Positions 1 through 64,000 of a stretch of 64,000 nucleotides of DNA are shown here, one piece after another; positions within the stretch are counted from its first letter, which is position 1, and each line of letters starts with the position of its first letter. The stretch is taken from assembly GCA_030581615.1 (NCBI GenBank), contig JAKTTT010000001.1, positions 1-64,000 on the forward strand, in the 5' to 3' direction. The notes under the pieces were generated by a model. It did no database searches. It saw nothing but the letters and a program-made list of their open reading frames with translations, and was not told the DNA's origin. The position numbers were made by a program, and so were the translations under genes. Source of the DNA: Alloascoidea africana (lineage: Eukaryota > Ascomycota > Alloascoideomycetes > Alloascoideales > Alloascoideaceae).

Positions 1-843
1 TGATATGGCCAGGCTTGCGACAGTTGTAGCAAATCACCTTTTTGTGTTTAAAGTAGTAAAGTTCTTCACCCGAAGTATCAGAGGAATCGAGAGTGTCATC
101 TGCAAAGCTCACATTACCGAGATGAGTACCCCCAATGGTGTGAAGGATAACCTCGACAAGGTAAAGGCTTTCAGCTACGATGACATCTTGTTCAAAATCA
201 ACTCCTTGGTTTCCGATGGCCTCATTCCGGATTTCAAAGTCGATTCTGCTGTGCCCACTATTGCCAATGTGAGCTTTGCAGATGACACTCTCGATTCCTC
301 TGATACTTCGGGTGAAGAACTTTACTACTTTAAACACAAAAAGGTGATTTGAGATGTCAAATTGACATAGATTGGTAGGGTAGAAGTTCACATCCGTAGC
401 TGTTTTAACCAGTTTATTCACGTCAATGGGAGAAGACTTGGTAGCTTTCACCAGAATGTCGCAGAGGAAGTCCAGAACAATCGGGAGGTAGTAGCCCTCC
501 TTATAACAAGGAACATTCTTTTCGGTATAGGACCTTTCGATGGTTGTGATAACCTTTGACTCAATGTCGTAGTCGAGATCAAAAGAAAAAATAATAGAGG
601 ACATATTGACTTGAAATGTATGAAAAGAGATCAAGAAAGGAAGATAAAATTGTATTGATAAATCTGTATAAAATGTAGTTATAAAAGTGGTAGGTAAGTC
701 GGATGGAGATCGAACCCAAGAAGTGGGAATCGACCTCCTTATATATTCTAGCCGTGGGCGGGTAAATTCCTTAAGCCCAGCACAACAATAAATTAGGGCT
801 CAGCCCATAAATGATTTGTCTTTCAAAAATGATTTGTCTTTCA
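1..843 (-). mobile_element. Ty1/copia remnant A: 5' LTR plus gag, running off the window edge
   Basis: Read on the minus strand, an LTR-like sequence (about 843 to 626) leads into a Gag-like reading frame starting near 604. The predicted Gag resembles the one at 5490-6302, and a CCHC zinc-knuckle-like motif (CYNC...GH) lies close to the window edge. The element is a broken fossil with several disruptions, including an internal inverted duplication, and its remainder is outside the window. Assignment to Ty1/copia rests on similarity to the copia pol pieces next to it. Age appears moderate: its LTR is clearly alignable to, but not identical with, the copy at 1565-1763. Confidence 0.75.
626..843 (-). 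repeat. LTR, copia family 1, copy 1
   Basis: This is about 218 bp that align along most of their length with 1565-1763. In LTR orientation it carries a TATA-like stretch (TAGAATATATAA) followed by a degenerate short inverted repeat. It lies directly upstream of a gag remnant in the same orientation, so it acts as the 5' LTR of that element. The ends are approximate. Confidence 0.7.
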
Positions 844-887
844 ATACTCTCGGATATCTAATTTGGATCACACTTTCATAATTCCAA

Positions 888-992
888 CAGCTGGACACAA
901 TGGCCTGTGGCGATTTATATTGGAGAGCTCCTTCCTTCTCTCCTTCTCTTCTTCTTCTTCTTCTTTTGTTTCGCTTCTGCTCTTGCCCGCTC
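888..992 (+). repeat. Duplicated piece of the Gal4-like gene's leader region
   Basis: About 105 bp match the region around 47713-47831, which lies upstream of the Gal4-like gene. The match starts just before the shared TGGCGAT(A/T)TATA TATA-like motif and runs through the CT-rich tract and the CTGCTCTTG motif. It ends at a GAGCG-type microhomology (about 987-992), where the sequence switches to TEF1 DNA in the opposite orientation. It contains no gene of its own. It forms one half of a chimeric duplication placed between two LTRs. Confidence 0.8.
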
Positions 993-1559
993 GGCCTTAA
1001 GATTGTGAAGAACTCGAGCGTACTTGAAGGAACCCTTTCCGAGCTCGGCAGCCTCCTTCTCAAACTTCTCGATGGTTCTCTTGTCAATACCACCGCACTT
1101 GTAGATCAAGTGGCCGGTGGTGGTAGATTTACCAGAGTCGATGTGCCCAATGACAACGACGTTGACGTGAGTCTTTTTTTTTCCCTATGGCAGAAGGTGG
1201 ATTAGCTTCAACGCCTTTTCAGATCAAGCCACGACAGCCAAAAGCATCTTCTGTGATGCAGTTTGGCTCCAGGACAATTGCAAAAAGCACAGGCAGATAC
1301 CATTGTGATTTATAGATGATTCTTCTTCCAAAAGTAAATAACTCAGGTGGAAATGCTAATGATTTCTGGTGTGAGTAGACAAAGAAAGGAAAAGAAGAAA
1401 AAATCAAGAGATCTCCAGGCAGAGGGTTTTTATATAGACTTCGTGGTGCCACCCAAAAGATTTGCCCTTGGCACACGATTACCCGGCGACAAGCTGCAAT
1501 TGGCGCTTCGCAAGAAAAAGAAATAGATGGGAGATTAAAATTTGAAGAACTGAAAAATA
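993..1559 (-). pseudogene. Partial TEF1 (EF-1alpha) duplicate: promoter, intron, 5' coding
   Basis: On the minus strand this stretch matches the TEF1 locus at about 36830-37410. It contains the promoter (TATA-like TTTATATA near 1430, TTACCCGG at 1479-1486), the ATG-only first exon, the intron after that ATG, and coding sequence for roughly the first 65-70 residues (the GHVDSGKS P-loop and the [16 protein letters not shown] stretch). It then switches to duplicated Gal4-leader DNA, so it cannot encode a full factor. Because intron and promoter are retained, it was copied as DNA rather than from a spliced mRNA. About 17 bp present upstream of TEF1 are missing here, near 1495. The high similarity of the coding part points to a fairly recent event. 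Confidence 0.92.
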
Positions 1560-1564
1560 TTAAA

Positions 1565-1763
1565 TGAGATCAAGAAAAGATATAAATTGTATTGGTAAAT
1601 ATGTATAAAATGTAGTGATAAAAAGTGGTAGATAAGAGGGATAGAGATCTAAACCAAGAAGTGGGAATCGACTTCTTTATATATTCTAGCTATTGGTGGG
1701 TAAATCCCCAATGGCCAGCCCAACAATAAATTAGGGCTTAGTTAACAAATGATATGTGTTTCA
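1565..1763 (-). repeat. LTR, copia family 1, copy 2
   Basis: This is about 199 bp matching 626-843. In LTR orientation a TATA-like TAGAATATATAAA is followed immediately by a 7-bp inverted repeat (AAGAAGT, 8-nt loop, ACTTCTT). It lies downstream of a copia RNase H remnant and a purine-rich tract, consistent with a 3' LTR. The ends are approximate. Confidence 0.75.
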
Positions 1764-2924
1764 ATACTCCTCCTCAAATCGACAATTAAAACCGATAAAG
1801 ACATCGTGGGGGCTGAAGAATATATCAATAAAAAAGGTTTGAATAGATGGTAAAAAAATAAATATTGATAAAGAATTGATAAGGAAATGATAACAAAATG
1901 ATAAAGAGAAAAAGAAGATTTATAAGATGATAATAAATGGTTAATAACTTGCAAGGATAATAGATGCATAAATTGGCCATTAACATAAAAATAGAGCAGT
2001 CAGGTTTTCAAAGACAACCGGACTGGGCTGTTTGGTAAGAGAGTCAGCGGGATTGTCTTGAGTTCGCATGAAACTTAATTTTATCTGTCTTTCCTTAACC
2101 AAGGTTCTAACAAAATGATAGCGAATGTTGATGTGCTTGGTTTTTTTGGTGCTGAAATTTGTGAGCAGCCAAGGTGGTTGCAGAGATATTATCTTCACAC
2201 AGGTAAATATAAGAAGATTCGAGGTCCATTTGGTCCATAGGATTCTTGAAGAATAGTGTAGATTTCGCACACTCCGAAAGAGCAACATATACAGACTTGG
2301 TTGGGCTCAAAGCCACAGATTTTTGCTTCTTAGAAGCCCAACTAATAAGATTGTTATTCGAGAATATTAGAAAACCCAATTGGCTTTTCCTATCTTGAAC
2401 ATCGCCAGCGTAATCGGCATCTGACACGGCCATGATTCGCTATTTTTTAGGTTTGGAATAGTCTTGGATGGACGCTTCCTTTGTCTTATCCACGTATCTG
2501 AAATCCTGGAAGTTTAGATGCGTGCTTGGATTTCGTGAGAACAAAATTCCTTTGTCCTTGGACTTCAACAGATAGTGAAGAACCCGAAAGGCAACCTTCA
2601 GATGGCAATTAGTAGGCTTGGCAAGGAATCGAGAGAGAAGGGAAGCGGCGAAACTAATGTCAGGCCGGATGATGTTGGCAACAATGTTCAAAATTTCAAT
2701 CACAGACTGGTATTTTTTGGTTTCCTTAACGTCCAAATCTCGGCTCGCAACATAGGGATCAAAACCAGAAGGAAAGGGGGTTCTGGGAGTGGATTGCGTT
2801 GTATTGAGGTGCTGATCTTGCTGAATTATGGTTAGAAAATCATGCAGGTTTAACTTGAATCCAGTATTATTCTTTTCGATGTTTATACCTAGAAATACTC
2901 TTGGTAATCCGAGATCCTTCAGTT
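1565..2924 (-). mobile_element. Ty1/copia remnant B: pol 3' part plus 3' LTR
   Basis: On the minus strand, 2918 to about 1980 encodes pieces of a copia reverse transcriptase C-terminus and RNase H. Recognisable parts are FLGINIE, the RPDISFA region, a SDADYAGD-like motif and a terminal NPADSLTKQ-like motif. A purine-rich tract near 1766-1778 precedes an LTR at 1763-1565. The element is a broken fossil with several disruptions; its upstream part is cut off where the second copia family's LTR begins at 2925. The family is the same as copy 1 at 626-843, judging from the LTR. Confidence 0.85.
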
Positions 2925-3134
2925 TGAATCAGTTAAATAAGAAAGCAGTAATCTTTATTGTAAGTGTAAGCACTAAAGATCTAAACTCAGAAGTACAAGT
3001 TTAGATCTTTTATATATTCTAAGAAAGAACTATATAAGACTGGCAAAAGCTATTTGGGCCAGTTTAAGGGTAAAGCCCTGAATAGAAGTCACGACATCGT
3101 GACAAATAATAATGTAATTTGTATAATATAAACA
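2925..3134 (-). repeat. LTR, copia family 2, copy 1
   Basis: This 210-bp sequence closely matches 6367-6576. It contains the palindrome TCACGACATCGTGA (3089-3102) and a perfect 13-bp inverted repeat (2975-2987 with 2998-3010) directly beside a TATATATTCTA motif. In LTR orientation it begins TGTTTATATT. Confidence 0.85.
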
Positions 3135-4205
3135 GAGAAGTACACATTATAATGTCAGAACTAGAGATTAGCGACATAACAGCAAGAGCTGCATTAAGCG
3201 CAACTCGAAAGAAGGATCGTGGAGAAAATACACAATTTAACGTCGGAAACGAAGTTTTGTCAGATCAGACCTTTTAAAGACATCTGGAGGTGTTTACAAT
3301 AGAGGACTAACTCGCTCGTTAAGAGGTAAATTTACTGGACCTTACACCATCACGGAAATACTTTCTCCTGTCAATTATAGGTTATAAATGCCTCCTTCCT
3401 CAAAGCGTCCGAACATCTTTCACATATCTCAGCTCAAACTCCGAAATCCTTTACCTGAAAACTACGATGGAGCGCTACCACCAAAGGACCCCCCACAAGT
3501 ATTCAAAAAGTATAAGGATGGCACTGAAGAAATGGAAATCGACAAGATCCTCAACCACAAAAAGATGAAAAGAGGCTATCGATTACAAGTACAGTTCAAA
3601 GATGGAACAAAACAGTGGTTCACAAAATCCGAACTGCTAAAATCCGCTTCCGATATTGTGCAAAGATATGGAAAATCGCACAATTTGGAATTTGCAAAAT
3701 AATTTTTTTTACGGCAATTTATCCAATTTTTGTTAAAATCTAACTTTTTGTTGTATTTCTTAAATATATATATATATATATATATTCAAATTATTTACTT
3801 TATTCTCTACTTCCTACTTTCGAATTTTATTTCACTTTATTCATTTATATTTCAAATTTTTTTTTCTTATGGAAACTTGGATATTTTTTAAAGGACTATT
3901 CACTTTACTATGTGTTAACACAGGGGGGGAATGTTACAAGGTTGTTGCTATAGGCAAGAGACTTTGAGTGATATAAAGATTACAAACTTCGTGTTATAAG
4001 GATGTTGCTATGTGCAAGAGACTTCGACACATACAATGATTACAAACTTTGACTCATACAAAGTCGCTTAGCTCACGCAGACTAGAACACAAAAGGAAAG
4101 GTTTAGTTGATAGTTACGAATATCTAAGGAAGACTTGTCCCCTTCTAGTGGGAAGGTCAAACTCATTTTAGACTGTCATTTGTACTTTAATTATACAAAC
4201 CAGAT
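3135..4205 (+). mobile_element. Ty3/gypsy remnant D: pol 3' end and 3' LTR
   Basis: On the plus strand, 3135-3702 encodes the C-terminal part of a gypsy-type integrase (GKFTGPYTITEIL-like and HISQLKLR-like motifs). This is followed by a chromodomain-like tail of about 55 residues (EMEIDKILNHKK through QWFTKSELLKSASD). A short (TA)n run lies near 3764-3784. A G-rich polypurine tract (3923-3930) precedes the LTR, which starts with TGTTAC at 3932 and runs to about 4205. Only the 3' end of the element is present; it is a broken fossil sitting inside copia element C in the opposite orientation. Confidence 0.8.
3932..4205 (+). repeat. Ty3/gypsy 3' LTR with two tandem ~60-bp units
   Basis: The LTR begins TGTTACAAGG after a run of G. 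Its first 120 bp are two imperfect direct repeats (about 3934-3991 and 3993-4051), each with GTTGCTAT, GCAAGAGACTT and GATTACAAACTT. The right end is not sharply defined. No second copy is present in the window. Confidence 0.6.
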
Positions 4206-6366
4206 TCTATTTCGAAGTAATATCATTCACATACAACAAATTGTGACTTGCTAATGTTAAGGAAGACATATTATCCCCGCAGATATCAATATAAGTTGAG
4301 GGCAGATTCAACTCTGGAAGCAAATTAAAGAAGAATAGAGTATTCTTTGAGCATTCCGAGATTCCATAATATTCTGATTCCGTTGTGGAAAGTGTCACAG
4401 ACTTCTGCTTTCTGAAGCTCCAGGAGTCCTCAAGAATGTTTGTCTGAAACTCGTTGTCGCTGTGCAAGGACACGATGCTCTTATCAGAAAGTTTCAGAAG
4501 GTTCCCCATTTTCTTTAGCAACTCCACAGTGGCTGCTGAGACTTTCCATTTGTGTTTGATAACCTTGGCCGTACAGAATTTGCTATGCCTGCCGGATACA
4601 ATCACTGCATAGGCATTGTTGATCGGACCGATCACGTCAGCTTGGATTAGTTCGCCAATTGTCCATTCTCTCTTTGAAGCTTTCGAACCATGATGTTTCT
4701 GAACCTGAGAAGCACAGGTATCGCAGTCGTCATTTGTAAGCTCCTTCAAGTCTTTGACGCTACAGTTCAACTCCGGATGGTTTTGTCTGACCACAGTTGC
4801 AGGAGCATGGCCAAGAGGAAAATGTTTCGCGAGGACATCGTAGACTTCTTTATTGATGTCTTTCGGGGTGATCGTCCAGAACTTACTGAATTTTGGACAA
4901 TTCAGTAGTTCTTTCCCCGTCGCCTTTTCCTCGACGCAAAGCATCTCATCATCCAACACAATGCGCATGCCCTGCGATGTCAAAAGGTCAGCCGAAATAA
5001 TATTTCGTCCTATCTCTTTCTTTACCTTGACCGATTTCAACTGCAAACTTCCGACGCTAAGATCACCTTCCAATAACGAGCTGGAAAGACTGTTAACCCC
5101 TTTTATAGATGTATAGGACTTCCTCACGTTCCTTAGCAGCGATTCGTCCTGCACTACATGGCAGATAGCGCCACTGTCCAAGATATATTTGACGTTGCTA
5201 ATCTCGGTCAAGTACACTTCATGGACTTCAGCGTTAGCGTCTTTGATCTCCTCCAAATAGTAACTTTCTTCAATGTCATTCCCAGTACCAGCAGAAGTCC
5301 CAGTAACAGGCATGTAATCATCAGCGAACCAGACCACAGCATCCTTTGGAGCTTCAACGTACTGAACTTCCACTTTCTTTTGAATTTTTGGAGCAGAATT
5401 CTTGGCTTCTTCGTGCTTGTGTAAGGGACAGCACTTGAAGCCATGACCTAGTCGACGACATTTATGGCCGCAAACTTTTGCCAATCAATTTAAAGAACCT
5501 CATCGTTAGCTTGATCCTCCAGAAGGTTGATGGATTCAGAGTCAGAAGTAGAAGCAATAGACTTAGCAACAGAACCAGTGATTATTTTCCCAGAAACTTG
5601 TTTGTTGATAAAGTTAATAAGTAACTTGTAGTTTGTCCCTTTTAGTTTGTTGATTTCTTCTGCCGAGTCACCAAGCATGCCCTTTCTAGTTAGGACAGAG
5701 TCCATCTGAATGTTGGAAAGGTTGAAAAGAGGTATGTAGGAGAAGTAAGGTTGCAATTCGGGAAAGTAGAACTCCATCACCAACATGTTATCTTGAAAGT
5801 TCTCGATATTAGTTCCATGTTGTGCCGTAGTAGACCAGAAGTTTTGTAAGAGGTTGACTCGAGCAATGTTGTTGATTAAAAAGAATTCTTCTTTCAATTT
5901 GAAGAAGAGCTCCACGCCGTAGAAGTCTGAGAATGTTTCTAAGAGTTTGCCGGTAAATCTTAATTCAATCAAGTAATTGATGAGTTGGTTGAGATTGGAT
6001 GGAAATTGAGAGTTATCAACGTATGTGCAATCCTTGATGAATACATGAATGTCAAAATCACTTGATGAAATCAAATTTCTCAAGATTTTGAGAATCCAGA
6101 AAAGGAATACCGGAAGAAGGTACCCTTCTGATAATTTTCTAGGCTTAGTAGCCTCAACAGTAATTTTAGTAGATTTTACTACTTGTTCAGTGATGTCAAA
6201 ATCTTCACGGATGTAATACACCTCTTGGCTTTGAGGGTCAGGAACATTAGGAGCGGTAGGAGCAGCAGGAGCAGCAGGAGCAGCATTGTTTCCGTCTTCC
6301 ATTTCCGATGTAAAAACGTCTTAAAAAAATTATATTTGGAAAAAGAAAAACGATAAGAGATTGACT

Positions 6367-6576
6367 TGAAATCTGTTAAACAAGAAAGCAGTAATGTTTA
6401 TTGTAAGCGTAAGTACTAAAGATCTAAACTCAGACGTACGAGTTTAGATCTTTATATATTCTAAGAAAGAACTATATAAGACTGGCAAAAGCTATTTGGG
6501 CCAGTTTAAGGGTAAAGCCCTGGATAAAAGTCACGACATCGTGATTGATAATAATGTAATTTGTATAATATAAACA
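6367..6576 (-). repeat. LTR, copia family 2, copy 2
   Basis: This 210-bp sequence matches 2925-3134 and lies immediately upstream of the Gag frame at 5490-6302, making it the 5' LTR. It shows the same palindrome (6531-6544) and the same perfect 13-bp inverted repeat (6418-6430 with 6441-6453). The loop sequence differs between the two LTR copies while the arms are unchanged. Confidence 0.85.
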
Positions 6577-7560
6577 CAGTACCGATTCCCGATGCGCTCT
6601 GGTTAGTCGTGTATACGGATCTCATTTCTGGTTTGCCACGCACTACTTCCGCCGAAGTACAATGCCAGGGACATCCGGAACCTAACAATCTATACTCTCT
6701 AGCTATAAACTAATCCCGTCTATATCATCTGCTATTCTGATTCTACCGACCGGGTTTAGTATCTTATGATTGATGTTCGATTGAATAGTTTGAGTTTAGT
6801 CCTTAGCTATGGTCAGCTAAGGGATTGTTGAGTTTGATGGTTTGTGGGAAATGCTCGTTCAACGGCAAGCGATCTAGAAGAGGCGTCATGAGCACACCGT
6901 AGACCATTCCCGATTCTCGTAAGATTCTTAAAAGATATCAAAAGTGGAGCATAGTGTCAATATCTGTATGATCATTAAGTATGTTTTGAAGTGATATGAG
7001 CTTGGAAACGCCGATTTAAGTGTCCTCTTTTGTTCGTCAAACGCTCTCATTGTCTGGACTTGGCTTGTTTTAAAGTTAGACATACAAGCTAACAGGGTTG
7101 CGATTTCTTGATGGAAAATAAAAAAGAAAAAGAAGAAAAAGACTATAAACTATGTCGCCGTTGAAAAGGTATTCGTTCTTCAACTGAGATCGTTTATTGC
7201 TTCAAGAATAGGTCTCCATTGTGCAAGGTAAAAGGTGTACCCGTTTTGGTCGACTTTACTGGAAATGAGCTCTTAAAAAATTCAGTAGCATGTTTTTTCG
7301 TCTTTTTTTCTCTTTAAAACGGATTTTTACCATGTTGTGTGGCCACTGTGTAGTTGAGAAGTTCTGGTTACTCCTTAACTATGGGGCGAAGTTGGTGGAT
7401 GCTTCTTAACTATGTGTTTTCAACATATTTTGTCATGGATACCTCTTAACTATGGTTGTGGGTGACCATGTGACTGAAGATTACCTAATGAGTCCATGGA
7501 GACTTGTGGTGGTGTTGGAGCAATGGAAGTTCAACCGCGTAACTGAGATGGAAACGACAG
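6577..7560. promoter_or_regulatory. Intergenic: retroelement edge to DCC1
   Basis: I see no convincing coding sequence. An 11-12 bp motif, (C/T)CTTAACTATG(G/T), occurs three times just upstream of DCC1 at 7373-7384, 7404-7415 and 7444-7455, spaced about 30-40 bp. A related CTTAGCTATGG occurs near 6802. Its function is unknown. Confidence 0.4.
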
Positions 7561-8795
7561 ATGGACGTGTATCTATCGCAAGAGCCTCAACCAGGCTATC
7601 ATCTAGTAAGACTTGATCCAGAAATCGCGAGTTTCGCAAAGGGTGATAAAATATCCATCAAGTCTTCTTCAAGAGGAGGTAACGCAGTACTATGTAGTGA
7701 AACCAGTACTTACCAGCTGCGACAAGTCCAACACTCCAACACCCTACTATTAATGAAAATGACCAAAAGAGATACTGCCTACGCATTTTCCGAGATAAAA
7801 TTTTTATTAGAATGTGCTCAGGTTAAAAATCCAGTTCTGGATATCATCAAAGATGGGTCATTGCCGATATTACAAGAGATTGGGGGTGGCGATGAAGAAG
7901 GTCTTCTGAATTCTCCCAGCGTTGATGAATTGAAGAGTAATTGTGGTGTTTCGGATGCTCAATTTGAACAGATTTGGGCAAGCCAAGGAGGATGCGAGAT
8001 TAATGGTATGTTTGATCTACACAATGTTGGGTTCCAGGAACGACGTAAACTAACAAAGTCTTAAATAGGCCATTCGTGTCTATTATCACAGGATATTATT
8101 ACTCAAGCTCTGACAGAAGTGATATTGGCAGCTTCAATGAGAAACGCTGAAGAAGATGACAAGTTTTCAAACCTAGAAGTCCAAGAACTTGCACAGGTTC
8201 TAGATAGTGATGGTCATTCTCCAGTTATCATCGAGACGACTTTAAAACTATTTTCTAATTCAATCACATCTCGTATGAGCCATTTTGAGGTTAAAGAGGA
8301 AGTATGCATTTAGCAACGATATCTAACGGAGTTAACTTGATTTTTCTGTTTATAGCTTTTCAAATAAACAAGGAGAAAGTCACTAAGTATTATGGCCTTC
8401 AAGCATTGAAAAACTTGGTAAGTTGAATACACATGTCTACTGTTTCGTTTTCTAACATAAGCCAGTCGTCGTCAATTCTTCAAAGCGAATTTCTGCAGCT
8501 TTGGAGACGCCAAATTCCAGCCGTATTTCCATCCAAACCGGATATAACACTATTACGAGGTCATTACTCACAGCCTACACCGGGGAAATTGCATTATTTA
8601 CCAAAGTCAGATTTGCCTACCGATCCTGTGTCTAGATTCGGCGAGCTGTTCAAAGCGCAGTCAACTTGGGATTTGGATGATCTTGTTCCATATATTAAGG
8701 ATCTGAATACCAGAAATATCAAAATGGAGAGCTTTATCATAAAGTATGCCAGGAAGAAAAAGATGGGTGACAAGACAATCGTTACGGCTAGATAA
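7561..8795 (+). CDS. DCC1: Dcc1, Ctf18-RFC subunit (sister-chromatid cohesion)
   Basis: Dcc1 pairs with Ctf8 in the alternative clamp loader Ctf18-RFC, which acts on PCNA at replication forks and supports cohesion in the nucleus. My exons are 7561-8005, 8069-8301, 8373-8417 and 8466-8795, giving about 350 residues, close to yeast (380) and human (393) Dcc1. The N-terminal region (KGDKISIK, AVLCSETSTY, SNTLLL) and the C-terminal winged-helix region (KPDITLLRGHY, LWRRQIPAVFPS, DLDDLVPYIKDLNT, terminal KTIVTAR) follow the family. Exon 3 is odd. The best-looking acceptor (TATAG ending at 8355) would put a stop in frame, while an AG at 8371-8372 keeps the frame and gives EKVTKYYGLQALKNL. The gene converges on PET8 with 80 bp between stops. 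Confidence 0.88.
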
Positions 8796-8875
8796 ATATT
8801 TACACATCGATAAATGGATAATACACATCTATACTTTTCATTTTCCAGTTTTTTACATTCCCATCCGCTCCCTTT

Positions 8876-9843
8876 TCATTTGGTTAAACTTGTCAGTGAT
8901 TGTGATACAAACTCGTAAACACCAAGGAATATGGAGCCTCCAGCGCTCATCCACATTGTTCTAGGACCTATGCCTCGCCAAAAGGCCCGTGCGCCTTCCT
9001 CTTTGATGATCTGCTTGACTAATGCCTTCACAGATATCTGGTTCCCATGAAGCATTTTTCGAGTCTTTATCACATCAAGAGGTGTTGTTACTGCTGCCGC
9101 AAAGCCGCCAGCCAATGAACCACAAATTGCACCCTGTCCAGGTGTTGCAATCTTTTCGCCAGAACGTATAGCCGCCTCTCTTTTCAAGTATTCGTATATG
9201 GGGTACTGTATTACTGTGAAGGGGATCTCCCGCATTATAGTAATGGCCCATCCTCTATACAGACCTCTGAGAGCACCTTCGCCACTTTCATTATTGAGAA
9301 TTGACAAAAGAGCAGCCCGAGATGAGGGATGCTTCATGGCTTGGGCTCTTTGCTTCACTACCTCTGCGGGAACTCGGATAAAACAAGCAGCAATCTCTCC
9401 TAAAGAGGCGCTAGCCATATGGTTCAAAGAGTCGTTGAGCTGGGCATTTGCCGTTATTTGTGAGGTATATGGCTTTAGTATAGACTTGGCCGAATCATAC
9501 GTCGCGAAGAAAAAGGCAGCTTGAAAAATTCAGTTCTCATTAAAATCCAGATCGAAGACAGCTAGTGAAAACAAAGGATATATACCACTAGGTGCTGATG
9601 CGACTGTTATACTGCCGAGTCCTCGGTAGATACCCTTCCAGCCACCATTTTTCCATATTCCACCTTTGGCTTGTACCCTGGTTTTGATAGTATCAATGGG
9701 GAAGAAAGCCACATCTGTTGAGGTTCCGGCGCAGGCACCACTCTAAAGCTCCCTTTTTGTCAATAAGTTAATACTTGAATGCAAGGGAGCACAGGTGAAC
9801 ATACTATAAGCGCCGTGAAGAAAACGCTAGACTCAACAAGCAT
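8876..9843 (-). CDS. PET8: Mitochondrial S-adenosylmethionine carrier (Pet8/Sam5)
   Basis: This inner-membrane carrier imports S-adenosylmethionine into the mitochondrial matrix in exchange for S-adenosylhomocysteine. Minus-strand exons are 9805-9843 (13 codons from the ATG), 9586-9742 and 8876-9519, giving 279 residues, the usual length. All three mitochondrial-carrier signatures are present: PIDTIKTR (from residue 28), PAEVVKQR (about 115) and PLDVIKTR (about 210). The N-terminal SGACAGTSTDVAFF and YRGLGSITVASAPS stretches are those of Pet8-type carriers rather than generic ones. Introns have GTATGT/GTATAT donors and lengths of 62 and 66 nt. It converges on DCC1. Confidence 0.93.
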
Positions 9844-10717
9844 TTGGCTTTCGTCTGGAGGAGTGCTTTTTAGTATATGGGCCTCGGTGAAAAGACGGAC
9901 AGGAAAGAAAGCCTTTCTCCGGGTTACAAAAACCGCTCGCAGAGGGCCAAACTCCGGCGAAAAGCTGACTGGACAAAAATGCTCCGGTGGATCTACATTA
10001 CTGCCTCTTCTACTCGTTGAAAGTGTACTATGTGCAATAATCGAGGACTCAACTTGATGCAATTCATTCTACACGGACCTACACAAACGTTCAAAGACAC
10101 ACGACTATTTCTATTGGTAACAGACAATATGTAGAAAACCACGACCATTACAGTACCATTTGATCGGTAAAGCAATGTATTCTCAAAACGGTTTACACGA
10201 CCGGTAATTAACCAAAGCACCCTGGTCTTGGTAAAGTTTAAGCGGGGCAAGGCCAATATACCTGCTTCGTCTTCTCCTTTTCAGGAACCCAAGTATCAAT
10301 TGAATTGTACTGAAGTTGGGGCAGATGAGGAGTTTCACGATGGGAAAAGCAAATATAAATGAAAATAACGGGCCAAAGTTTATTCTTGACTATATCTTAT
10401 GAGGTTATGGTATGTGGTTGATAAGAGTAAGGAAGAGAAGTGAAAAAAACTGGTGTTTATTCAAAAAGGGGCACAGTAGAGACCGGTACATGTTTTACAC
10501 ATGTTTTACACATGCTTCTAGATGCAAATCGTATTCAACAGTCCCATCTATTTTTTGTGGGACATTTACTTATCCAAAGAGTACGCATCTATGGTAGCGA
10601 CATTGCTATTAGTTCCAAATGATATAAGATATTATAGCTAAGTCGCTCATACATATACTGTATAGTTTAGCACTCTGGGGACCATAGAGATAACAGCAGT
10701 TTGCGCATATCAACAGA
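9844..10717. other. Intergenic between PET8 and FPR1
   Basis: I see no gene or conserved RNA. The stretch holds the PET8 upstream region and the FPR1 downstream region. Short open frames (for example 10412-10597) have no recognisable features, and their composition looks non-coding. Confidence 0.5.
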
Positions 10718-11186
10718 TCAATTGATTGACAGCAGCTCAACTTCGAACTATATAAAACGAAAACACGTTAGTGGACAAGCTCTTCAATAGAAATATCAGA
10801 AATTCAAACATACAATGAGAGTGGCATTTGGCGGGATAAGGCCCGGTAACCCTCGGTCACCATAAGCAAAGTCTCCCGTTATAGCCAATTTTGCTTTTTC
10901 TCCCAAAGAAAGCTTGGGAACTCCTTCATCCCAGCCCTTAATGACGTTGCCAACCCCAATTGTAGTCTGAAATGGACTGCCACGGCCACGTGAAGAATCG
11001 AACACAGTCCCGTCTTCAAGAGTGCCAACGTAGTGGATGGTCACATTGTCTCTTGGCTTCGGGAAAGTTTTGCCATCGCCTGAGCACAAGCACGACAGAC
11101 AGCCGATTATTAGTTTCGAGGGTTTACAAGGAAGACTAAAACAAAGACAGCGAACCTGAAGAGATGGTAGTAATCGTCACGCCCAT
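10718..11186 (-). CDS. FPR1: FKBP12-type peptidyl-prolyl isomerase
   Basis: This is a cytosolic and nuclear prolyl cis-trans isomerase and the receptor for FK506 and rapamycin. Minus-strand exons are 11156-11186, 10814-11079 and 10718-10747, giving 108 residues, exactly FKBP12 length. The protein starts [19 protein letters not shown] and shows the family hallmarks: [56 protein letters not shown]. The first donor (GTTCGC) is unusual, but phase and family alignment both demand it. The last exon is only 30 nt. A Reb1-like TTACCCGG lies at 11256-11263, 70 bp upstream of the ATG. Confidence 0.95.
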
Positions 11187-11601
11187 TGCACTCAACTGGG
11201 AGAGAAAGAGACCGCAACCTCTTGGAAAAGAGTGACATCATCTTAGTCGAGCGGGTTACCCGGTGCCGGCGCTGTGCTTTTCAGATCCTCAAAGTTGTGG
11301 TTAGGAACGAATTAAGTTGAGTCTGGCACTAGGTAACAGATTCTTTTCTGGTCTCGTTTCTAAGAATTAGTTTTAAGCAAATTGTTGTCGAGTAGATCAA
11401 TGTCTGGACTGCACGGCACTTATCTAGAGGAATACGAAGTGTGTCAATCACTCAGCACATGCTGAAAAACTCGCGGTACTAATAAAGTGATCATCGCTGT
11501 TGCAACAACTAGAGAAGAGAGAAAATACATTTTAATCGCTATAGTTCAGTTTTTACAATTCGCCGGACCTATTTCAAACGCAAACAGAAGCAGTTTCCCA
11601 T
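11187..11601. promoter_or_regulatory. FPR1 promoter region
   Basis: TTACCCGG (11256-11263) matches the core of a Reb1-type general regulatory factor site. No coding sequence is seen. The proximal part also contains GC-rich flanks (GGTGCCGGCGC). Confidence 0.5.
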
Positions 11602-12655
11602 TTAGATCTTCCACTCGGGCTTTCTCTTTTCCACAAAAGCAGACATGCCTTCCTTCTGATCCGAGGTTCCAAACAGCGAATGGAAAACAGTTCTCTCGTA
11701 CTTCAATCCATTGTCCAACTCAAGTTGTTCTGCTTGGTTAACACATTCCTTTGCTTTCTTAACGGAGATTCTACCGAATGATGCAATTTGGGACGCAAGC
11801 TTCACAGACTCTGGAACGACTTGATCAGCTGGATAAACTCTAGAAACCAATCCCCATCTGTCTGCTTCTTGAGCAGTAAACTTGCGGCCAGAGAGAATGT
11901 ATTCCATTGCGCGAGACTTGCCAATGGCGCGGATTAAGCGCTGTGTGCCTCCAGCTCCTGGAATAATCCCTAAGGTGATTTCAGGCTGTCCAAAGACAGC
12001 TTTCTCTCCAGCGTAAATGACGTCGCAACTAGTAGAGCGATTTTAGTTAGAATCGGCAGACATATCCCATGTTGAAAATTGTCTATACCAACCTCATTGC
12101 AAGCTCACAACCACCTCCAAGCTACACTGTCGTGTTAGAACCAATTGCTAGGTATCCACAAGCTTACATTCGTAAATTTACTCACAGCAAACCCATTAAC
12201 GGCTGCAATAATGGGCTTGGGGAACTCGACAATTTTGCTCCATGATTTGATGAAATCCCTGTTCAAGACGTCTTCCACCGAAAGAGACTGCATCTCCTTG
12301 ATATCAGCGCCAGCTATGAGAAAGGTGAGTATTATAACGTCGACATGACCGGGATGTGTCCCCACTCACCAGCAAAAGCCTTCTCGCTTCCGGTCAACAC
12401 AACCGCGCCAACCTCTTTGTCCTCTTTCAATGTGAGCAAAGTCGCGTTCAACTCATCGATGAGGGGCGTGCAAAGAGCGTTGTAGGCTTTAGGGCGGTTG
12501 AGAGTGATCAGGGCAACGCCAGTCTCGGGATTTGATACCTTGAGGTATTCCAGGTCAGGAAAAGACGAGATCATTCGGAATTGTGACAGATAGTTCACTC
12601 GAGGAGCTCTCAAGCGCAAAGCAGGGAGAGTTGATCTGGGAATAAGAGAAAACAT
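11602..12655 (-). CDS. Mitochondrial enoyl-CoA hydratase (ECHS1-type)
   Basis: The enzyme hydrates trans-2-enoyl-CoA to L-3-hydroxyacyl-CoA in beta-oxidation or branched-chain amino-acid breakdown. Minus-strand exons are 12370-12655, 12186-12313, 12093-12121 (29 nt) and 11602-12028, giving 289 residues, the length of animal ECHS1 (290). The N-terminus ([19 protein letters not shown]) is Arg-rich and lacks acidic residues, as in a matrix-targeting presequence. The crotonase core shows [12 protein letters not shown] (oxyanion-hole region), [15 protein letters not shown] and [19 protein letters not shown], so both catalytic glutamates of the family (in CELAM and QPEITLG) are present. Classical budding yeasts lack this mitochondrial form; filamentous fungi and some early-diverging yeasts keep it. 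Confidence 0.92.
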
Positions 12656-13049
12656 CGGGGGCTTTTGGTGCTGTACGGTTCCAATTCGGGGGGTGCAGTC
12701 TAGGAGGGGGTCTAATGCTGGAGGAGTGGAAGCTGGACGAGAAGAGGAATTTCGTGCGGTTTAGTACTGATGGCCGTGGAGGCTCCCCACACGTCCAGCT
12801 CCTCCTTTCCTCCTCACCGCCCTCCGCGAGCCGAGAAGATTCAGCTCGCCGGGCCCAAAACGAGACAATCGCTCTATGGCAGCAACTACGAATTCGAGCT
12901 GCTTCCGACCTCCACCGATGGCCGCGATGAGTAGCCACTAGGCGGTCCGTTACGTGCAAATAGGAGGAATTAAAATAAGAACAGTCAAATCACATCTCAT
13001 AAATACTAGATTACAGGGCAGCGAGGAGGCCCTAGGACAATCCTGGCTC
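12656..13049. other. Intergenic: enoyl-CoA hydratase promoter / permease 3' end
   Basis: This is about 390 bp, relatively GC-rich in the half nearest the hydratase gene. I see no gene. Open frames across it are shadows of the GC-rich composition. Confidence 0.4.
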
Positions 13050-14801
13050 TTAGCACCAGTATCTATACCAGCGGTAGTAGAACGGCCGGCTCTGGATCAT
13101 GGCTTTTTCGTCTGCAAGCTCTTCTCTGAGGAGATCCAAGTCAAACTCCCTCCGTCCCAAGTCAATGTCTATGTCTTCCACCTTGACATACAACTGGAAG
13201 TTTTTCTTGTAGATCTTGTAGCCCAGCCAGCAAATAATAATCACTGGCGCTGCTAAATATGCTTTGAAAAACGAAGCGGCATCTGCCTTGTTGGAGCCTA
13301 GCGGGAAAAGGGCAACCCAAAACTGAACCACCAGCACCAAAATGTTGATCGCCAGCCCATATACCGAGCCTATCGTGCCGGATTGAGATACAAATGCTAG
13401 CTCGTCTAGTCCTCTTCCTCTGTAGTAAAGTGTGTATCGGAATCGCAAATGGGCTGCGCAGATTGAACCCCATGTTGCGATAAAGGATAAACCTGTCAAA
13501 GCAACAAGCCAATTGAACACCTCGCCCGCTTGCTCAGAAGCCGAAACAAAACACATCATTCCGAACATCAAATTGACCATAACCGCAACTAACGGCCGCC
13601 CTCTATTATCGATGTAGGCAAACAGTTTAGGCGCCTGGCCTTGTAGGCCCAGAGCAGCCAGTGTTCTGGAGCCAGCGTAAACGGCTGAGTTGGCAACAGA
13701 TAGAACAGATATGAGAATGCAGACATTCATCACCGTGCTGAGTCCAGTTATTCCTGCTGTTTTGGTGGCGATGATGAAGGGACTCGTACTGGAGTCATAA
13801 TTGCTGCTTCCTGCTAGCAACTGAGGATGATCGTAAGGAATAATCAGCCCGACAACAAATAGTCCAAGGATGTAAAACAGTGTGATTCTCCAGAAAATCT
13901 GCTTCGTTGCCCGTGGTATAATTCTACGGGGATTCTCTGATTCAGAAGATGCCAAACCAACGATCTCAGTCCCTCCAAAAGCAAACGACGCAAGCACAAA
14001 AACAGAGCAAACACCTTTGAAACCATTCGAAAATGCTCCTGGATCTTTCCAGTACTTTACCCCTATAAATTGACCTTTCGGACCACCCCCACAGTCAATA
14101 ACAATTCCTAGTATGATGAACCCAACAACGGCAATCACTTTCAACGTGGAAAATATAAACTCTGTTTCGCCATATCCCCTTACCCCGAATAAATTAAGAA
14201 AGACAATTAAAAGGTAAAAGACTGCCACAAGAATCACTGGGTTAAACTTTGGGTTCCAGTACTCAATAATAATTCCGGATGCCACCAACTCCAATGGGAG
14301 TAATGTACACCAGCCCATAGCGTAGTTCCAGCCCATAGCAAATCCCCAGGACGGGTCCAGAAATCTTGTTGAGAAAGCGGAAGCACCGCCAGACACTGGG
14401 AATGCCACTGCTAATTCTCCAAGAGCGTGTACCGTACAGAAAATCATGGATCCAATTAGTATCCAGGCGATCAAAAGACCAGCTGGACCGCCATTTGAAA
14501 GAGCATTGCCTGACCCAATAAAGAAGCCAGTTCCGATGCAGCTTCCTAGTGATATCATCTGAAGGTGACGGCCCTTTAGACACCGATTAAGGGGGACATT
14601 GGTTGTGGCAATAATGGCTCTCTCCAGCTCTGGTAAATCTGGATCTGGTTCTTCAAATTCAACTCTTCTGAAGGAATCTTTAAATTCCTGCCATCTATTG
14701 ACCACCTTATTCTCATGTTGATAATAAAATGAATCGCTGTCTACATTTTCCGATTGATATGACTGTCTTTCTGGATCTTTTGCAATACGTTGGTTGAGCA
14801 T
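13050..14801 (-). CDS. Amino-acid permease (YAT/Gap1 family)
   Basis: This is a plasma-membrane proton/amino-acid symporter of the APC superfamily, fungal YAT subfamily. It is a single exon of 583 residues, a typical length. A hydrophilic cytosolic N-terminus of about 90 residues leads into the signature LNRCLKGRHLQMISLGSCIG, then GTGFFIGSGNALSNGGPAG. About 12 membrane segments follow, including AFAFGGTEIVGLASSESENP and VANSAVYAGSRTLAALG, both conserved in substrate-binding helices. The C-terminal tail ends with YRWYRYWC, typical of the family. Substrate range cannot be told from sequence. About 3.7 kb of apparently empty DNA lies upstream, compatible with a long regulatory region. Confidence 0.93.
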   Translation of the reverse strand: MLNQRIAKDPERQSYQSENVDSDSFYYQHENKVVNRWQEFKDSFRRVEFEEPDPDLPELERAIIATTNVPLNRCLKGRHLQMISLGSCIGTGFFIGSGNALSNGGPAGLLIAWILIGSMIFCTVHALGELAVAFPVSGGASAFSTRFLDPSWGFAMGWNYAMGWCTLLPLELVASGIIIEYWNPKFNPVILVAVFYLLIVFLNLFGVRGYGETEFIFSTLKVIAVVGFIILGIVIDCGGGPKGQFIGVKYWKDPGAFSNGFKGVCSVFVLASFAFGGTEIVGLASSESENPRRIIPRATKQIFWRITLFYILGLFVVGLIIPYDHPQLLAGSSNYDSSTSPFIIATKTAGITGLSTVMNVCILISVLSVANSAVYAGSRTLAALGLQGQAPKLFAYIDNRGRPLVAVMVNLMFGMMCFVSASEQAGEVFNWLVALTGLSFIATWGSICAAHLRFRYTLYYRGRGLDELAFVSQSGTIGSVYGLAINILVLVVQFWVALFPLGSNKADAASFFKAYLAAPVIIICWLGYKIYKKNFQLYVKVEDIDIDLGRREFDLDLLREELADEKAMIQSRPFYYRWYRYWC

Positions 14802-17800
14802 AGTTTGCTGAAAAATCTGATAATAAAGGAGCGACTATAAAGACACACTTGTTCCCACAAGATGAAGTGGAAATTCTAAAGTCAGGTTTTTGAAAGATTT
14901 TGACATTGCGACTGATATAAATAAAAGGGTGGGGAATATGCTTTTAAAAAATTATTGCTTTCTTGATATGCATTAATATCTGTAAGATATCTGCAAGATA
15001 AAATACAACGAACACTACGCAGACTTCCAAACTTTTCTAGCCGCGTTCTCATCAAGGTACTTGGTTATCTGAAAGTGATTAAGCACAAGACATTAAAAAT
15101 ATGTTTCTATTTTTGTTTTTTTTCTTCATCTTTTCAATTACACACAGACCTATATTATGACGGGATTGGCACTTTAATGAACCTGAGAAGTGTATTCCAC
15201 CGTTATGGGCATATATCAGCTAACATTTATTAAACGAAGCCTTGTAAGCACATTTGAGCTGGAAACAGACTATAAACGTATTTTTATCCTCCTTGAGCTA
15301 ATCAATCTGGAAAACAATTTGTTCTGTAGGAAAGTTGCAGCAGCCTGAGATATCATTGTTGGGAAAGATAATTGAGATAGAAACAGGGATGACGCTTTTA
15401 TGAAAGATAATAGTTGTTGCCTATCAGAATCGTTGTTCACAATTCATAAGGCTAACATCCTCTCTGCTTTTTGGCTCAACTTCTACTATCATTTCAAGTT
15501 TTCTCAAGGAGAAGCAAGGAAAAAGATTCGCATGAAAAAGGTTTGAATCACAATCCTGCTTATCAGATCTTGAGCCCAATTTTTAATACAGTAACTCCAG
15601 TAAAGATTATAAGCAGATATCCTGTTGAGTTTTAAACTGGAAATCCATGAACTTAGGGCATCTGCAGCTTCGAGTATAAGGCTCGTTTAGAATTCCCTTT
15701 TTTGCAGCAAAAAAGAAGCAATCTGGTTCGAAAAACTCAGCTTGTTTAGTTGAATATGAAGGGCACACAGCATTATCTATCTAAATCGTATGTCAAGAAT
15801 TTGACAAGTGCATTATCGCTCCGAATGAGAAGTTTATACCCAGAAACCGCCTACTTTCCGCTGCATAGTCATCTGGAGACACATTTATCTTCCCTTCAGT
15901 GTAGAACATTATTAACCAAATGCTTCTATAAAACTTGAACTTTTAAGTCCCATAATTGGTTTGATCTGCTTATTCAGTAAGTGCTATGTTACAAGTGGTA
16001 ACAGTGAGAATCTTGATCTAGAGTAGCAGCTTAAATAAATATTGGAATATAACCCCAAATTGCAATGTCCTTCGGGAATAAACCAAACCGTGAAAAGATC
16101 TATACAGGATAATCATGACACAACGGTCTCGGCATGTATCTCAACTTTTGAAACAAGCTTCAAGTGAAAATATGGACTTGGTACCTCAGCTTACATGCAA
16201 GCTGACAGGGCCCCGGGATGTCCTGGCGCATGATGACCATTCGAGAAGTTAGCGCACTCTATACCTCTTTCCAAGACAAGGCGGCTAAAATGTAATGTCG
16301 ATTTGGCAGTAATTGGTGCTTCACTGCAGGTATTCACCCAGTCAATGCCAGATTATACGTATCTGTCCGTATCTATCGACTTATGCAACCAGCTGCAGTT
16401 TAGATTTCATGGCAAAGCTTGCTCCTTGGCCCCTTCTAAAGTGTATTACAGGAACCTACAGTATGGTTCAAGTAAAAGAAATACTTTTTGGTTCGGCGTT
16501 TTGGCGTTTTGAACCATTTCCACCACTCCCGTGTGTTTAGCCCCGCCTGTACTTCATGAAGTATTATAAAAACTAGTTTAGGATGTAGTGAGATTAATGT
16601 GACCCTCCTTTGTGACTGTGTAGAAGCCAGAAAAATATCCTCCTTCAATCTGTCAAAATGGATGCTGTCAAAATGCATAAAACAAAAAAAAAATCCATTT
16701 GTCCTGTCTTCAATCGATGAGATTTTCCTTCGCCTGGAAATCTGTCTCAGTTTTCTTTGTAGTACTTCATCAAATTCTAATATGTAAAAGTGAGAATGTT
16801 TTCTCAACTCTTTCAATTATGTATTTTTCTTTGGTCAAATCAGCAGCTTACTTTTCCTACGCTCTAATACTTAGCTGTCCCAATTTGAACCCTAGAACAT
16901 AAACTCGTCAACCGAGAAATCTACAATCTTACAATTTTGGTTTACGGAACATTCCACCCCTCGTCTTTGTTGCTGCGTTTTGAAGGTAGTTGTACTTGAA
17001 AATGCCACCTTTCTTCACTTACACCTTTTTCGCTTTTTCTCTGAAATGTTAAGATTATTATTGCTCGATGCCTTTCGGCAATAAGGCTAATATTGCGCCA
17101 AAGAGCCCATAAATGCCTACTGTTTCACCTCTTTTGTGTATATTTTGACTGGCCGCTATTTACTGGGAGCTTTTACTTTAAAGACTTGATCATTCAAGTT
17201 CAAAGTGCATATTGATCTACTCTGTGGCACTTTTTACGCTTACTATGAGAAGACATATTGAGAATATGATCAAGAATGGAAGCAATACTATTGTGCGTTC
17301 TCATTTTAGTTGCTGTGTTGTGTTAATCTTGAGCTAATTTATTATTCTCTTGGGAATAGTTACACAACAAAAGAAAAATACCAATCTCGCTATGTCCTAA
17401 AATCCATTAGACTATCTTTCATAATCTATCCAAAACTAAAAGTGTGGATGAACAAGTGGAGTGGTGGTGGGTTGGGAGAAAAGGAGTAAAAACTTGTAAA
17501 TCTGTTTTTGAATGCGTACTTGGTAAGTTGTTGACCGCCGTGGTTTTTCTTTCCTGATAGAGATCGTCTTGTCTTTTCGAAAGGTATACAACGTTTGAAT
17601 TTGACACGAAAGCTACCAACTGATGAACCAACTACAACTATTGAGAATATTATTTGATCTGATATAGATCTTATCTCATCACAGAATTCACGCTACACTT
17701 ACAACTTTTACGTAGCCCTAACAGAGTATGAAGTTTTGCTTGTACATCTTTTATCAAAATTAAGTTTTGACCTCAGAACATGATTCTCTGCCAAAGGAAA

Positions 17801-18523
17801 CAACTCAAACCTGATGCACGAACAGCAAGTCAAATACTGATTTATCTGAACTGACAGCTGTATACTTTATTACAAGAGTTTTCATGCCAAGTGCTCACAA
17901 TTGGTCAATGAGAAAAATCAACATCTCTGTGGAATGTATGAGCGAGGAAATATCGTGAGATAAAGGTTATTGTTATCGATTTACAACATTCAAACTTGTT
18001 CTTTTACCATCTAGTGAATACATGCTCTATTTATGTGAAGCTATGTTGTGAGGCGATACGAGGTCGCATATGCGAGACCAAGTAAAACCACGAAGAAACG
18101 AATGTAGCAGTTATATGGGGTAGTTTGCATGGTTTTGGATTAATGCGTTATCATCCAGATACTACAATCTCAAGTTTACACAATTATAGACAAAATCTCA
18201 AAATACCAAGGAAAAAGTGCCAAGAAATGCACTTGGAGAGAATTGCTTAATGTAGCACATAGCTATACTCACAATCCTGATATTGACGGGCTTATTTGCA
18301 TTCTTTTTCGCTGCGGGAAACAAAGCCCAACTTCTGGTGTGCTTGAAGCCCAACCTTACTGACTTTAAGCATACTGATTCTCCATGACTATATCATTAAT
18401 TGCAAACATATTCTTATTACCTGATGAATTTAAATACGTTTTTTTAGTAGTACAACTCGTTATGCTTTTTTGATGCTAGTAATAGGAAAAAGCATTAATT
18501 GATAAGCAATGATCTATTACCCT
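14802..18523. other. 3.7 kb AT-rich stretch without a recognisable gene
   Basis: This region lies between the permease start and the CENP-H 3' end. It is AT-rich, and only short unsupported open frames occur (for example 16303-16512 on plus, 16436-16816 on minus). I found no tRNA-like B box, snRNA motif or LTR remnant by eye. It may be the permease's upstream regulatory region, or hold a non-coding RNA that I cannot detect. Confidence 0.4.
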
Positions 18524-19632
18524 CTATCCCGCAGACTTTGATAATGAAATTGCAGCTGCCTCTAAAAATTCATCATCCCCAGTTTCTCCTCCATCCAAAC
18601 AGAACAAAACAATCTCCCGTAGCTTTGGGTCGTCAACCCAATCAAGCCCGGAAGCAACAACCATGGCCTATTACACGTTAGTCGCATACACAAACACAAG
18701 AAAATCTATGACTACACTTACTGATGTCAATTCCTTTAAAATTTTGGTTTGAAGAATGTTCACTTCATGTTTGCTTTTAAGACATTAGTTGCGAACCATG
18801 CCTTAAATCATGTATAAGCACATACTCTTTTAATGATTTCAAATTGTTTAATTCTGTTTCCTTTTTATTGCCAATTTTGCTTTGCTTGATTTTGGTCGTG
18901 TGGATCTGCTTCATCAATTCAGTCGCGATCTCCTTATTTGCTTTAATCATTGCCGAATTCTGCTGCTGTAAAACCGTGACCTCTTTGTACTTGCTTCGCA
19001 ATTCGCCTTGGTCCAACCTAAGCAGCTTAGATCCCAGTTCATCACGAAGCTGTAATGATTGTAATAGAGAACTGAAAATACGTTAGACCAGATAGAAAAT
19101 GGCACAACACATTGGGACCACCTACTTTTCTCTTGTCGTTGCACCTTTCCTCTGATAAACAGATTTCAGGACAGAAGTTGTTGCCATCGTTCTACAACAC
19201 ATTGTTAAAATACACATGAACACCCATAATCATGCTCAAAAAGACTGACGTTTCAAAGGCAAGATTCCGTGTTTCGAATAGATGGTCCATGTATTGGATC
19301 AAGTTTTCCATATCTTTTGATTCGTCTTCGTCGTTTAGGCCTTCATTTTCCGTACTGGTTGTCAAATCGTGCAACTTGTACGCTGAATTTGTTTCTTTCA
19401 CCTTTCCATAGTCCCAATCAACGTTCGCATTGGCCGTTTGATCTACAATAGTCAAGTTCTTTGCACGGTCGTTCATTTCTCTAAAGTCTTCAAGGTAGCT
19501 TTGCTCCAGCTTCAGCAGCCCGCTGGCAACCGAGCTCGTGGGAACTTTTGGAATGCCAAACTTGTGTTCCAAAAACTCCTTATTGGTAAGAAACTGACGG
19601 CATTGTGCCTTTAAGTCTCCGTTGTTATCCAT
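18524..19632 (-). CDS. MCM16: CENP-H / Mcm16 / Fta3, inner kinetochore subunit
   Basis: CENP-H is a subunit of the constitutive centromere-associated network (Ctf19 complex in budding yeast, Sim4 in fission yeast). Five minus-strand exons join in frame: 19250-19632, 19126-19191, 18826-19071, 18722-18773 and 18524-18667, giving 296 residues. The middle is a long coiled coil (LRDELGSKLLRLDQGELRSKY through NKKETELNNLKSLK). The C-terminal SGLDWVDDPKLREIVL matches the terminal motif of vertebrate CENP-H (SRVNWAEDPALKEIVL), which is the basis of the call. An in-frame ATG at 19677 would add 15 residues; I prefer 19632. A TCACGTG (Cbf1-type E-box) lies at 19683-19689 and a Reb1-like CCGGGTAA at 19712-19719. 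Confidence 0.8.
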
Positions 19633-20381
19633 GGCCGGGGGAATATCGAGATGGAGGAGCTTAAATGGTGAACGCAAACAGAGTCACGTGTGATGGAAGG
19701 TGAAAATTTGGCCGGGTAACGCTGTTATTATGCATGCGAAACAGCTCATCATCTGGTGAAAAACAGCCTGTCATATTGTGGATTTACCATTCTTAGGGTA
19801 GAGGCTTAAAACCAGCCGAGTTAATTCAATACTTAGAGTTGGACGGCTGGTTTTTGGGACCATTTATGAGTGTTTCAGGTCAGTACTGCCAGTACTACTT
19901 GTGAACTACCCTGACAGCCTCAACAATCTTGTAGTTTGCTAAAGAAAACCCGAATGTATTCATGTGCCCCTTTCGTAACCGTCTTCAGCTACTATCGCAT
20001 TCGAGTAGCCAGTATAGATCATGCGATAAGCATCAATGTTTATTGCACACTACTCTGGGCGAAGGAAAAGGGACATCAAAAATTCAAATAGGCCCATAGC
20101 GGTAAAAGCAGGCAACATATCTTGATCTAAAGAAAACTCGTAACTGCTATCTGCTCATCTTATTTCCACCTACCGGGCTGCTAGATCGGAGAGAACACAG
20201 AGTGCTAGCCTGGCGGTGCGGAATAGAAATGGAACCGATACCAGCAGGTTGAAGGCTTGGAAACAAACTTTAGATTGACTCCATAGTGGAGTGCCAGACA
20301 CCCTCTTATGCCCCATTGGACACTTGTTCTTTCCGTTGCTTCCTCTTGCCTCTCTGCTAACCAGACCAGCCTATCCACACA
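19633..20381. promoter_or_regulatory. Divergent promoter region CENP-H / ERD2
   Basis: About 750 bp separate two divergent genes. CENP-H-proximal TCACGTG (19683-19689) and CCGGGTAA (19712-19719) are likely general regulatory sites. No coding sequence is evident. Nothing obvious marks the ERD2-proximal half. Confidence 0.5.
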
Positions 20382-21017
20382 ATGAATATCTTCCGATTAG
20401 TGGGCGATCTGGCACACCTGGTCAGCATCTTCATTCTGTTAGAAAAGATCCGCAAATCCAAGTCTTCGGCTGGCTTGTCTCTGAAAACCCAAATCCTTTA
20501 CACTATAGTCTTCGTTACGCGGTATCTGGACCTCGTTCTAAAATGGATCAATCTTTACCTCTTTTTAATGAAAATTCTATACATTTCATCTTCAGTCTAC
20601 ATCTTGTATCTCTTAACTTACAAGTACAAACCACCGAAAGGAAATGTTGACACATTTAAAATCGAGTATTTGCTTGGCGGCTCGTTTATCCTCGCGCTAA
20701 TCACCACAACGGATTACAGCTTTATCGAGGTAGCTTGGTCATTCAGCATATGGCTGGAAGCTGTTGCAATTCTCCCTCAACTTTTCATCCTCCGGCGCCT
20801 TGGAGAAGCCGAGACAATTACTACACACTACATCTTTGCTCTAGGTGTCTACCGGGCATTGTATATTCCCAATTGGATTTATAGATGGGCTATTGGGGAT
20901 AAAACGTTGTGGTTTCCTGTATTTGCAGGCATTATACAGACGGCGATCTATTCCGATTTCTTTTACATCTACTACACCAAGGTGATGAAAGGAGAGAAGT
21001 TTGAGCTACCTCAGTAG
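20382..21017 (+). CDS. ERD2: Erd2, HDEL/KDEL receptor
   Basis: Erd2 is a seven-TM Golgi protein that captures soluble ER residents bearing HDEL/KDEL tails and returns them to the ER in COPI vesicles. It is a single exon of 211 residues, the usual length. The start MNIFRLVGDLAHLVSIFILL is the conserved N-terminus. Other hallmarks are SKSSAGLSLKTQILY, VFVTRYLDL, the PQLFILRRLGEAETITTHYIFALG block and YRALYIPNWIYRW near the end. It converges on PRE7 with 64 bp between stops. Confidence 0.96.
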   Translation: MNIFRLVGDLAHLVSIFILLEKIRKSKSSAGLSLKTQILYTIVFVTRYLDLVLKWINLYLFLMKILYISSSVYILYLLTYKYKPPKGNVDTFKIEYLLGGSFILALITTTDYSFIEVAWSFSIWLEAVAILPQLFILRRLGEAETITTHYIFALGVYRALYIPNWIYRWAIGDKTLWFPVFAGIIQTAIYSDFFYIYYTKVMKGEKFELPQ

Positions 21018-21081
21018 GCTGAAAAACCAACAGTTCTATCTTTAATCGCGATTTATTGTAACACATGTTGCGTGAACGAGT

Positions 21082-21957
21082 CTAATCTCTCTTTAATGGA
21101 TAATACTCTTTTCTAACCCCTTCTTTCGTAATGATAAAAATTTCCAGTCCATCTCCAACGTGAATGTGCCTCTCTGTGGCAGAACTGAAGGCATCACGAA
21201 CTAGCTTCAAAACCTCGTCAAGCTCCAGATATTCCAATTGCCTCTTTTCGGTTCCATTTGATTCTGGTTTGTACTGGTTTTTGAAGTTTACCTGGTTGTC
21301 CAAAAAAGGCATGATCAAGCTCGCGGCCGCCCCACCAGCTCTACACTGTTCTCGTTCATACGATCCAACAGGATCGAAGGAATAGACCGCACCCATTCCG
21401 TCTTCATCCAGCCCTGCAATAATAGTGTGGACATAGTAAGGGAAAAACCGCTTGTAGTAGAGAAGACTTTGTATACGTCTTGCGGCAGACTTTAAGCTCA
21501 GTTTTTTGTTGTGATTGAAATGATACCACTGAAATGGCTAAATGTTAGGGAAAGACTATCACAATTTACAATCAACCTAGGCTTACCTTCAATTGCTGCT
21601 GGAAAGTTTCAACGAGACTGTCTCCATCTGCTGCAAATCCATTTGCAGACATGACAATGTTGTCGCCAACATCGAACACTTTTGGCTCATATCGAGAGTT
21701 GATACTATAGCCTGTGACATGCCTGGTGTCGCCAGCAAGGACTGCAAAGTCCTTACCAGCAATTCCAAGAATAGTTCCACCATTGTCTAAATATCAGTTG
21801 TCTAAGGTCAGTAGGTCTCTTGGAACGCTAAATCGAATATTCTTTCATCATGAGCGCAGATGGCAAAGTTGTCTCGGAAGTCCAGCATACCTGAATAAGG
21901 GTTGAATCTGTGTTCAATGGGCACTTGAACTGGATCCTGAGTGTACGATGAAGTCAT
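21082..21957 (-). CDS. PRE7: 20S proteasome subunit beta-6 (Pre7)
   Basis: Pre7 is a non-catalytic beta subunit of the 20S core (beta-6, also called C5). Minus-strand exons are 21891-21957, 21587-21786 and 21082-21528, giving 237 residues against 241 in S. cerevisiae. Family signatures are EHRFNPYS, NGGTILGIAGKDFAVLAGDTR, SRYEPKVFD, MSANGFAADGD, FFPYYVHTIIAGLDEDG and VYSFDPVGSYEREQCRAGGAA. The tail ends in KRD. GGTGGCGAA, a variant of the proteasome-associated control element, lies at 22021-22029. Confidence 0.96.
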
Positions 21958-22020
21958 AACTGCGGTTTGAGTTTGCCTATTCAGTTATTGTCAGAGGGTG
22001 GGAGCGATGGAGCAGTGGCA

Positions 22021-22029
22021 GGTGGCGAA
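22021..22029. promoter_or_regulatory. PACE-like element upstream of PRE7
   Basis: GGTGGCGAA differs by one base from the canonical Rpn4-binding PACE (GGTGGCAAA). It lies 64 bp upstream of the PRE7 start codon. PACE elements act in either orientation in S. cerevisiae proteasome promoters. Binding here is inferred from position and similarity only. Confidence 0.55.
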
Positions 22030-22173
22030 CAGAGAGGGAAGGGTGAGTGCACAAATCCCAAGGTGTGGTGGTGAATACTGCCAACACCAAAAGCTCAACC
22101 GAGTCCGTAGGAACTTTTCGACCACAACATGCGACTAGAGTCATTAGATTTGTTCTATATCTATTAGTGCTAA

Positions 22174-25100
22174 CTATTTTATCTGGCGCAAGTGTGATTC
22201 GCTTCTGGGCACAGAACTACGCTTGCCACGGTGATGAATCGCTCGTCTTCTTCCAAGCGAGCTCTGACCACTGCTTCTATTGCCAGAGCTTTGCCGGTTT
22301 TCTCCAGAATGCTGTGAACTGCTTTTGCTGGCGGTACTCCTGTAATCAGATGCTCTTGAGCTGTGCTCGTCGTTTCCTCCACCATTAGAACCAAGTAGTC
22401 CCGGATCAATCATGTTGTTCCGAAAGAAAAGATCATCAATCGGGTTTGCCTCGCTTCTCCTATTGTCGTTGAAAATTCCGATCCGCTCGCTATGAAACAC
22501 TTTATGATTTCCTCCGGTAAGCACTGAGCTGTCCTTTGAGCTCGGAAGACGGGGAAGATCTGAAGAATCGAGCATGTTGCTGGTTTCAGAAGGAGACGTT
22601 TGCACTGTATCCAAGTGAGGGCCTGTATTGTTATATCCCGGGCTGGGATCCCTTGCCGGTGATACTCGGCTGCTTCCGCTATTAGATGAACGAGACTTGT
22701 AGGACGGCGGAATGCTGGGAACAGATGGTTTCGAACTGAAGTTAGATTTGCCTGTCTGTCGCGACATTTCTGATACTGTGGATTTATGACTAGAACGAGA
22801 ACGACCCGAGTCCAAGCTCTTCTCCTTCTTATCAGCTTCATTCATCGATACATTTGTGCTTGAAGATATTGTCGATGGCACGAACGAACTAGAAGAACCG
22901 CTATGGCCGCCCTCCAGGCTTTCCCCCGAGCAAGTAGAGTAGCTGGCTTTTGAACCACTGCTTTCAGACGACTTGGACTCATTCTTGTGGCTTGGACTTC
23001 TGTTGTCACTAACTTCACTATCAGGAAGGCGAACTTGCTCATAATCAATACCATTTGATTTCGATGGAGATCTTGAGCTCTTGCTGTTAAAAGCCTTTGA
23101 GCTTGGAGTAGATGATTTTGATGTAGATCTTTCTCTATCCTTGGCTAAGGGTGGCATTCCCTCATTAAGAGTGGATCCAAGAGACCCCTTTGAAGATGTC
23201 CCTGAATGTCTACTATTTATCCCGTCAACAGGGCTCTGGCTCTCTCTTTCTTCCCCTAATCCAAGTTGTAGCTTGGTTTTTGATGTCTGATAGAGCTGTC
23301 TTCCACTACTAGCGGTAGCCCTAGAAGAACTGCGAGAACTTTTGGTTCTTGATCTTTCTCTACTCCTACTTGAATCACGAACACTCCCACCGGGTGTCAA
23401 ATGGTCGTCTCTAATTGTAGAAATTGCAGTCAAGTAAGTTCTGTGTGTATCCTCATGCATGCTCTCGAAAACCCCCTTTCCAGTGCTGGATAAATTTGAC
23501 GAACTAGTTGACTGTTTGTGAGAAGCTTGCCCGTTTGAATGTCGAGAACTGCCTTTTGAAGAGCGACTCCTACTTCTTCTTCCATCATTGAGTTCTTGAT
23601 CTTTGACATCGCTTCTTTTGTCCTCCTGTGAATAAACCTCTTTGCTTCCACTTGATTTTCTACTTCCTGTAATCCCAGATCTGCTGTAATCAGAGCTTTG
23701 ACCGGAGCTGGAGGAGTAACTCTGTGTACTCCTCCCTTCGCTTAAAGTGTCTCCATCTAAACTGCGTCCGCTGTTTTTGCTGGCTCTACTGCTATCTCCG
23801 TCTGACTTTTTGGAACTGTGCCCGTCATTCAATGTGCTGTCAAAGTTGGTGCTTTGTCTTTTACTACTAATCCCGCTGGTAGTCGAGCTAGCTTTGGAGC
23901 TCCCTTTTGTAGAGGATACTTTTTTATTCTTGGGTAAATTTGCCTGGATCTTTCTCTCTGGGTCTTCCTTGGATTCATTAACAATCTCGCTAGGAGAGCT
24001 TACAAGCCCCATGGTTTTCTGATCCGTCTGGCCTTTGGCAAAGAGACTGCCTGAACTTTGAAGACTATCCTTTCCCAGACTTCTGTTTGTGCTGGCTACT
24101 GTTAAATCGCTCCTTTCAGATGTAGTTTGTGAGCGTGGCATATCCTTTTCACTGAAACCAGCTGAAGATTGGTGTGACCCTTTGGAAGAGCTGCTATACT
24201 CTCCGTTGGTGCTTCCCTTCATGGTGGATTTACCATTCTTGTAAATGTCTTCCACAGCTGTCCCACTGCTTTTCCGACTAAGCCCGCCTTCTGGATCATT
24301 TGGTATTTCCCCTCTGCTTAATGAACTATCCGTGTTGCTATAGACGCTTTTCTTCTGGCTTCTGATGGATTTCGATGCCCTTTCCTCCGAGCCTGTCGAT
24401 CTTTCAAAAGAGCGTTTGTGAGGAGAAAGTGATCTGTTTCTTGAGGGTTGAGAGCCGATCAATGTTGGCTCATTACCAGATTCCCGCGGGACATAATTGT
24501 CAAGCAGTGGTTTGAAGCTGCCATCTCCGCCTTTTAAACTGCCTGTTTCGCTATAGCTTGGATGAACAGGAACATGGGCTCGGCTTTCTAGTCCAGGTAT
24601 CTGCTGAAATTGTGCAAACTTATCTCCCTTGTTACTTTCACTTGAAAAAATCGTATCATCCAAACTTTGACTGGGGCTTCTGCTATAACCACGAACAGGA
24701 AATGATGCCAATCTGGGGTATGAAGACTTTTGGCTAATACTTCTGGGAAAATGATTGTCTGATTGTCGATTTGTACCTATGCTATCGCCCAACCCCCGTT
24801 CAATATTTGATACCAAGTCCTGAGATGGTTCAGCGGGTGGGACCGCCAATCCCAACCCTTTGTAAAGAGGAATTCCCTTTTCTTTACAGCTTTTATAAAG
24901 ATAGAATAGTCCAATAAGAGCTGTAAGGATCCACAATGCAGCACAGACTGCTTCAAAGTTCAACACGGCCCAATCTCTTTGACACGAGTTTCCAGCAAAT
25001 GCGTTGGCTGTCCTTCTTTTGCAAGGCAAAGGAGTTACCAAATCCAAGAACCAAAAATATGCTATCATCCAAAGCACAAACATGATCAAGTCCCACCAGC

Positions 25101-25353
25101 ATAAAATGAACCAGTCTCTGAGTGTTGTGAAACAATAAACAATCAAAGTAAGTACAGACAGTATCCCCATCCATAAACTGAAGAAAAGAGCACTTGAGGC
25201 CCGTCTTTTGAATACACGAGCAGTTCGAATATGATAAGCGCAGATTCCAAGAACTAAACCAGCAAAAAAGAGTTCCAGAAATCTGACTGCAAGAACATAG
25301 AGGTTAATTGTGGAGGTTTTCTTCCCCCGAAGCGACAGCTCAATCTTCGTCAT
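22174..25353 (-). CDS. Four-TM (MARVEL-like) protein with ~880-residue Ser-rich tail
   Basis: A single open frame encodes 1059 residues. Residues of about 18-175 contain four hydrophobic segments with short loops (LYVLAVRFLELFFAGLVLG; FSLWMGILSVLTLIVY; DLIMFVLWMIAYFWFLD; AALWILTALIGLFYLY). That layout is like MARVEL/Nce102-type membrane proteins. The remaining ~880 residues are hydrophilic and extremely rich in Ser, with Arg, Lys, Gly and Thr, giving many SRS, SSKSS and SGRS strings. This looks intrinsically disordered and heavily phosphorylatable. The tail is probably cytosolic if both termini face the cytosol. I do not recognise a specific orthologue. It is transcribed in tandem with PRE7, 216 bp apart. 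Confidence 0.85.
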   Translation of the reverse strand: MTKIELSLRGKKTSTINLYVLAVRFLELFFAGLVLGICAYHIRTARVFKRRASSALFFSLWMGILSVLTLIVYCFTTLRDWFILCWWDLIMFVLWMIAYFWFLDLVTPLPCKRRTANAFAGNSCQRDWAVLNFEAVCAALWILTALIGLFYLYKSCKEKGIPLYKGLGLAVPPAEPSQDLVSNIERGLGDSIGTNRQSDNHFPRSISQKSSYPRLASFPVRGYSRSPSQSLDDTIFSSESNKGDKFAQFQQIPGLESRAHVPVHPSYSETGSLKGGDGSFKPLLDNYVPRESGNEPTLIGSQPSRNRSLSPHKRSFERSTGSEERASKSIRSQKKSVYSNTDSSLSRGEIPNDPEGGLSRKSSGTAVEDIYKNGKSTMKGSTNGEYSSSSKGSHQSSAGFSEKDMPRSQTTSERSDLTVASTNRSLGKDSLQSSGSLFAKGQTDQKTMGLVSSPSEIVNESKEDPERKIQANLPKNKKVSSTKGSSKASSTTSGISSKRQSTNFDSTLNDGHSSKKSDGDSSRASKNSGRSLDGDTLSEGRSTQSYSSSSGQSSDYSRSGITGSRKSSGSKEVYSQEDKRSDVKDQELNDGRRSRSRSSKGSSRHSNGQASHKQSTSSSNLSSTGKGVFESMHEDTHRTYLTAISTIRDDHLTPGGSVRDSSRSRERSRTKSSRSSSRATASSGRQLYQTSKTKLQLGLGEERESQSPVDGINSRHSGTSSKGSLGSTLNEGMPPLAKDRERSTSKSSTPSSKAFNSKSSRSPSKSNGIDYEQVRLPDSEVSDNRSPSHKNESKSSESSGSKASYSTCSGESLEGGHSGSSSSFVPSTISSSTNVSMNEADKKEKSLDSGRSRSSHKSTVSEMSRQTGKSNFSSKPSVPSIPPSYKSRSSNSGSSRVSPARDPSPGYNNTGPHLDTVQTSPSETSNMLDSSDLPRLPSSKDSSVLTGGNHKVFHSERIGIFNDNRRSEANPIDDLFFRNNMIDPGLLGSNGGGNDEHSSRASDYRSTASKSSSQHSGENRQSSGNRSSGQSSLGRRRAIHHRGKRSSVPRSESHLRQIK

Positions 25354-26197
25354 CTGCAGTTTCTAAAACCCACAGTGCAAAGGAAAACGAGTTGAGTTAA
25401 GTTTTTGACAATGTTTACAGAGGAAAGAAAAGTCAGCATAGTTTGTAGATATATCATGGTAACGGATGTCGGGGGAGGTTGGCAGTTGATGAAATGAAAT
25501 GCAAGTAGAAAGCGAGAGGAAGCCAGCCATTTGATTCGCGCAGGAGAGAGACGAGATCATAATAACGACCCATGTACAATTGACTACAAGCACTTTGAAC
25601 TTTGGACCATTTCACAAAGTCTAAAATGGAGAGCATGATTTGTATCTTGAGCGGCAAGCTTGGGGACTCAACGAAGTTCAGATGGATTGGTGCCAGGAAG
25701 CCAAAATACTGTAGAACGCCCTTTAGTAAATTTGGGAAAAGTCTGAATCTGCCGTTATGTTTTTATAAGTTAAAGAAAGAAGACTGCTTAATGAGTTCTG
25801 CAGTGCTATATTGGTTGTGATAAATGTATGATGTGTCGTACTTATCCTTAGATTTGAGGCTAAACTATGAGAACAAGGTCGAGCCAGATTTTTTTCATTC
25901 TAGCGCTTGTTGTATTATACCTAGCAACGATAAAGCACCAAGACTTGAGGGACCAAAGCGAAGTTGACCAATGATTGGGTAACACACGAAAAGCTACACA
26001 TACAAATGATCAAAGATTTGTATAAGTGACTCGGCAGTTAGATATTTATACTCACTTTCAACGTGGAGCTTTAAGCGACTGGCGCCTAATATACAAGTCG
26101 AGAACATTTATTGACAACAAGCGAAAAAAAAAAGCCTATATATAAAAGCGGTACTACTGTACAAGTCATAAAAGATATATATATCAATAGAAAGTGT
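25354..26197. other. Intergenic between Ser-rich membrane protein and SUN gene
   Basis: I see no supported gene; a 72-codon plus-strand frame (25602-25820) has no recognisable features. The segment next to the SUN gene is AT-rich (for example AAAGATATATATATC near 26170) and is probably its 3' untranslated region. Confidence 0.4.
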
Positions 26198-27376
26198 CTA
26201 ATAAAGAACAAACTTGGCTCGTCCTGAAGTAACTCCTACTGTACAGCCGTCGCCGCCTCCTGAGTATTGACCGTTTTCGTAAGAACAACTTCCTGAAACG
26301 ACGCCATTTCCATCGGCAACAATTTTAACATTGAAGTTTAGAGGGCCCCGGTTGTTTGGGTTAGGAATTAGCGAAAGATAAGCAACGCCGTTTGAATAAC
26401 CTGCTCCAAAATTAAGAGGAGCCCAGTTGCCAAGTCCTGAACCAGGAGTTCCCCAAATACAGCCTTCTTCGACAGATAATCCAGCATTATTAACATAGTA
26501 CTGGGCAGAAGTAGGGCGTCCCAACCACTTGTAATAAGTGTCTTGGTTAACAGTCGTCAAAGGAAGACTTCCACCCGGCTGAACAAAAGTGGGAATCACC
26601 ATGTTTTCAGTACCAGGATAGTCAGTTCTACAGATGGCAACAGACTCAGAAAGCTCAGACACCACAACTGCGGAATCGGTTCCCCATTCACAGAGATAGT
26701 TGGAGTTTTGATTGCTTCTGTAGAGCTTTCCATTTTTGCAAAGTAAGCCACCAACCGACACACCATTTTCTGGTTGGTTCGAGGGCCATTGTGTCTTTGA
26801 CATACCGGGCTGACATGAATAGGAGCAATAAGATCCTTCTTGACAAGGTCCACCAGTTGAATGATCGGGGTTTTCTATTCCAGACCAGCCACCAAATCCA
26901 AGGTAGTCAAGTGAAATGACACCATTTCCAACAGGGAACTGGTCGCAACTAAGTACACCATCTTCAAATTCTTCTGAAGGATTTTCGTACCATCCCAAGT
27001 CTCCGTAGTATCCACCTCCGGAAGGAGGGGGAACAGGAGTGCTGGAAGAAGTTGGCGAGGAAGAAGACGTAGAGCTTGACGTTTCTTCGACAGGTTCGGA
27101 ACTAGTAGTGGGCGTAGTAGAAGTTGGCGTTGGAATCTCGGAAGTGGTGATATCATTTGATTGCACAGACGAAGTAGTCATATCTTGAGATGTTGAATTG
27201 CCATCTTCATCGATGGTGACTGTAACATACACATATTCGACTTCAATAGCGCGCTTGTGCTTATGGTGAGCATGTCGTTGGGTTTGTTTACCTTCACAAT
27301 CTTCGTCTTCGGAGGAGAAGACTGTACTTGCGAAAGACAGAGCGAAACAGGCAGCAGACAGTGGTGATATTCTCAT
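26198..27376 (-). CDS. SUN4: SUN-family cell-wall protein (Sun4/Uth1/Sim1 type)
   Basis: SUN-family proteins (GH132) are secreted or wall-bound and act in cell separation and beta-glucan remodelling. This is a single exon of 392 residues. The N-terminal signal peptide is [27 protein letters not shown] dibasic site near residue 42 suits Kex2-type processing. A Ser/Thr/Pro-rich linker (about 60-120) is followed by the Cys-rich SUN domain, with [39 protein letters not shown] and [21 protein letters not shown] motifs. Which paralogue it equals (SUN4, SIM1 or UTH1) cannot be fixed from sequence alone. Confidence 0.92.
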
Positions 27377-29704
27377 TTTTTCCTCAAATCTATATCCTCA
27401 GTCTTTGCATTTAGATGAGCAGTAGGTAAGGAGAAACAGTATAAAAGACAGTCAGAAAGAGAACAAGAAGAAAAGAGGTCGGAGAATCTTTTCCCCATGT
27501 TTTGAAGACAAGCGTGTTACTCAACCGCGTTTCATTTTGGTTAGTGTTTTGGAAGTTAAAAAGGTTATTACCAGATTTGGAATAAAAGCACTTGCAGGGT
27601 CGTCGTCGTAAACATAATCGTATCAGAACTTACCCATACGAGAGGTTACAAAAGGATCAAAGTGGAATAAAAACAGATCCATTTCATGGTTTCAAAGTGG
27701 TTTTAATGTAGCTGTTCTAAAAGCCATATAATTTTGATGTTGGAAACTCCAAGCTACATAAATATTTACAATCTTCTACTTAGGCCAATAACTTAATCTA
27801 TAACCACTTCTGAACGATATAATGAAAAATGCGGATTACGCAAGTAGAAGAGGTTACAACCCATATAGATACTGACAATAGACAGATTCATAGTATTCAA
27901 ATTTTGAGGTTGCTTGTTTAGTTGTTTCCTACTTTGGAATTATTTAAACTTTTCCGTTGTTGACACATATCGATTCTGCCAAAGAAGCCCTCTGCGTCTG
28001 ACAGCTGAGCTATCATGGCAATTAATCCGTTTCCATTTTAGGCAAAATAACAAACACATCTTTTCAAGTAGAAGAGCACACGTAAACAGGTCCTGAGAGT
28101 GAGAGTTTGTGGGAAGCAAGAGGCTCATCAATTCGATATGAAAGTTGAAGGAGTATATGCTGTCTACACAGTTATGTGTTTACACTAAGCGGACCCAAGT
28201 TCTAACAGAAGAGCTGTTAGAATATTGGTTTTCTAAGCCTAGGTAAATCTATATAACCAAGCGAGGTTTTAAAAGTAACCACTCTCACAAATGCCTCGCT
28301 AGTAGCCACACCCGTACTAGTTTCATTCATTCTCTGAACTTTATTCACCTTTTTCAAGCAGTAGCATTGAACTGGTGGTTACGTCTATGTTTTGGGTGAA
28401 TAGTTTAGTTGTCAGAGAATATGGTTCCAATTTTAAAATTTTTATAATTTGCTACCAGCCATATATCTCGACATTATCTAAACATTAGGCGCTGAAATGA
28501 AGTTAGAGATTATGAGTATTCTGAAAATAAAACCAGGCAGATGTCTTTTCTATCATGTTTTACAAGATGTACAATTAAATGAAAAAGCTTCTGCCCATTT
28601 TCAAACGGTGGGCTGCGCTTTCCATAAATGATACGGTTACTAGCTACAACAAAGATCTTTAAGCAATAATAGGGGTGGACAGGCAATTTTAGAATCTGTA
28701 ATATTTCTGTTCTCGGACTTTTGCGGCCTGTTTGTTGTTTCTCAATCATATATATTGATGTATAAATAGTGATATATATCCCACCATTTCTAGGATTAGG
28801 GAACACAGATTCTTTCGTTTTTTTGGTTTCTTGATCATCTTCTCTCATGGATTCGTCATATCCTTCGCCTCCTCTCCAGAGCTCTTCCAAGACTTCTTTT
28901 AGTGTCGAGGAACTTGTGTCTCTGCTTGCAAAGCAACTTCAGAGCGCCTAATCCCGATACATCTATTTAGATATTAGGTTTCAAATACGATTGATAGTAG
29001 CAGGGATAAGACTGTATAGTCGTTGGGAAATGAAGAGAATGTTTACTTAGTGTCAGAGTACTGGACTAGCACGTTATTATCCGAGTACTACAACTATACT
29101 ATTTTTTTGATTCGTTCTCAGTTATATCCTTACCAATGAGTAGTAAGATGTATATTAGGTGATGGTGGAGGAATAAGTGGAGAAAGCTTATGGTTATCGA
29201 AACACGTTTATCCTTGGATTGAACTAAGATGAACAACTTTTTCCTTGGATTATAACTTACCAAAATGGGGAAGTATAGCACCATTAAAATAAAATACATC
29301 TTTACCAATATTTCATTTAATTCATAGTCTCTTACAGTTTCCTTAAATGCCCATTCAAAGTAAACTTCAAATTTCTTTCTGACAGCCACTCTTATTCTAG
29401 TTATCACTTTCAAACCTCTATTCTCATTTTAAGTGATGCACTCGAATAAACGATGCCCCAAGCAAGATTTATATTCGCCATTATTTTCTCAGCGGGTATC
29501 AAAGGCCAGCTCCATTGCAAATGCAGCCGCTTAACGTTTATCCAAGTGAGGATATTCGGCTACAATTAAATTCAAACACATGGAAAAACAACATCTTACG
29601 AATAGGAATCGACGATACTCAGAGTTCTTGCTATTCATAGTTGGAAATCTATGAAAGTCTATCAAATGTCCTTGTATGAAATGAAAACAACAAAGCTACA
29701 TCCA
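27377..29704. other. 2.3 kb intergenic, SUN promoter side to SDR 3' end
   Basis: AT-rich sequence with no recognisable gene. The SUN-proximal part (27377-27640) is presumably its promoter. A 34-codon plus-strand frame at 28847-28951 and minus frames at 28510-28890 and 29099-29413 lack any supporting feature. Confidence 0.4.
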
Positions 29705-30526
29705 CTACAACTTGGATTGAGGTTGATCACCAGTGAGGTTTGAGCCGCCATCCAAGGGAATAATGACTCCATTTAGATAATTTGAACCCTTTGAAGTCAA
29801 AAACGCCGTCAGAGATTTCATATCTTCAGGAAGCCCCAAGCGCCCACGCGGGTTTCCTTTGCTAAATTCGTCGGCACCACCGTGTTGATCCAACAATCCA
29901 TTTGCCATTTTGGTAGGAAAATATCCAGGCGCAATGACATTGACAGTCACATTTTTGGGGCCCAGTTCCACAGCAAGAGTCTTGCTCAGGTGGTGGATAG
30001 CAGCTTTAGAGGCGATGTATCCGTAGGCTCCACGGGGACCTTCAGGAGTAGCGATGCCCACAACAGATCCCATGACGATGACACGAGAAGGGTCGTCTGG
30101 TTTGCCGGACTTTTGCAGATTTGGATTAAAGGCCTGTATGGTTTGAAACACGCCTTTTATATTCAGGTTCAAGACCTTATCCAAAGCGCTGTCTGGGTGG
30201 GTCTCAATAGGTTCACCCCATGAAGCACCAGCGTTCGCAATGAGAATGTCGAGCTGCCCAGTTGGTTCCAACTCCAAGAACTTGGAATACAAAGTTCGGA
30301 TTCCGTCAAAGTTTGAAACGTCAGCGGGTATGGCGAATATTTTGCCGGGTCCGTGGATTTTGCTGAGTTCAGAGACTGTTTCTTCGCAGCTCTTTGCCTT
30401 TCTGGAAACTATGTAGACTCGTTTGATGTCGTTTTCTAAGAGAGCCTCGACACAGTATTGGCCAAGACCCCGAGAACCGCCCGTGACGAGGGCCACTTTG
30501 CCTGAGACTGAGGTTGAGTATGACAT
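29705..30526 (-). CDS. Short-chain dehydrogenase/reductase (SDR), RhlG-like
   Basis: A classical NAD(P)(H)-dependent SDR of 273 residues in a single exon. The Rossmann motif TGGSRGLGQ (residues 16-24) and an Arg-Lys pair (SRKA) after beta-2 suggest NADPH preference. NAGASWG, the catalytic Ser region (VIVMGSVVGIA), the YGYIASKAA catalytic Tyr-x-x-x-Lys, and VIAPGYFPTKM follow. The terminal LNGVIIPLDGGSNLTG is typical of 3-oxoacyl-ACP reductase or RhlG-like members. Substrate unknown. Confidence 0.9.
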   Translation of the reverse strand: MSYSTSVSGKVALVTGGSRGLGQYCVEALLENDIKRVYIVSRKAKSCEETVSELSKIHGPGKIFAIPADVSNFDGIRTLYSKFLELEPTGQLDILIANAGASWGEPIETHPDSALDKVLNLNIKGVFQTIQAFNPNLQKSGKPDDPSRVIVMGSVVGIATPEGPRGAYGYIASKAAIHHLSKTLAVELGPKNVTVNVIAPGYFPTKMANGLLDQHGGADEFSKGNPRGRLGLPEDMKSLTAFLTSKGSNYLNGVIIPLDGGSNLTGDQPQSKL

Positions 30527-31342
30527 TAGAGCTGAACAACGGAGACAGCGTGGGAGATGATGTATTTAAAGGATCTCTTGTCTGGGGCTCCGACATTGCT
30601 CACAAGTGAGGTGGGGAAGGATCATTGAACGGTGTTAGAGTTAGCCACCCAGCCGAGGCTTTTCCACAGGGCCCCAAGAAAAAAAGATAGGCCTCTACGG
30701 TCCAAATACGCTTCAAATAACACCTCCAATTCTGTTCAGAGGCTGCTCAAAGCGTAATGGTGAGAGCTCATAATGGGCAGTTTTGGGATTTGCGGCTCGG
30801 CTTGCCTGGTCTTTACGTTTTCGACCGTATTCCCGATTTATCCAGCTGCTTCCACATATCAGCAAATCTACTACCCCACCAATATAGATTAACATAGGTT
30901 TCAGAAAACTAATAAAATGACTAACGAGAACTAAACAGAAAAGCATGTTAAAACAAAACAGAAACATTAAAAAAAGGAAGGTATAACCTGTTATATAGAT
31001 ATGAACTCCATGAATGTTAAAACTAAGAGTATGAAAGGGGGCGAAATAACCAAGACATTACTTATAGAGAGTATATATAAGTGTATATATGGGAAAAGAA
31101 GAAGAAGAACTTGCATGGTTTTTCCTTTATTCAGTTTCATAGTTCGGATTTGGAATATCTTCCAATCCTTATTTCTTTCAAACATCTCCTTTGAGGAATC
31201 ATGCCATGCTCGGAAATAACCTCACCAAACTGGGAGCTATTTGGGATCATAGAGCTAAAAAAAAAAAAAAAACAATAGTAGAAAAAAATTCCGTTGCCCA
31301 ACAGTAATTCTGCGAAAAGATGGTAAAAAATTATTAAGAAAA
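30527..31342. other. Intergenic between SDR and RSP5
   Basis: The region contains the SDR promoter and RSP5 downstream region. A poly(A) run (31258-31272) occurs near the RSP5 side. No supported gene. Confidence 0.4.
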
Positions 31343-34070
31343 TTACTCCTGCCCGAATCCAACAGTTTCTTCAACTGCAAGAGTCAACTTCTGCAACATG
31401 CTATCGTAATCAGTATATGGAGGTAAATCAACTCTGTTAAAGCAGGTATGTGATTTTGGCAATTGAGTAACTTCTCCAGATTTTTCAATTGTGAAACGCC
31501 GAGGACCGTCACTACCTTGTAAATCTTTGAACCCATTAACTGGAATACGTGAGGTGCCTGTAGTAAACTGAAGTAAACGGGATTTTTGTTCAGAGTCCCA
31601 AGTCTTGACAATCTTCCAGAACCACTGAATCACCTCATCACTTTCCGTGTAACCACGGTAGTCTGTATGTTTTTTCCAGTCCTCCACGTCAATCTCGGAC
31701 AATCCTCCTATCAAAAGTTCCAGCTCTCTTTCGTCAAAGACGTTGACAAGATCTTGAGGTATCAATTCGTTGAAGCCAGTGATAAAGCTCTGAAACTGTT
31801 CCTCTACTCGCTTCTCAATTCTCCACTTTGTCATTAGTTGAACATACTCATGTTTGTTTTCGTTTGTCACATCAATGTCTCGTCCATTTGGTTTCAGATC
31901 TATAGTTACAATAACGCCAAACTGATCATCCTCCACGGAGAATGTCAATTCCAGAATATCGGTAATGTCATTCTCCAACACCCATGTGAGATTCTTGAAA
32001 ATATCCGCATCAACACCTTCCATATCGGCAAGAGAAACAGGCTTTCGCAAGATCATCTTGTAAAAGGCGCCGATGAAAAAGGCATCGAGGAAGCGTCTGT
32101 GGAAAACAGCCAAGCCAACCACTCGTCCAATAAATTTGAAGTAGTTTAGATGTTCTGGGTTAATCGAAGAGTGTGGGTTTATTTGTAGGGTATAATTGTC
32201 ATGCGCGGAGTATTCGAAAAGGCAATAAAATGGATTGAACATTTCATGGGATAGCAAGAAAAAATATTCACGCGAGACGCCACCATAATCCAGGCCTTCT
32301 TCCCCATCGAATTTAATCATCAATCTCTTTTTCAAATCAGCTGGAGACTGGCGCATAATCTCCTGGTACGAGTCCTCAAAAATATGCTTTCTGCGGACCT
32401 TGACATGGCATTGTCCAGGTAAAATCCGAAGAGCAGGCTGGGACCTGAAGTAGATGAGCTTCCTTCTAAAATCACGTTTATACTGGGGCACATTGGCATC
32501 GACGCTGGATGGCAGCCTTGGGTCATCCCACGTGGTGGTCTTCGTATTATGGTCAACAAAGTATACTCTGGCGGTATTGGTAAGACGCATTTCCCAACCG
32601 CTTGGTAATGGACCCAGCTGGGAAACCGGCTGTTGTTGAACTGCTGGAGCTGAAGAAGAGTCATTGGTACGAATGATTTGTCGCCTTCTGGGGTCGACCC
32701 AGGTGGTGGTTCTGGTATTATGGTCAACAAAGTAGGCCCTTCCCTCAGGTGTAAACCGTTGCTCCCAGCCGGCTGGCAATTCGCCAAAGCTCGAGTTTGT
32801 TCCAGGTTCGCCATTGACAACGGCAGAGCCACCAGGAGTTGTTGCGCCGGACACGTTTGTGGAGGAGGCATCTCCTGGAAGAGTCCTATGTTGGTGGTTC
32901 AGTCGTTCCTGGTTGGTGGTATTTTGCTGGGAGACTCGCTGAGCAGCAGCCTCGTTGGAATTGGTTGGGGGTCTGGTCCAGGTGGTTCTCCTTAGATTGT
33001 GGTCGACATAGTAGGTGCGGCCCAGGTTGTCAGTCCGTCTCTCCCAGCCCGCGGGCAGTCGTCCATACTGGTCCTCAAACGACGAGTAGGGACGGTTTGC
33101 CATGCTACTGGCCGGCTGATTATTGACGGGGGCCGTGGGTCTGGGCTGGGACCCGGCTGTCGGGGTCTGTGGCTGGGCTTGATTAGTGGCGTTGTTGGCA
33201 GCCCCGGCAGCGACAGCGGGCGACGATGCGCTGGACGGAGTGGTTGGGATGGAGTGCGAGGACGAGGCCGAGTTGTTGACGGCCAGACTCTGCAAGTTGA
33301 GCGAGTTGGGTCCGTTGGCGTCGCCGTCAGAGGCAGAGCCGGTGCCCGAGGTGTTGATGGAGAGGTTCACTACCAGTTTGCCGGACACAGCCTGGTTGTT
33401 ACTGTTCTTCTTGAGATCTCTAGTGATGGTTTCCTCGCCGTCCTTGGCAAAGTCGATGTAGTCTGCCACTCGGAAGCTGACCAGGCCAAGAAAGCCCTGG
33501 TCTCTTTTCTTGAACTTTTTATGATCGAAAAGTCGGATTGTGACGATTGACGATTCGTTCACGAGACTACAGGCACAAAAATGTCAGGTTCCAGTTCATC
33601 ATCACTTGGAAAAAGAATTGCTTGGCTTACACTTCAAAAGTCTGGTTCCAGTACGGGGCCAATGTCTTTCTACAGACGGTAGTGGAATGTGTTTGCAAGC
33701 CCACGCTGAGCACTGCAAAGGGATCAGGCTGGCCTGCGGCATTATGGCAATGATGATGTTAATGTGACTGAAGCTCGGAGGTCTACCGGCAGAACCGGAG
33801 GGCATCTAGCACCATAAAGGAGACTTACGAAAGACATCTCGCTTGATGAGAGAGTCGGCTGCCACAACTATCCAGATATAGAAAAACACAGAAGAGTCAG
33901 AAACGTTGAAAAAGTCTTGGTGTTGCGAAAGAGGGAGAGATCCGATTCGTACCAGTTATCTTCAGAGGTCTGCGTAGCGCAAAGAATAGAAAAAGTGTTA
34001 GTGGCAAGTGTTTCACAGCAGGCCCGCGCCTGCCATTGACAGGAGCAGCAGAGACATACTTTGTAGGCAT
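31343..34070 (-). CDS. RSP5: Rsp5/Nedd4-type HECT ubiquitin ligase
   Basis: Rsp5 is the single Nedd4-family E3 of yeasts; it ubiquitinates permeases, endocytic adaptors and other PY-motif clients. Five minus-strand exons (34060-34070, 33953-33969, 33829-33867, 33631-33733, 31343-33566) give 797 residues against 809 in S. cerevisiae. Exons of 11 and 17 nt open the gene and are needed to reach [20 protein letters not shown], the start of the C2 domain. Three WW domains follow (each LPxGWE...YFVDHN or YYVDHN...TTW), at about 225-260, 320-350 and 370-405. The HECT domain fills roughly 440-797 with the catalytic Cys at about 765 in [13 protein letters not shown]. The linker is rich in Ser, Asn, Ala and Gln. 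It is divergently paired with RPP1. Confidence 0.95.
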
Positions 34071-34432
34071 TCGCGCGAGATGGTGAAGACTGTGAAGAGA
34101 AGGGGCGGCGGCGAGGAGAGAAGGCAGTGGAGTGTTACCCGGCGACAGCAACAGCGACGGCTGCGGTGGGTGTACGGGTGTATGTGTGCCAGCTGGTGGT
34201 GGCCGGAAACCTCCAGAGCAGCACAAGAGCTCAGGCCCCAAGCCCGTGCTCTATGCTCTGTGCTCTGTGCTCTGTGCTCTGTAGAATGTGTAGTCTGTGA
34301 CCTCTTGTCCTAGGCAGCGGGTGCTCGGCAGCGGGCAATTGGGAGCTGGCGTGCTGGAAGGCGGGCGCGGCTTGGTGTGCCAGCCAGGGCTGATTGGAAC
34401 TTTCTTCTCTTCTCACCACCTCCCACGGCACC
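34071..34432. promoter_or_regulatory. Shared RSP5/RPP1 divergent promoter
   Basis: 362 bp lie between the two start codons. It contains the Reb1-like site TTACCCGG (34135-34142) inside GTTACCCGGCGACA, a string also found upstream of TEF1. A 7-bp tandem repeat, GCTCTGT x5 with one variant, lies at 34248-34282. Confidence 0.6.
34248..34282. repeat. Tandem 7-bp repeat (GCTCTGT)5
   Basis: Five consecutive copies, the first reading GCTCTAT. They lie within the divergent RSP5/RPP1 promoter and create the TGTGCTCTG periodicity. Confidence 0.8.
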
Positions 34433-35495
34433 ATGATAGCGGATCTCAATATCCCATGGCCCCAGACGAGCTACTCGGCCCCTCCGACTCACCATGACAT
34501 AGCAAGGCTAAAGAGCATTTTGTTTCTTCTCATCGAATGTATGCAAAAGGTTGGCAACATATTTGCTGAGCATGGCCGAAACTAACGCTACTTTTTGTCC
34601 AGTTGGCTATACCCATGCTGCACTAAATTTCTTTCTCGGGCCCATAAAGCTGCCTAATGAAGGTGTACGTTTCTTATTCTATTCCCCTAACATGTCTGTA
34701 TTGATAACCCTAGGTGGTATGCTAATCAACGGATGTTCTAGCTCTGTCCAATTGACCTCGACTTGTTCTCCAGCTTTAAAGGCAAAATAAAACTCTTCAA
34801 AAGGGTCACTCTGATAGTGGAAGACCCATCCAGCTGCCACAGCATTGTACGTACCCTCTTGGTCATTTTCATTGTTCTCGTCTAATAGATACTAATTTCT
34901 CAAAATGCAGTCTCGCTTGCAAAATTGTTTTGACATTATTGCATTACAGCCCACCACTGAAAAAGCCCTCCAGCTGGCCTGCTCCAGTCTTGATGTCGAC
35001 CTAATATCCCTTGATTTGACTACGCGCTTGCCCTGCTATCTAAAACACAAAACTCTCTGTGCTGCCACGGCACGAGGAGTCAAACTCGAGATACAATACA
35101 GTTCTGCCATTCCAACTCCAGAAACAGTGCCTTCTTTAAGAAGAACCTTCATTACAAACTTACAAATGCTTTTGCGCTCGAGCCGTAAGCGAGGGCTTGT
35201 CATATCAAGCGGTGCTATCTCTCCTTTACAAATACGATCCAGCTACGATGTTACAAATCTGCTCTGTGTCCTGGGAATGGATGCGTTGAATGCTAGAAGC
35301 GCTGTTTGTGAATTGCCCATGAAAGTCTTGCTGAATGGCAAACTGAGAGGTGATAGCTATAAGCAAAGTCTGCGATACTCAATCGACTCTACAGGGTCAA
35401 AATGTCCTCCATCCGTCAACAAAGGCAAGCAAAAGCAAAAGATTCAATCTTCCACCGTCTTGGACCGCCAATTGCAGAAACGACGAAAACTTTGA
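34433..35495 (+). CDS. RPP1: RNase P/MRP protein subunit Rpp1 (Rpp30)
   Basis: Rpp1 (human Rpp30) is a TIM-barrel-like protein subunit shared by nuclear RNase P (tRNA 5' processing) and RNase MRP (rRNA processing). Exons are 34433-34538, 34603-34664, 34742-34846 and 34911-35495, giving 285 residues (yeast 293). The start MIADLNIPWPQ, then GYTHAALNF, KLPNEG, RVTLIVEDPS, FDIIALQPTTEKALQLAC, DLISLDLTTRLPCYLK and ARGVKLEIQYSSAI all follow the family. The C-terminal SRKRGLVISSGA and RSSYDVTNLLCVLGM are also conserved. The second intron could alternatively start one GT earlier (34663), but only GTACGT at 34665 with the TTCTAG acceptor keeps the frame. The Lys/Arg-rich tail (NKGKQKQK, LQKRRKL) suits a nuclear protein. 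Confidence 0.93.
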
Positions 35496-35642
35496 TACTA
35501 GTAAATAGAGTTTAGTTCTTCGAAAAACCTAGTTTTCTCTACATTTATCTACTTCATGACGGATCAATTAATACAATAGATATCTTTATATTAATTCACA
35601 TGTCGTAACGTAACTAAACCAATTATTAATTCATTACATGAC

Positions 35643-37135
35643 TTATTTCTTGCCAGCCTTCTGGGCAGCCTTGGTGACCTTTCCAGCCTTGTCGACCTTC
35701 TCGACCTTCTTGATGACACCAACAGCAACAGTCTGTCTCATGTCACGGACGGCGAAACGACCAAGAGGGGGGTAGTCAGTGAAAGCCTCAACACACATGG
35801 GCTTGGAAGGAACCATCTTGACGATAGCAGCATCACCAGACTTGACAAACTTGGGGTTGTCCTCCATCTTCTTACCGGTACGACGGTCAATCTTCTCCAA
35901 AAGAGTGTCGAACTTGCAAGCAATGTGGGCGGTATGGCAGTCCAAAACTGGAGCGTAACCGGCAGAGATCTGACCAGGATGGTTCAAAACGATAACCTGG
36001 GCATTGAAAGATTCACAGCCCTTTGGAGGATCGTTCTTGGCATCACCACAGACGTTACCACGTCTGATTTCCTTGACGGAAACGTTCTTGACGTTGAAGC
36101 CAACATTGTCTCCGGGGACACCTTCTGCCAATTGTTCGTGATGCATCTCGACGGACTTGACTTCGGTGGTGACACCAGCGGGAGCAAAAGTGACAACCTG
36201 GCCGGCCTTGATGACACCAGTCTCGACACGACCAACAGGCACAGTTCCAATACCGCCAATCTTGTAGACATCCTGAAGAGGAAGACGGAGAGGCTTCTCA
36301 ACGGGACGGGAAGGAGGCTCAATGGCATCAATGGCCTCCAACAAGGTCTTACCCTTGTAGGATCCGGTTTTGGTCTCCTTGGTCCAGCCCTTGTACCATG
36401 GGCAGTTTGTGGAGGCCTCAATCATATTGTCACCGTTCCATCCAGAGATGGGGACGAAAGGAACAGTCTTGGGGTTGAAACCAACCTTCTTGATAAAGTT
36501 GGAGACTTCCTTCGTGATTTCAGTGAAACGGGCTTCAGACCATTTGACAGAGTCCATCTTGTTGACAGCAACAATCAACTGCTTGACACCAAGGGTGAAA
36601 GCGAGAAGAGCGTGCTCACGGGTCTGACCATCCTTGGAGATACCAGCCTCGAATTCACCGACACCGCCAGCAATGATGAGAATGGCACAGTCAGCCTGGG
36701 AGGTACCTGTGATCATATTCTTGATGAAATCACGATGTCCGGGGGCATCAATGACAGTGACCCCGTACTTGGGAGTCTCGAACTTCCAAAGAGCAATGTC
36801 AATGGTGATACCACGCTCACGCTCGGCCTTAAGCTTGTCAAGAACCCAAGCGTACTTGAAGGAACCCTTTCCGAGCTCGGCAGCCTCCTTCTCAAACTTC
36901 TCGATGGTTCTCTTGTCAATACCACCGCACTTGTAGATCAAGTGGCCGGTGGTGGTAGATTTACCAGAGTCGACGTGTCCAATGACAACGACGTTGACGT
37001 GAGTCTTTTCTTTTCCCTATGGCAAAAGGTGGATTAGCTCCAACGCCTTTTCAGATCAAGCCACGACAGCCAAAAGCATCTTCTGCGATGCAGTTTGGCT
37101 CCAGGACAATTGCAAAAAGCACAGGCACATACCAT
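35643..37135 (-). CDS. TEF1: Translation elongation factor 1-alpha
   Basis: This GTPase delivers aminoacyl-tRNA to the ribosomal A site. Exon 1 is only the start codon (37133-37135). A 116-nt intron (37017-37132, GTATGT donor, CCATAG acceptor) separates it from exon 2 (35643-37016), giving 458 residues, the invariant family length. G-motifs are visible: GHVDSGKS (residues 14-21), DAPGH, NKMDS. The C-terminal KAAQKAGKK is typical. Codon use is strongly biased, as expected for an abundant protein. The TATA box TATATAAA (minus strand, 37261-37268) and a Reb1-like TTACCCGG (37311-37318) lie upstream. A long antisense frame exists (35925-37037 on plus) but is a shadow of the biased codons. A partial duplicate of this 5' region sits at 993-1559. 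Confidence 0.97.
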
Positions 37136-38553
37136 TGTGATTTATAGATAATTCTTCTTCCAAAAGTAAATAACTCAGGTGGAAATGCTAATGATTTCTG
37201 GTGTGAGTAGACAAAGAAAGGAAAAGAAGAAAAAATCAAGAGAACTCCAGGAAGAGGGTCTTTATATAGACTGCGTGGTGCCACTGAAAATTTTTGCCCT
37301 TGGCACACGGTTACCCGGCGACAAGAGCCCAAATCTGGGTTTCTGCAATTGCCGCTTCGAAAGAAAAAGAAAAAAAAAATGGGAGATTGAAATTTGAACA
37401 ACTGAAAAATTGAAAAATTTGCACTTTTAGGGCCTGTTCTAGCTACTCGCTGTGGATATTCACGGCGTGTTCGGTTCCTGGAAGTGGATACCTAGATCTG
37501 CTGAGAATGGTCCCGTCTGGTACCTGTTTGTCCATTGACTCCCTCTCTTGCTCTCTCTCCCTCCCTTGCTCGCCGTGGTCTTTCCTTATCCATATGAGTC
37601 ATGTTCAGAATGACGAAAGCCGATTCTAGAAGTGATCTACGCGGGATGTGTATGTGGGGGACCCGTAAAAATTTTCATATCTCCCATTTTTCTCGCCTTT
37701 GATCTTTAACTCTCTGCCAGGTTATGAGTAGAATTGCTTCTCAACTGCAACTCTATTTTAGCCCATTGTCTCAAAATGGAAACATGAAAGGGACCAAAAA
37801 AAAATTGCTTTCCTAGTAGCTAAAAGATGAAGTCAATTGCGCTTTTGGCCACGCTGTGGGTCCCTATCTCTAAAAAGCAGATGTCAATTCAAGTTCCCCC
37901 CCTTCGTAATTTCTGTTTCGATGCTTGCAGTGGGTGTGGTTACACATGACGAGCGCTGGAGCAGATCTGCTACGGTTCCTCTGGCTGCTGGCCTGCTTGC
38001 ATTCCTGTAAAAGGTCACGACTTTGCAGTCGTTAATTAATCTGTTAACTGCTGCCTTGTAGTTGTAGAGCAGCCCAGGGCTCTCGAGATCGAGGACCAGA
38101 GGCACTGGTCAGAGCAGCGGTGGTTTGTGTGTAGAGAACCATACCAAGTCGGAAGGAGAATGATGATTGTCATCAACATGTTACAAGTCGGCTTCGGACG
38201 GGACCAATTGGTTGATAACGACCACCTCGGCCTGCCACCTGAAATAGATGTGGTCCAATACCCTCTTCTCCTTAAGCCATGAAGTTTAGCTTCAATTAGA
38301 CCTGAAACTGCATAAAATAGAGATCCAAAGCCCTATAGCCTACAGTACTCCCTCTCGCTCTACACAGGAAATGAAAAATATATTGGGCATGAGTATACGC
38401 ACCCGGGATTGGCAAAGTAGCACCTGGGACTATGAAAAATGACATTGGCAAAAGGGATGCATTGGCCGTTTGCCGAGAGCTCTTTGCTAGGGCTCTGGCT
38501 CAAGAATATGCTGGAGGCAGCATTTAGGGCTCCGTTAATAAATGATACAGGAC
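37136..38553. other. TEF1 promoter and downstream region of the WD40 gene
   Basis: The TEF1-proximal 300 bp hold the TATA box (37261-37268) and TTACCCGG (37311-37318); this part is what was duplicated to 1306-1559. The rest is non-coding by eye, with CT-rich patches near 37540-37570. Confidence 0.55.
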
Positions 38554-39838
38554 TCAGACACGCACTCCCTGGAGCGATCTTCCGCTGACAACGCCAATCC
38601 AGTCTCCATCGCGATTCCACTGGACGTTATTCACCTCGCCAGCTTCCGAGTATGAGCTCAACAGCACTCCCATTCCCTTGGTACTATTCACTCCTGTCCT
38701 CAGCCTGGACGCATTGCCCACGCCAGCGTTAACGTTGGAATTGTACCGCCTAATGTTGGTTTCGCCAGTAATCACGTCCCATATCAAGGCTTGGCAATCG
38801 TCGCCTCCGCTCGCCAGCAGATTCTTGGTAGGGTGCCATGAAATGCTGTTCAAGGGGCCCTCGTGTGCATCGAGAATAGTGATAGGGATTCCCGGATTTC
38901 GAATGTCCAGGACCAAAATCTTGTTACTGCCGCCAGCAATCGTGGCCAGCAGGTTTCTATCAATGTTGCTGGCAGCCACTCGCAGTAAAGGCGCCGATTT
39001 GCTCTGTTGCGGAGGCTCATATATGATTGTAGAATGGTCCAGAGATCTTAGATCGAACACTCTCATGGACCCATCGGCTCCAACAGATGCAAAAACGTCC
39101 ACTGAACCAGCGGTGAACTGGACATCCAAAACCTCGCTGTCATGAGCAATCAGCTGTGTCTTTGCACTTCCTCCTCCTTGGTTAATGTCCCATATCGTGC
39201 AGGTCGTGTCGATAGAACTCGTCACTATTAACGATGAGTTGATTTTGTTCCAGTCAAAGCTCGTCAGTGGAGGAAGAAACTCAGACTTGCTTCTATTCAT
39301 AAGGGTTAGTTTACCGTCCAGCGTTCGGGTATCTTTGTTTAGCTCCCAGAGCCTCAGACAGTCTCCTGAGGATGCCAGTCGCGGCTCAGGAGCATTAGGT
39401 TCCCATCGCACTTGGGTGCACGGGTAGTCGACTTTTGTCTCTGCGATGCGATGAAAATCATAGCCAGGAATTGCCTGTCCTGAGGGCAGTACATCTGGTG
39501 TAGGAACAGGATAAAGCACTTGTATCTACCGATAGTGTTGGTCATTAAGTAAATCAAAACCCCCCAATGATATAAAAAATGTTTAATACCTTGTTTGTAA
39601 GCTCTTCTCGATAGGAGGAAAGAGCAATGTATTCTTGGTGCGATCTGCCGCTTCTTGCCCAGTCAAAGCCAAAAAGAGGCCAGTTTGCTTCGTAATAGGC
39701 AGATCTGATGAGTCCCTCGCCACCTGTCGACATTGAGATCAGGGCCGATTTGCTGAGCGGTGAGTGTAACTGAGGCTGTTGATCTTGAATTGGGTGCATG
39801 TTCATGTTCAAGTTCAACTGCGGTCCTTGAGAAAGAGC

Positions 39839-39881
<43 letters not shown>

Positions 39882-39970
39882 TGTTGTTGTTGTTGTTGTT
39901 GTTGCAGCTTTCCTTGCAAAAGCGCCGGGTCATGAGGAGCCAGGTAGTGTTTTGGCAGCTGGGATGCCAT
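38554..39970 (-). CDS. WDR68/DCAF7-type WD40 protein (TTG1 family) with poly-Gln
   Basis: This is a highly conserved WD40 scaffold that in other eukaryotes binds DYRK-family kinases and serves as a DDB1-Cul4 adaptor; S. cerevisiae has an uncharacterised member (YPL247C). Minus-strand exons are 39590-39970 and 38554-39525, giving 450 residues. Family signatures are YYEANWPLFGFDWA, FRIAL-like YIALSSYREELTNKIQVL, PCTQVRWEP, LASSGDCLRLWEL, TSFDWNKI, TCTIWDINQG, LIAHDSEVLDVQF, FASVGADGSMRVFDLR, LNSISWHPTKNLLASGGDD and ALIWDV. An insertion of about 22 Gln near residues 23-44, encoded by mixed CAG/CAA codons, is unusual. It ends in GRSLQGVRV, as the family does. Confidence 0.93.
39840..39906. repeat. 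CAA/CAG trinucleotide tract encoding poly-Gln
   Basis: On the plus strand it reads as a (TTG)n(CTG)n(TTG)n run of about 65 bp. The pure CTG stretch of roughly eight units in the centre is the most slip-prone part. It encodes the poly-Gln of the WD40 protein. Confidence 0.9.
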
Positions 39971-42900
39971 TTCCAGAGGCTCTATACTATTGCTGTGGAG
40001 TGCTGCCTGTTCGCTTCTGGAGGAGTTTCGGTCCGTGCTGGAGAAGTCGGGTAGTCTGGTTGTTAGACACTTTCACCGGTACTTTCCAGCTAATCGATCG
40101 ATCAATCGATCAATCGATCAATCGTCCCATTCTTTGTCTCCCATGTAACAAACCGTCTCTAATTAACAGGTGTATGCACAGTACCTCGTCCTTTTGGCTT
40201 TCGCGAAATATAAATTGTAGTTTCTTTTTGACCGAGGTCGACGTAACCTGAATTAGTTTGAATTTTGTCGTGTTGAAACCAGAGAGAGCTAGAGAGGTGA
40301 GCCAACTGGGACCCAATAGTAGACAAGGGCAAGTCCATTGCCAGCACGGTGGACTCTCAATAGTATAGTGGAATAAATCTGCTTACTATTGGAGATCAAT
40401 GATGTTGTTTTGCTTCTCGTCTTTTTGCCATAGTTTGGACATGGCCTTTTTGCGTAGGTTTATTGCCTATTAAAATCTCTGGAACATCTGTCTCAACTTC
40501 ATCAGAGAGTTTTATGTCTGATCACTCTAACCACAGTAAATGGCCAAAATACATATCTGCAAGGCCTTTGTAGAGAATTGTTTTTTTTTTAAAAAAAAAG
40601 TTTTGAGATGCCTTTACTGTGACGGAATATTATCTATTGGCAAAGCAACTCTATCTGAAAAGTTGACAACTGCATCAATCTATTTTCTTCCTGAATGAAA
40701 TCTATCAAGTTCATATACTTTCAATTCGGGATATGACCTCCTACCAGCCAGTTTAACTCTGGTTACGCCAGATCTGATTAGAGAAAAGAAAAAGAATATC
40801 TTATAATCATTGCCAAAAGTACCAGCCTACTGAAAATTGCGCTTTGATTAATCAAACCGTATGACTAACTCGCCACATCTTGATCAGCTCAGAAACTAAT
40901 GTTTCTATTTCTTCTCTATTTATAAATGTAACTGTAAAGGTGCTCTACAAGACTGAAAATAGGCGTTCCTGTCCCCTTTGTTGGAAGATATTAGTAAAAC
41001 ACCACTTTTAACTGTTGCGCTAGATGCAGAGCTTTACGAGAATAATATACTACAAAGTTTGTAATCAAACGGCTAGATGCGACAAAGAATGTAGACAAAG
41101 GCTGTGTAGACGTCGTGTTGATCAAAAGAAGAACACAAGACAGGATCCTTTCCTATCTGAGAAATGCTTCGATCTATTGTGCTATTAGAAACAAGGACAC
41201 ACATCTGTCAGAATCTCCTGTCAAACATACTACAAAAAACTTTTTGGAATTTAAATTTCAAGATCGATAAAGTGATGCCAAATTTTCTCGAATTTTAAAG
41301 CCTTAAATTGACTTGTCTTTTATTCTTTCTCCCTGAATCCGTCCTCCAACTAATCATGCGATTGGCCAATCTGAAAAAATGGTTTGACCGAGCCAAATTA
41401 CTTTGAGAGGCTTTGTTTAGTTTTCAACATGTGGAAGAGCACGTTGTCTGTTCCAGTCTTGATGTGAAAAAACTCCTTTTTTCGCCCTCTCTTTTTCCTC
41501 ATGAGCAGGGACTTGTGCACGTATATTGTCGCATTTGGCCAAAAGTCCATATCTAGCCCGCTAGCCGTGAGAACGGCACATTTTGTCTTTTGCATGTTTT
41601 TGCTTTTTCATGCGCTCATCTACCTCATACTGTGTGCCAGAGATCGACTTGTATCGGATTTCTTCTCGTACGCTCTTATATTCACATTCGAAATTCGACA
41701 AACTTGGGCAGAGCTAACAGAAATTGGCCTGCATTGCACGGTCATGGGATCTTTTCCCTAGTTTGGGTTTCATTCAGACAGGTATGTGTAAAGAGTTGTG
41801 CTGTGTTAGCAGATGGCCACTTATTCTTGGTTGATATCAATACTACTACGAGAGGAAGGAAGCCATGCCAAAGGCCAAGCAGATGGATGAGTTAGTACTT
41901 CTTTTTGGATCTTTTTTTTTTTTTTTTTTTTGGTTCATCATATTCATGTTCTGTTTATCAAGTCGCATTTGCAAAGTCTAAGCTCTTGCCAATTGGCCAA
42001 TGGCGTTGGTCGACTTTTCATGCTTTACTGATGATAACAATTGTACGCAAATCCTATTTTTTTTCAAAACGACCTAGGCTCCTGTGCAAATGTGCAAAAA
42101 TCTTGCCATTCTGCTACTGCATCTGTCCAGTGTACTGAATATAAAATCTTGCTTTGCATCTGTTCTTTTACCTGTCATGGAAGCCATAGAATATTTTTGT
42201 ATGTTCGATTCTTCCCTTCCATGTTCTTTTTAAAAAAAGAAACCCATATTAATCGAACGAGAGTCACTCCAATGGCGTGTCAGTTGTTCTACCTCCCTAG
42301 ATGATTTCTAGCGTACAATTCTTTACACGCCATTCTAAGCTGGGCTCGGATTATGCCCAGATGATGTCAACTTCGGCCTGTTCCACCCAGCATGGATGCG
42401 AGGTTCTCCTCATCCAGCGGGACTTCGGCGGCCAATCGGACACCTGTAGCGTTTCCAACAAGGATTTGTATCTGTGTTCTGTTGATTGCAAACTTGATCG
42501 CTCAGAGATGTGGAAAGCTTGTTCTTCGTGGGCGGCAAGCGTCTTTTTGTGTGGACCTGGTTATGATATAATATCGACGCAGCGGGGCTTCTTTAGAGCT
42601 AGTACCAAACATGATGGAAACTGGGCTAAACTGCTGTCATCGTGAAGAAAGGAACCTCGCATAAGGAGTAGCGGCGAAGGAGACTTTAGTTAGGAACAGT
42701 AGTACTTAATAGCAAAAAGCGCAATGATCCTCCGCGTTGTTACACCGCTCGAAATTGATGTAGTGTTCCACCCATAGATATGTCAAAACAAGTTAAATCG
42801 ATTGATTATTAGCTCGTCTCTTTTTCTTCGGAAGATCCCTTGACTTTGTGTGGCTCTTCAACACTGATCATCTTATATGTATATGCACCAAGCCTAAGAT

Positions 42901-45899
42901 TCCCCCGATCTTCTCCATAAGTAGTGTATACGATCCTGGTCGTAAATAGATACTTGAAAGTCCAGGGTTGTTTTTATCACGCTTAAAACGATCCAACAGC
43001 AACATTTGAAAATGTCACACGTTAACTCTCCTAAACCGACGTCAGTATTTTACATAAATGTGTACTTGATAGAGTAAAAAAGGGCTGCTGGTACATGGTC
43101 AAACGAGAACAGACGAAAAAAAGAAACCATCCCAACAGCGTAAATGGCTAAACTCAATGTTAAGCTAGACTGGAAGAATGTAGAAAGCATTTTTTTTTGT
43201 TTGTTTGTATTTTTCATGTAAAGTTAGTGGAACTTTACAAAAAGTCCAGTTTAAACAATTTGATGGCATAAAAAATGTGCACCCAACTCCACAGTCATAA
43301 TGGTGCTACAAAAGGTATATAGCACCAACATTTATTACCCTTTTTGTACACGCCGACTTGTTTGAATCAATTTCTTGATGAGATTGACGGAACAACAACA
43401 ACAACAAAAAAAAAAAAAAGATGGCAGCATTTTCCTAGTTGCTCAAGCCACGTCTGATAAGTTGTCAAGCCTTTACTGCGCCATCATTTGCGTGAAGCTA
43501 TCTAAAATACTTTATGCGCATACTGATTTGTGTCGCTTGAGCAATTCATAAGCTTAGACCTAAAATTGCTTAAAGGAAATCACTGCAGAAGAAAGAAACC
43601 TCCTAAGCAAGGTTTATTGGCATGTGTCAATCTATAACAGGTTCTTTAGACGATAACAGAATCTACACGTTCATCTCACGATTCAGATTTTAAGCTGTGT
43701 TTTTTCTTTACTAAGAATTGATGAGCTTAGAGATAGAACATTTCTTCTATTAACAGCCCGCCTTTATCCATTCTCCTGCAAAAGCCGAATCAATCGAGGC
43801 AAAGAGAGGGCCCGAATGTGTGTGTTATTTTTACGAGTGAAAAGGCACAAAAAATTGTTTGGCAAATGGCTATATTGAGTCTGTAATACCGTGTTTTTTC
43901 CAGATCAAGATTCCTTCTAAGGAGATTAAGATCACCTTTTGACCTCAACGTCTTGACTATTTGTTGCACTTATACCGATTTTCTAACCCTTGCTTCTGGG
44001 GCATCCTAAGAAAAAGCACTATTTACTCATAAATGAAGGTGATTAGCATGAGACTGGTCCTTCTCCATCACCCACCATAACCGGCTGATTCAGGCTCTTT
44101 CTTTATTAATGTCATTGATTGCCATTTCATAACTCTCTCAATGCTAATTAGAATTGGCATTTCATAAGTGGGTCATCTCTCGGATCAGACGATTACGAGA
44201 TTTTACTGCTGCTGTGGTTATATGGTAAAAAACCCTAAACAAATTTAGAATACTGAGAGGCGACCCCATTTTTCTATTGTGACAGGATCACTTCTCTGTC
44301 ATCTTGTAGAAGTAAGCATATATCCTTCAATTTTATTTGATTGATTAGGAAAAGAAAAAAAAAAAAAAGAGACAGGCTAATCTTATTAATTTTTGATAAT
44401 AGTGGGCCAGGAGGTACTGTATATGCCAGGTGCTTAAAACGAGCAGTTCCACCTCTGTATCATCTCCATATGCCAATGTCTTCAGCTGACTTTGACATTG
44501 GGGACATGAATGTATTTTCACAAACCCAACTCAAAAGTGTAGGTATACATACATTGAGCACCCGTAAGTGTCCCATTTTGGGAACCGACCAGATTGATTT
44601 TGCCTCTTCTGTAACCCCCACCCTAGATTTGCTTCATTTCTGTGATGCACAGAGTGTTGAGTACTTTCTTATTTGTAACCACAAGGGGTGGTATTTTCGG
44701 AAAAAGCCACAACCTGATTCATCTTGTGATGAAGACAAGAGGTTGGGGCTGGACTCTATACTGGAATTGGGCTTACAAAGAGATTGTAGGCCAATGAAGT
44801 AAGCAAAATGGACAGGTATTATCAGTCCCGAAACATTACTTAGCAGGAGGTCATTTTAACGCTTTGATATTGGCAGAAATTTTGTGTTTGGAAATAACAA
44901 AAAGCAACCGCACCTCTGCTGATTGATATGTATAGTGCCTTTTAGTATATTAATACCTCATGTCAAGCATATGTAATCCCATTTTTTTTTTTTTTTTTAG
45001 TTGTTGGATGTGGTGCTTCTCAAGGGGGGAACAAGAAAAATTGGTCAAAGCTTGGTAATGGGCAAGAACGTGGTCAAGATACTGGTCAAGAGCAGGCTTT
45101 TCTAGCTCAGAGCAGTATAAATCTGCACCCGCCTACTATTATAGAAAAACCGCGATGGGTTAAGGATTGATCTTAGACCACATATAAACTTGACTTGAGC
45201 GCTGGAGCTCAGTACTTTAGTCTCTCGACAGGGATGAGCTGTAGCTTATAATTCCAGTATTTGTACAAAATAATCAGCTCAGGGGAATAATAAATTTGCT
45301 AATAAATTAAATCTTACATAAATCATCTAAAAGTTTTCTTCGGGCCGTGACAACCAATTTTTGTTATCGTCGGATTGAGCGCAACCAAAAGGTGGTAGTA
45401 AGGTATGAGAGCGTGTTTGATCAACGTTTAGCGCCCAAGACGCCAACCTCATTTAAAAGGGAAACTATAGACACAAAAGATAAAAGTTTGTAAAAATTGA
45501 TAAAAGAAAAAAACAAACAAAAGAGTATGAAATATTTTTATTATTGGTTATGTGTTTGAAAATCACAGATTGGCTGGCTTGTTTTGCGAATTTGCAATTT
45601 TTTTGTATTTTTTTTTGATTTTGCGCGAAAAGCCAACTGCTCATCATCAGATTGATTTAACAATGCCATAATATATAGATGGCTATACTATGGTTTCATA
45701 GAAGAACTCATGTTTGTTTGTCTACATTTACAGAAAAGTTCCCGTCCCAAGAAACTTTGGCATGAATCTGGCTTGTATTTTGAATCTCGGGCTCAGGCTC
45801 ACCTCATTCCACATTGGATCAGGAGAGGATCACGAAGGCATGGCATACACTGAGCAGGGCATTTTTTTGAGTAGTCTTTCACAGTAGGTAAAAGAAGCG
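39971..45899. other. 5.9 kb without a recognisable gene
   Basis: This is the WD40-gene side of the very long divergent interval up to the Gal4-like gene. It contains an ATCAATCG-type tandem repeat near 40094-40127, a T9-A9 hairpin at about 40580-40600, poly(T) runs near 41912-41931 and 44982-44999, and poly(A) near 43407 and 44352-44368. Two open frames with ATG starts (42301-42645, 114 codons; 44470-44802, 110 codons) have no recognisable motif, and I do not call them as genes. Confidence 0.45.
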
Positions 45900-48398
45900 C
45901 AGGAGAGCGAAGAAAAAAAGCTTCTATTATTCAGTTGATCCGCGCAATCCTTGAGCTTGAGCGTCATCCTCCAAGATACAAGGTCAAACAGAAATCAGAG
46001 AGGAATCTCGTTATACTCTGGTCGTTTCATTTCTTATCACACATTCCTTTTTCTTGTGTTGTTTCTGAAATAATGAAAGGATGTCCCAGTACCAATTTAT
46101 ATATGAGCGTGTCTCTTGAAATGGGTAGATACCTCGTTTTTGCATTGGGGAAATTTGCGACAATGTGACATTGGGGCATTTCGATTTCATGTTTTGCGGT
46201 TTTGCAGGTTTTCAAACCGTGCGTTCCTTTTTCTTGTGTGTCCAGATGAGATGATGAAAAAGCAAAAAAGAAAAAAAAAACGGCACTATGGGGATAAATT
46301 CAAGAGGAACCGCCCGTATGTACATGGACGTTTCTACCAGAACGTACCACGAACAGGTCGCAAAGCTTTAGGCCCGCACACCGGTTCTCTCTGATTGAGG
46401 TCAGAGAAGATCCATTATCAATGGCATTTAGAGTAGTAGTAGTAGTAGGACAATGTGAAGCGGCATGGTAGTTGACCAGATCAGATCAGATCAGATCAGA
46501 TCAGATATCTGAGCACATGCGAAAGAGATATAATAATACGCCATATACATAATTGTAGGATTCTACGATCATCATGAAAAGGGGAGGAAGGGAGGGAGGG
46601 AGGGCAAAAAGTGCAAGTTTCAATAGCACAGAAATAAAAAAGAGGAGGGAATGAAGGCTGAATCGTGATCACTAAACCGATCATTCCAGAAAGATGTCCT
46701 GATTTCTGGAACCCAACAGCTTATTGTCCATCCGCATACTTGGATACAGACAGAGAGATTGGAAGAAAGTGAGGGAAGATTGTCGATCAAGGAGGAGGTG
46801 GAATATGTTTCTGTGAAATTCCGCGGCGAGCACCAACTTGTTAGTGGAGCGGTTTACGGCTACGGCCAGTAAGGTAGAAGTGGACGTGGTCGTTGCGAGG
46901 CCAAACAGAAAGAAAACAGGAAAACCGTTTAATAGTACAGAGACGAATAGCCGCCTTAGTTCCAAGATGTGGGGATTGGGGGAGCCAGGGCAGAGGCCAG
47001 GGCAGAGGCCAGGGGGAGAAGACGAGGGATCTGGAAACGAGAAAAGCCATGATTATGAGACATGTTGATCTTGGAGATGAACAGACATGCCATCAGAGAC
47101 CGCTGCTGGAAGAGAAGGAGGTCGAGCAGTGTTCGAGTTGCAAGAAAGCGGGAAGCGGGAAACGGGAACGGGAAACGGGCAATGGAAGCTTCACGTCTAC
47201 AGACTACGCCGTGAAGGGCCGGGAGAGGACCCAAGAGCTCGATGGTTGGTGGCATGCCAGCGAGCAAGAAGGCGTCAAAGCCAAAGGCAAAGCCAAAGGC
47301 AAAGCCAAAGGCAAAGGCCGATGCTGCTTCATCTTCAAGTTCCAACCTGGAATAAACCCTCCGGGAATTTTAGTCTTGCGTATCTGGCGATGGCACGAGA
47401 TTCCGAGCCGTTGGGACTCCCGCCTGGGCGGTTTTCGCGGGCAGCAGGGGCGGGCTGAGACACGGGACCTTAGGAGAATCTACATCCAGAGGATCCAGCG
47501 GGATCCAGCGGGATCCTGAGGGATCCAGAGGGACCCTGAGGGACTCGTGAAGACTCGTGAAGACGAGCAGAAAACCGCGGTGGACGGGAAAAGTGCGCGC
47601 AACTGGCAGGCTCGCGCACTTTTGCGCGACGCTGCGGGCTCTGGCGCAGCTTTGGGCGGCGTATTAATAATACGTGATATAATACGGGAGTACGTTTTTG
47701 CGCCAATCACGACAGGTGGACGCAATGGTCTGTGGCGATATATACTGGAGGGCTCCTTCCTTCTCTCCTTCTCTTCTTCTTCTTCTTCTTCTTCTTCTTC
47801 CCCTTCTGCTCTTGTCTGCTCTTGTCCGCTCCAGCTCTCCTCCCGCTAGGTCGCTCGCCACGTCCCGCTAGCCCCAGCTCCACAAGGTATCTGCCTGTTC
47901 TCTGCCCGCTTCGCTGCTCAAACCTACTGCTGAGTAGCTTTAGCCTCCAAACCCGGTTGAATCTTAACTGTAACTCTAACCTACCGCTGCTTCCCAGAAC
48001 TCAATCATCATCTCCCTCAAAACCTCATCTACCACACTTTCTTCTCCTACTCCCTCCTCTCTCTCTCTCTCCACATCTCACATCCCTCGACCCGGAACGT
48101 CCGCATCTTCCAGCCACAGTCCCACCTTCCCTGTCATAGGGCACTGGCTCTGGTACTCGCCCTTGTCCCGTCCTCGTCATCGTCTACATCCTCGTCCTGA
48201 CCTCCAAAACCCATCGGTCCGTGATCTAATACCGCCTCAATCTGTCTTCAAATACCCCATTAATTGCTCCTGCGTTACTGCTCAGGCAGAATCTCCAACT
48301 TACATTCCTCTCTGCAAGAGCTCAACCCCAACCTCATTCCCACAATTTCCTCCAAAATCAAAATCAACCTGCTTTGGCTACCCATACCGTCCAACGCC
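45900..48398. promoter_or_regulatory. Upstream region and leader of the Gal4-like gene
   Basis: This part is unusually GC-rich and full of short tandem repeats: GTA/TAG units near 46433-46449; GATCA x5 at about 46478-46505; GGGA units near 46582-46602; an 11-bp GGCCAGGGCAG-type unit x3 at about 46983-47018; AAAGCCAAAGGC x3 at 47279-47318; and GGGATCCAG-type units at 47489-47530. A TATA-like TATATA at 47739-47744 is followed by a strongly CT-rich tract and about 650 bp to the ATG, so the 5' leader may be long or contain an intron. Positions 47713-47831 are duplicated at 888-992. Confidence 0.55.
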
Positions 48399-51206
48399 AT
48401 GACTTCTAAAGCCCATAAACGCTCCGTAGAAGACGAAGAATCGTCATCTCCTCCACCAACAAACAACAAAAAACTGAAAGGAGAGCCAGAACAGGCGGTA
48501 TGTTCTCCATCCAATCCATTTCAACCTGCCTTCATGCCCTCTCAATAAAATACAACACAATTAACCCCTACTCCTTCACCAATCAATCTATCAATCAATC
48601 AATCACCTCTCAAAAATGCTCAAACTTGTACCTACTAACAAATGACATGTCCATATAGTGCGATTTCTGCCGGAAACGTAAACTTAGGGTTAGTATCCAC
48701 CACCCAATACACCTCAACTCTTGCATTACTAACCACCATTCATTCATTAATTCATTCATTCCTCGACCACAGTGTTCCAAAGAACGCCCCAAATGCCAAA
48801 AATGCCGTGAAATCAACAGACCATGCAATTACTCTCCTCGAGTCGTCAGATCCCCTTTAACCAGAGCGTAAGTTCCCTCTCAGCAACACATTTAAAACAC
48901 GTCATTTAGATTTGAACCTTGCCTAACCTTATCATTGTGCCAGTCATCTCACAAACGTTGAAGGCCGACTCCGAACCTTGGAGGAGATTGTACGGCACAT
49001 GGCCCCTGGTAAATCTATCGAAGAAATAATTGGTGAATACGCCCATGACTCACCACCGCCTCCTCCTCCTCCTCCTCTTCCTCCAGCACCTCCACAGTTA
49101 CAATTGCAATCTTCTGGCTCAAGCACCACAGACTCTTTGAGTTCTTTGACCTCCTCGTCAAAGTCCTCTTCCTTCAGTACAGCAACAACAAACTCTATGC
49201 CCACCGTACATTACACAGAAACGATATCGTCTACAACTTCTTCCTCAACAACTGGCCCTTCTTTATCAACCCAGCCACATGAAAAGGGAAAAGAAAAAGA
49301 AAATTCTCGAGTAACAATAGCTGATCCTCTACCAGACAGTACTTTAGGCCAAGATGAGGGTTTCGATTGGAATGAAATTGTCACAAATGCCGATGGAATG
49401 GCCGCAACAACAAATTCCGCAGGGAACAATGGTTACTTTGGCTCGGCCTCAAGTGCCGGTCTACTAAGCGCTCTACAAGTTTGTGTCTGTGACGACAATG
49501 TTAACATGACAGATGATCATGAAAACCTGCCCGGTCTTCGGAATTCTCCGGCGTCCGTAATTTCAAGCAAAATAATCGACCAGTGCATAGAGAGTTACTT
49601 TGAGCATTACCATACCTCCTACCCATTCATTCATCAGGAAACATTTAGACAGCAGCACAAGGGACTCATACCCAGGGAAAGCTCATGGCAGCTTCTCTTC
49701 TATACTGTACTTGCAATTGGCGCCTGGTGCATTGGTAATGCCAACCATTCGATATTTTATGATGAAGCAAGAAAGTATTTGACCTCTTCCACTTTTGAAT
49801 CCGGAAACCTTGCTCTTTTACAGGCATTGACATTGTTGAGCAATTATGTACAAAAGACAAATCGTCCAAACACAGGTTGGAACTTTCTTGGCCTGGCAGT
49901 AAGACTTGCATTTACATTGGGAATACACAAAGAATTTCGTAATTGGGCCGTGAACCCTTTGAGATTAGAAATGAGACGAAGAATCTGGTGGGGTCTTTAC
50001 ATGTTTGATGCTGGAGCTGCAATCACTTTTGGACGACCCATCAACTTACCAGGTCCTGAAATGATAGAGACTCGTCCAGTTTCAAATATATTTGAAGAAG
50101 ATTTGACCATTTCCACAAAGTCTGCAGAAAACGTGCCGATTCAAACTGGTCCTACAATCTATTCTGGAATGATTGCTCAGGCAAAGTATACAACTATTTC
50201 CAATGGAGTCTATAATAGACTAATTTCTCAGCCACCTCCTACAGCAGAGGAGTGTCTTAAACTGGGCGCTAAAATTGATGAAGAAGAGGCAAAGTTACCT
50301 GGGTATTTTCAAGAAAATTCACAGTTTTTTTTCAATTCAAATCCACACTGGTTGTGTTTGACGCGGTACCGAATGATATGGCGATTTAAAAATATACGAC
50401 TGATCATTTTTCGTGCATTTGTTTGGCAACGTGTTCGAGCCATGCGAAATCCAGAACTTCTTGAAATGGTAACCACCCCTGAAAGTACTCAATGTCAGGC
50501 TGAATGCATGAAAAATGCACATGGTACAGTCATGGCAGTTGATGAGTTTACCAGCAATTGCAAGGTCACAATTCTTGCCGTTTGGTATGCAGTTTACTTT
50601 TTGTTTCAAGCCGTTTTAATCGAGGTTGTCTCTTTGTGCGTTGAGCCGGAAAATGCACAAGCGGCTGTATGGACAGCAGATATCATCAAGGCTAAACAAA
50701 TATTCCTCAAGTTTTCTGGAATGAATAACGTGGCAAACAGATTTATTGTTATAATCAACCGTTTGTGTGGTTCATATGTTTCCAAAAATGAGCAGCCGGC
50801 TGCAACCATTTCAACAGCATCAGCATCAGCATCAGCATCGACATCAACAACCAAGACAGTTACAACTGGAGATCAAACATTGAGCGAAAATACGGAGTAT
50901 GTTGAAGCGCCCACTCCCATGGTGAAAAGTGAAGAACCTTATAACTACAATATTTATTACCAACAGCCTATAAGACAGTTATACGAGAATCCCACAACCG
51001 TTCAGTACGCTCAATTTACGGAGGACGAAATCAACAGTCTAAACCTTGTTGGATTTGATCAAAAGTTGGATCGTAGTGAGTTTCTAAGTGACATGAAGTT
51101 TTTGATGGATGGTAACTTTAGAGAATTGCCGTTTGCCAATCTTGACTATACCCAATATGATCCAACCACAGTAGTTTCAACATGGGAGACTCCACAGTGG
51201 TCCTAG
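48399..51206 (+). CDS. GAL4: Gal4-like Zn2Cys6 transcription activator
   Basis: A nuclear DNA-binding regulator; Gal4 orthologues activate galactose genes in Saccharomyces but control other carbon pathways in other yeasts. Exons are 48399-48497, 48659-48688, 48773-48867 and 48944-51206, giving 828 residues. The zinc cluster has Cys at 34, 37, 44, 51, 54 and 61, with exactly Gal4 spacing (CDFCRKRKLRCSKERPKC...). The following [20 protein letters not shown] closely matches the Gal4 linker and dimerisation helix ([20 protein letters not shown]), which is why I call it Gal4-like rather than generic. A fungal-specific middle homology region (YFEHYHTSYPFIHQETF, LGLAVRLAFTLGIH, RRRIWWGLYMFD) spans roughly 270-550. 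The acidic C-terminus (about residues 760-828) could be the activation domain. Ser/Thr/Pro-rich and (AS)n stretches occur. Confidence 0.88.
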
Positions 51207-52010
51207 TTGCCTATTTTTGACTACCCATTCTCCTTTTCCTTTTTCCTTTTTCCTTTTTCCATTTTTTTCTTATTCCATTTTATATTACTTTACCCTATCA
51301 TGCCTTCTTTTCATTTGCTGTTTCTATGTTTGTTCTTTTTAGTATTGTCATCATTTTTATATTTGTATTTTCCTTCATGATTCTTGTCGGGTTAATCTTT
51401 TATCCCCCCCGTGGTATTCAGAGAGAGCGTGCTACTCGCGGGACTGTGAATATTTTATGATTTTTAGCTCTCTCTCTCATTTTTGCTATGCTATGTGTAT
51501 CAATTATACCATACTACTACTATTATTACTATTACTATTACTACAACTTACTATTACTTACTGTATTTACATGGAATGCTGGACTTGTCTGCCCTCTGCC
51601 CTCTGCCCTCTCTCAGGCGCCACAAAAAAAGAAAGCAGCACAGGAGAAAACGATACAGCCGCTTTTTTATATCTTTTTTACCTTACTGGATCTTGTTCAT
51701 TGTTCATTTTGCGAGTCGTGTGTATATTGGGCTTCTAATAAACATCTGCCATTTTCTTTCTCCGAAACCCGGGCTTTCGCAGCCCAATCCGAAAGCCCCA
51801 GATGTGTGCACGTGACATTCGCTCTCGGCCAATGGGGCGCGGGCCTCGGAACAACCCTCCTGGAGGACCAAAACCAGCTTCACCGTCCTCATCCTCTCAT
51901 CTCTCATCTCTCCGTACTGTCCGTGCTCCGTAGTCCCTTGGAGCAAGTGAGAGTGCGAGTGCGTGCGAGTACGAGTGCAAGTGCTAGTGCTATCCCTGAG
52001 ACCAACCACA
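51207..52010. other. Intergenic with microsatellites
   Basis: It contains CCTTTTT-type units (about 51230-51262), a TACTAT/TTACTA microsatellite (51508-51546), CCCTCTG x3 (about 51592-51612) and GTGCGAGT-like units (51945-51992) just before the next gene. No gene is seen; long open frames here are repeat artefacts. Confidence 0.5.
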
Positions 52011-53522
52011 ATGGGCGTTCGACCTCTACACTCCTTTGTAACTCTTTCTTGCAAAACCGCAAGGAACGTTCACCAATCCTTGAAAGAGCTTACCCAGGCC
52101 CTGCTACCATGTTTACAACCTCTTCCAGTGCCCGTACCCGTGCCAGTGCCCGTAAGAGTTGCTCTGTTGCGTTCTCGACACTTGCGGAATAACCGAGGCC
52201 CATGTTTCCATAAGAGATATTTCTGTTCTGGAGGTAACACCAAGGGCCGGAATCAGACCTTCCATCCAGATTCCGATACGTTCTACTCCAATTTTTTCCC
52301 CGTTGGAGGTGCCAATGGATGCTGTCCGCTTAAACAACTTGCTGTCTCGTGTTCAGCTTTTAGGACGGCTCTTACCCCTAAACTAATTGGTGGGACTCTG
52401 GCGAGGAATGCGTACGGATATTCAGTTGGGGGTTACTCGAGATTGTTTTCTACCTACGGTGTTCCATCTCAAGGCATAATTCAAAATGTGAACGTCAACT
52501 ATGCCTGTGTCTACAATTCCGGCGGCTTGAACGATGAACTCAAGATTGGCGAAAAGAAGGAGAAACGGCCCAAAATCGACGGGCGGATGAGAATGTTGCT
52601 TTCAGGGACCACTCCAGACATGGTTGTCCATACAATGGCTCTTTCAAGATCTCCAAGCGAAGGCCAGCATGGTGGAGCCTATGTGGATTTCCAATTTTCT
52701 CCCAGATTCGAAATCCCAAAGACAGCTTTCCTCGACCTTGATACTCTGGAAATGATTAACAGTGACATTGCACAGTTTGAAAGCGAGCTACGAGGTATCA
52801 AAGCAGACATTCATAGAATCTTCACCTATCTTGGGGAGCTCCCGATCTCTGTCATTGAATCTGATTCCACCACGATTCGTATTGCGTTTCCTAATTGCGA
52901 TGCAGACAGACTTCGAGCTCTTCTTATTGACATTGGTGTGACAAGGGGCACGGTCCATGAGCACGAGAATGAACACTTGGTCACCGATATGGTTAGACCC
53001 CTGATTAGCTGCACGCCTTCACTCTCACAAGAGTCATCAAGACGTCGTTCTCAGCAACAGCAACAGCAACAAACAAGTACCCGGGATCAGAAACAGCGAC
53101 AGGTAGGATTTTTGGACCTTGTCCGTGAATGTGCAAGTGTGGCCAGCGAGAACGATATTGCCTCGCTTGTGAGCGACACAACTCTTGAAAGCGAGCCCAC
53201 CCAGGATGAAGTGAAAAGCTTTGAAAGGGACAGCAGCGTCTACAGACCCCACGGGCCTGAAGAAGGTGACTATCTCGAACTAATGGGAATGGCGACAACA
53301 GAGAGGCCACCGCAGCTTTTGCTCATGGATAACGAGCTCCAGCCTAACAATCTGATGATTCCATATGCCCCGACTCGAACACAGAACCAAGCGTTTCCTT
53401 TTGTGCTGCCACAGACTCAGGCTGAAGCTCAGACACGTCTTCAGTTCCATCCTCGGCGACCAGCAGAAGCGGAATTTCGGATTCGAGACGGGAGTTCGTC
53501 CTGGTCTGACAGCTTTGTTTGA
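52011..53522 (+). CDS. Uncharacterised 503-residue protein, possible mitochondrial presequence
   Basis: The open frame extends upstream through repeats, but the first ATG is at 52011 in a good context (CACAATGG). The N-terminus (MGVRPLHSFVTLSCKTARNV) is basic and hydroxylated with no acidic residues until about 25, as in a mitochondrial presequence. A Val-Pro dipeptide run, (VP)5, lies at about residues 40-50. The most structured part is about 225-335 (YVDFQFSPRFEIPKTAFLDLD, then FPNCDADRLRALLIDIGVTRG). It vaguely recalls a group of uncharacterised filamentous-fungal proteins; I cannot name the family with certainty. A poly-Gln run (Q7) and a disordered C-terminus follow. Confidence 0.75.
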   Translation: MGVRPLHSFVTLSCKTARNVHQSLKELTQALLPCLQPLPVPVPVPVPVRVALLRSRHLRNNRGPCFHKRYFCSGGNTKGRNQTFHPDSDTFYSNFFPVGGANGCCPLKQLAVSCSAFRTALTPKLIGGTLARNAYGYSVGGYSRLFSTYGVPSQGIIQNVNVNYACVYNSGGLNDELKIGEKKEKRPKIDGRMRMLLSGTTPDMVVHTMALSRSPSEGQHGGAYVDFQFSPRFEIPKTAFLDLDTLEMINSDIAQFESELRGIKADIHRIFTYLGELPISVIESDSTTIRIAFPNCDADRLRALLIDIGVTRGTVHEHENEHLVTDMVRPLISCTPSLSQESSRRRSQQQQQQQTSTRDQKQRQVGFLDLVRECASVASENDIASLVSDTTLESEPTQDEVKSFERDSSVYRPHGPEEGDYLELMGMATTERPPQLLLMDNELQPNNLMIPYAPTRTQNQAFPFVLPQTQAEAQTRLQFHPRRPAEAEFRIRDGSSSWSDSFV

Positions 53523-53946
53523 TCTCTTCTTTTTTTGCCATCTAATCTAACTTAACGTTTCATGATAACAATCTCCACTGTTTAACGCTGTCACGAGAAA
53601 TCACATCTAGTACTAATTTTTTTTCTTTTTCACGCTTTCTTTCCCGAATTTGTTTTGTCTATTTTGCATTGTTGATGGTTACATATTTACATCTATATAT
53701 AGAGAGAAGCTTTTGACGATGAGGGCTCGTTTGTTTAGGTATTGTAATGATAAATAAATAGTAATATATGGAGGCTATACGAATGGCCGGCTTATTTGTT
53801 TTCTCGTTATCTTCTGCAATTCAGAGGCTAATGCTTTTGGTGTCAAGAAACGGAAACAGTTGAACGCCTCGCTCGACTGCTTGCCATCAAACACCTTTTT
53901 TTCCCTGCTCAAGCTCTTCTTTTCTTCCTTCTGTCTCTATATCGTC
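53523..53946. promoter_or_regulatory. Promoter region of the TBC gene
   Basis: A TATATATA stretch (about 53693-53700) lies some 250 bp before the chosen ATG. The frame is open upstream to 53860, but without an ATG before 53947. Nothing else is recognised. Confidence 0.45.
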
Positions 53947-56870
53947 ATGCCCGAGCTCCAAATCAGCCCAGGTCCAGTTCCAGAGGGCTCCAAACCGCTC
54001 GAGCCAGAAGCGCCGGGCCCCGAATTCTCAGACTCGCACTCGCACTCGCAGCAGCCCGAGCCCAAACCTGAAACTCCAGGGTCACCAGAAAAGGACAACA
54101 GGATCCATTTTCCCTCTCCTCCCCAACCACCACAGAATCAGCTGCGGACGGAGCGCGAGGACGATTTTTCTGCTACAATGTCTCCGACGGCCGCGGACGC
54201 CGGGATCACAGACGCCAAAAGGCACGGCCCCCAGGCCTCGCAAGCGGACGCTGGAACGCTCTCAAACAACCACAGCATTAACGTCCAGCCTGGCGACGGA
54301 AGCGACAGCGATGTTCCACAAAGAGGATTCAGACTCGCCCGCTACGTCTCTGCTTCCAGACAGGACGACGACGACGATGATGATGATGATGATGACGGCG
54401 GTGACGGCGAGCCCAGAGAGCAGGAAGCCGCTCTGGCTCCACAGCCAAACACAAACAGATTCTCGTCGTCCTCGTCGGGCTCTGAGCTCGAAGCGCCAAG
54501 AAGGGGCTTCAAAAATAGACGACAGAACTCGCCTCCGACTCTTGAAGAGGCAAAGGAGCCTGCTAAGCGAGGGTTCAGACTGGGCTTTGGCTCCAAAGAG
54601 CCGTCTCCACCAAAGGAAGAGAAGGAGTTTGCGAAGAAAGAGTTTCGTCTGAGTGTCATCTCCAGAGAAAGCACCCACTCCATCAAAGAGGACAGAGACG
54701 TCCCCAAGCGAGGAATCAGACTGGGAGGGCTTGTATCGAGAGACTCCAGTGTCAACGGAGATGCGCACTCGCTCAAGTCCGACTTCAGCGATTTCCACTC
54801 GATCCACTCTGCAACGTCTGAGCATTTTGACTTTGATGGTGAAAGGAGAGACGACATAACAGATGCCTCCTCCAGCGGCCAGAAAAAAGAAGTTGAAGAT
54901 ATCGAATTCGAGAGACTGAAAACCTTGCGACAGATGGAGGAAGCTTCGTCTTTACCCACTCCTCCAGATCAGCAGAGCACCAGGGACGAAACTCCAACTT
55001 CATCTGCCTCGTTCTCTCCAGCAGTCATTCATCATCCAACTCCCCCGATGCCCATGCGTCCACCGGGACAGCAACACGTCAAGAAAGCGACCCTGTCGAT
55101 GCGCAAATCCCCCGGCTTTTCGTGGTTTCGAAAGCAGCCTTCTACCTCCTCCGTGGGCCATTCGTCCTCATCCTCGAGAACAGTGACAAATGCAGAGCTG
55201 GATCATGCCTTGACCTCAGACCTCTTGCTGAACCGACTAAGCCTTTCGACTGAAAGATTCATCCTGAAAGAACAAGAAGACCAGGATAACCTGCGAACTG
55301 GCACAGAAAAGGTGAAAGGAGCTTTTGAAGAGTTGAAGGCTCACCTTCGAACAAGTTCAAATGCTCAGCAGCTTAATATTGATTGGAGTAAGTCTACACC
55401 ATCTTTTCCATTGTGCACATCATTTCACTAACATAGATATGTTCTGAACGACTAGATTTTTGGACCTATGTCGTTCATGATTATGGAGCCGTAGCTCGAA
55501 ACTCATCTGTTGAACTGTCAGCCGCTATTGCTGCGGGCGTCCCTCCTGAAATTAGAGGATTTGTCTGGCAACTTGTTTCCAATTCAAAGAATGCCGGACT
55601 CGAAAGCCTGTACAGCAGCATGTTGGGCCAACATAGCAGTTATGAAAAACAGATAAGAAGGGACTTGTCACGTACAAGCAATGTTATCCATACAAGGGCA
55701 AACGACAAGTTGGCCCCTCTTTTCAATATTCTCAAGGGTTACAGTTTGTTTGATCCTGAGGTAGGCTATACACAAGGAATGATCGCACTTGCAGTTCCAC
55801 TGGCTGTGAACATGAGAGAATCCGAGGCTTTTTCTACCTATGTTATACTGATGAAAGATTACGGGATCCGGAATTTGTACCTTCCAGATTCCCCTGGCCT
55901 TCAAGTTCGTCTATATCAGTTTGATCGTCTACTTGAGGATAACTTGCCTCAGGTGTATCTCCATTTAACCAGACATGGCATTCGTTCATCCATGTATGTA
56001 TCCCAATGGCTCCTCACACTTTTCTCATGTAAATTCCCACTTGAAATTGTTCTGAGAATTGTTGATATTGTCATTGCTGAAGGAGCAGAAGCGCTTCTGA
56101 AATTTGCAATGGTCTTGATTGAGAAAAACTCCGGCGTTCTAATGAGCTTGGAGCATGATGATTTGCTTCAATTCATCAAACAGGATAAGTTATTTGATTA
56201 CTATCTGGTGAAGACAGAAGAGGCTGTTGGCCCCACCTTTATGAACTTTATCAAGTCGGCAACAAACGGAACAACAAACACAAACGCTGTTGCATATAGA
56301 GTCACAGATCTTGTTACAGATGCCTATACAATTAAACTAAATCCTTCTACTTTGCAAAAATATGAAAATGAGTATGAAGAGATGCATCGTCAGGAAGAGA
56401 GCAGGAAAAAAGAAATCGCAGATCTCAGGATTTCAAATGCGCAACTGACGAAACAGGTAAAACAATTGGAGATAGAAGTGGATACACTAAGCAAAGAGCA
56501 TATCGAGGTCGCAAATGAAATGGTCCAGGGCAAAGTCTTGATTGCTAGTCTCGAGGATGAGAACAAGGATTTGGCCGTTGAGAATGAAGCTTTAAAACAA
56601 GAGCTTGAGCTTTTGAAAGAAGAGCACAAGAAAGATGAGCTAAAGAAACAAAATAGCGCCAATGAGCATCACAACGAAATAGAAAAAGAGATTCAGCAAA
56701 CAATGACTCGAAATGCAGAAGTCATGGAGGCTAATCGTGTTCTTGAAGACCAGATCACAGTACTGGAGGAAGAACTTTTCAGGACACAAAAAGAATTGAA
56801 AGAGGCTGTTGAGAAAAATCAAGCCTTGGATAAGAAATGGAGAGAGCTGAAGAAAACATTGCTATCATGA
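53947..56870 (+). CDS. GYP5: TBC-domain Rab-GAP (Gyp5/Gyl1 type)
   Basis: A Rab GTPase-activating protein; Gyp5 acts on Ypt1 and Sec4 at the Golgi and at sites of polarised exocytosis. Exons 53947-55387 and 55456-56870 encode 951 residues. Residues 1-480 are disordered and acidic, with a poly-Asp run (about 138-149) and five copies of a short motif like K/R-R-G-F-R-L at about 126, 185, 207, 230 and 254. The TBC domain (about 510-720) contains both catalytic fingers: IRRDLSRT (Arg finger, about 546) and YTQG (Gln finger, about 583). RHGIRSSMYVSQWLLTLFSC and FPLEIVLRIVDIV-like motifs follow. The C-terminus (about 775-951) is a long coiled coil, as in Gyp5. Gyp5 versus Gyl1 identity is inferred from this layout. 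Confidence 0.9.
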
Positions 56871-57238
56871 GCCCTAGGAATATGGACTACACTAAAGATA
56901 AATAGCATTCAAGTCTGTTTCATGTGGGGCAAATGCATATGGTGAACAAGACGATGAAATGAGCAAACATTTTATTTTTTTCACTAACTGATTGAATTAA
57001 ACGTGGCGGGGGGAAATGAGATATCATTATTACGAAATGAGAAGATTTGTATCTACTTCTTTTCTGTTGATTTTAGACTAGTTCCTGTTTGCATTATTGA
57101 TTAGTTTTGATTTGATATGTATCGTGCTTTACATGCCACACATCATTGTTTGGATGTGGTTTTTGGCAAGAAAAGCTGGTATATATGTTTCTTTTTTTTA
57201 TAGTAGTAAGAAAACAGCTTGCATTCTGGTACAGAAAC
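56871..57238. other. Intergenic between TBC gene and CMC4 (convergent)
   Basis: AT-rich 3' flanks of two convergent genes; no gene or notable structure seen. Confidence 0.4.
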
Positions 57239-57521
57239 TCATTTACTATTCTTGTCGGAACTTTGTTGCAACTTTAACCTCAATAAGGAAGGCTTTGGAC
57301 AGCAAACCGACTTGGCATCATCCCCATTCTGTTCGTAAAACTTTTGGCAGCATTTGTAAAGCAACTTGATTTTGGATTTACATCTATCTTCGTTGTAGTT
57401 GTTGGCCTTGAGACAGTCTGTAAATTTAGTTAATTTTTGAGGCAGTAGCCAATATCACTAGAGAGGACATACCTTGAATAGCACAGGCTTGGGGTAAGCA
57501 AGCTGATTCTTCTGAAGACAT
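57239..57521 (-). CDS. CMC4: Cmc4, twin-CX9C mitochondrial intermembrane-space protein
   Basis: Cmc4 is a small Mia40-substrate of the intermembrane space with a CHCH (coiled-coil-helix) fold. Two minus-strand exons (57473-57521 and 57239-57417, 55-nt intron with GTATGT donor and TTACAG acceptor) give 75 residues. The N-terminus MSSEESACLPQACAIQDCL corresponds to the S. cerevisiae QKEACAIQDCL region. It continues with CKSKIKLLYKCC, KFYEQNGDD and CCPKPSLLRLKL, matching that protein's conserved cysteines and the CCPLPSLLELK stretch. The gene was found only by joining exons; neither exon alone is a long frame. It lies between the TBC gene and the chitin synthase. Confidence 0.93.
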
Positions 57522-58023
57522 GATGGAATTGAGTCAAGCAGAAGAGAACCATGGGCAATATGATCTCATTGGTAGTCGATGATTTAACACACTCCTCCAT
57601 TAAACCGGCCCAGTCTTCCAACCGTCCACCTTTACACTAACAACTGTAACAATTTATTCAGCTTTTCATGTTTGTGTAAAACTCATATGTGTGTACAGTA
57701 TATCAAACATGCGAAATTCATACGATACTATTTGTAATGTGTTAGAGACAGGAGAGGTTCAATATGACTAGATTCATTTTGATGTTGACACTGGCAAAAT
57801 CCATGTAATAGAAGTGCAGAATAAATACAAAAATAAAAACAAAAAAGACACGACAAGAAGCAGTTAAATGCTTCCATTACTAATGCAAATGTGATTTCTC
57901 ATGATCGATTTGGTACTGGGGCATACAATATTAGAATTGAACTCATAATTGAATATCGAGTGTGTGGTGATGAATCACATTCTCTGGTCATTAGAAAAGA
58001 AACCAAGATAAAGTAAAGTTGGC
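57522..58023. other. Intergenic: CMC4 promoter / chitin synthase 3' end
   Basis: AT-rich; no gene recognised. It holds the CMC4 promoter and the downstream flank of the chitin synthase. Confidence 0.4.
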
Positions 58024-61000
58024 TCATCTAGCCTGTGGTGGCCCATGCTGGTTTTGGTTTGAGGAATTCCAAGACTTGACTCTAGAATGGCCCCCTGAAG
58101 AAACACGTCGTTGGTCAAAATCCTGTTGATTATGCTGTTGCATTGGAGGGCTTCTCATGCCTGAAGGAGATCTCATGTTATTCCTAGAGCTACTCATGTT
58201 CCTCTGTTGTTGTTGTTGTAGGGAAGGAGATAGTGACATGGACCGTAGATTAGAAGGCGAGTTTACGCGTGCTGAGTTTCCATTAAACCCTCCTCCAAAT
58301 CTGCCATTTCCAGATCCGCTTGCATTGCGATGCTGTTGTTGGAATTGTTGTGCTCCTAGAGAACTAGATGAGCTTCCTGGAGAATCGTAGTCCTCTTCGA
58401 TCACATCAAAATTTCTCCCACCTGGTTGCCTAGCAGCCTGACTAGAGTACGACTGACTTCTAGGTATCATCGACCCAGTGCCTGCCTGTTGCTGTCTATA
58501 AGCCTGTGGTTGGTATTGACCTGAATTGTCTACTTCAGGAACAGGTCTCATAGTTTGTTGGAAACTCCTGGAATTCGGCGTTGTGGCCCTAATCGTGTCG
58601 ACTGCAGATGGAACAGCAGAAAGTGGTCTTGGAGGATTCGCAGGTCCAGACAAACGAGAGTCAATTCCCCGAGACTCTCCGTTATTCCCATATTGGTATT
58701 GGCTGGCAGAACCAGTTAAAGCACTGTCAGAGCGCTTAAGGCTTTGCATGCGGTAGTAATCACTCTTGCTATCACCATCCCCATACTGGTTATAGTTGGA
58801 AGATGGAGCATATGAACTTTGTGCGTGAAGCCTCTGCAAGTTCTCCTCAGCCAGCTTGGAATTATAGGCATTGTACTTGTTCACAATAGCAGCATCTCTT
58901 TGCGAGTACTCTTGGGGTCTCTCTGCTCCGGGAAGATTGTTCCTGAGTGCATACTCAGTCCATTGCTCCAACGGAATCGATGTTTCATCAAAATCTTCTT
59001 CCTTCACAGCAACAACCTTCTTGCCTCCTGATTCTTCAACGACAACTCTCGTATTACCCCAAGAAAAGTTATCCTGGAACCAGAAAGAATAAATAGGCAA
59101 AATGAACGAATGTACTGGGTAACCGCAAAAGTAGATAACCATCCAACCGATATGTTGCCATTGCTTCTTCAGAATATACAAAATTGTTTGCAAACCATAG
59201 ACAGCAGCAATCATGATCAAGGAGATGATGGGCAAAGCTGAGTTTTTGGAGGCAATGACGTACACCAGATAAACGAGATAGATGAAGACAGAAGGCAACA
59301 TAAGGGTACCTGCCAAGTCCACAAAAACAACAAATCTCATACCGAAACAACAGAAACCACACATATTATCCAGCTTCATCAGTTCCACAAGGTTATGAAT
59401 AGTAGAGTTGATCCATCTTCTACGTTGTGATAGAAGGACTGAGAATTCTTCTGGTGCAGTGGTTTTAGCTTGGGCATCAGGATTGAAAGTAAGACGGTAA
59501 CGGGGGAAATACTTTGTAATAAGGGTTGTTAGATAACGATCTTCACCAAGAGAGAAAAGATTTTTCTTGTGGAGAGTGTCAACATCGTCGATTGCGTATT
59601 CCTCAATAACCTCGTCAGAAATGACAATTGGCTTGCCCTTATCGGCAGTTCTGACTCTGTACAATGAAAAACAACCAGGAAGACAGGTGACGCTTCCAAA
59701 AAAGCTCTCAAATGCTTTTGACAAATGATGCGAGATGTAGTACTCGTAAATCTGAAGCATAGTGAACAGGGACTTTTCTTCATTCATCAACTTAGTTTCA
59801 CCGCAAGTGCCCACAATACGACTATCATTGACACAATGAGCAACCAATCGGGTTAATGATTCTGGAGTAGCCATTGTATCTGCATCAATCATGAATATGT
59901 ATTCATAAAGCTCAGGATCCACTCCAATAATGTTGTTGATGTGGTGGAACATTTCTAACTCAAGAGGATTCATTGGCTTTTGAAAATGAACCTTGTTCAA
60001 GAACTTGAACAATAGAACCTGGGAATCTCTCTTACCTCTGTTTCCAGGCTTTGATGGCTCTGTTGCCTTGCCTACTTTGATAACAACGACATAAGGAACA
60101 ACATTGCCTTCATACTCGTATAATCCAGAGTAAACTTTTCCGTAGTTGAGCTTCGCAGAACCTTCGCCAATGCTTCTAAACGGTAACGCAGGCGGATCGT
60201 ATTTATCATCAACGCCAAAAATATCCAAGACTGTTTGTGCCGTGCTTTTATCATTTCCGTGGCCAGTAACAACTCCATCACAAATAACAAGAACCAGTTT
60301 TCGTTGATTGTCGTAGTTCAACGCTGTAATCGAGTCTATCGCCAGTCTTAGAGCTTGTTCATCTTCAGTATAAGCAGGAATTTGACAGATAACAAATTTG
60401 CTCTGTGGGGAAGGTTTTTTCCCAAATCCAAACTGCAGCGCGGCAAAGAATTTGATCAAAGTAACACTCGACAACAAACATGCTAAACCCAAAAGAATAT
60501 AATTCGAAGCTTGACACTGAGGAGTGAATCTAAAGTCGGTGTAACCAGCTGTAGCAATGTTCTTGATACAGTCCATATTTTCTTTCTTCAGATCCTCTTT
60601 GACATTTGCTTCCTTTATTTTTTTCGTCAAATCCTCTCCAGGATAGTTGTAAAAAATGTCAGAAATTGTTTCATCCAAAAACTCATATCTTTTATCTCCT
60701 TCATGAGAATCAATGGTGTGAAAATAGTTTGTCAAATCATAAATTGTTCCATTAATGATTCCCCAGTATTGTTTGGACGATTCAGCTTTTTTCGCAACGT
60801 AAGATGGTTTCTCAACACGTTTCCCTTTGTAGTACTTTTTCAAGCCGGGCAGCAAGTATTCGTTATACCACGTATAGTTATGTCTTACTGTATTGGGATA
60901 TTGGACTTGAACAGGCCCACTGGTGTGAATTGCATTTGGGTTCATGATAGTATTATTGGCATCCAGCGAAATGGGAACAGGGATTTTAGTATCAATAAGT

Positions 61001-63548
61001 CCCGGACAAGCAATTTCCAAGGGCATGGGGAAATAATCAGACAAATCCATGCCAGCAAACTCCATCATGGTTGTTGAGTCGGTTTTCACAGGCATATCCG
61101 AATGTTGTTTTTTGTAGAACTTTGTGAAATCGTAGACTTTACCATGAATAGCTGCAAAATAATCATCTGAGCTTGCATGATAACCAACTTCCTTTATGTT
61201 CCATGCCTTATCAAAATCAGGACAGATCACTTTCATCAAGAATATCATGTAAAATACAAGACCACCATTTATAAGGAAAATCATAAAACAGATTACCAAT
61301 TTTTCTCGCCAGGCTAGTCGGGTTTCGGGCCGTTGCATTCGACCAACATACTTTAATAAGGGACTTGGAATCCACCACGTTAAAGCCCAGACAAAAGTGA
61401 CCCAGAACTTTCTCTCCTTGGTCATCTTCTTAATTTCAACTGCTTTTGTCCCCGGGCCAATTTCGGGATTGTTCAGTAACTTCTGTTGTTGCGCCAAATA
61501 CTCGTTGTCTCCATAAAGTTGCTGGTCATCATCTCCAAGCTTCTTGTGGTACATGTCATTGACACCTCTGGAAGATTGGCCGGCAAAGCTAGGCTCATAA
61601 GTGCCAACTTCATCTCCAAATGGGTTGTTCATACCAATTGGGTGCGAAGGGCCACCGGCTCCTGTTCCATTACCTCCTTCATTGGACTGAAATGGGTTTA
61701 GGTTCTGGTACAAGTCATTTTCAAGAGATTGCCATGCGAGATCTGTCATCCAGATGCGCTCGGGCCCAAAATATATATCAGCAAGAGTCCAATTTTTGGT
61801 GTTAATTGCCCAATCTTGAATCGTATCCGTGGAAACATAAGGTGGAAATACGGATTGGTAATTGTCCAAAAACTCATTATAATCAAAATCCACAGAATAA
61901 GGGCAAGCCTCACGTTTGGCAATCCAATCCACCAAAAAGATCTGTCTTATTTGAGAAGATACAATCGAGGTATCCCAGTTTTCAGGAACGTTGAACTTCC
62001 CTTCCGATAACAACGAAGAGATTTTAGAGGTGGCTAGATTCAATACGGCCCAGACTCGAGTTTCATTAAAGAGCTCTTCCAGATCTAAAGCTCCAGGGAT
62101 GGCATTGATACTGCTTGTTCCGGAATCGGGATCCGTCAACTCTAGGTTGGGAACAGATTTGGATGGCATATCTATACTGAGCATAGCCGAATCAAAGATT
62201 TTCTCTTTGATCAGATCGGATTGTAGTCGTCCCTGACTCTTTTGTTCAGCTTCATTGTCTTCCATGGCTAAACTGCTAATTTTTCCAAGAACAACAGGAG
62301 AACATTGTACACCAGTGAAACCATCGCCTATAATCTCACTGTTGATACCTGTCGAATCATCAAATACGGATCTGAGTACTCTGTAGCTCTTAGAAGCAGG
62401 GAGGTCGATGATATTGACTACAGAGACAATACTTTCCTCAGTTCCACCAACCGACATTCCACTATTGTCCATTGTATGATTCTGTGGTTTCTCTATTCGT
62501 TCATTAAACAGCTGATTCAGCCTTGAAACCATAAAGTTGACCAATTTAATATAGGCAGTCGAAATTACTTGTTCGGACGTATACTTCTGGAAAACCTCGG
62601 GCTCGAGATCCAATAGAGATGCTCCCTCGATCAAATCTTCATCGTCGTCTTTTGCATTCCCTAACAAAAGAATTGCAGATAGGACTGTAAGGATCTCAGT
62701 AACTTCTGAGGCCATAAATCCGCAAGCCCTCAAGGCATCCCTCCAGTCAGATGCAAGAGCTTGGTCATCTAAAACAAGGTTTTTGATGTGTGAAACAGAG
62801 TAAGTTCCAGATTTTTTCAACAAGTTATAACCGCTAAAGTTCTTGATTGATAACACCTCCTTTTCTTGATCTGTCGCTGAATTTATTAAATGGTAAAAGA
62901 CATCAAATGCTCTGTATCCTTGATGCTCTTTTAGGTTGAGCAAAGGAGACAAGTCAATCTCATGAGAGTTTAATTTAATTTCTGCTTTTAAAACAAGACC
63001 TTGTGTGTCTATTGACAAGGAAAATACGAGGCCCTTATGATAAGAGGAGGCAATGTTATCTGGCGTGAGAGCAGTTAGAAAGGGGTAAATTGCGTTCAGA
63101 GCATTCTCAATGATGTGGTTGTTGTCAGGTACTGCGTTGATGGTCGCTCTGAACGAAGACGGAGCTGAGCGAAGCAAAGGACTGTAAAGAACAAGTAGCA
63201 TTCAAATTACGAATTATGATTAGTAAAATCATTCATAAGCCCATAATTTTCTCACGTTCCTGACTGTGTTTTCATATTCTTGTTGTGCTAGGGTGAAAAA
63301 AACATAAAAATAAGGACCTACGTTATGGCCAAAGTCTGGTTTTCAGATCGTAAATAGGCGTGCTTCCAGAGGCTGTTTACAAAAGTCTCATCAACAGACG
63401 AGTTCATCTGAAGAATGGTGGTCGAGTCTACATCAACTGTCGGCACCAAATCTTCGAAATGGTTGTGAATGGTCTGTAAGAGGGACGAAGCAGACATGGC
63501 GCCGGCGGTCGAGTTGGACCGCGAGAAGGACGATGATAGTCGACTCAT
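58024..63548 (-). CDS. Chitin synthase with motor-like head, class VII-like
   Basis: A polytopic plasma-membrane enzyme that polymerises UDP-GlcNAc into chitin. Minus-strand exons 63322-63548 and 58024-63181 encode 1794 residues. The first ~480 residues resemble a short myosin-motor-like domain, but I see no P-loop (GESGAGKT), so it should not hydrolyse ATP as a motor. A cytochrome-b5-like segment (HGKVYDFTKFY, about 755) follows two TM segments (about 670-710). The synthase domain (about 1000-1500) has QIPAYTEDEQALRLAIDSI, the EDRYLTTL block (about 1289) and QRRRW (about 1325). Several TM helices follow. The ~270-residue C-terminus is low-complexity (Gln, Ser, Asn, Pro), and I see no DEK_C domain. 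The absent P-loop fits class VII better than class V. An intron of 140 nt splits the head. Confidence 0.92.
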
Positions 63549-64000
63549 CCTCTGTTAAAGCCAACGATGGTGGTTCGAAAAGACAAGCGAACGTGAAAGA
63601 TGAACGGGAGAGAGAAAAAGAGGACGGCAAAAAAAGGAGAACAGGGTATTTAAAAGAAAAAGAGGACAGATGCCAGCTATTAATAGGACGCACCTCCAGG
63701 CTGCACACGCACAGCTGCAGATATTCGTTGCAGGGTTCTGATTGGACACCCCGTGGAAGTCACGTGGGGAGAACTTGCAAGAGCTGGCCTGCCCATTTTC
63801 TGTGGTTGCCCCGGCAACAGTTTTTTTGTGTGTGGTGGGTGAAAAAACACAACATCGCCAGTGCAACGCGCACCATCGAAAAGCAGAGCCCAGAGCCAGA
63901 GTCCGTGTCCGAGGTGGTTAGATCGAGACGGGACCCGTATCCAATGTCCAGGAGAAGCAACAGTGCCATGGCCCATCCGAGAGGGGCCAGAGGGCGGCCC
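63549..64000. promoter_or_regulatory. Promoter region of the chitin synthase gene
   Basis: It includes a TATTTAAAAG TATA-like stretch (about 63646-63655), roughly 100 bp upstream of the start codon, and a TCACGTG E-box near 63761. GC content rises toward the window end, perhaps because another gene begins beyond it. No start of a further gene can be supported. Confidence 0.45.

Follow-up and report, generated by a model that had tools for sequence, protein, structure and literature searches.

We describe here a piece of copied host DNA (positions 890-1557) close to the start of contig C1, which is probably what remains of the place where a duplicated 11.0-kb segment was joined head to tail, later trimmed by LTR elements. 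The event is of a type that is already known, and the locus is a further example of it.

The sequence studied, below called the window, comprises bases 1-64,000 of contig C1 (1,244,482 bases), and the assembly searched counts 23,180,953 bases (23.18 Mb) in 138 contigs. Two BLASTN queries with agreeing results were used: positions 1-3000 against the 64-kb window, and positions 840-1570, with simple repeats and very common words skipped, against the whole assembly. The genes of the window look fungal, among them one coding for an EF1A protein and one with a Fungal_trans domain. Best PDB matches of the EF1A protein are the elongation factor 1-alpha entries 1f60 and 5o8w, both from yeast. Features of the locus and of both donors are given in Table 1.

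Table 1. Positions in the window of the copied pieces, their donors and the surrounding retroelement sequences.
Feature	Position	Strand	Remark
gag-like fragment, copia-type family 1, left copy	1-603	-	very start of C1; ORF 2-634
Family-1 copia-type LTR, left copy	619-843	-	5' LTR position relative to the gag-like fragment; limits from alignment with assembly copies
LTR2, end (without the rest) of an LTR-like repeat from a different family	847-889	+	stops where the leader copy begins
Leader copy (upstream of the transcription-factor gene)	890-992	+	donor about 47715-47821 (or to 47831)
Junction microhomology	988-992		CGCTC on +, GAGCG on -; common to both donors
TEF1 (EF1A) 5' copy	988-1557	-	promoter, 5' UTR, ATG, intron, about 67 codons; donor 36820-37410
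Family-1 copia LTR, right copy	1558-1763	-	3' LTR; start accurate to a few bases
Right family-1 copia element, 3' internal part	1764-2928	-	reverse transcriptase end; RNase H by eye
Second copia-like element (family 3)	2927-6579	-	two LTRs 93% alike; interrupts the family-1 element at 2927
Donor 1, EF1A gene (TEF1)	35643-37410	-	intron directly after ATG; from translation and PDB matches
Donor 2, DNA upstream of the Fungal_trans-domain gene (ORF 48978-51206)	47712-47831	+	

Within the window, positions 988-1558 match 36820-37410 in 544 of 591 columns (92%, E 0) and positions 887-992 match 47712-47821 in 95 of 110 (86%, E 2e-32), both in plus/plus orientation. An earlier note on this DNA, made from the letters of the window, had claimed copied DNA at 888-1559, and matches to both donors in the window as well as in the assembly bear it out. 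Its statement that the copy stands in opposite orientation to its donor is wrong, since both pieces are plus/plus; the two donor genes are transcribed in opposite directions, but this does not concern the orientation of the copied DNA. Short and in part CT-rich, the leader match has two possible right ends in the donor, 47821 and 47831, owing to a repeated unit of about 10 bases. The frame of the TEF1 copy gives a GTP_EFTU Pfam match (E 4e-13). With the intron kept and the promoter present, copying took place at the level of DNA, as had been proposed, and a processed retrocopy is ruled out.

Across the assembly, the query 840-1570 gave 11 matches: the query itself, the two donors, two EF1A paralogues matching in the exon only (C20, 92% over 199 bp; C19, 78% over 169 bp) and, at the left edge of the query, a repeat of about 43 bp in six copies. 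The query 35500-48500 gave five, namely the two copied pieces, the two EF1A paralogues and one 43-bp match (88%); apart from this last one, no further copy of 37411-47711 was found in the assembly by this search.

The copied pieces overlap by the five bases at 988-992, so that the join at a GAGCG microhomology, proposed earlier, is confirmed. When 200,000 breakpoint pairs were drawn at random from the window, at least five bases were shared in 0.57% of them. Both donors are the right and left ends of one 11.0-kb interval, from 36820 to 47821/47831, and in the copy 47712-47821 is followed by 36820-37410, that is, the end of the interval is joined to its start on the same strand. The earlier note had recognised two donors, but missed that they are the ends of a single 11-kb interval, arranged head to tail. 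The probability that a second donor chosen at random lies within 11 kb and on the same strand is about 5e-4 in 23.18 Mb, a figure that is weakened because the donors could be noticed only inside the window; given that both are in the window, the same strand and such an order are estimated to arise by chance in about 1 case of 4. End-to-start order of one interval points to circularisation, tandem duplication or a backward template switch, and two unrelated captures would not predict it.

On the reading that we prefer, CGCTC is where the ends of the segment 36820-47821/47831 would have been joined, an extrachromosomal circle or an equivalent end-to-start re-copying being the most likely way. 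DNA spanning the junction would then have reached the region near the end of the same contig, presumably by integration. Later, LTR retroelements would have inserted on both sides, LTR2 in the leader and the family-1 copia element in the promoter part, and the remainder of the duplicate would have been lost. Of the proposed 11 kb only 0.67 kb remains, and the junction is flanked by LTRs, not by the rest of the interval in permuted order. Both outer edges of the piece are LTR ends; because no integration breakpoint survives, a circle, a tandem duplication and template switching are not separable. Microhomology at the breakpoint, a feature of tandem duplication and of MMBIR or MMIR, is present as CGCTC. 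A duplicate adjoining its donor, the tandem form, is not what we observe, as the copy lies 35 kb from 36820 with genes between.

The edges of the piece were located to within a few bases. On the left, the leader match begins at the end of LTR2 (889/890), three bases being common to both. On the right, the TEF1 match stops at the start of the family-1 LTR (1557/1558, within a few bases); other copies of this LTR align from about 1558, most BLAST matches starting at 1556 to a few bases inward. For the family-1 LTRs, limits of about 619-843 and 1558-1763 are better than the 626-843 and 1565-1763 given before. The earlier description of a piece lying exactly between two copia LTRs holds for the presence of copia-type LTRs on both sides and for the right edge, but fails at the left edge, where LTR2 (847-889) and bases 844-846 intervene. 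The LTR2 end was found at six other places of the assembly (three on C44, one on C123 and two on C31), followed in each case by other DNA; both places on C31 have a common flank and count as one, and one of them ends with AAAA instead of AACA. Neither LTR2 nor a clean insertion accounts for bases 844-846, and the same three bases adjoin the right LTR.

Between the left and right family-1 LTRs, identity is 83% over 217 columns, and each copy has its best LTR-only match at a different place in the assembly, the left one on C31 (89%) and the right one on C46 (88%). For these two reasons the LTRs are taken as presumably separate insertions. In their arrangement one is the 3' LTR of one element and the other the 5' LTR of another element, which puts the piece outside both. 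Transduction of host sequence inside a single LTR element was considered and is out on the same grounds: the identity of the LTRs, their different best matches and the position of the piece. As both edges of the host DNA are LTR ends, insertion of retroelements into a duplicate that was once longer is the simplest explanation, these later insertions having probably trimmed it. At the outer end of the left family-1 LTR (808-843) there is an 18-base tandem duplication (17/18 alike). It was seen in none of the other aligned copies reaching that end, in a check that left out three opposite-orientation copies and in which row L018 is the window's own left copy.

The fragment at the very start of the contig is called gag-like because its frame gives a zinc knuckle match (E 0.0079, below the Pfam cut-off) and it adjoins the LTR. 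It contains an exact 86-bp inverted repeat (30-115 and 266-351), which may be a fold-back artefact of the assembly or else a genuine inverted duplication. The right family-1 element gives an RVT_2 match (E 3.4e-5, below the curated Pfam cut-off) and no Pfam match for RNase H. For the family-3 element a weak Pol_BBD Pfam match was obtained (E 0.031), and no matching target-site duplication was seen by eye in its flanks. Its open frame, judged by eye, runs from protease/integrase-like into RNase-H-like sequence, which would suggest that the element carries an internal deletion. No family-1 sequence was found to the right of it when the window up to 9000 was compared with stretches of C44, C123, C31, C20 and C19; together with the missing target-site duplication this makes ectopic recombination between elements at the family-3 site possible. 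Outside the window, 8 of the 12 listed family-1 LTR places, some of them partial, lie within 3 kb of a contig end, which fits a subtelomere, or simply assembly breaks in repeats.

Further repeats and relatives were noted along the window. Comparison of 6600-20600, 20600-35500 and 48500-63000 with the assembly gave dispersed repeats and apparent gene-family paralogues. Positions 6689-7527, directly left of a Dcc1-like gene, are a dispersed repeat with many other places (best matches 82-87% over several hundred bases, and up to 95% over 126 bp). Another dispersed repeat, at 17927-18175, has partial matches of 70-89% at 16 places, and a repeat of about 256 bp at 28704-28960, perhaps a solo LTR, has more than 20 other places with 78-93% identity. 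Neighbouring genes at 55100-62990 have co-linear relatives on C67 (66-72% identity), a pattern that would suggest an old segmental duplication.

The copy has decayed. Over 993-1558 the TEF1 copy carries 27 substitutions in 566 aligned bases and gaps of 17 and 3 bases, and the leader copy carries 11 in 104. In the TEF1 copy the substitutions are distributed as 7/194 in exon 2, 4/113 in the intron with the ATG, 4/132 in the UTR with the core promoter and 12/126 in the distal promoter, the borders of the latter two being set by us. A flat single rate over all pieces fits poorly (p 0.02), while a model picked after the data were seen, in which the copy decays equally throughout and the donor, constrained in exon, intron and core promoter, decays just in its distal promoter and in the leader, fits well (chi2 1.47, p 0.83), so that one age fits both copied pieces. 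The identity of the leader is lower than that of the TEF1 piece by a Fisher test (p 0.037) that was run with 11/106 and 27/560, the aligned counts being 11/104 and 27/566. Two different ages for the two pieces were nevertheless rejected, as the leader (11/104) does not differ from the distal promoter (12/126; Fisher p 0.83). Substitutions cluster at the ends of the TEF1 copy (16/164 vs 11/401, Fisher p 0.0008, with cut points chosen after looking), and its longest substitution-free stretch is 126 (permutation p 0.027). As constraint on the donor can also explain this pattern, we make no claim of gene conversion by TEF1 in the central part of the copy.

All seven exon-2 substitutions are private to the copy; at each of these sites the C20 paralogue agrees with TEF1, which means that the changes arose in the copy. 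One is synonymous and six alter five codons, including a change of tryptophan to arginine in a stretch common to TEF1, C20 and C19. The copy is without 17 bp of the promoter, through either a loss on its own side or a gain on that of the donor, and its intron starts with GTATCT where TEF1 has GTATGT, so that the +5 base of the intron donor site is changed. Judged from these changes the copy looks like an old, unconstrained fragment, with the reservation that 194 exon bases are few.

The earlier suggestion that a second TEF1 promoter had been placed in the genome is right in that promoter DNA was copied, but it is overstated, because the copy is altered (17 bp missing, the +5 intron base changed, the frame cut off and altered) and because two further EF1A-like genes, on C20 and C19, exist in the assembly. 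That the chimera is a young gene, with a predicted protein of about 90 residues expressed from the copied TEF1 promoter, ATG and intron, we find scarcely credible. Such a protein would combine the nucleotide-binding start of EF1A, with GHIDSGKST kept, and a lysine/arginine-rich tail encoded by the antisense strand of the CT-rich leader.

Other routes to the same arrangement must be weighed against the duplicated and trimmed segment. A backward template switch without any circle (MMBIR, or yeast MMIR) during repair of a broken chromosome arm is rather unlikely: a fork or broken end in the leader would have jumped back 11 kb at CGCTC and continued through the start of TEF1, which yields the same head-to-tail junction with microhomology, and both donors and the recipient are indeed on one contig. 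According to PMC2518615, segmental duplications in budding yeast can also arise through switching between microhomologous sequences. By itself, however, such a switch leaves unexplained the 35 kb, with genes between, that separate the copy from the donor, and no further switch points remain.

Capture of retroelement cDNA and of distant DNA at breaks is known in yeast. Short templated insertions are the subject of PMC11724301. The earlier note had proposed patch repair of a break, in which retroelement DNA and two host segments were captured together; we weigh it here as repair of a double-strand break that took up two unrelated fragments along with retroelement cDNA. Copying of DNA and the microhomology junction stand from this proposal, retroelement DNA does flank both sides, and a captured full-length cDNA could also give exact ends. 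Nevertheless we regard joint capture as improbable, because the donors lie on one strand and in the order expected of a single interval, host DNA ends at LTR ends on both sides, and the different family of the left LTR2 together with the 83% identity between the two family-1 LTRs favours separate insertions. Donor reads misjoined by the assembler at a contig end might also be considered, as only 0.9 kb separates the piece from the beginning of C1, where positions 30-351 hold an exact 86-bp inverted repeat. Misjoined reads would be identical to the donors, whereas the copy differs from them (27/566 and 11/104) and has exon changes of its own; an artefact is therefore very improbable.

Duplication of a segment through joined ends has several described counterparts. 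Galeote et al. 2011 (PMC3053389) report circle-made duplications of region B in wine yeasts, a 17-kb segment occurring in eight forms, and Takahashi and Innan 2020 (PMC7188851) propose eccDNA-mediated duplication for the human genome. The likeness is that parts of one interval are found elsewhere in the order of a cut circle; the difference is that here 0.67 kb round the junction is left, at one place and with no integration breakpoint, and a circle and an ARS are hypothetical. Demeke et al. 2015 (PMC4352087) describe an S. cerevisiae circle formed without repeats, probably at an 8-nt microhomology, and followed by chromosomal integration. The joining of segment ends at a microhomology is alike (8 nt there, 5 here), but the case in that work is a selected laboratory amplification leading to tandem arrays, while our fragment is old and shows no signs of selection. 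Payen et al. 2008 (PMC2518615) present segmental duplications in yeast that arise by replication induced by microhomology or microsatellites. In both cases part of a gene has become fused, at a microhomology junction, to foreign sequence; that study concerns fresh duplications in laboratory strains, whereas the duplicate described here is nearly gone.

Taken alone, the locus is one decayed fragment and does not imply a functional role. It suggests that a segment which was circularised or re-copied can leave a recognisable scar long after it has been almost entirely lost, the signature of the scar being a pair of short fragments that stem from one interval and stand head to tail. Counting such pairs near retroelement-rich contig ends would give a tally of old circle or template-switch events in fungal genomes.
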